Translations under genes and position numbers: made by a program
In this document: positions 1 to 24,371 of the stretch, piece by piece
Numbering within the stretch: position 1 is the stretch's first letter
Layout of the letters: every line of letters starts with the position of its first letter
Source: a virus
Virus record (IMG/VR): IMGVR_UViG_3300043464_000319
Location: 1 to 24,371 of that record
Direction: 5' to 3' (one strand)
Length of the DNA: 24,371 nucleotides
The notes under the pieces: generated by a model
The model's input: the letters and a program-made list of their open reading frames with translations, nothing else
The model's database searches: none
What the model was told of the DNA's origin: nothing

Positions 1-33
1 GATAAGATCCCATGGTCTAACTTCATCCGACAT
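1..33 (-). CDS. Partial CDS, 5' end only, unknown small phage protein
   Basis: Only the first 11 codons are inside the window, reading MSDEVRPWDLI, and the gene continues past the left edge. The ATG at 33 overlaps the end of the upstream minus-strand mini-gene (stop at 23-25), which suggests translational coupling. An N-terminal 'RPWD' box followed by a hydrophobic residue recalls small Cys-rich phage proteins of the 'RPWDLLNP...C..C' type. That is a memory-based resemblance, because the diagnostic cysteines would lie outside the window. The reading frame and start are plausible; the function is not determinable here. Confidence 0.45.
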   Translation of the reverse strand, partial: MSDEVRPWDLI

Positions 34-103
34 TTTCAAACATCCACATCACTAAGGCTGCTACGATGATTATCGGAGAAACCAATACTAAGAATATATC
101 CAT
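23..103 (-). CDS. 26-residue putative membrane mini-protein, leaderless
   Basis: This short frame encodes 26 residues (MDIFLVLVSPIIIVAALVMW followed by a short MFENVG tail). It is almost entirely one hydrophobic transmembrane helix with a single acidic residue near each end. A perfect TATAAT box on the minus strand (110-115) ends 6 nt before the ATG, the same leaderless spacing seen at several genes in this window, and this is the main support for the gene being real. Its stop overlaps the start of the next minus-strand gene. It faces the holin-like gene across a divergent gap, so a role in lysis or membrane perturbation is possible but is inference. A chance frame cannot be excluded. Confidence 0.5.
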   Translation of the reverse strand: MDIFLVLVSPIIIVAALVMWMFENVG

Positions 104-109
104 AAACCT

Positions 110-115
110 ATTATA
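110..115 (-). promoter_or_regulatory. -10 box (TATAAT) of the leftward leaderless unit
   Basis: On the minus strand a perfect TATAAT lies 6 nt upstream of the ATG at 103. The preceding trinucleotide is GGC, so the extended TGN motif is imperfect. The predicted start of transcription falls at the start codon. Confidence 0.55.
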
Positions 116-202
116 GCCCATATGAAGGTTTGGAAGCCATTGTAGACATACTTGGGAGTGTATCCCATATGTTGTCTAGGGGAGGGTTTGTATAACCTCT
201 AT

Positions 203-229
203 TTTCGGCTTTGTTGTATCCCGCCGAAA
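203..229. other. Inverted repeat in the divergent intergenic region
   Basis: TTTCGGC (203-209) and GCCGAAA (223-229) form a 7-bp stem with a 13-nt loop between the leftward unit and the holin-like gene. No U-tract follows on either strand, so it is not a convincing terminator. It could be an operator or an RNA hairpin. The rest of 104-251 shows no gene. Confidence 0.4.
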
Positions 230-251
230 TTAAGAATCTTATCTTAAATAA

Positions 252-260
252 TGATATAAT
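252..260 (+). promoter_or_regulatory. Extended -10 promoter TGATATAAT for the holin-like gene
   Basis: TGA plus TATAAT (255-260) ends 7 nt before the ATG at 268. No -35 box is recognisable at the expected distance. Transcription should begin at or next to the AUG, giving a leaderless mRNA. Confidence 0.7.
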
Positions 261-267
261 AATCCTT

Positions 268-480
268 ATGACTCCACAAGATTGGGCTGGACTTGCTTTA
301 ACCTGTTTAACTATTTTTGGTATACTTGTCGGCGGAGTTAAATTTCTCGTAAAACATTATTTGAGCGAACTTAAACCCAATTCTGGGTCTAGTATGAAAG
401 ACTCTGTTAATCGGCTTGAAGAAAAAACTGACAAGATGTTTGATCTATTGATCGAGCATATTAAAGATCATAACAAGTAA
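268..480 (+). CDS. Putative holin / small membrane protein, 70 aa
   Basis: The protein has one N-terminal transmembrane helix (about residues 8-28, rich in L, I, G and V). A polar linker follows (near 'ELKPNSGSS', residues 34-42), then a charged helix with coiled-coil character to the C-terminus. One membrane segment plus a charged soluble tail at 70 residues fits small class III holins or holin-like proteins of actinobacteriophages, which often carry a similar 'HYL.ELKPN.GSS.KD...RLE' stretch. I chose ATG 268 because the TATAAT box ends 7 nt upstream of it. A longer frame from 211 would put the promoter inside the gene. In this family the protein would form the inner-membrane lesion that lets the lysozyme-like enzyme (7904-8476) act. 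A plain structural membrane protein is the alternative. Confidence 0.6.
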   Translation: MTPQDWAGLALTCLTIFGILVGGVKFLVKHYLSELKPNSGSSMKDSVNRLEEKTDKMFDLLIEHIKDHNK

Positions 481-705
481 CTACTATATAAAAGATATAC
501 TATATATAAGTATATTACTTTTACAGTATATTCTTTTCTTTATATATTTTAAGTATACACTATCAATACCCTGGCCTAATAGGATAAAACGGACATATAG
601 TATGAATCCATTTATAACTCTTTTATAACGATATTAATATATAACTTTTTGTTATCAATCCGTGTATACCTGGCTTATTTAAAATAATCAGATATAATCT
701 AAATT
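481..705. other. AT-rich non-coding gap
   Basis: This gap is extremely AT-rich and I found no supportable gene in it. Just after the holin-like gene, ATATACT (495-501) and AGTATAT (509-515) can form a 7-bp stem followed by a modestly T-rich stretch, possibly a weak terminator. A TATAAT at 694-699 near the right end probably starts a transcript at about 706. Confidence 0.5.
694..699 (+). promoter_or_regulatory. -10 box (TATAAT) upstream of the 706-755 hairpin
   Basis: TATAAT preceded by AGA (no TG extension). The predicted transcription start, 7 nt downstream of the box, is position 706, the first base of a long stem-loop. No start codon in good context lies just downstream, so this box appears to serve the hairpin RNA and/or the gene at 782. 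Confidence 0.45.
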
Positions 706-755
706 GCTGGCACTCAGGATCTTTCTACCCACCCCACTGCTCTTGAGTGTCCAGC
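706..755 (+). ncRNA. Candidate structured RNA: 14-bp stem-loop at a predicted 5' end
   Basis: GCTGG plus CACTCAGGA (706-719) pair with TCTTGAGTG plus CCAGC (741-755). There is one bulged T (750) and one G-U pair (717/743). The 21-nt loop (720-740) is pyrimidine-rich. The stem starts where transcription from the TATAAT at 694-699 should start, and it ends 10 nt before the extended -10 box of the next gene. No proper U-tract follows (ATTATTATT), so it is not a canonical terminator. It could be a 5' protective hairpin, a small RNA, an attenuator or a DNA site such as a packaging or nicking site. The structure is seen; the function is unknown. Confidence 0.45.
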
Positions 756-765
756 ATTATTATTA

Positions 766-774
766 TGGTATAAT
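766..774 (+). promoter_or_regulatory. Extended -10 promoter TGGTATAAT
   Basis: TGG plus TATAAT (769-774) ends 7 nt before the ATG at 782, the leaderless spacing. No -35 box is visible; the corresponding region lies inside the right arm of the hairpin ending at 755. Confidence 0.7.
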
Positions 775-781
775 CATTGAT

Positions 782-1198
782 ATGTGCACACCAACAACAG
801 AAAAATTTGGGGCCACCCCAGCAAACATTCAATGGGCTGTTGTCCGTGGAGACTATGCTTCATTTACAGTCTCATTTCTTGAAAATGACGAAGTTACAGA
901 ATTTGATACAGATGGCTGGGAGTTTTCTGCTACAGCATATGACCCAACCACAGACGTACTTGATGAATTAGAAGTTTCCGTTGACGGTTCTGTAATTACT
1001 GTTAGCGCCCCTGCTTCTATAACTGAAAATTGGGGAACTACGTACAGATCAGTAGTTGCAGAACTATCTTTTGACCTACAGGCAATAATCCCAGATGGTT
1101 TGTCGACAATTACCTGGACTCCAGTCATAGGAACAATTTGTGTGCTTGGAGATGTTTCTCCAGTATCCGCAAGAGGCACAATCGGAGGAGTATCGTAA
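782..1198 (+). CDS. Ig-like virion/baseplate accessory protein, 138 aa
   Basis: A small all-beta protein that opens with a loop leading to 'VVRGDYASFTV' (about residues 22-32), followed by alternating polar and hydrophobic strands. Two other proteins in the window share this plan: 2056-2412 ('YYRGDTAQFVV') and 9152-9565 ('VVKGDTASFKI'). I read them as one family of Ig-like or BppU-N-type baseplate/fibre domains. The start at 782 is set by the -10 box ending 7 nt upstream; a longer in-frame reading from 704 would begin inside the hairpin and is unlikely. The 27-residue gene follows immediately (TAA then ATG). The molecular role is inferred from family shape and the surrounding fibre genes. Confidence 0.6.
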   Translation: MCTPTTEKFGATPANIQWAVVRGDYASFTVSFLENDEVTEFDTDGWEFSATAYDPTTDVLDELEVSVDGSVITVSAPASITENWGTTYRSVVAELSFDLQAIIPDGLSTITWTPVIGTICVLGDVSPVSARGTIGGVS

Positions 1199-1282
1199 AT
1201 GATAATTAAGATTAAAGATGTTAACCCTAAACTTCCGCCACTCATAAAGGTTAACGGTACTGTTTTTAAAGTAAAGAAATAA
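1199..1282 (+). CDS. 27-residue basic microprotein, unknown
   Basis: A 28-codon frame encodes MIIKIKDVNPKLPPLIKVNG followed by TVFKVKK. It starts directly after the preceding stop codon and has a strong Shine-Dalgarno sequence (GGAGGAG, 1184-1190) 8 nt upstream. It is lysine-rich with alternating hydrophobic residues, which would suit a short beta-hairpin peptide. Its stop is only 3 nt before the next ATG, and that gene has no good ribosome site of its own, so translation of this frame may also serve as coupling. The good ribosome site argues for expression; the function is unknown. Confidence 0.55.
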   Translation: MIIKIKDVNPKLPPLIKVNGTVFKVKK

Positions 1283-1285
1283 CCT

Positions 1286-2029
1286 ATGGCCATATCAAAA
1301 AATATGGATGCCCCAAAAACCAAATACTCTGAAGTAATTAAGTCAACAAAGAGCATAGATCCTAGTAGCACTGAGTATATTGCTGTTCCAGGCATTCAAG
1401 GAGAAAAGGGCGAAGTCGGTCCACCAGGACCAGCAGGCCCCGAAGGTCCTAGAGGCGAAAGAGGAATCCCAGGTAAAGATGGCAAGGATGGTATACAAGG
1501 TCCTCAAGGCCCTAAAGGAGATCCTGGCAGAGGAGGAGGAGAAGGATATGAAAGTCCTTCAGGTCAATACCCAGGCTGGGCATACTATGAAAATAAAAAT
1601 AAAAAATTGTTATTCTTAGGGCCTGACAGAGGAGACGATGGCTGGGTAAATATATTAATGCATGATGATGAAGATAATAACATTTTGAAGTTTCTTCCAT
1701 TAGGATCTGTTTCTCTTTGGAATCCAGTTACGCAAAGAATTAATTTTAAGCAACTTAAGGTGGGAGCCAAGGTAGATATTAGATATGATATAGCCTTAAC
1801 TACCGATACAAATAACACAGAGGCATGGATAAGGACATATATACCAAAAGTAGAGTCACCTACTGGATATATAGGAATGCTCAAGTATAAATATCCATAT
1901 GAAATGTCTATTCACCAAACCCTATATGTCGATTTATTAAAGATCAGATCAGAGGGCGCAATCATACAAGCAAGAGCAGATAACGAAAGTACTATTTTCT
2001 TAAAAGGTATGTATATTTCAGTTTCTTGA
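1286..2029 (+). CDS. Collagen-like fibre protein, 247 aa
   Basis: Three parts are visible. A short N-terminal segment (residues 1-33) is probably the attachment part. An uninterrupted Gly-X-Y region follows (about residues 34-88, with motifs such as [16 protein letters not shown]). The C-terminal domain of about 155 residues is rich in aromatic residues and has no family I recognise. Collagen-like triplets in phages form trimeric shafts, so this is most likely a trimeric fibre or head/tail appendage with a C-terminal binding head. It follows the 27-residue gene by 3 nt and precedes a new promoter (2030-2038). The triplet region is clear; the role of the head domain is inference. Confidence 0.75.
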
Positions 2030-2038
2030 TGGTATAAT
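2030..2038 (+). promoter_or_regulatory. Extended -10 promoter TGGTATAAT
   Basis: TATAAT at 2033-2038 lies 17 nt upstream of the ATG at 2056. Predicted transcription starts near 2045, so the Shine-Dalgarno AGGAGGA (2044-2050) sits at the very 5' end of an approximately 11-nt leader. Confidence 0.65.
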
Positions 2039-2055
2039 GGATCAGGAGGATAACA

Positions 2056-2412
2056 ATGGCATTTCCAAGCACTTATGATTTTAACTATTACCGTGGTGAC
2101 ACTGCTCAATTTGTAGTCCGTCCTAAAAATGCAAACGATGGATCTTCTTTTGATTTAGCGAACTATTCTGCAATTTTTACCATTGCAAACCAGAGGGGTT
2201 CTGCTGGAACACAGTATGCGGCTTCTGCAGTTGTTAATACAACAACTGACATTGTTACGTGTACAATTACACCAACTGTTGGACGAACACTCGCTGCTGG
2301 ATCATATGTCTATGATGTTCAAATTACAGACGAATCACCAAATCCAGATGTTATTTATACAATACTTACTGGAACAATAACAGTCACAGACGATATCACT
2401 GGGGCAGTTTAA
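2056..2412 (+). CDS. Ig-like virion/baseplate accessory protein, 118 aa
   Basis: An all-beta protein with 'YYRGDTAQFVV' near residues 11-21, followed by Thr/Val-rich strands and a C-terminal 'GTITVTDD' strand. It shares shape and the R/K-G-D-x-A-x-F motif with the proteins at 782-1198 and 9152-9565, so I place it in the same Ig-like baseplate/fibre family. It has its own promoter and a strong ribosome site (2044-2050). The TAA overlaps the next ATG by one base (TAATG at 2410-2414), so the downstream gene is probably translationally coupled. The conserved RGD is most likely a structural turn and not an integrin ligand. Confidence 0.6.
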   Translation: MAFPSTYDFNYYRGDTAQFVVRPKNANDGSSFDLANYSAIFTIANQRGSAGTQYAASAVVNTTTDIVTCTITPTVGRTLAAGSYVYDVQITDESPNPDVIYTILTGTITVTDDITGAV

Positions 2413-2990
2413 TGCCAGATGTTTTGATATCAAATGATGATATTACCGTTCTAGGACCTCCAGAGTTAGTAGAAGTTCTAGTTGATATTGGTCCAACAGG
2501 ACAACGTGGCAGTAAATTTTTTGTTGGAACTGGAGAGCCAAACTCTTTAACAACAAGTGGTACTATTTTTAGTGAAACAATAAACCTATACGATATGTAT
2601 ATTAATTCTGCACCAGGTGTTAACTATGGATATATGTATCAATACATTTCTGAGGTTGGAGGAAATACTTGGGTTCAGGTTTTAAAAATTTCTCCAACAT
2701 TATATTCAAAAAGACATGCCGTTACCTTTGCTTCAGGTGAGGGATCTATATCAATCCCAATTTCAAATATAGTTAGCGTTTCTGGTACACCTTTAACAGC
2801 GTCTAATTTTAATGTTCAGTATAGTATTGAGAATACTGCTCCAATTGCTTCTTCAGTTGAAATACCCGCACTTGCAGGTGCTGGAACAAACCTTGTAGTT
2901 AATTTAAATGCTGCTAGATATTCAAGTAGCACCTGGTCTAATCTAACAGGAGAGGTAACGGTGCATCTATTTATATCTGTAGTTATCTAA
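2412..2990 (+). CDS. Fibre-like virion protein, 192 aa
   Basis: The N-terminal segment ends in a short collagen-like stretch ('IGPTGQRGSKFFVGTGEPN', about residues 26-44). This box is common at the junction of phage fibre proteins that carry a C-terminal beta-rich head. The remainder is Ser/Thr/Asn-rich with predicted beta strands and no catalytic motif. It starts inside the preceding stop codon (TAATG) and ends just before the promoter at 2994. I infer a fibre or adhesin tip, partner of the two proteins upstream. Confidence 0.6.
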   Translation: MPDVLISNDDITVLGPPELVEVLVDIGPTGQRGSKFFVGTGEPNSLTTSGTIFSETINLYDMYINSAPGVNYGYMYQYISEVGGNTWVQVLKISPTLYSKRHAVTFASGEGSISIPISNIVSVSGTPLTASNFNVQYSIENTAPIASSVEIPALAGAGTNLVVNLNAARYSSSTWSNLTGEVTVHLFISVVI

Positions 2991-2993
2991 TTA

Positions 2994-3002
2994 TGGTATA
3001 AT
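2994..3002 (+). promoter_or_regulatory. Extended -10 promoter TGGTATAAT
   Basis: TATAAT at 2997-3002, 17 nt before the ATG at 3020. The predicted leader is about 11 nt and contains GAGGTG (3008-3013) as the ribosome site. Same layout as the promoter at 2030. Confidence 0.65.
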
Positions 3003-3019
3003 CTTGATGAGGTGAAAAT

Positions 3020-3685
3020 ATGGCAGCAGAGTCAATAGGCAGTTTAGTTCCAACAAAAATTCCAGGTCTAGCAGACCAAGCAGACATTCAGGCTGCCCTA
3101 CGTGTTTACCATTATGGATCATACACATTTGATACAGCAGAAACAGACCCCGCAGAATTAGTAAATCCATCTATAGCGTATACAATAAATGATCTTCAAG
3201 ATCAGATTGATACCTTATCTGGTGGAACCGCAATTTCTGCAACAAGTTTTAATGCTAAGGGAGATCTATTATCTGCCTCAGCAAATGACACCCTGAGTGT
3301 TTTGTCTGTTGGATCAAATGGAACAGTACTAACAGCAAATAGTGCTACTGCTACAGGATTAGAGTGGGTATCTCCAGAAGTCACATTATCAAATTCTGTA
3401 ACATTAAGTGGAAAAACCTTGACAGCCCCTAGGTTTGCAGATCTTGGCTTTATTGCAGATGCTAATGGAAATGAACTTCTTGTTATGGATACCGTAACTT
3501 CAGCGGTAAATGAAATCAAAATTGCAAATGCTGCAACAGCGGGAAAGCCCTCTATAGCAGCACAGGGTGGAGACACAAACATATCCTTAAACCTTATTTC
3601 AAAAGGTAGCGGAGAAGTTCAATCAAATGGCATAAGGGTTGCTACAGATGATGACATTTTATTATCTCTAGTAGGCGGACTATAA
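3020..3685 (+). CDS. Tail-fibre repeat protein, 221 aa
   Basis: An N-terminal segment (to about residue 70) ends in a helix ('INDLQDQIDTLSGG') that may drive trimerisation. Then comes the module 'KGDLLSAS.NDT...L.VG.NG.VLTA.S' (about residues 80-112), ending with 'GLEWVSP'. The same module occurs in the 602-residue fibre protein at 10268 ('KGDLIVGSADDAVARLGIGT', then 'VEWQAP'). Such modules are typical of environmental phage tail fibres. The C-terminal half holds degenerate beta repeats. No chaperone or catalytic domain is visible. It has its own promoter and ends before another. Confidence 0.65.
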   Translation: MAAESIGSLVPTKIPGLADQADIQAALRVYHYGSYTFDTAETDPAELVNPSIAYTINDLQDQIDTLSGGTAISATSFNAKGDLLSASANDTLSVLSVGSNGTVLTANSATATGLEWVSPEVTLSNSVTLSGKTLTAPRFADLGFIADANGNELLVMDTVTSAVNEIKIANAATAGKPSIAAQGGDTNISLNLISKGSGEVQSNGIRVATDDDILLSLVGGL

Positions 3686-3692
3686 TATGCCG

Positions 3693-3698
3693 TATAAT
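3693..3698 (+). promoter_or_regulatory. -10 box (TATAAT)
   Basis: Perfect TATAAT preceded by CCG, not TGN, 22 nt before the ATG at 3721. A Shine-Dalgarno sequence (GAGGAG, 3709-3714) lies between them. A second TATAAT at 3681-3686 overlaps the previous stop codon. Confidence 0.5.
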
Positions 3699-3720
3699 AA
3701 AGATACTAGAGGAGTAATTT

Positions 3721-4023
3721 ATGGCAACAACAATTAAGGCTTTTGGACGTGGAGCATTTGCTACTTCTTCTGCAACTTTATACACAGTTCCAGCATCTAC
3801 AACATCTTTGGTTACTAATATTTTGGTGACCAATACAAGTGCTTCATCTCAAACTTTTACAATTACTTTTGACTCTGTAGAAGTTTTTGCACAATCATCA
3901 ATTGCTGCAAATACAACAATAGCACTTGATCTAAAACAGGCCATTGCAACAACTAAAATTGTTGCTGGTTTTGCAAGCAGTACAGATGTAAAATACCATA
4001 TCACTGGTGCAGAAATTGCATAA
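3721..4023 (+). CDS. 100-residue beta-sandwich virion protein, tandem copy 1
   Basis: Exactly 100 residues, all-beta, built from 'LYTVPASTTSLVTNILVTNT' (about residues 20-39), a strand pair with 'SIAANTTIALDLKQAIATTK', and the C-terminal 'HITGAEIA'. The next gene (4060-4362) is a same-length paralogue along its whole length. Small proteins with this 'LYTVPA.TT..VTN..V.N' signature are frequent in environmental phages next to fibre genes. They are usually annotated as structural or hypothetical; a decoration or fibre-tip role is inferred. It has a promoter and a GAGGAG ribosome site. Confidence 0.65.
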   Translation: MATTIKAFGRGAFATSSATLYTVPASTTSLVTNILVTNTSASSQTFTITFDSVEVFAQSSIAANTTIALDLKQAIATTKIVAGFASSTDVKYHITGAEIA

Positions 4024-4029
4024 AATGTG

Positions 4030-4038
4030 TGATATAAT
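4030..4038 (+). promoter_or_regulatory. Extended -10 promoter TGATATAAT
   Basis: TATAAT at 4033-4038 lies 21 nt before the ATG at 4060. The Shine-Dalgarno AGGAGG (4045-4050) lies at the predicted 5' end of the message. This promoter separates the two tandem paralogues. Confidence 0.65.
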
Positions 4039-4059
4039 TCTATCAGGAGGTAGTAACTA

Positions 4060-4362
4060 ATGGCTACAACAGTAAAAGCGCTGGCAAGAACAGCAGCAGC
4101 AACATCATCAACAACACTATACACAGTACCAGCATCAACAACTGCTATTATAACAAATATTGCAGTTACAAATACCGCAGGAACAGCAGGAACATTTTCA
4201 CTTTCACTAGACGGTGTATCATTGCATACAACTTCGGCGATCGCTGCAAATTCTACAGTTTATATTGATCTTAAGCAAGCACTCGCTACAACAAAAGTTA
4301 TTGCTGGTCTTGCGTCAGCAACAACAATCAACTTTCACATTAGTGGAATAGAAGTCTCGTAA
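4060..4362 (+). CDS. 100-residue beta-sandwich virion protein, tandem copy 2
   Basis: Same length and order of motifs as the gene at 3721: 'LYTVPASTTAIITNIAVTNT', 'SAIAANSTVYIDLKQALATTKV' in shortened form, and a C-terminal 'HISGIEVS'. The two differ mainly in the middle strand region (residues 40-58), where exposed loops would lie. Its own promoter means the two copies may be expressed at different levels. The stop codon overlaps the next ATG (TAATG at 4360-4364), tying it to the first gene of the 125-residue array. Confidence 0.65.
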   Translation: MATTVKALARTAAATSSTTLYTVPASTTAIITNIAVTNTAGTAGTFSLSLDGVSLHTTSAIAANSTVYIDLKQALATTKVIAGLASATTINFHISGIEVS

Positions 4363-4739
4363 TGGGGATTCTTGTTATACCAACAGCAGCAGGTGGTGGA
4401 ATTAAATCGGTTCAACGTGGACTGGCTAGTTCTGCTGGAAACGTAACTATCAATGCTGTTGATATAACAAAATCTTTTGTTCAAGTTTTTGGTACCACAT
4501 CTTCTGGAACTGCTACTACAGATTCCACAGTAGGTTCAACAGGATCTAATGCATCTTCAGGAACAGCAGGAAGTAATAATAGCCCAGGTCCTAGTGGAGG
4601 ATCTTCAAGCATTAACTCAAGAAATCTTTCGGCAGGAACAAATAATCTTGTAACTGCTGTTGCACAAGGATACTTGTCTAACTCTACAACATTGGTAGTT
4701 TCACATGCCTGTCGTTGGGAAGTAGTTGAGTTCGCATGA
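4362..4739 (+). CDS. 125-residue adhesin-like virion protein, array copy 1
   Basis: First of four consecutive paralogues of identical length. Conserved parts are 'GGGIKSVQRG' (about residues 11-20), 'SFVQVFGTTSSGT' (about 38-50) and a C-terminal 'CRWEVVEFA' with a lone Cys at 117. The middle (about 50-95) is Gly/Ser/Asn-rich and differs most between copies. IKSVQRG-type proteins are seen in phage tail loci; I infer a beta-rich fibre-tip or decoration protein with a variable surface. It is translated by coupling to the preceding gene through TAATG. Confidence 0.65.
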   Translation: MGILVIPTAAGGGIKSVQRGLASSAGNVTINAVDITKSFVQVFGTTSSGTATTDSTVGSTGSNASSGTAGSNNSPGPSGGSSSINSRNLSAGTNNLVTAVAQGYLSNSTTLVVSHACRWEVVEFA

Positions 4740-4767
4740 AAAACAAAAATATGATTGAGAGATTGAT

Positions 4768-5145
4768 ATGGGAGTAAGGGCAATACCAGCATCAGCAGGT
4801 GGTGGAATTAAGTCAGTCCAACGTGGCCTTGCCGCTGCTGGAGGAAACGTAACTATTACTGCTGTAGATATTTCAAAATCTTTTGTTAAAGTATTTGGCA
4901 CCACATCTTCAGGAACAGTGGCCTCAACTTCTACAGTAGATGCCGCGAATGCAAATGCTGTTAGTGGTCTTAGTGGTAGCAATATTAGTGCACAGCATGC
5001 TGGTGGTGGAGCAAGCATTGGAGCAAGAAATTTATCAGGCGGAGCAAATAATCTTGTTGCAGCAGTTGCACAAGGCTATTTATCTACCTCTACAACTTTG
5101 GTAGTTTCTCACCCTTGTCGGTGGGAAGTTATTGAGTTTGCGTAA
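4768..5145 (+). CDS. 125-residue adhesin-like virion protein, array copy 2
   Basis: Same architecture as copy 1, with 'GGGIKSVQRGLAAAGGNVTI' at residues 11-30, 'SFVKVFGTTSSGT', and C-terminal 'PCRWEVIEFA'. The central segment is distinct (Ala/Asn-rich, with 'AQHAGGGASIGARNLSGG' in place of the 'PGPSGGSSS' type of the other three copies), so this is the most divergent middle in the array. A 28-nt spacer with a weak GAGAG ribosome site precedes it, and no promoter is evident. Role as for the array in general: inferred fibre tip or decoration. Confidence 0.65.
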   Translation: MGVRAIPASAGGGIKSVQRGLAAAGGNVTITAVDISKSFVKVFGTTSSGTVASTSTVDAANANAVSGLSGSNISAQHAGGGASIGARNLSGGANNLVAAVAQGYLSTSTTLVVSHPCRWEVIEFA

Positions 5146-5156
5146 AGGAGAAGCAG

Positions 5157-5534
5157 ATGGCCCTAGACACATATCCTTCAGGTGGTGGAGGCGGAATTAA
5201 ATCAGTTCAACGTGGACTTGCTTCCTCAGCAGGTACGGTTACAATTACGGCAGTAAATATTAGTAAATCCTTTGTTCAAGTTTTTGGCACTACATCTTCA
5301 GGTACTATTGCTGCATCTGGAACAATTGGTGCTCAATCGCACAATGCTTCTTCAGGTGTGGCAGGAAGCAACTATTCACCTGGACCTTCGGGTGGATCTT
5401 CAAGTGTTGGCTCTAGTAGTATATCTGCTGGTACAAATAATCTTCTTGCAGCAACTGCTCAAGGTTATCTATCTAACTCAACTAGTTTGGTAGTTTCTCA
5501 CCCTTGTAGGTGGGAAGTTATTGAGTTTGCGTAA
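5157..5534 (+). CDS. 125-residue adhesin-like virion protein, array copy 3
   Basis: Array member with an extra glycine-rich N-terminus ('SGGGGGIKSVQRG') and a middle containing 'YSPGPSGGSSSVGSSS'. Its 3' end and the junction with the next copy (about 5494-5543) match the end of copy 2 and its junction (about 5104-5154) almost base for base, including the AAAGGAG ribosome site. This points to recent duplication or gene conversion. Cys117 is kept in 'PCRWEVIEFA'. Confidence 0.65.
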   Translation: MALDTYPSGGGGGIKSVQRGLASSAGTVTITAVNISKSFVQVFGTTSSGTIAASGTIGAQSHNASSGVAGSNYSPGPSGGSSSVGSSSISAGTNNLLAATAQGYLSNSTSLVVSHPCRWEVIEFA

Positions 5535-5543
5535 AGGAGAAAC

Positions 5544-5921
5544 ATGGTAATATCAACATATCCTGCAGCAAGTAGCGGTGGAATTAAGTCAGTCCAACGT
5601 GGTTCGGCTGGAGCAGCAGGGACAGTAACTATAACTGCCGTAGATGTTAATAAGGCTTTTGTTCAAGTTTTTGGCACAACATCTTCAGGCACTGTTGCTT
5701 TGTCTGGAGTTGTTGGGGCACAAAACCATAGCGCTAATACAGGTATAGCAAACAGCAACATTACTCCTGGACCTTCGTCTGGATCTTCAAGTGTTGGTGC
5801 TAGCAATATATCTGGTGGAACAAACAACCTTGTATCAGGAATTGTACAAGGGTATCTTTCAAATTCAACAAGTCTAATAGTCAGCGGTGCTTGCCGTTGG
5901 GAAGTAGTGGAGTTTAACTAA
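5544..5921 (+). CDS. 125-residue adhesin-like virion protein, array copy 4
   Basis: Last array member. It keeps 'GGIKSVQRG', 'FVQVFGTTSSGT' and 'CRWEVVEF', but ends in Asn instead of Ala and has 'ITPGPSSGSSSVGASN' in the middle. AAAGGAG just upstream is the ribosome site. Its TAA overlaps the ATG of the next gene (TAATG at 5919-5923). Like the others it lacks a signal peptide and transmembrane segments, as expected for a virion component. Confidence 0.65.
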   Translation: MVISTYPAASSGGIKSVQRGSAGAAGTVTITAVDVNKAFVQVFGTTSSGTVALSGVVGAQNHSANTGIANSNITPGPSSGSSSVGASNISGGTNNLVSGIVQGYLSNSTSLIVSGACRWEVVEFN

Positions 5922-6235
5922 TGAAAACATTTATTCAATTAAAAGATGGTATCGGGTTTGCCTTTATTGACACACCTAGTGATACAGACGGTATTGAGGT
6001 TACATTTGGTACTGGAGAGTCTTATATTAAGAAACAACTAATTAATGATGAGTGGGTAGAAGCCCCAATTATTAAATATGCAAATTTAGGTACAGATGGA
6101 CGTATTGTTGAAGTATTATCAACAGTATTTAGTAGTGTTGTTGGAGATAATCCAATTATTCCAGAAGGACTAGATCTTTTGTCTACTTGGAATGGTACCT
6201 CTTGGGTCGCACCACAATCTTCAGATGAAGAATAA
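5921..6235 (+). CDS. 104-residue unknown phage protein in fibre operon
   Basis: An acidic protein with an N-terminal 'MKTFIQLKDGIGFAFI', a middle containing 'NDEWVEAPIIKYANLG', and a C-terminal 'TWNGTSWVAPQSSDEE'. The 'WNGTSWV' box followed by a short acidic tail is common at the end of small phage tail or fibre-accessory proteins. A fibre chaperone or accessory role is possible, but no family is recognised. It is coupled to the four-gene array by TAATG. Confidence 0.5.
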   Translation: MKTFIQLKDGIGFAFIDTPSDTDGIEVTFGTGESYIKKQLINDEWVEAPIIKYANLGTDGRIVEVLSTVFSSVVGDNPIIPEGLDLLSTWNGTSWVAPQSSDEE

Positions 6236-6262
6236 TAAGTAAAACAATAAAGGGGGGGTTTA

Positions 6263-6946
6263 GTGGATATTGTTTTTACTAATACTTTGGGATATAAAAA
6301 TATTGAGCCACCAACTCCTGCAACAAAAATGTTGCCAGGTTGGTATAAAGAAATGGATTCATATCTTAATGGAGAAAAATTAACTACAGGTGTGGGCATT
6401 AATTCTGGGACTATAAAAAGATGTATGCCTGTATTTGATGCAATAGTAGCGGGGTATATAATTACACTTCCAGCAGATGTTGCTGTTTATTTAAAAGATG
6501 GTGAGCAAAAGTTTCATTCTGCAGATTTTAATTTAATAGATTTTCATCCAATTGAACAGGCTCCTACACATCCAGTAAAAAATAAATTTATATATCCTAA
6601 GTGGATCAATGTGTGGTCTATAAAAACACCACCAGGATACTCAACATTATTTGTAAATCCAATGCATCATAGCCTGCCTTTTACAATTTTGCCTGGGATA
6701 GTAGATACAGATAAGTATACTGCTCCAGTAAATTTTCCTTTTGTAATCAATGACATTAATTTTGAAGGAATAATTCCAAAAGGCACACCTATTGCTCAAG
6801 TGATTCCTTTCAAAAGAGATCCTTGGGAGATTAAAATTGGCGGATTTGAAGAAATGCAAGAACAGTCTGACGTTTCTAATATATTAAAAACAAAGTTTTT
6901 TGATAGATATAAGAATGCTTTTAGATCATCTAAAGAATATAAATAA
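6263..6946 (+). CDS. DUF6065-like protein, 227 aa
   Basis: Soluble protein with features I associate with the DUF6065 family of phage and bacterial proteins. There is an N-terminal segment with 'PGWYKEMDSYL', a central 'PKWINVWSIKTPPGYSTLFV' (about residues 112-131) leading to 'HHSLPF', and a C-terminal 'IIPKGTPIAQVIPFKRDPWE' (about 172-191). The last piece reads like the end of a cupin-type double-stranded beta-helix, but a catalytic role is not established. The start is GTG at 6263 with a purine run (AGGGGGGG) just upstream. It lies directly before the sulfotransferase, which has its own promoter. The family call comes from memory of motifs and is moderately sure. Confidence 0.55.
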   Translation: MDIVFTNTLGYKNIEPPTPATKMLPGWYKEMDSYLNGEKLTTGVGINSGTIKRCMPVFDAIVAGYIITLPADVAVYLKDGEQKFHSADFNLIDFHPIEQAPTHPVKNKFIYPKWINVWSIKTPPGYSTLFVNPMHHSLPFTILPGIVDTDKYTAPVNFPFVINDINFEGIIPKGTPIAQVIPFKRDPWEIKIGGFEEMQEQSDVSNILKTKFFDRYKNAFRSSKEYK

Positions 6947-6997
6947 AACTTTACCTATTTTTCTGTTTAGTGTAGACTTTACAAAATAAAGACTTTG

Positions 6998-7006
6998 TGA
7001 TATACT
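6998..7006 (+). promoter_or_regulatory. Extended -10 promoter TGATATACT with -35-like TTTACA
   Basis: TATACT at 7001-7006 ends 7 nt before the ATG at 7014. It is one of the few promoters here with a fair -35 box: TTTACA at 6978-6983 with a 17-nt spacer. The sulfotransferase mRNA should be leaderless. Confidence 0.7.
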
Positions 7007-7013
7007 TTTTTGT

Positions 7014-7853
7014 ATGAATAAAAAATATTATTTTTTAGCAGGATTACCAAGAAGTGGCAACACTCTTCTATCAGCACTGCTAAATCAAAACCCAGAAATA
7101 TATAGCACCCCAATGAGTCCAGTATCTACTTTAATGTGGCAATACACAAATTCTTTTGGGTACATGGAACATATAGTGCGTAATGAAGAAAATCAGAATA
7201 GAGCAGTAGAACTGCTGTCTTGTTTTTTTGATATGTTCTACAAAGATGTAGAAAAGCCAATAATAATTGACAGGGAAAAAAGTTGGGGGACACCACTTGG
7301 TCTTGATTTAATTAAAAAATATGTTACTCCTACACCTAAAATAATAGTTACAGTTCGAGACATTCTAGAAATACTTGCCTCCTTTGTTGTAATAGATGCA
7401 GACTACCTAAAAAAGAATACCTTGGAATATGGAGCATTTATTAACAATTATCGTTCACATGAAGACACAATAGCAGAATATCTAATGCGTCCAAATGGAG
7501 AGATAGATCAGACGCTGCTATCTCTAGCATCTTCTTTTTATCCAGAAAATAAGGGTATGTTTCATATAGTAGAATATAACGATCTTATGTCAAAGCCAAA
7601 AGAAACAATGTCTGGAATTTATGAGTTTTTAGAAATACCCGATTATAAGCACGATTTTGATAATATAGAAAAGATAGAGTCAGACAATGACGCAATCCTA
7701 GGACTTCCTAGCAACCTACATGATATAAGAAAATCTATATCTAAGTCATCAACCTCTAAAGATATTTTATCAGATTACATAAAACATAAATACTCCAATA
7801 TGGAATTCTGGAGAGAAGGATCTCTTATGAAGGTTAGAGGAAAAGACTTTTAA
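7014..7853 (+). CDS. Sulfotransferase-family protein, 279 aa
   Basis: The N-terminus has the 5'-phosphosulfate-binding loop of PAPS-dependent sulfotransferases, 'LAGLPRSGNTLLSALL' (residues 8-23). A second element fits the 3'-phosphate-binding motif: 'IIVTVRDILEILASFVV' (110-126), with Arg115 and Ser123 eight residues apart as in the family. Enzymes of this fold move a sulfo group from PAPS to hydroxyl or amino groups of sugars, proteins or small molecules; the acceptor here cannot be read from sequence. Length is normal and no signal peptide is seen, so it should act in the cytoplasm. Its leaderless promoter and shared terminator (7857-7899) make it a single-gene unit after the fibre operons. 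Modification of a virion or host surface polymer is an inference. Confidence 0.75.
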   Translation: MNKKYYFLAGLPRSGNTLLSALLNQNPEIYSTPMSPVSTLMWQYTNSFGYMEHIVRNEENQNRAVELLSCFFDMFYKDVEKPIIIDREKSWGTPLGLDLIKKYVTPTPKIIVTVRDILEILASFVVIDADYLKKNTLEYGAFINNYRSHEDTIAEYLMRPNGEIDQTLLSLASSFYPENKGMFHIVEYNDLMSKPKETMSGIYEFLEIPDYKHDFDNIEKIESDNDAILGLPSNLHDIRKSISKSSTSKDILSDYIKHKYSNMEFWREGSLMKVRGKDF

Positions 7854-7856
7854 TAT

Positions 7857-7899
7857 AAAAAATACCCCCTAGCATATAGCCAAGGGGTATTTATTTTTA
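7857..7899. terminator. Bidirectional intrinsic terminator
   Basis: AATACCCC (7861-7868) pairs with GGGGTATT (7884-7891). It is flanked by an A-run on the left and TTTATTTTT on the right, so it can terminate both the rightward sulfotransferase and the leftward endolysin transcripts, which converge here. Confidence 0.8.
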
Positions 7900-7903
7900 A
7901 GCA

Positions 7904-8476
7904 CTATGCGTACTTAGTTGGAAATTTCTTTAACCATCTTTGTACAGGAGCAGTCTTAGCGTATTTCCAAGACTTCCAATCTGTTCCACCCTTGGTCATA
8001 TGAAATACAATTTCTGCATTTTTTACAGGGCTAAACAACTCAGCGTTAGCATCTAGGTCAAACTTATCTCTACGATCTGGTCCTAGATTACCGATCATAT
8101 TTATTTGGAATACCCCATAAGAACTGTCTCCAGTCTTAGCGTTTCCGTTAAAGGCAAAAGGTCTTCCATTTGACTCTGCCTTGGCAACAGCCCAAGCAGT
8201 CTTTAGACCCTTTCCAGTAAAGCCTACAGCCTTCAATAATTGAACTAAGTCATAGTCAGTCAAAGAATGTGCATTCTTATACTTTTCCAAGATAATTGCC
8301 TTTTTTGGCTTAGAAACCAAAAAAACCGACTTAGGGTCGGCAGGGGTAGTCACGGACTTATTACTCAATAAATTATTTTCAGTTGTATTTGTTAAAGCAT
8401 TGGCAGAATTGCTTACAGGCGCAAGCAGTCCAACCAAAGATAGGATTCCAATCCAAGCCATCTTGTCTCTTCTCAT
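7904..8476 (-). CDS. Secreted lysozyme/SLT-like endolysin, 190 aa
   Basis: A basic N-terminus and hydrophobic core (residues 7-21), then 'SNSANA' with a possible signal-peptidase site after Ala27, indicate Sec export. A linker follows (28-70), and then a lysozyme-fold domain (about 72-190). Glu101 in 'AKAESNG' is the likely catalytic acid, and 'SSYGVFQIN' (118-126) matches the second conserved element of transglycosylase SLT/goose-type lysozymes. It would cleave the glycan strands of peptidoglycan. ATG 8476 is chosen because AGGAGG (8485-8490) lies 8 nt before it; TTG at 8479 is too close. The gene runs against its neighbours, with its own promoter (8527-8535), a leader hairpin and a shared terminator. 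Virion-associated muramidase is the alternative to lytic endolysin. Confidence 0.75.
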   Translation of the reverse strand: MRRDKMAWIGILSLVGLLAPVSNSANALTNTTENNLLSNKSVTTPADPKSVFLVSKPKKAIILEKYKNAHSLTDYDLVQLLKAVGFTGKGLKTAWAVAKAESNGRPFAFNGNAKTGDSSYGVFQINMIGNLGPDRRDKFDLDANAELFSPVKNAEIVFHMTKGGTDWKSWKYAKTAPVQRWLKKFPTKYA

Positions 8477-8501
8477 CAAATAAACCTCCTAGAAACAAAA
8501 G

Positions 8502-8517
8502 CACCAGTTGTCTGGTG
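8502..8517 (-). promoter_or_regulatory. Leader hairpin of the endolysin mRNA
   Basis: On the minus strand CACCAG (8517-8512) and CTGGTG (8507-8502) pair around an ACAA loop. The stem begins 3-4 nt after the predicted transcription start and is followed by TTTTGTTT. It could stabilise the 5' end or act as a weak attenuator before the AGGAGG ribosome site. Confidence 0.5.
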
Positions 8518-8526
8518 TTACTACCA

Positions 8527-8535
8527 AGTATAACA
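8527..8535 (-). promoter_or_regulatory. Extended -10 promoter TGTTATACT for the endolysin
   Basis: On the minus strand TGT plus TATACT (8532-8527), with a possible -35 TTGCTT about 18 nt upstream. Transcription should start near 8520, giving a leader of about 45 nt. It diverges from the promoter at 8603-8611. Confidence 0.6.
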
Positions 8536-8602
8536 TGTTTTTGCCTCAAAAAGCAAACTTTTAACATTTTTATTAAATTGTTATAAAACCTTAACTATGA
8601 AG

Positions 8603-8611
8603 TGGTATAAT
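8603..8611 (+). promoter_or_regulatory. Extended -10 promoter TGGTATAAT
   Basis: TATAAT at 8606-8611, 10 nt before the ATG at 8622. The predicted leader is only about 3-4 nt. An in-frame ATG at 8610 overlaps the box and cannot be transcribed from it. Confidence 0.65.
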
Positions 8612-8621
8612 GGTAAATACT

Positions 8622-9152
8622 ATGGCTACAGGTTCAACAACAAACTATAACATTCCTTATCCACTATCGACTGATCCAGTCAATGTGCACGAGGATGTTC
8701 AGTCATTGGCAGAAACCATTGAATCTTTGCTTGGAACAGTTGGTCCTGCATACCAGACTCTTGATGTAACGAATAACAGTGGATCTTCTATTGCTAAAGG
8801 AAGTCCAGTTTACATTTCTGGGTATGGAACATCAAAACCAACAATAGCAAAATGTGATTCTGATGATCTAACAACATTTCCAGTAATTGGATTAGCAACA
8901 ACTGCTATATCTAACAGTTCTGATGGAGTTGTTCTTCTATCTGGAGTATTTTCAAATATTAATACAAACTCTTATGCCGTTGGGAACAAACTGTATGTTG
9001 CTAATGGTGGGGGATTAACTGCAACAATTCCAGCAACAGGCTCAGGAGCAGTGGCGGTAGTTTTAAAACAAAATACAACAACAGGAATATTACTAGTTGG
9101 ACAACCAAAAGGTAATGGCTCTTGGGGATCATTGAAAGCGGGTTTATCATAA
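8622..9152 (+). CDS. Fibre/virion structural protein, 176 aa
   Basis: The N-terminus 'TTNYNIPYPLSTDPVNVHED' (about residues 5-24), followed by the helix 'VQSLAETIESLLG', is a familiar opening of phage tail-fibre proteins and probably forms the attachment/trimerisation part. The C-terminal part (about 46-170) is beta-rich: 'GSPVYISGYG', 'FPVIGLATTAIS', 'GVFSNINTNSYAVGNKLYV' and a final 'TGILLVGQP'. This repeat-like order is seen in capsid-decoration or fibre-tip domains of the DUF2190 type. ATG 8622 is preferred because an upstream ATG lies inside the promoter. Its stop shares TAATG with the next gene. Confidence 0.6.
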   Translation: MATGSTTNYNIPYPLSTDPVNVHEDVQSLAETIESLLGTVGPAYQTLDVTNNSGSSIAKGSPVYISGYGTSKPTIAKCDSDDLTTFPVIGLATTAISNSSDGVVLLSGVFSNINTNSYAVGNKLYVANGGGLTATIPATGSGAVAVVLKQNTTTGILLVGQPKGNGSWGSLKAGLS

Positions 9153-9565
9153 TGGCAACTTATAGAGGTCAGGGAGCATCTACTTACGATATTGGTGAAG
9201 CACCCCCATTTGTAAATTGGACTGTTGTAAAAGGCGATACGGCCTCTTTTAAGATTTATCTAACAGATGATACTAAGCAGCCCCTAAACATCCCTGACTG
9301 GGATATAGAAGCGGAATTTAAAAGACCAACTACCCCAGTTGACCCACAAGTAATTACAGACACTGCAACCTTGATTTTTACTCTTACTCCAGAGCAAGAC
9401 CTAGATGATGCTGATGGTGAGTTTAAGGTTAATCTAACTGCAGCACAATCCGCACAACTAAGAACAAATGATATTTTTGATATTGAATTGCGTCTTCCAC
9501 AGGATACCCTTGTTTGGACAGTTGCTCAAGGGAAGATTATTCTCCTTGAGGATGTTACCAACTAA
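9152..9565 (+). CDS. Ig-like virion/baseplate accessory protein, 137 aa
   Basis: It has 'NWTVVKGDTASFKIYL' (about residues 20-35), then beta strands and the C-terminal 'LVWTVAQGKIILLEDVT', the order expected of BppU-N-like baseplate domains. It is a family member with the proteins at 782-1198 and 2056-2412. The middle contains a 'LTPEQDLDDADGEFKVNLTA' segment. Start ATG 9152 lies in the TAATG overlap with the previous stop; a longer frame reading from 9122 is unnecessary. Its own stop forms another TAATG with the next gene, so three genes (8622-9786) form one coupled unit. Confidence 0.6.
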   Translation: MATYRGQGASTYDIGEAPPFVNWTVVKGDTASFKIYLTDDTKQPLNIPDWDIEAEFKRPTTPVDPQVITDTATLIFTLTPEQDLDDADGEFKVNLTAAQSAQLRTNDIFDIELRLPQDTLVWTVAQGKIILLEDVTN

Positions 9566-9786
9566 TGGCAACAGTTGTTATAAATAACAATACCTCAGTT
9601 TTTACAACAGACATTGATAGAGTTTCTTTTCCCAGTGTAGAAATTACCCAGCCAAATCGGGGGGTAAATATAAACTCAGTACTTCCATTTAGAATAAGGT
9701 TTACCGCAATACAGATACCTTCATCTATTGGCAATGTCCCAGCAATTCCACTACAGGTTATTGGTTTCTCTAACTATATACTTTAA
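9565..9786 (+). CDS. 73-residue unknown protein in fibre operon
   Basis: A small protein beginning 'MATVVINNNTSVFTTDIDRV' and ending 'PLQVIGFSNYIL'. It is hydrophobic and beta-rich in character, without cysteines, transmembrane helix or known motif. Its start overlaps the preceding stop (TAATG at 9563-9567) and it ends just before the promoter at 9793. Like the 27-residue gene at 1199, it directly follows an Ig-like protein gene, so a small partner of that family is a reasonable guess, not proven. Confidence 0.5.
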   Translation: MATVVINNNTSVFTTDIDRVSFPSVEITQPNRGVNINSVLPFRIRFTAIQIPSSIGNVPAIPLQVIGFSNYIL

Positions 9787-9792
9787 AATATG

Positions 9793-9801
9793 TGATATAA
9801 T
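9793..9801 (+). promoter_or_regulatory. Extended -10 promoter TGATATAAT
   Basis: TATAAT at 9796-9801 ends 6 nt before the ATG at 9808. No Shine-Dalgarno sequence fits in the gap, so this is a leaderless start. Confidence 0.7.
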
Positions 9802-9807
9802 TCCAGT

Positions 9808-10254
9808 ATGGCCAAATTATCAATCGCAAGCATCAAGTCTCTGTTTCAGACTGGAGACCGTCCAAGTCAAACAAACTATGAAGACCTGATTGATAGCACA
9901 TCTGCAAGATCAACAGACCTTGGATCAGATGGTAACAACGAGTCTACAATCAACGGCATTGAAAACTCAACAATTTTTGATAACTTTTTAGCAAGTGAGT
10001 GGAGATCTGTAAAGTATATGATCTCAATTAAAAAGACTTCTGGTGGTGCAAATAAATATTGGGCCACAGAATTAACTATAGTCCCTGATGCTACAGATGT
10101 AAGCGTTAGTGAATATGGAACAGTAGACAATGATGGGAATATTGGCACCATCTCCGTGTCTAGAGCAGGAGATACAGTTTCATTAACTGTAGTTCCAGTG
10201 GGTGGACAAACCCCGATTACCTTGCGCTATTTGCGTATTGGTTTGAAGGCTTAG
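9808..10254 (+). CDS. Virion protein with shared C-terminal fibre domain, 148 aa
   Basis: The N-terminal part contains 'IKSLFQTGDRPSQTNYEDLI' (about residues 8-27), a common phage opening that may act as a tail-attachment helix. The C-terminal 84 residues are homologous by eye to the end of the 602-residue fibre protein just downstream: both run KY, a hydrophobic strand, KK, E-I/L, D, V, EY, V, G-x-I/L-GT, then a long strand pair. The C-terminal domain has therefore been copied between neighbouring genes. It is beta-rich and lacks catalytic motifs. A fibre-tip or trimerisation-head role is inferred. The start is fixed by the leaderless -10 spacing. Confidence 0.6.
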   Translation: MAKLSIASIKSLFQTGDRPSQTNYEDLIDSTSARSTDLGSDGNNESTINGIENSTIFDNFLASEWRSVKYMISIKKTSGGANKYWATELTIVPDATDVSVSEYGTVDNDGNIGTISVSRAGDTVSLTVVPVGGQTPITLRYLRIGLKA

Positions 10255-10267
10255 TTAAGGAGATAAA

Positions 10268-12076
10268 ATGGCAACAGTAACAAAAGATTTTAGAGTAAAA
10301 GCGGGACTGGTAGTTGAGGGATCAACTGCGACCGTTAATGGAAAGAACATTATCACAGCAGGTGTCGTTGACGCTAAAGGTGATTTGATTGTTGGTAGTG
10401 CTGACGATGCAGTAGCACGTTTGGGCATTGGTACAAATGGTCAAGTGCTTACAGCAAACTCAGGTGCGACATACGGCGTTGAGTGGCAAGCACCAGCAGC
10501 AGTTGGTGTATTTGGTTCAAGTATTGAGTTTGAAGGATCTACAGCAAATGATTTTGAAACAACACTTGCAGTAACTGATCCAACAGCAGACCGCACAATC
10601 ACACTTCCAGATGCAACTGGTACAGTAGCACTTACTTCAGATATTACAGTTAGTGCATCTTCAACAAACACATTTTCAAACAAGTCAATATCACTTGGTT
10701 CAAACACAGTAACTGGAACTACTGCAGAATTTAATGCTGCACTTACAGATTCTAACTTTGTAACTACTGGAGATACTGGAACTGTTACAAGCACAATGAT
10801 TGCAGACGGAACTATTGTTGATGGAGATATTAATGCATCAGCAGCGATTGCTCAGTCTAAGATTTCAGGTCTTACTACTGACCTTGGAAACAAGGCTTCA
10901 GCATCAGATCTTACAACTCACACAGGTGCTTCAACAGGAGTACACGGTGTAACTGGTTCAGTAGTTGGAACATCAGACACACAGACACTTACAAATAAAA
11001 CACTTACCTCTCCAGCAGTAGACGGAAACGGAATTGTTTTTGAAGGTGCTACAGCAAATGACTTTGAAACAACACTTACAGTTACAGACCCAACATCTGA
11101 CAAGACTATTACTTTGCCAGATGCTACAGGTACTGTTGCTCTTACAAACAACAAGTTAGATGTTTTTGCTGCAACTACTTCAGCAGAACTTCGTACAGTA
11201 ATCTCTGATGAGACTGGTACTGGCGGACTTGTTTTTGCTGATACCCCAACACTTATAACACCAAACATTGGTGCTGCAACTGGTACATCTTTGGTTCTTT
11301 CAGGGGACCTAACAGTTAATGGTACAACAACTACAATTAACTCAACAGAAATTACAGTTGATGACAAGAACCTTACACTTGGTTCAGTAGCAACTCCAAC
11401 AGATGCAGGTGCAGACGGTGGTGGTATTACTCTTAAGGGTGCTACAGATAAGACTCTTAACTGGGTAGATGCAACTGATTCATGGACCTCTTCAGAGCAC
11501 CTTGATCTTGCTTCTGGCAAGGTACTAAAGGTTGCTGGAACTCAGGTTCTATCAGCAACAGAGTACACAGGAAATGCTGCAACAGTAACAAATGGTGTTT
11601 ATACAACAAGCAAGATTTCAGCACTTGCTGCAACATCATCTTCAGAACTTGCATCAGTTATTTCAGATGAAACAGGAACAGGCGCTCTAGTATTTGCTAA
11701 TACGCCAACTCTTGTTACTCCAGAACTTGGTGCAGCAACAGGTACTAGCCTTGCTCTACCAGATGCCCTTGTTGGATCTGCAACAGCAACTGCTGGAACT
11801 TCAGCAACAACAATTGATACATTCTCAGCAACAACATATTCTGCTGCTAAGTATGTAGTTCAGATGAAAAAGTCTGGCAACATTGAAGTAATTGAAATTC
11901 TTGTTGCTGTAGATGGAGACAACAATGTTTATCTAACAGAGTATGCTAATGTACAAAGCAATGGTGAACTAGGAACAACAAATGCTGTTTATTCAAGCGG
12001 TAATGTTCTTCTTCAGGTTACCGCAGCCGCTGCAGACACTGCTGTTAAGGTAAGCAAGACCTACATCGAAGCATAA
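10268..12076 (+). CDS. Repeat-rich tail fibre protein, 602 aa
   Basis: Starts with an adapter-like 'TKDFRVKAGLVV' (residues 4-15), which also opens the protein at 12096. Two copies follow of a module ending 'TITLPDATGTVAL' (about residues 92-125 and 255-295) and two copies of one with 'VISDETGTG.LVFA.TPTL' (about 313-345 and 470-500). Between them lies a block with 'LTVNGTTTTINSTEITVDDK' (about 347-366) that recurs in the gene at 12596. The last 85 residues match the C-terminus of the protein at 9808. Such beta-repeat proteins are trimeric tail fibres in environmental phages. AAGGAG precedes the ATG; there is no separate promoter, so it is probably co-transcribed from 9793. Confidence 0.75.
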   Translation: MATVTKDFRVKAGLVVEGSTATVNGKNIITAGVVDAKGDLIVGSADDAVARLGIGTNGQVLTANSGATYGVEWQAPAAVGVFGSSIEFEGSTANDFETTLAVTDPTADRTITLPDATGTVALTSDITVSASSTNTFSNKSISLGSNTVTGTTAEFNAALTDSNFVTTGDTGTVTSTMIADGTIVDGDINASAAIAQSKISGLTTDLGNKASASDLTTHTGASTGVHGVTGSVVGTSDTQTLTNKTLTSPAVDGNGIVFEGATANDFETTLTVTDPTSDKTITLPDATGTVALTNNKLDVFAATTSAELRTVISDETGTGGLVFADTPTLITPNIGAATGTSLVLSGDLTVNGTTTTINSTEITVDDKNLTLGSVATPTDAGADGGGITLKGATDKTLNWVDATDSWTSSEHLDLASGKVLKVAGTQVLSATEYTGNAATVTNGVYTTSKISALAATSSSELASVISDETGTGALVFANTPTLVTPELGAATGTSLALPDALVGSATATAGTSATTIDTFSATTYSAAKYVVQMKKSGNIEVIEILVAVDGDNNVYLTEYANVQSNGELGTTNAVYSSGNVLLQVTAAAADTAVKVSKTYIEA

Positions 12077-12095
12077 TTAGAGACGGGAGTCAACT

Positions 12096-12554
12096 GTGAC
12101 AACAACCAATAGAGACTTTAAGGTAAAGCATGGGCTAGATGTAGCCCAAGGCGGTACTTTTGGCGGAACTGTCACAGTTGCCACTCCTACTCAAAATACA
12201 CATGCAACAACAAAACTATATGTTGATACAGTTGCGTCTGCTGCAGGAGTGGTTGTTGGTGCAACACCGCCAGTATCTCCATCAAATGGAAATTTATGGT
12301 TTGACACATTAACAGAAAGAGTTCATGTTTATTATGGATCTCAGTGGGTTGCTATTGCAACTCTTGAAGATGCAGAAACACTTCAAGATCACATTCACGA
12401 TACATCAATTGACGGATCTGGTCTTATTGTAAGTACTTTCGTTAGTGGCGGGGCATACAACGAACCAGGATATCTTGTTAGTGCTGGATTATATAATACA
12501 GTATCTTGGGAAGAAACCTGGGTAGGCGGAGAGGCAGTAGATAATTTTAATTAA
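12096..12554 (+). CDS. Fibre-associated protein, 152 aa
   Basis: The N-terminus 'NRDFKVKHGLDVAQGGTFGG' (residues 5-24) parallels the opening of the 602-residue fibre, suggesting a shared attachment peptide. Then comes 'THATTKLYVD', a phage-fibre motif, a 'PSNGNLWFDTLTERVHVYYG' segment (about 68-87) that resembles minor tail/fibre domains, and a C-terminal tail with 'DHIHDTSIDGSG'. The start is GTG at 12096 with GGGAG 6 nt upstream; no better ATG exists. Likely a second, shorter fibre or tip protein binding the same baseplate site. Confidence 0.6.
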   Translation: MTTTNRDFKVKHGLDVAQGGTFGGTVTVATPTQNTHATTKLYVDTVASAAGVVVGATPPVSPSNGNLWFDTLTERVHVYYGSQWVAIATLEDAETLQDHIHDTSIDGSGLIVSTFVSGGAYNEPGYLVSAGLYNTVSWEETWVGGEAVDNFN

Positions 12555-12559
12555 TTATC

Positions 12560-12568
12560 TGATATAAT
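12560..12568 (+). promoter_or_regulatory. Extended -10 promoter TGATATAAT
   Basis: TATAAT at 12563-12568, 27 nt before the ATG at 12596. AAGGGAGA (12583-12590) is the ribosome site. The predicted transcript start is near 12575. Confidence 0.6.
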
Positions 12569-12595
12569 ATGAACATACCACTAAGGGAGATGTAA

Positions 12596-13795
12596 ATGGC
12601 AACAAGAATGCAACAGCGTAGAGGAACCGCTCTACAATGGACTACTGCAGACCCAATCCTAAATGCAGGAGAAATGGGCTGGGAGTCAGATACAAATAAA
12701 TTTAAGATTGGTGATGGAATAAATCACTGGGACGATCTTGACTACTTTCTAGATGGTGTGGCTCTTGGTGCAAGCATTGATGACTATATCCCACTAACAC
12801 AAAAAGATGCAGCAAGTGGTGTACCATCTCTTGATGCAAACAAAAACCTTATTGTTGCAGGAACATCTATTATTGTTGAAGGTACAACAGATAATAATAA
12901 CGAAACCACTCTAACGGTTACAGATCCTACAGCAGATCGCACTATTACTTTCCCCGATGCAACAGGAACAGTTATTACAACTGGTAACCTTTCAGATATT
13001 ACAAATATTGGAGTATTTACTTCAACTATTACAATGGAAGGTTCTACAACAAATGATTTCGAACTTACTCTTTCAGCAGGAGATCCAACCGCTGATCGCA
13101 CAATCACATTCCCTGACGAAACAGGTACAGTTCAACTTAGAGTAAGTGACGTATCAGATACTGAAATTGGATACCTCAATGGTGTTACTTCAGCAATTCA
13201 AACTCAGATGGATGCTAAGGCACCACTTGCAGGACCAGCACTAACTGGAGATGCAACAGCAGTTAACTTAACAGTATCTGGAAACTTAACTGTAAATGGA
13301 ACTACAACAAATATTAATTCAACCAACTTAGTTATTGAAGACAAAAATATTATTCTTGCAGACGTAGAAACTCCAACAGATACAACTGCTGATGGTGGCG
13401 GTATTACATTAAAAGGCGCAACAGATAAGACCTTTAACTGGGTAGACGCTACAGACGCTTGGACTTCATCAGAGCATGTTAATCTTGCTTCAGGTAAGAC
13501 ACTAAAGTACAATGGAACTGATCTAGTTGCAGCACAGTCTGGTAACTCAGGCAAGTACCTTACTACAGATGGAACTTCAACTTCTTGGGGTACAATTTCA
13601 GGATACTCAGCACCTACACTTGGTTCAACATCAATTGCTTCAGGAGCAACAGTAACAACAATTGAGGGACTAACATTAACAGCACCAACACTAACTGGAA
13701 CAGTAACAGCGTCAGGAGATATTAACTTGTCTGCTGCAAATGGACCAGGAAGTTTGATTGATGAATTAGCCTTGCTTATGATGAATGCTTTGTAA
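12596..13795 (+). CDS. Tail fibre with tropism-determinant-like N-terminus, 399 aa
   Basis: Residues 3-48 carry 'RMQQRRGTALQW', 'LNAGEMGWESDTNKFKIGDG' and 'HWDDL'. This is the signature of the N-terminal domain of the phage major tropism determinant family, which anchors many fibre proteins. Then come two 'TDPTADRTITFPDATGTV'-type modules (about 95-130 and 140-178) and a block with 'LTVNGTTTNINSTNLVIEDK' shared with the 602-residue fibre. Next is a 'GGGITLKGATDKT.NWVDAT' repeat, and a short Ala/Leu-rich C-terminus. The receptor-binding end is not identifiable and no C-type lectin fold is visible. It ends 33 nt before a strong terminator. Confidence 0.75.
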   Translation: MATRMQQRRGTALQWTTADPILNAGEMGWESDTNKFKIGDGINHWDDLDYFLDGVALGASIDDYIPLTQKDAASGVPSLDANKNLIVAGTSIIVEGTTDNNNETTLTVTDPTADRTITFPDATGTVITTGNLSDITNIGVFTSTITMEGSTTNDFELTLSAGDPTADRTITFPDETGTVQLRVSDVSDTEIGYLNGVTSAIQTQMDAKAPLAGPALTGDATAVNLTVSGNLTVNGTTTNINSTNLVIEDKNIILADVETPTDTTADGGGITLKGATDKTFNWVDATDAWTSSEHVNLASGKTLKYNGTDLVAAQSGNSGKYLTTDGTSTSWGTISGYSAPTLGSTSIASGATVTTIEGLTLTAPTLTGTVTASGDINLSAANGPGSLIDELALLMMNAL

Positions 13796-13827
13796 AAAAC
13801 AAAGCACTAACCTTAAAGTAAAGATTT

Positions 13828-13858
13828 ACACGCTCTTATTGAGCGTGTTTTTCTTTTT
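13828..13858 (+). terminator. Intrinsic terminator after the fibre operon
   Basis: ACACGCTC (13828-13835) and GAGCGTGT (13841-13848) form an 8-bp stem with a TTATT loop, followed by TTTTCTTTTT. It isolates the reductase from fibre transcription. Confidence 0.9.
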
Positions 13859-13865
13859 AAATTTG

Positions 13866-13874
13866 TGCTATACT
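13866..13874 (+). promoter_or_regulatory. Extended -10 promoter TGCTATACT for the reductase
   Basis: TATACT at 13869-13874. Transcription should begin near 13881, one base before a 6-bp stem-loop. No clear -35 box is present; the expected region lies in the terminator's T-tract. Confidence 0.6.
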
Positions 13875-13881
13875 TAAGACT

Positions 13882-13900
13882 ACTTCGCAAATTACGAAGT
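13882..13900 (+). promoter_or_regulatory. 5' leader hairpin of the reductase mRNA
   Basis: ACTTCG (13882-13887) pairs with CGAAGT (13895-13900) around CAAATTA. It begins at the predicted 5' end of an approximately 55-nt leader and lies well upstream of the AAAGG ribosome site (13921-13925). It is too small to be a cobalamin riboswitch; a 5'-end stabiliser is likelier. Confidence 0.5.
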
Positions 13901-13935
13901 ACTTATCTTATTTTACTTTGAAAGGTACATAATAA

Positions 13936-15969
13936 ATGTCAGAAAGCGTATTCTCTTTTCGTCTATCAGAAGAATTTGTAAATAAATATCAAACCATTCC
14001 AGCGCCATTTGGATTCTCAGATGCAGGGTCTAACTCTCTGGGAGAGGTAACATTTATTCGTACATATTCTCGTGTTAAGGAAGACGGTACAAAGGAACGC
14101 TGGCATGAAGTTTGTCGTCGTGTAATTGAGGGTATGTATTCAGTACAGAAGAATCACGCTAAAGATAACCGTCTACCCTGGAATGATAACAAGGCTCAGA
14201 AGTCTGCACAAGAAGCATTTCAAAGAATGTTTGAATTGAAGTGGACTCCCCCAGGTCGTGGACTTTGGGCCTTTGGAACTCCTATGACTATGGAGAAGCG
14301 TAACTCTGCTTCCCTTCAAAACTGTGCAATGGTTTCAACCAGAGATATTGATCGTAATGATCCAGGTGCCATTTTTGCTTGGGTAATGGATGCATTAATG
14401 TTGGGTATAGGTGTAGGGTTTGATACCCTTGGACAAGACAAGCAAATGTCAATCTATGCACCTACAGAGCCAGCGTCTATCTATGAAATCCCAGATACTC
14501 GTGAAGGATGGGTCGAGTCTGTTAGATTACTTATTAATTCATTCCTTCGTCAAAACCAGCCTATTCAACAGTTTAACTATGATTTCATCCGACCTCTAGG
14601 TGCCCCTATTAAGGGCTTTGGAGGCGTTGCAAGCGGTCCAGAACCACTTATTGATCTCCATACACGTATTCGTAATGTAATCGGTTCTAGAGCAGGAGAA
14701 GCCCTTGATAGCCGTGCCATTGTAGACCTTGTAAATCTTATTGGTACATGTGTTGTTTCTGGAAATGTTCGTCGTTCTGCTACCCTTGCACTTGGCGTTC
14801 CACAAGATGAAGGTTTTATTAATCTTAAAAATCCAGAAGTATTTCCTGAAAGAAATTCATATGATCCAGAAAAGCCAGGTTGGGCGTGGATGAGTAATAA
14901 CTCAATTGCTGCTGAAATTGGAACAAAGTATGAAGACTATGTAGATCTAATTGCAGATAATGGAGAGCCAGGATTTATCTGGCTTGACGTTGCTCGTAAT
15001 TATGGAAGACTTGCAGATGCTCCAGATTATAAAGATGCCCGTGTTATGGGATTTAATCCATGTGCAGAGCAACCACTTGAGTCCTATGAACTTTGTACTC
15101 TTGTAGAGGTTCACTTAAACCGTCATGAATCTAAAGAAGATTTTCTTAAGACATTAAAGTTTGCATACCTTTATGGAAAGACTGTAACTCTCATGCCAAC
15201 ACACTGGCAGCAGACAAACGGTATTATGCAACGTAATCGCCGTATTGGAACATCTTTAACAGGTATTGCTTCATTTGCAGATACTTATGGACTTCCAACA
15301 ACTCGTGAGTGGATGGATGAGGGATATAATAAAATTCGTCACTATGATCACCAATACTCAGAATGGCTTTGCGTTCGTGAATCAGTTCGTGTAACTACTG
15401 TTAAACCTTCAGGATCAGTCTCACTTCTTTCTGGTGCTACTCCTGGAGTTCACTGGGGTCCTGGTGGAGAGTTCTATCTTCGTGCCATTCGCTTTGGAAA
15501 TACTGACCCAATGCTTTATTTGTTTAAAGCAGCGGGATATAAGATTGAATCAGACCTTGTATCAGCAAATACATCAGTAGTCTATTTCCCAGTAGCGTCT
15601 GGACACAAACGTGCAGAAAAGCAAGTTAGCCTATTTGAAAAAATTGGTTTGGCTGCAACTGCTCAGAAGTACTGGTCAGATAATGGTGTTTCTGTAACCC
15701 TTTCTTTTGACAAAGAAGAAGAGACAAAGTTTATTGCTCCAGCCCTGAATATGTACGAGGGACAGTTAAAGGCAGTCTCATTCCTTCCAATGGGAAATAA
15801 AACATACCCTCAGCAACCTTATACAGAAATAACAAGAGAAGAATACAACTCATATGTAGGCAAGATTGGTAAGATTGATTGGTCTGCTATTTATGATGGA
15901 GTAGAAAACCTTGAGGCTGCTGGTGAGGCATACTGTTCTACAGACGCATGTGAGATTAAGTTTTACTAG
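13936..15969 (+). CDS. nrdJ: Class II (adenosylcobalamin-dependent) ribonucleoside-triphosphate reductase, 677 aa
   Basis: Reduces ribonucleotides to deoxyribonucleotides using a radical generated from adenosylcobalamin. Diagnostic residues match the monomeric Lactobacillus leichmannii type. Cys130 ('LQNCAMVST') and Cys387 are the active-site redox pair. Cys376 in 'NPCAEQ' is the thiyl-radical cysteine with Glu378 two residues on, and Cys387 is 11 residues after it as in the family. Cys667 and Cys672 in the C-terminal 'YCSTDACEIKFY' are the mobile thiol pair, also with family spacing. 'GNVRRSATLALG' (276-287) is another conserved block. Length is slightly shorter than the roughly 740 of bacterial enzymes. 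It stands alone between a terminator and the next promoter, amid virion genes. Confidence 0.92.
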   Translation: MSESVFSFRLSEEFVNKYQTIPAPFGFSDAGSNSLGEVTFIRTYSRVKEDGTKERWHEVCRRVIEGMYSVQKNHAKDNRLPWNDNKAQKSAQEAFQRMFELKWTPPGRGLWAFGTPMTMEKRNSASLQNCAMVSTRDIDRNDPGAIFAWVMDALMLGIGVGFDTLGQDKQMSIYAPTEPASIYEIPDTREGWVESVRLLINSFLRQNQPIQQFNYDFIRPLGAPIKGFGGVASGPEPLIDLHTRIRNVIGSRAGEALDSRAIVDLVNLIGTCVVSGNVRRSATLALGVPQDEGFINLKNPEVFPERNSYDPEKPGWAWMSNNSIAAEIGTKYEDYVDLIADNGEPGFIWLDVARNYGRLADAPDYKDARVMGFNPCAEQPLESYELCTLVEVHLNRHESKEDFLKTLKFAYLYGKTVTLMPTHWQQTNGIMQRNRRIGTSLTGIASFADTYGLPTTREWMDEGYNKIRHYDHQYSEWLCVRESVRVTTVKPSGSVSLLSGATPGVHWGPGGEFYLRAIRFGNTDPMLYLFKAAGYKIESDLVSANTSVVYFPVASGHKRAEKQVSLFEKIGLAATAQKYWSDNGVSVTLSFDKEEETKFIAPALNMYEGQLKAVSFLPMGNKTYPQQPYTEITREEYNSYVGKIGKIDWSAIYDGVENLEAAGEAYCSTDACEIKFY

Positions 15970-15978
15970 TCCCTGGCC

Positions 15979-15987
15979 TGCTATAAT
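15979..15987 (+). promoter_or_regulatory. Extended -10 promoter TGCTATAAT
   Basis: TATAAT at 15982-15987, 17 nt before the ATG at 16005. The ribosome site AGGAGA (15996-16001) lies at the 5' end of the predicted 11-nt leader, the same geometry as at 2030 and 2994. Confidence 0.65.
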
Positions 15988-16004
15988 AGTGGGATAGGAG
16001 AACA

Positions 16005-19000
16005 ATGTCTAATCCATCAAACTTATATGCAGAAAAGATTTTTTCGGAACACCCACTGGTTTTGTGGGCACTTGATGATAAGTCTGACTATGTAAGTTTG
16101 ATTACAGAGGCTCAAAGAAATATTGAGTCATTGTGGACAATATCTGGTGCAACAGTAAATACAGATCCTGGAAGTGGTGCGCTTAACCCACCATTTGAGG
16201 ACAGTTTGTCAACTAGTGTTCTTGGAACTGTTCCAGTAGGACCAACAGGAAACATAGTTCTTATTAGTCCAAATCTTAATAATTTTTCTAGTATGAGTTC
16301 ATCTCTTGGCACTTTTTCTGTTGGATCTTATTTTTATTCAAATAGCATTTACATTAACTCCATATCTATCGGTTATGAATATACAGATCCGTCAACATCT
16401 TCAGTTGTTCAAGAGTTAGAAACATTTGTAGATCCAATCTATAATAAATGGTCGTTTCTATCCTCTACCTTTATAGTGCCAGACAAAGTAGCAACTTTTA
16501 GAATTGTAATAAAGATTTCTACCGCTTCTGGCGGAGCCTCTTCTTCGGACTATCAGTTTTATGTTAATGGTATTAGTGCAGGGCAGTGGGCAGAAGAATT
16601 TCATGCTACATCTTTAGGAACATCAGTATCTACATTTCCTGCAAATATTGCTATAACTCAAGACTATGCAGTTGAGGCTTTGCCTTATGGATTAACAAAT
16701 GTTAGTGGATATTACTTAGCATCAGAAACTGCTCTTTTTGCAAGGAATACAAGTATTCCCCTTGTATACGGAGCATCTGGAGTTACCAAGATAATCCCTA
16801 ATGGCGAGAACCCATCTTTAATTGTTCCAGGCCAAGGCTTTTTAAATGAACTTGGAAGATATAATGAATATACTGCTGAGTTTTGGATAAGAGTTAATTC
16901 AGACACACTAAATCCAAGAAGAATTTTTGGTCCAATTGCATCTTCTGATGGAATATATGTTGAATCTGGTTTTATAACATTAAAAATTGGAGAATCTTTC
17001 AGGTCTCACTTTATTGGCGAATGGTATAGACCTATGCTAGTCGATATTAGAGTTATTAAAAATTCTGCAAGTTTACTTATTAATGGAGAAGAGGTTATCT
17101 CTTTATCTTTTGATACAGAATCAATTTCTTTACCATCAATTATAGAAGATGTATCAGAAGCATCTCAAGACTGGCTAGGGTTTTATGCCTATGAAGATGT
17201 TCCAGAGATAGAGATTGATTGTGTAGCAATTTACCCTTATCAGGTACCAACCATAGTTGCTAAACGTAGGTGGGTTTATGGCCAAGGAGTTGAATCACCA
17301 GAAGGAATAAATTCCGCATATGCAGGAGTTTCTGCTTTTATTGATTACTCGTTTGCTGACTATACTGCTAACTATTCTTATCCTGGATTTGCTAAATGGC
17401 AACAGGGAACATTTGATAATTTAGTAACAACATCAACATCTTTACAAACACCCTCTTATGTTTTGCCAGATATTATTCTTGGAACTAAAACTATTTCAGA
17501 ACTTTATAATGATAATAAAACAATTCAGTCTGAAGACAATAATTTTATATGTTTAAAACCAAATCTTGACTGGCAAGATATTGATGGATACTTTAACTTT
17601 TCTAGCCTTGACATATTAAATGATGAGGTCCATTCTATCTATATGGTAATTAAAGTACTAGACAATGTTGCCCAAGAGCAAACACTTTTTTATATTAATG
17701 ATCTTTCAACAGGAAATAAATTTAGTGTTATTAAAGAGGGGTTATTGGTCAAATACTACTTAACATATAATAATGAAGAGGAACTAATTTTTACAACAGA
17801 CGCACTTTCTTTAAACACAAAAAGAGCAGTAGGAATAAACATAGATAAACTTGTTGAAACTTTTGGTGGCAACATAGCAGCATTTTTTGGTAAACGTCAA
17901 GGGCTTAACTTATATATTGGTGGAGGCGAACCTGGAACTGATACCTTTAATGGATATATTTATTCAGTTGGAATATCTACACAATTTAATAGCAATCAAA
18001 TACTAGATCATTTTCTAGATAATGGAATTGCTATAATTACTTCTGCAGATGAATTGTTTATTCATACAGCAAGTTATAATCTTCTTGCTAATGAAAGATA
18101 TGGAATGTTTTTCTTAGATATTGGAGTTTCTGGATATTGGGAAGACTATCTACCACTTTCTTATTTTGCACAATACGTAAAAAATGACGTTGGTAATGAA
18201 TATTATGATCTAGACTTTATTCAGTTTAATTATGACTACCCAGAACCATCTACTACAACACAGGAAGATGTTGGTGTTGAGGGATTTTCTTATATTGATC
18301 TATACAACCAATACTCTTCTCCACTTCAACAGACATACGAAGATTTAGCAGATGTGGCTGAGAGTGGGTGGCAAGATTATTTAGAAATGTCTGAGCAGTC
18401 TGTAAGTGCAGATATTTATAATACTGATAATTCTGAAGTTAGAAGTTATATAACATTTCAGTATATCTCTGATGGAGCAAACTCCCCACTATCCAACTTT
18501 TTGACAGTTGATAAACCAATAAAAACAAAAATTTTAGATATGGATAATCATCCAGAATGGCCAACCACAAGGTTTGAAGTTGTAAACAATACCCTTATCT
18601 ATCCAAGTAAAACCATAGATTTTAATGAACTTGCAATTGTGTATCGACTTGAGTTTAACGTTCGTGGAACCCTCACTAAATCATTAAACCTAAGAAATCT
18701 TTCTTTTAGTTCTCAAGTATTAAATAATAATTCGTTTAATGCAATTGGAACTAAGTTTGGAAATAGTTTATTCCCATATAAGAAGGCTGGAATTTATTAT
18801 GACTATAAGTCAAAAAATCCTTTTAGTATTTACAAAGACAGTACTCCTTACCTGTATATGACTAAAAATTCAGGAATTGAGGTTCGTGGAGACTTTTTAC
18901 CTTCCATAGATCGTGGAATATCTTTACCAGTTAACACTACACTTGCAAGTAATTATCGTATTAGCGCATTTCAAACTTGGTATAGAAATGATAGCGAAAA

Positions 19001-19601
19001 CTTTGAGGTTTTACCAGTTCAACTTTTTGAAATAAATCATAAAAATGAAAAGATTAAATTTTATGTTAAATCATTAAACTCCTCTGGAAGTAGAGGAAAA
19101 ATATATGGAATAAATGATTCAACTGGCGAAGAGGTAAGTGGAATATCTTATTATATTAATGGTGTTATTGTTAGGGAGCCAGTTATAACTATTAGGGAAT
19201 GGTCAGTAATAGGAATATCTTTTGGCTCTTCACTAATATTTGACTCATTCTTAGGGTCAATAAATATTAACGGCCCAGGCGTATTTAATAATTTATCTTA
19301 TTATCAAGCAACAAATTTACAACAGATTCAGAGCATAGTCGCAAGACTTTGGACAGACATTGATTCAGAAGATGGGACCATCCTTGATTGGCAATACTGG
19401 AAAGATAACTATTCCTGGAATGGCATGCTTGTCCTATCATCATCCTCAACATATGGCGTGAATCCCTCAGAAATATATAAAACCTACATTGGAACAAATA
19501 AGATTATCGTAGATGATGGAGAAGGTATGATCCTGGACTCTGATAAACTAAAGATTTATGATGCTGTTGAGTGGTCAACTTCTGTTGTCACTCCAGTCTA
19601 A
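16005..19601 (+). CDS. Large LamG-like virion protein, 1198 aa
   Basis: A long beta-rich protein starting 'SNPSNLYAEKIFSEHPLVLW' with 'ALDDKSDY' next, an opening I associate with actinophage minor-tail/LamG proteins. Three stretches look like concanavalin A/LamG-type jelly rolls. At about 288-410, 'AEFWIRVNSDTLNPRRIFG' runs to a DIRVIKNSASLLINGEE strand. At about 543-665, 'YMVIKVLDN' runs to 'NLYIGGGEPGTDTFNGYIYS'. At about 985-1105, 'ISAFQTWYRNDSE' runs to 'SLIFDSFLGSININGPG'. These folds bind carbohydrate in other proteins. No catalytic motif or signal peptide is seen. It has its own promoter and is followed by a leaderless gene, so it is probably a single-gene unit. Likely a tail-tip or whisker adhesin; exact position in the virion is unknown. 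Confidence 0.65.
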   Translation: MSNPSNLYAEKIFSEHPLVLWALDDKSDYVSLITEAQRNIESLWTISGATVNTDPGSGALNPPFEDSLSTSVLGTVPVGPTGNIVLISPNLNNFSSMSSSLGTFSVGSYFYSNSIYINSISIGYEYTDPSTSSVVQELETFVDPIYNKWSFLSSTFIVPDKVATFRIVIKISTASGGASSSDYQFYVNGISAGQWAEEFHATSLGTSVSTFPANIAITQDYAVEALPYGLTNVSGYYLASETALFARNTSIPLVYGASGVTKIIPNGENPSLIVPGQGFLNELGRYNEYTAEFWIRVNSDTLNPRRIFGPIASSDGIYVESGFITLKIGESFRSHFIGEWYRPMLVDIRVIKNSASLLINGEEVISLSFDTESISLPSIIEDVSEASQDWLGFYAYEDVPEIEIDCVAIYPYQVPTIVAKRRWVYGQGVESPEGINSAYAGVSAFIDYSFADYTANYSYPGFAKWQQGTFDNLVTTSTSLQTPSYVLPDIILGTKTISELYNDNKTIQSEDNNFICLKPNLDWQDIDGYFNFSSLDILNDEVHSIYMVIKVLDNVAQEQTLFYINDLSTGNKFSVIKEGLLVKYYLTYNNEEELIFTTDALSLNTKRAVGINIDKLVETFGGNIAAFFGKRQGLNLYIGGGEPGTDTFNGYIYSVGISTQFNSNQILDHFLDNGIAIITSADELFIHTASYNLLANERYGMFFLDIGVSGYWEDYLPLSYFAQYVKNDVGNEYYDLDFIQFNYDYPEPSTTTQEDVGVEGFSYIDLYNQYSSPLQQTYEDLADVAESGWQDYLEMSEQSVSADIYNTDNSEVRSYITFQYISDGANSPLSNFLTVDKPIKTKILDMDNHPEWPTTRFEVVNNTLIYPSKTIDFNELAIVYRLEFNVRGTLTKSLNLRNLSFSSQVLNNNSFNAIGTKFGNSLFPYKKAGIYYDYKSKNPFSIYKDSTPYLYMTKNSGIEVRGDFLPSIDRGISLPVNTTLASNYRISAFQTWYRNDSENFEVLPVQLFEINHKNEKIKFYVKSLNSSGSRGKIYGINDSTGEEVSGISYYINGVIVREPVITIREWSVIGISFGSSLIFDSFLGSININGPGVFNNLSYYQATNLQQIQSIVARLWTDIDSEDGTILDWQYWKDNYSWNGMLVLSSSSTYGVNPSEIYKTYIGTNKIIVDDGEGMILDSDKLKIYDAVEWSTSVVTPV

Positions 19602-19603
19602 TA

Positions 19604-19612
19604 TGGTATACT
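19604..19612 (+). promoter_or_regulatory. Extended -10 promoter TGGTATACT
   Basis: TATACT at 19607-19612 ends 7 nt before the ATG at 19620. TTGTCA (19585-19590) with a 16-nt spacer is a fair -35 box, inside the end of the preceding gene. Leaderless start of the head operon. Confidence 0.7.
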
Positions 19613-19619
19613 AAAGGTT

Positions 19620-20015
19620 ATGAATCCATTGATTAGCCAAAAAACTGGTAAGCCTATAGTCAGCAATGTCCGAAGAAAGGTCATTGAGAAACAATATGAC
19701 TGGGGTTTGTACGTATATAAGAAGTCAAGTGGCAAGTGGTTTACAGACGGAGAGGGTAACGTCCTAAACATTGAGTCCATGCGTGGAGATATATCTAAGA
19801 TTTCAGAATTAAAAAATGCAGCAAAGCACTTTGGTGACCCAGGAGATGGTGAAGCCGTATTTGTTGCGGGACTTACAAGAATTACAGATGAAGAACACTC
19901 AGAACAGATGGACAGACTTAAGCAAGGACTAATTCCATCAATGAACGATCTAGGTGCTTGGCATGCTGCACAGCAAACAGTTGACAAATTTGGTAGGGGT
20001 GCTTTAGATGAGTGA
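19620..20015 (+). CDS. 131-residue protein preceding portal, unknown
   Basis: A soluble protein with a basic N-terminus ('SNVRRKVIEKQYDWGLYVYK', about residues 15-34), then 'SSGKWFTDGEGNVLNIESMR', and a helical, charged C-terminal half ('LTRITDEEHSEQMDRLKQGL'). I recognise no family. Its last 8 nt overlap the portal gene (ATG 20008, TGA 20013-20015), so it is the first gene of the head operon and translationally coupled to the portal. A head-assembly or DNA-packaging accessory role is only inference from place. The promoter's -10 box ends 7 nt before its ATG. Confidence 0.6.
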   Translation: MNPLISQKTGKPIVSNVRRKVIEKQYDWGLYVYKKSSGKWFTDGEGNVLNIESMRGDISKISELKNAAKHFGDPGDGEAVFVAGLTRITDEEHSEQMDRLKQGLIPSMNDLGAWHAAQQTVDKFGRGALDE

Positions 20016-21606
20016 AGAAAAAAGATACATTGGTGCAAGTTTAAATACACAAGAAGATCAAGAAGATATCTTTAAAGACCAAGATCCTTTTATTAAGTCT
20101 TGGGAAACTCTAAAAGAATACTCTGGGCTAGACCAAAACTTTAAAAGAAGAGTTTCAAGAGTTGTCAATAAAGCAATTGGTGACGAGGCATATCTAGATT
20201 CTGCAAACGCAATGCCTTATGGCCAGGATTCGGGGTCTAAGCAGATTAATCCTGGAACCGTATATCGTAATGGTTATGGTTTGTTTGATGTTATTACTCC
20301 ACCATACAATATGTATGAGTTAGCAAATTTTTATGATACTTCATTTGCTAACCACGCAGCCATTGACGCAAAGGTAGAAAACATTGTTGGGCTTGGCTAT
20401 CACTTTGCTATGACAGATAGCACATCTCTTCGCTTTGAAATGAGTGAGGACGAAGACAAGGTAAAGCGCGCTCGCAAGCGTGTAGAAAGAATGAAGATTG
20501 AGATTCGTGATTGGCTAGAAAGCCTAAATGACGACGACTCATTTACAAAAATTATGGAAAAAGTTTTTACAGATCTTCAAGCAACGGGTAATGGTTTTGT
20601 CGAAGTGGGTAGAAATGTTGAAGGAGAGATTGGTTACATAGGACACATCCCTGCAACCACAGTTCGTGTACGTAGACTACATGATGGATTCTTGCAAATT
20701 ATTGGTCAAAAGGTTGTTTACTTCCGCAACTTTGGAGCAAGCAATCCTAATCCAGTAACAAATGATTCTCGTCCAAATGAGATTATTCATATTAAAGAAT
20801 ACTCTCCACTAAATACATTTTATGGAGTTCCAGATATTGTGTCTGCTCTTCCATCTCTTATTGGAGACAAACTAGCATCACAGTATAATATTGATTATTT
20901 TGAAAACAAGGCGGTACCAAGATATGTTATTACTCTAAAGGGTGCACAACTATCTGGTGATGCAGAAGACAAGATGTTTAGGTTCTTACAGACAGGTCTA
21001 AAGTCTCAATCTCACAGAACTCTATATATCCCACTTCCTGGAGATACAGACCAGAATAAGGTTGAGTTTAAGATGGAGCCAATTGAAAATGGTATCCAGG
21101 ATGGATCATTTAAAGAATACCGCAAACAAAATCGTGATGACATTTTAATTGCTCATCAAGTGCCAATATCTAAACTTGGAGGCGCAGACTCTTCTGCAAT
21201 TGCAGCAGCCTTAGCACAGGATCGTACCTTTAAGGAACAGGTTGCAAGACCTGCCCAGCATCACTTGGAAAAGATAGTCAATAAAATAATCCGTGAAAAG
21301 ACAGATGTTCTTGAACTTAAGTTTAATGAACTCACCCTTACCGATGAAATTGCTCAGTCTCAGATTCTTGAGCGTTATGTCAAAACCCAAATCATGCTAC
21401 CAAACGAAGCCCGTGAGATTCTTGATCTGCCACAGGTTAGTCATGGGGATGAACCACTTCAACTCTCAGCAAGGCAAGCAACTGACGAAAGAGCAAACCT
21501 AGCAGGGAATCGCCAAAGGGATACAGAAAGAACAAATAGCCAATCCGATGGCACGGCAACCGTCTCTGGGAGAAATCCACAAGGAGAAGGTAGAGCGTCT
21601 CAATAA
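20008..21606 (+). CDS. Phage portal protein, 532 aa
   Basis: Member of the HK97/PBSX-type portal family. The dodecameric ring at one capsid vertex nucleates assembly and conducts DNA. Seen in the sequence are 'NHAAIDAKVENIVGLGYHFA' near 112-131, a helix-rich stretch with 'DLQATGNGFVEVGRN' (about 188-202), and the family-typical 'YGVPDIVSALPSLIGDKLAS' (about 272-291). 'YFENKAVPRYVITLKGAQLS' and a C-terminal stem with 'VPISKLGG' (about 387-394) follow. The last 50 residues are polar and probably disordered (Gln, Arg, Ser). Typical length. It overlaps the previous gene by 8 nt and precedes the protease. Confidence 0.85.
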   Translation: MSEEKRYIGASLNTQEDQEDIFKDQDPFIKSWETLKEYSGLDQNFKRRVSRVVNKAIGDEAYLDSANAMPYGQDSGSKQINPGTVYRNGYGLFDVITPPYNMYELANFYDTSFANHAAIDAKVENIVGLGYHFAMTDSTSLRFEMSEDEDKVKRARKRVERMKIEIRDWLESLNDDDSFTKIMEKVFTDLQATGNGFVEVGRNVEGEIGYIGHIPATTVRVRRLHDGFLQIIGQKVVYFRNFGASNPNPVTNDSRPNEIIHIKEYSPLNTFYGVPDIVSALPSLIGDKLASQYNIDYFENKAVPRYVITLKGAQLSGDAEDKMFRFLQTGLKSQSHRTLYIPLPGDTDQNKVEFKMEPIENGIQDGSFKEYRKQNRDDILIAHQVPISKLGGADSSAIAAALAQDRTFKEQVARPAQHHLEKIVNKIIREKTDVLELKFNELTLTDEIAQSQILERYVKTQIMLPNEAREILDLPQVSHGDEPLQLSARQATDERANLAGNRQRDTERTNSQSDGTATVSGRNPQGEGRASQ

Positions 21607-21627
21607 TTGAGAAACTTCATAAACATT

Positions 21628-21636
21628 TGATATAAT
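21628..21636 (+). promoter_or_regulatory. Extended -10 promoter TGATATAAT before the protease gene
   Basis: TATAAT at 21631-21636, 10 nt before the ATG at 21647. A -35-like TTGAGA (21607-21612) lies 18 nt upstream of the box. The predicted leader is only about 4 nt. Confidence 0.65.
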
Positions 21637-21646
21637 AGGAACTGAT

Positions 21647-22948
21647 ATGAAAATAAATAAGGCTTCTTGGGTTACTGATGGCGACAACGTTCGCTTATCA
21701 ATGCCCCTTACCAAGGTAGACCAAGGACGAAGAATCGTCTCAGGTTTTGCATCTCTGGATAATCTAGACAAGCAAAACGACATTGTTACTACAGAAGCAT
21801 CTATGAATGCATTTGCAAAATTCCGTGGGAATATTAGAGAAATGCATCAACCATCAGCAGTAGGCAAGATGGTTTCATTTAAAGAAGAAAAGTATTTTGA
21901 TCCAGAATCAAAGAAGTTTTATAAGGGTGTTTATGTTTCTGCATACATCTCTAAGGGTGCACAAGATGCATGGGAAAAAGTTCTAGATGGAACTTATACT
22001 GGTTTTTCTATTGGTGGAAGAATGAATAAGTGGGACGACGCATATGACGAAAAGTCAGATGAACAAATTAGAATTATTAAAGACTATGATCTCATTGAGT
22101 TGTCATTAGTTGATAGCCCAGCCAACCAATTTGCCAGCATAATGTCTGTTGAAAAAGTAGATGGTGTTGATGTTATTAAGGGTGATGAAACAGTTCTAGA
22201 AAACGTATTTTACGATAAGGAATCTGGTATAGTAGTTACCTCAGAAGAAGAAACGCAGATTAGTCCTGTATCTGGAGAAGAGATGCAGAATATTGGTTTT
22301 GTTGAAAAAACTGATTCTGAAAAAGCAGACATGATAAAATTCTTAGTTGATAGTGCTAAAGGCATTAGAACTTCTAAGATTAACAAGGAGGTAAACCATA
22401 TGACAGAAGCAACAGAAGTATTAGATACTCCAGTTGAAAATGCAGAGGTTGCTCCAGAGGCACAGCCAGCAGAAGTTGTTGAAACTCCTGCAGTCGCTGA
22501 AGAAGCAGTGGTTGCTGAAGAAGCACCTGCAGCAGAAGCAGTTGATGGTAGTGCAGAATCTACTGATGCAGAGGAAGCACCAGTAGAAGAAGAGAAGACA
22601 GAAGAAGCAGTTGCTAATGCAGTTGCTGATGTTAAAGAAGAAGTTGCTAAGGCACTTGCTGAAATTAACGCTTCTCTTACTAATGCCTTTGGCGATCTCG
22701 CTGCAACCGTTAAGTCTCTTCACGAGCAGGTAGCAGCAGTAACGAAGTCTCTTGATAATGTAACTGGAGAAGTTAACAGTATCAAAGGAAACTTCAATGA
22801 GTTTGGCAAGCGAGTTGATGCCGTAGTTGCAGACACCGCTTTCCGCAAGTCTGGCGATCTAGGCGAGATCGTGCAGTTTGAGCCTGTGAAGGTTCAAAAA
22901 TCCCTATGGGGCGGTCGTTTCCTCAAATCAACCGACCTATTAAACTAA
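21647..22948 (+). CDS. Prohead protease fused to scaffold, 433 aa
   Basis: Residues about 15-170 are a HK97-type (U35) prohead protease. His67 ('NIREMHQPS'), Ser121 ('YTGFSIGG') and Glu151 ('DLIELSLVDSP') correspond in order and spacing to the His-Ser-Glu set of the family. It would process the scaffold and capsid during head maturation. Residues about 250-330 are an acidic Ala/Glu/Pro/Val-rich stretch. About 330-400 is a helical coiled-coil-like region ('AAVTKSLDNVTGEVNSIKGN'), ending in a basic tail, which fits an assembly scaffold. An in-frame ATG at 22400 with a near-perfect Shine-Dalgarno sequence probably yields the scaffold alone. The start has only a very short leader behind the -10 box. 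Confidence 0.85.
   Translation: MKINKASWVTDGDNVRLSMPLTKVDQGRRIVSGFASLDNLDKQNDIVTTEASMNAFAKFRGNIREMHQPSAVGKMVSFKEEKYFDPESKKFYKGVYVSAYISKGAQDAWEKVLDGTYTGFSIGGRMNKWDDAYDEKSDEQIRIIKDYDLIELSLVDSPANQFASIMSVEKVDGVDVIKGDETVLENVFYDKESGIVVTSEEETQISPVSGEEMQNIGFVEKTDSEKADMIKFLVDSAKGIRTSKINKEVNHMTEATEVLDTPVENAEVAPEAQPAEVVETPAVAEEAVVAEEAPAAEAVDGSAESTDAEEAPVEEEKTEEAVANAVADVKEEVAKALAEINASLTNAFGDLAATVKSLHEQVAAVTKSLDNVTGEVNSIKGNFNEFGKRVDAVVADTAFRKSGDLGEIVQFEPVKVQKSLWGGRFLKSTDLLN
22385..22392 (+). promoter_or_regulatory. Internal Shine-Dalgarno AAGGAGGT inside the protease gene
   Basis: A near-perfect anti-16S match lies 7 nt before the in-frame ATG at 22400, in the middle of the protease-scaffold gene. It is the strongest ribosome site in the head module apart from that of the capsid gene, and it decides a second start. 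Confidence 0.8.
22400..22948 (+). CDS. Internal in-frame start: free scaffold protein, 182 aa
   Basis: Residue 252 of the long protein is a Met whose codon follows AAGGAGGT at the ideal 7-nt distance. Translation from here would give MTEATEVLDTPVENAEVAPE and onward: an acidic Ala/Glu-rich N-terminus, a coiled-coil region and the shared C-terminus, without the protease. Nested protease/scaffold starts are known in lambda (C and Nu3). Excess free scaffold over protease-scaffold fusion is a known need of head assembly. The signal is seen; expression of the short form is inferred. Confidence 0.75.
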   Translation: MTEATEVLDTPVENAEVAPEAQPAEVVETPAVAEEAVVAEEAPAAEAVDGSAESTDAEEAPVEEEKTEEAVANAVADVKEEVAKALAEINASLTNAFGDLAATVKSLHEQVAAVTKSLDNVTGEVNSIKGNFNEFGKRVDAVVADTAFRKSGDLGEIVQFEPVKVQKSLWGGRFLKSTDLLN

Positions 22949-22977
22949 AGATATAAAATCACTAGGAGGTGAACAAT

Positions 22978-24120
22978 ATGTCGGAACAAAATACAGATAT
23001 CGTAAAGAATTATCCTGGATCACCAACCGAGTCACACGCCCATAACGGCGACGGTGCATTCGCATCTGGTGCTATCGGTGGTGCAACAACCACAGATGCC
23101 AACGGTAATCTTTCACCCGCTGCTTCGCTTGGTAACATTGCTACAGCGAACTTCGGATCAACATCTGGCGCAAATGCTGTAAACCCAACTGGAACACCAG
23201 GTGGTATTCTAGCACCAGAGCAGGCTCGTCGCTTCATCGACTACGTGTGGGATGCAACAGTTCTCGCCAAGGATGGTCGTAAAGTTACAATGCGTGCAAA
23301 CACCATGGAACTTGAAAAGGTCAACGTTGGTGAGCGTGTAATCCGTGCTGCTGCTCAGGCACAGCCAGATTTCACAAATGCTGGTGCAACTTTCACAAAG
23401 GTCGAACTTACTACAAAGAAGATTCGTCTTGACTGGGAAGTTTCAGCAGAAGCGCTTGAAGATAATATTGAAGGTGCAGCACTTGAAGATCATCTAGTTC
23501 GCTTGATGACCAATGCTTTCGCTAACGATATTGAAGACCTCGCAATTAACGGCGACGGTTCAACAGGCAACTTCCTTTCAATCATGGAAGGATTCGTCCA
23601 CTTAGCAGGAGATGGTTCTGATGCTCACGAAGCAGCAGTAACAGTCGCTGATGATGCTTGGACAACAAGCGTAATGCAGGATATTATTCTTGCAATGCCA
23701 CGTAAGTACCGTGCACTCAAGAACAATCTTAAGTTCTACGCAGGTACAGATGCATTCCAGGGAATCGTTAAGAACAACGGTACACTTGCAGATGCAATCG
23801 CTGAAGCCTTTGTTAACAAGGGTCCAGGCACAGAGGCAAATCGTCAGTCATACCTTGATGGCGCAGGACAGACATTCGGTGGAGCACGTACAACTCGTGT
23901 TCTCGGAGTAGAAGTCATGGAAGTACCTTACTACCCTGCAGGATATGTCGACTTGACATTCCCACAGAACCGTGTATGGGGCTTCCAGCGTGATATCACA
24001 GTAAATCGTGAATACATCAACAAGAAGGACACAATCGAATACACAGTATTCATCCGCTTTGGTATCCAATGGGAAGAACTTGATGCAGTTGCTTACGCAG
24101 ATGCAGCAGCAAATTCCTAA
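22978..24120 (+). CDS. Major capsid protein, HK97-fold, 380 aa
   Basis: The position after portal and protease/scaffold, the length and the body from about residue 76 match actinophage-type HK97 capsid proteins: 'GGILAPEQARRFIDYVWDAT', 'VGERVIRAAAQAQPDF', 'KIRLDWEVSAEALEDNIEG', then a C-terminal 'ITVNREYINKKDTIEYTVFI' with 'RFGIQWEELDAVAYAD'. Residues 1-75 form a Gly/Ala/Thr/Asn-rich leader that recurs in the next gene. ATG 22978 is chosen because AGGAGGTGA (22964-22972) lies 5 nt before it; GTG at 22969 overlaps this ribosome site. Codon choice looks richer in C-ending codons than in the neighbours, as expected for the most expressed gene. It forms the icosahedral shell. Confidence 0.9.
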   Translation: MSEQNTDIVKNYPGSPTESHAHNGDGAFASGAIGGATTTDANGNLSPAASLGNIATANFGSTSGANAVNPTGTPGGILAPEQARRFIDYVWDATVLAKDGRKVTMRANTMELEKVNVGERVIRAAAQAQPDFTNAGATFTKVELTTKKIRLDWEVSAEALEDNIEGAALEDHLVRLMTNAFANDIEDLAINGDGSTGNFLSIMEGFVHLAGDGSDAHEAAVTVADDAWTTSVMQDIILAMPRKYRALKNNLKFYAGTDAFQGIVKNNGTLADAIAEAFVNKGPGTEANRQSYLDGAGQTFGGARTTRVLGVEVMEVPYYPAGYVDLTFPQNRVWGFQRDITVNREYINKKDTIEYTVFIRFGIQWEELDAVAYADAAANS

Positions 24121-24142
24121 TTAATACTTAGCAATGGCTTAA

Positions 24143-24168
24143 GGGGGGCAGAGTAAAATCTGTCCCTC
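24143..24168 (+). terminator. Stem-loop after the capsid gene, possible partial terminator
   Basis: GGGGGGCAGA (24143-24152) pairs with TCTGTCCCTC (24159-24168), including two G-U pairs, around GTAAAA. Only a short TT follows, so read-through to the next gene is likely. It could protect the 3' end of capsid mRNA or reduce downstream expression. Confidence 0.5.
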
Positions 24169-24189
24169 TTAGTCATATAAAGGAGAGAA

Positions 24190-24371
24190 ATGTCTTATCC
24201 AGGAAATCCAACAGAAGATCATACCCATATTGGTGGTGGCTGCATAGCAGCAGGCGGAACAACAAATACCGTTATAACTAATCCAAACGGAACTATCACA
24301 GAAAACAATGCTTTAGGGTGCATACCTACTGCAAACTTTGGTGAAAATGTAATTGTTTCTGGAACTCCTTC
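24190..24371 (+). CDS. Partial CDS with capsid-like N-terminal leader
   Basis: The first 60 codons are inside the window and the gene continues past the right edge. The start follows AGGAGAG (24181-24187) and is the first ATG after the capsid stem-loop. Residues 3-51 align without gaps to residues 12-60 of the major capsid protein. By hand count 23 of 49 are identical, including 'YPG.PTE.H.H.G.G', a central 'NG' and 'LG.I.TANFG'. The rest of the gene is unseen, so it may be a minor capsid protein, a decoration protein or a second capsid paralogue. A head-completion protein is the common gene at this place in related phages. Confidence 0.6.
   Translation, partial: MSYPGNPTEDHTHIGGGCIAAGGTTNTVITNPNGTITENNALGCIPTANFGENVIVSGTP

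Follow-up and report, generated by a model that had tools for sequence, protein, structure and literature searches.

Up to four adjacent tailspike genes, TSP1-4, are found in the Ackermannviridae (CBA120, Kuttervirus), and their products form one branched complex (PMC8825819, PMC8432352). Small proteins have also been placed at fibre ends: in phage Milano, at least two of them, the garland proteins, are located distally on the tailspikes and fibres (PMC10811340). Where variation is generated by a diversity-generating retroelement (DGR), the C-type lectin fold is said to house the annotated variable regions (PMC8144416). Here, we describe four adjacent paralogous genes in the virus record IMGVR_UViG_3300043464_000319, the whole 24,371 bases of which are called the window in the following. 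The Ackermannviridae four-tailspike complex is the nearest known arrangement in behaviour; however, the proteins of the window, which belong to what we call the IKSVQRG family, are not members of it.

The four-gene array and its cassette

Four consecutive genes of equal length, each encoding 125 residues, lie on the plus strand of the window at 4362..4739, 4768..5145, 5157..5534 and 5544..5921 (copies 1 to 4), as the initial annotation had stated. Their products align without gaps, and copies 2, 3 and 4 are 70, 72 and 62% identical to copy 1. The gene before copy 1 overlaps it, its stop codon running into the start of copy 1 (TAATG), and the stop of copy 4 overlaps the start of the next gene. 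The motifs noticed earlier, GGIKSVQRG, VFGTTSSGT and CRWEV.EF, are indeed invariant in all four copies, save for slight variation in the first G's. Directly upstream of copy 1 is a 100-aa partner gene, c2 (4060..4362, plus strand), which is phrog_1276-like (unknown function); a second c2 copy at 3721..4023 (plus strand) is 57% identical to it. Directly downstream of copy 4 is a 104-aa partner gene, c3 (5921..6235, plus strand). Close to the cassette, a phrog_7084-like gene (unknown function) is present at 6263-6946 of the window and in many relatives, including L019, L022 and L038; some relatives have two copies, in two cases on opposite strands.

The centre of each protein, residues 50-95 (4509..4646 on the plus strand in copy 1, and the same residues in copies 2-4), holds the arm insertion discussed below and is less conserved, with a mean identity of 53% among the four window copies, against 72% for residues 1-49 and 76% for residues 96-125. 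Calling this middle hypervariable overstated the case, as it evolves about twice as fast. Between the window paralogues, dN is 0.29-0.58 in the centre and 0.06-0.31 in the flanks, while dS is about 1 or saturated; thus, the centre is faster evolving, with no sign of positive selection. The equal length, taken as telling at first, holds in the window, but the members of four-copy arrays elsewhere are nearly all 124-128 aa. Single-copy members have a longer range, 127-199 aa, and this contrast goes back to two or three independent events, for which reason its small p-value is given no weight.

Copies 2 and 3 had been noticed to share their end and junction. The 3' end of copy 2 and its spacer (5090..5156, plus strand) are near-identical to those of copy 3 over 56 nt, with one mismatch, in a tract that runs through the stop codon into the spacer. 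For this pair, dS is 0.32 in the C-terminal core, against 1.03 and 1.55 in the other two regions, and the shared end is a real trace of local conversion or duplication. Other tracts in common between paralogues are mostly in the cores; since the tract test cannot tell slow-evolving cores from conversion, only the tract of copies 2 and 3, with the low dS behind it, is claimed as conversion. Two further records of the window phage, 99.8-99.9% identical to it, show one and zero differences in the array.

By its sequences, the IKSVQRG family is new, widespread and without annotation. It spans 56 lineages of uncultivated phage contigs (viral contig scans and a profile census), and the window carries the core pattern IKS[VI]QRG ... 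K[ST]F ... NST ... C.W.V.E[FY], aligned over both ends. No significant match was obtained in Pfam and PHROG scans of the four window proteins and 46 family members. Tblastn with family and core proteins as queries found nothing among 50,697 named phages, nor did a search for a host or prophage among bacterial and archaeal genomes; among solved structures and named families, none matches the IKSVQRG family. In nearly all lineages, including that of the window, the gene order is c2, family gene or genes, c3, with both neighbours in the expected place in 43 of the 56 lineage arrays; c2 is 100-109 aa and c3 about 85-180 aa across lineages. Complete cassettes hold one copy (29 lineages), two (3) or four (11), and never three. 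The family is practically confined to the cassette array in whole records of up to 91 kb; a search of whole records of four-copy phages found no copy beyond the array except a marginal match in G013 (E 9e-4). In L095 (3190-5811), the entire c2-family-c3 cassette is doubled in tandem, and thus the three genes move as a unit.

The phage itself has a portal protein 46% identical, and a capsid protein 43-44% identical, to those of Streptomyces phages of the Stanwilliamsviridae. The region 13936-24371, with ribonucleotide reductase, two genes, portal, protease and capsid, resembles phage Birchlyn (Stanwilliamsviridae) in gene order, and the predicted host is likely actinobacterial. After the capsid gene, a partial ORF (24190-24371) starts like the capsid N-terminus (SYPGNPTEDHTH versus NYPGSPTESHAH) and is possibly a second capsid-like gene. 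Two genes for fibre-like proteins, at 10268-12076 and 12596-13795, have 'TVTDPTADRTITLPDATGTV'-type repeat blocks in common.

Core, arm and distant relatives

Window copy 3 and one copy from clade B, the second four-copy group described below, were modelled with AF2, and the two models agree. Both have a beta core, made of residues about 13-43 and 101-125 (pLDDT 92-96), and a centre of extended beta structure at lower confidence, in models with an overall pTM of only 0.53-0.54. Minimal relatives, 80-93 residues long, align to the core (hhalign 99.3%, E 4e-20) and have no centre; thus, the centre is an insertion. When the two models were compared with the PDB by Foldseek, the matches were all insignificant; those to pore-forming toxins (E of at least 0.05, TM about 0.2) were rejected as chance similarity between beta-rich proteins. 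Against viral models, Foldseek returned three uncharacterised phage proteins of 114-132 aa (E 2e-3 to 8e-3).

Elsewhere, the core has distant relatives at tail-fibre loci, in phages whose tail genes differ. In L047, the core gene starts inside the stop codon of a gene for an 837-aa protein with the T7-fibre N-terminal domain (PF03906, 1.5e-10). In L099, Baseplate_J is followed later by Phage_tail_fib (PF12571, 6e-57), one gene, the core and a small c3-like gene; in L046, the order is Baseplate_J, Mu Gp48, one gene, a protein with the core as its C-terminus and, again, a small c3-like gene. The core forms the end of a 618-aa protein adjoining depolymerase-like genes in L100, and in L155 and L156 it is followed by a protein with Phage_tail_APC at its end. 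This domain, PF16778, is present in neighbours of L155, L152 and L100, and the first half of c3 resembles the small proteins after distant cores (hhalign 90.9%, E 1.1e-6, 50 columns). PF16778 is absent from the window c3 and from the 15-member c3 alignment, and the window c3 has no Pfam or PHROG match at all; a chaperone role for it may be taken as a lead.

Two further distant relatives, L157 and L166, encode a protein of 131-132 aa that has the IKSVQRG core at the C-terminus, within DGR loci (L166 4857-7068; L157 1364-3570). In L166, an adenine-rich template repeat (TR, 5358-5435), about 270 nt downstream, copies positions 5087-5164 of the gene, which lie in the core, and the mismatches between variable region (VR) and TR are at template adenines in 7 of 7 cases. 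With A making up 26% of the template, the probability of this by chance is about 7e-5; where the template reads AINGNSNNNNSNPGNWDA, the protein has AINGTSYTDASNPGSWDA. L157 has the same arrangement, with all mismatches within the VR at template A, by eye, and in both phages the TR is followed by a reverse transcriptase (PF00078, E 1e-21 to 1e-24; 2e-21 in L166). Aligned with the window proteins, the variable region covers residues 37-102, the arm site. Both phages are linked to the window family mainly by the N-terminal half of the core, together with the aligned C end (L166 against the family profile: hhalign 96.7%, E 4e-10, 33 columns, N half). That a DGR varies the stretch corresponding to the centre gives independent support for contact between this face and something variable. 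In the window and the cassette-bearing records searched, which are fragments, PF00078 is absent (controls positive); DGR diversification of the window copies was rejected, as the records of their family have no reverse transcriptase.

Two origins and a proposed function of the four copies

A comparison of copy number and centre variation across relatives, suggested in the initial annotation, has been carried out: the relatives have one, two or four copies, and in clade B the centres are bound to position. In this clade, positions 1-4 are each monophyletic (97-100% bootstrap). Among six divergent phages of the clade, centres at the same position are 68% identical and those at different positions 46%, whereas the corresponding values for the two parts of the core are 66/59% and 72/60%; when the centres only are compared, the best match in another phage always comes from the same position (24 of 24). 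The centres are the most position-specific part of the protein and, judging by the substitutions, under strong purifying selection: between L023 and L037, the centre of copy 1 has 18 synonymous and 0 amino-acid changes. In clade B, the genes share a TAATG overlap, consistent with coupled translation. The four copies of the window, on the other hand, form one clade (98-99%) nested in a mostly single-copy group, and the flanks of the array match single-copy L009 and L017; thus, the four genes of the window are an independent, local, in-place expansion. L071 and L072 also have four copies, and these scatter among clade B and two-copy L067 and L074, whose gene pairs match each other in swapped order; the trees are based on about 130 columns and their deep forks are weak, including the older branching around these four lineages. 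Taken as a whole, a four-gene set resembles a fixed kit of parts rather than a shuffling store of variants.

We propose that the four genes encode non-interchangeable fibre-tip subunits, made from one operon and located together at the fibre ends with their arms facing the host, a reading that we regard as evenly poised. Each product would be a small tail-fibre-tip (knob) subunit with a conserved all-beta core of about 80 residues, formed by its N and C thirds, and an arm inserted mid-way. In the window lineage, one ancestral gene, flanked by the same two partner genes, would have been multiplied on the spot into four, and the cores would stay alike through selection and occasional gene conversion, with the arms diverging. 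In the second lineage, the set of four would have been fixed long ago, each position retaining its own arm. The subunits may form a hetero-oligomer or be the four tips of a single structure, exposing the arms to the host surface. The location at the fibre tip and in the virion, the co-assembly and the host contact are what we infer here, and for co-assembly the basis is gene order, coupling and positional conservation. The window cassette lies among genes matching tail-fibre PHROGs. Against a fibre tip, however, it is upstream of the portal gene and not beside tape-measure or tail-tip genes, and against a four-part assembly, single-copy phages manage without the other three. The earlier suggestion of exposed tips and/or a hetero-oligomer is likely to be right, considering the core at fibre loci, the beta-arm insertion and the DGR at the matching stretch. 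In a broader version, which seems to us rather doubtful, the IKSVQRG core would serve generally as a fibre-tip scaffold with one loop site, which different phages vary in three ways (by a DGR, by long single-gene insertions, or by multiplication into a fixed, position-specific set of four subunits that form an obligate hetero-oligomer), and the four-copy state would have arisen at least twice.

Other explanations have to be considered in the following. First, the genes may encode four separate homo-oligomeric tips, each for a different receptor or host, and thus broaden the host range as in the Ackermannviridae tailspikes. Arms that differ by position on cores in common would suit such tips, as would the core at fibre loci elsewhere and an arm site diversified by a DGR in two phages; however, the clade B arms are all conserved in divergent phages and unexchanged between positions, whereas the known multi-receptor set swaps binding modules between positions in some phages (PMC8432352), and we see this explanation as possible at best. 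Second, the proteins could decorate the capsid surface or another part of the virion instead of the fibre tip, considering that the cassette is upstream of the portal, protease and capsid genes and that a neighbouring window protein weakly resembles a head-decoration PHROG. This is improbable, as core relatives are found at fibre loci among varied tail genes, one of them ending a 618-aa fibre-region protein, and the neighbours in the window match tail-fibre PHROGs. Third, a gain in dosage through amplification and later drift, the copies having no separate roles, would agree with the independent expansion in the window and with copy numbers that differ between lineages, but it leaves the clade B centres, conserved position by position over long divergence with synonymous changes far exceeding amino-acid changes (e.g. 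18 to 0, L023 versus L037), without explanation, and we give it very little credence. Finally, the recombining reservoir of alternative host-contact surfaces raised by the initial annotation, for which the divergent centres and the single clear conversion tract, where copies 2 and 3 end, could speak, is scarcely tenable, since the clade B copies are positional orthologues without centre shuffling (24/24, that is, the conservation across phages that the same annotation had named as counting against it), the shared tracts are mostly core, the three near-identical records of the window lineage have 0-1 SNP in the array and the records of the family have no reverse transcriptase.

Relation to known systems

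The proposal of specialised fibre-tip subunits would define a widespread fibre-associated domain without prior annotation, with a core-plus-insert layout, in uncultivated relatives of Streptomyces phages (Stanwilliamsviridae). The natural series of one, two and four copies at one locus makes the step from one subunit to a fixed specialised set open to study. In a distant branch, a retroelement hypermutates the same site, on a core whose fold, in the models of window copy 3 and of a clade B copy, was not recognised as C-type lectin by Foldseek against the PDB.

Several known systems share part of this arrangement. A fibre gene followed by a Phage_tail_APC (PF16778) chaperone gene is alike in that a small gene follows the core, which is c3 in the window, but the window c3 itself has no PF16778. 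Mtd of BPP-1 and the tentaclins, receptor-binding proteins diversified by DGRs, are comparable with L157 and L166, which have a VR, a TR and a reverse transcriptase, and differ from the window family, which has no reverse transcriptase. The garland proteins of Milano are likewise small proteins at fibre or spike ends, a location that is predicted for the window family; Milano, however, is a contractile Agrobacterium phage, and the comparison is by description; the window family matched no solved structure. The closest likeness is to TSP1-4: adjacent genes with assembly parts in common and different binding parts, as read here from the genes. TSP1-4 are large tailspikes with beta-helix binding modules, whereas the window proteins have 125 aa and no PDB or Pfam match; the N-termini of TSP1-4 are XD/TD assembly domains, whereas those of the window proteins are part of the shared core, in which no such domain was found. 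The modules of TSP1-4 sometimes swap position, while the arm here is an insertion inside the core and, in clade B, stays with its position.

Follow-up and report, generated by a model that had tools for sequence, protein, structure and literature searches.

A sulfotransferase gene carried by a tailed phage raises the question of which molecule its product modifies. The gene lies in IMG/VR record IMGVR_UViG_3300043464_000319, a virus contig of 24,371 bases that was analyzed over its full length (hereafter, the window), and that also encodes a portal protein, a head protease, a collagen-like protein and many tail-like proteins. The window portal is closest to those of Streptomyces phages (46% identity), which, together with the SLT_3-type lysin, makes an actinobacterial host likely; a tRNA scan found no tRNA. 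The collagen-like tail protein is encoded at 1286-2029, with no hydroxylase identified next to it in the scanned window proteins, and a gene for a B12-dependent ribonucleotide reductase occupies 13936-15969, within the tail-gene region. The features discussed below are collected in Table 1.

Table 1. Positions of genes, protein motifs and expression signals in the 24,371-base window.
Feature	Position	Strand	Basis or remark
Same promoter type, TGGTATAAT	766..774	+	7 nt before ATG 782, tail-region gene
Four tandem paralogous 125-aa proteins	4362..5921	+	Presumed tail-tip/fibre proteins, from position
104-aa protein	5921..6235	+	Position of small c3 proteins after fibre tips in relatives; putative role
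DUF6065-like protein	6263..6946	+	Directly upstream of sulfotransferase; PHROG 7084, E 1.9e-55
-35-like TTTACA	6978..6983	+	17 nt spacer; statistically ordinary
Extended -10 element, TGATATACT	6998..7006	+	7 nt before ATG 7014; arrangement conserved
Sulfotransferase gene	7014..7853	+	279 aa, ATG to TAA; Pfam, PHROG, AlphaFold2
5'-phosphosulfate-binding loop region, residues 7-23	7032..7082	+	Invariant positions in 35/35 viral rows
3'-phosphate-binding motif, R115...S123	7356..7382	+	Invariant in 35/35 viral and 78/78 bacterial rows
Terminator hairpin	7860..7892		Between convergent sulfotransferase and lysin genes
Lysin (SLT_3)	7904..8479	-	PF18896, E 6.4e-16; conserved right border of slot
Same promoter type, TGATATAAT	9793..9801	+	6 nt before ATG 9808, tail-region gene

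The original prediction, made from the sequence of the locus, was that of a phage-encoded sulfotransferase with both PAPS-binding motifs intact, and it was borne out by profile matches, residue conservation and predicted fold. The product matches the Pfam family Sulfotransfer_3 (PF13469; E 2.1e-15, 58 bits against a cut-off of 27) and also Sulfotransfer_1 (E 2.7e-11), and it belongs to PHROG 27463 (E 2.7e-101), a family whose function is unannotated. Its loop reads G10-L-P-R13-S-G15-N-T17, and R115 and S123 form the 3'-phosphate pair. Residues F7, G10, P12, R13, G15, T17, L18, R115 and S123 are invariant in every one of 35 distinct viral sequences (those left from 47 loci and the window once identical copies had been merged), and G10, P12, R13, G15, T17, R115 and S123 are also invariant in the 78 aligned bacterial relatives (80 loci fetched, two removed for length). 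As the loop pattern GLPR[ST]G[NSA]TLL served as a seed of the bacterial search, its invariance in that set is partly selected; R115, S123, D226, H236 and W91 lie outside the seeds. Moreover, D226 and H236 do not vary in any of the 35 viral and 78 bacterial rows, W91 is likewise invariant in the bacterial rows, and H236 is, judged by this conservation, a candidate catalytic base. The conserved peptide KYSNMEFW at residues 259-266 was discounted, as it was itself a seed pattern and its conservation is partly a search artefact.

The AlphaFold2 model of the enzyme (mean pLDDT 88.8, pTM 0.88) has human TPST1 as its best structural match (Z 18.6, 3.6 A, 238 residues, 14% identity), followed by tick TPST (Z 17.6), the olefin-synthase and CurM domains (Z 16.1 and 15.7, respectively) and a heparan 3-O-sulfotransferase (Z 13.8). 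Sulfotransferases accounted for all 50 of the matches listed, and the P-loop kinase fold that had been named beforehand as speaking against the assignment was absent. A profile search of the PDB gave TPST1 at E 7e-12 and the CurM and olefin-synthase domains at E 1e-8 to 3e-8, with CurM at 3e-8. TPST1 and TPST2 (5wrj, 3ap1, 9wwe) are therefore nearest both in fold and among PDB sequences, and they share the PAPS loop and the R/S pair with the window protein. Classing the enzyme as a TPST was nevertheless rejected, because the position of the catalytic Glu of TPST2 (E99) holds M34 in the window protein, as placed by sequence alignment; in most relatives this position is L, and E is found in the L034 group of viral loci only. 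TPSTs also belong to a secretory context, and there is none around the window gene. The second-best fold group, that of the CurM and olefin-synthase sulfotransferases (4gbm, 4gox), consists of polyketide synthase domains whose substrate is carrier-bound, a setting that is likewise absent around the window gene. A further precedent, in its gene arrangement, is RaxST of Xanthomonas, described in the available text of PMC6637879 as a bacterial tyrosine sulfotransferase encoded beside its secreted target, although that target is a small peptide and not a fibre.

The gene had also been read as a single leaderless unit with its own promoter and terminator, and this was supported at the level of sequence, with the exception of one promoter element. 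No Shine-Dalgarno sequence is present between TGATATACT and ATG 7014. Of 20 distinct window-clade genes, 15 have the motif TGNTANNNT upstream at a distance of 5-7 nt from the ATG, as against 69 of 9053 ATG triplets overall (both strands of the window plus 20 loci). The P value of 3e-28 is nominal, since the gap of 5-7 nt was picked once the upstream sequences had been inspected and since the genes are relatives of one another. The 20 genes are the distinct ones that start with ATG and have 50 nt of sequence before it; left out of the test were L007 (lacking an ATG start under the rule used), L020/L021, L003:4214 and L027:8925 (motif filter), and L033 and L047 (partial). The bases flanking the -10 element differ widely among window-clade genes. 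This recurrent placement of the box, from which transcription would begin at or close to the ATG, supports a reading of the sulfotransferase gene as a putative leaderless transcription unit of its own. The hairpin that follows the gene (-14 kcal/mol, z -2.4, then ATTTTT) agrees with the proposed terminator. What did not hold was the description of the -35 box as the best seen: TTTACA is an ordinary five-of-six match, and the 10 promoter-like matches in 6000-9000 are not above the 12.9 +/- 3.6 found in shuffles. As the same -10 element precedes two further genes of the tail region (Table 1), the sequence suggests that the sulfotransferase may share its timing with tail genes.

We then considered the genes that accompany the enzyme in its closest relatives. 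In the tree, the window clade is grouped with a support of 99/97; the tree included 40 of the 78 bacterial rows, and from its deeper forks, which have long branches, nothing is drawn. In 20 window-clade records (the window and 19 loci), 24 sulfotransferase copies were counted, and for 21 of them one of the three preceding genes encodes a Gly-rich protein (at least 100 aa, 18% Gly or more), compared to 51 of 248 other genes of at least 90 aa (Fisher 7e-11, a value that, like our other P values, overstates independence, the homologues being related). In the related loci, ORFs were chosen greedily by length and not with a gene finder. The three copies lacking such a neighbor are that of the window itself and the second copies of two tandem pairs (L003:5096 and L009:8001); in the window, the upstream genes encode the 125-aa paralogues, with 14-15% Gly, the 104-aa protein and the DUF6065-like protein. 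The Gly-rich proteins are polyglycine, fibre-like proteins, with sub-threshold Gly_rich_2 matches in both of the two that were scanned, and the common order is a Gly-rich fibre-like protein, a small c3 protein and the sulfotransferase. Tandem sulfotransferase copies also occur among the fibre-like genes, three in L003 and two each in L009 and L027.

On the right-hand side, the next gene is c20 in six cases, the lysin in four, ribonucleotide reductase in two, and one of nine others, once each. Because the downstream gene differs between copies, the sulfotransferase gene, as read from gene order, moves together with fibre-like genes from site to site; with at least three right-hand contexts (c20, lysin, ribonucleotide reductase) and a promoter that is mostly kept, a portable unit is what would be expected. 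Overall, these arrangements assign the sulfotransferase gene to a tail-fibre cassette that is exchangeable, and its linkage to fibre-like genes is a new observation. The linkage shows co-inheritance, not substrate.

A search with the window lysin, which borders the gene on the right, returned 60 loci, with the gene before the lysin readable in 54. The last gene before the lysin encodes a DUF6065-like protein in 10 of these, a small c3 protein in nine, the sulfotransferase in six, a Gly-rich protein in five, a c4 tail-region protein in four, a GlcNAc-type glycosyltransferase in four and another protein in 16. Within four genes before the lysin, a sulfotransferase, 2OG-Fe oxygenase, glycosyltransferase or DUF6065-like gene was found in 21 of the 54 readable slots and was absent from 33, so that such an enzyme is dispensable there. 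Loci L151-L154, the lysins of which are 89% identical to that of the window, have genes for a GlcNAc-type transferase, a 2OG oxygenase and a DUF6065-like protein where the window has its sulfotransferase. In Dictyostelium, a prolyl hydroxylase and then a GlcNAc transferase of similar type modify one cytosolic protein, and on this precedent the slot enzymes are read as putatively protein-modifying. In L151-L154, L165, L168, L169 and L177, arrays of 2OG-Fe oxygenases lie by lysins and are joined by PF11397 GlcNAc-type glycosyltransferases, DUF6065-like genes or both, and by analogy such arrays resemble a prolyl-hydroxylation/glycosylation module. As to the DUF6065-like protein, PF19541 is matched by 10 of 21 relatives while the window protein itself is unmatched, and its AlphaFold2 model (pLDDT 84.4) has a weak match to dUTPase (Foldseek E 2e-4, TMq about 0.4). 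Relatives of this protein are also present in haloarchaeal tailed viruses, with 33-43% identity among the matches listed.

Bacterial homologues of the sulfotransferase, taken as the best 80 of at least 350 confirmed matches, also have large extracellular-type proteins as neighbors. In 45 of these 80 loci, a DUF4347 protein is encoded directly downstream of the sulfotransferase, which is its position in all 45 loci positive for the DUF4347 profile (built from Pfam-identified domains). When the eight loci that offer under 2 kb of downstream sequence are set aside, an ORF of at least 600 aa follows on the same strand within 800 nt in 54 of 72 loci, compared to 31 of 403 other genes. Ten of these large proteins were scanned, yielding DUF4347 in six, a type V secretion signal in two, sortilin/BNR repeats in one and no domain in one; the domains of the large neighbor proteins include Ig-like, cadherin and fn3, or a type V secretion signal. 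Proteins of the Phage Tail Collar type are found nearby in 20 of the best 80 loci, and APS kinase, which makes PAPS, in 11. In L064, L073, L093, L103, L105 and others, the sulfotransferase lies by tandem Phage Tail Collar proteins and a DUF4347 protein, often together with a GNAT acetyltransferase, which makes this a recurrent locus. The association was also examined in reverse, in genomes that had not been chosen by the enzyme: of 116 genomes drawn from one bacterial family, 28 encode DUF4347, and a sulfotransferase lies at most 1.5 kb upstream of DUF4347 in seven of the 29 loci read out of the DUF4347 matches, the seed genomes (L191-L193) being excluded.

The Gly-rich link is absent from the 14 distant viral loci, where it was seen in 1 of 14 cases, compared to 21 of 148. 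In the L034 group, the sulfotransferase lies near runs of 2OG oxygenases, and in L028, L029 and L036 the neighboring repeat proteins are rich in YGWFGGG-like motifs. Locus L045 has a Gly-rich run followed by a Trp halogenase, a sulfotransferase overlapping the halogenase gene by 8 nt, and a 2OG oxygenase. The isolated cyanophages S-SKS1, S-SRM01 and S-SCSM1 encode sulfotransferases that are 27-33% identical to the window protein. In S-SKS1 the gene comes directly after that of a kelch-repeat protein; in S-SRM01 it directly follows an RCC1-repeat protein gene and is clustered with a glycosyltransferase and a nucleotide-sugar epimerase; and in S-SCSM1 it lies among nuclease genes. These enzymes and those of the OM43 phages are of the same kind as that of the window, but more distant. 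A Sulfotransfer_3 gene in OM43 phages is reported in the available text of PMC10580990, which calls its function in phages unclear and describes no link to fibres.

To look for an acceptor residue, the composition of Gly-rich proteins followed by a sulfotransferase (21) was compared with that of Gly-rich proteins without one (47), with P values that are uncorrected across twenty residues and serve as leads only. Linked proteins have less Tyr (2.90 vs. 3.77%, p 0.005) and less Trp (0.24 vs. 0.65%, p 0.0002), together with small rises in His (0.41 vs. 0.23, p 0.007) and Arg (1.95 vs. 1.52, p 0.03), while Ser and Thr are unchanged; Tyr near an acidic residue occurs 2.2 times per linked protein and 2.8 times per unlinked one. 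The lower Tyr content disfavors simple tyrosine sulfation of the linked Gly-rich proteins, and no residue stands out as acceptor in this comparison. The acceptor may instead be a fibre-bound sugar, the small c3 protein or some other protein of the tail.

On balance, the probable role of the enzyme is, in our view, to sulfate in the cytosol, with PAPS as donor, the tail-fibre protein that the phage itself encodes, or a sugar attached to it, whereby host binding would be tuned. The sulfotransferase would be produced alongside tail proteins during infection and would move sulfate from host PAPS to the fibre or adhesin, either to a side chain or to an attached sugar, before virion assembly; the negative charge thus added at the host-contacting tip may change or sharpen receptor binding. 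The original prediction had listed three roles, namely alteration of host surface glycans against superinfection, modification of virion glycoproteins and change of a signaling molecule. Modification of the virion, widened here to fibre proteins, is favored because the copies follow fibre-like genes, share their slot with putative protein-modifying enzymes and, in cellular homologues, precede adhesins, whereas nothing was found in favor of a signaling molecule. Superinfection exclusion by receptor masking, in which a host surface glycan precursor would be sulfated so that new virions do not adhere to infected cells or debris, is unlikely in our view, even though linkage to a given fibre allele would be expected if the enzyme hid the receptor of that fibre, and even though the S-SRM01 gene is clustered with sugar-related enzymes. 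The slot is shared with 2OG-Fe oxygenases and GlcNAc-type transferases (the latter in the slot of relatives, not beside the sulfotransferase gene) rather than with O-antigen-type membrane enzymes, the bacterial homologues precede adhesins and not polysaccharide loci, and a short lytic cycle would leave little time for rebuilding surface glycans.

Somewhat less probable still is an auxiliary metabolic gene acting on a small host molecule or lipid independently of the tail. Phage sulfotransferases are treated as auxiliary metabolic genes in the available texts of PMC10580990 and PMC12285232, the surroundings of the S-SCSM1 gene are not tail-related, and the CurM and olefin-synthase enzymes form the second-best fold group; such a role would, however, leave unexplained the repeated placement behind fibre-like genes, the tandem copies and the linkage to bacterial adhesins. 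We consider it improbable that the gene is a chance resident of a recombination hot spot, in which case fibre regions would collect any gene and the enzyme would be incidental to the tail. The slot is indeed hypervariable, and most readable slots lack an enzyme of this set, but the cofactor motifs and H236, D226 and W91 are invariant, the same few enzymes recur in the slot, and the link to extracellular fibres is also present in bacteria, outside phage tail loci.

In the literature searched, chiefly outside subscription journals, no proposal of fibre or adhesin sulfation by such an enzyme was found. The available texts of PMC13299392, PMC10269572 and PMC11309003 mention a sulfotransferase without a link to fibre modification, and that of PMC10202952 describes a variable tail-fibre island in actinophages, for which a role in host recognition is suggested. 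Sulfation of fibres, as favored here, may be one instance of a wider pattern, which we put forward tentatively and hold to be rather less probable than the role of the enzyme itself: tailed phages would diversify receptor binding by swapping fibre-modifying enzymes together with fibres, with sulfotransferase, prolyl-hydroxylase-like 2OG oxygenase, GlcNAc-type transferase and halogenase being interchangeable, and the same sulfotransferase lineage would decorate giant adhesins of bacteria. The cassette offers a concrete acceptor candidate: the fibre to which it is linked in phages, and its DUF4347 adhesin neighbor in bacteria. If the proposal is true, phages and bacteria would share a system for fibre and adhesin sulfation, a function would be suggested for the bacterial sulfotransferase lineage, and host range would be set by enzymes in addition to fibre sequence, so that host predictions based on fibres only would miss part of it.
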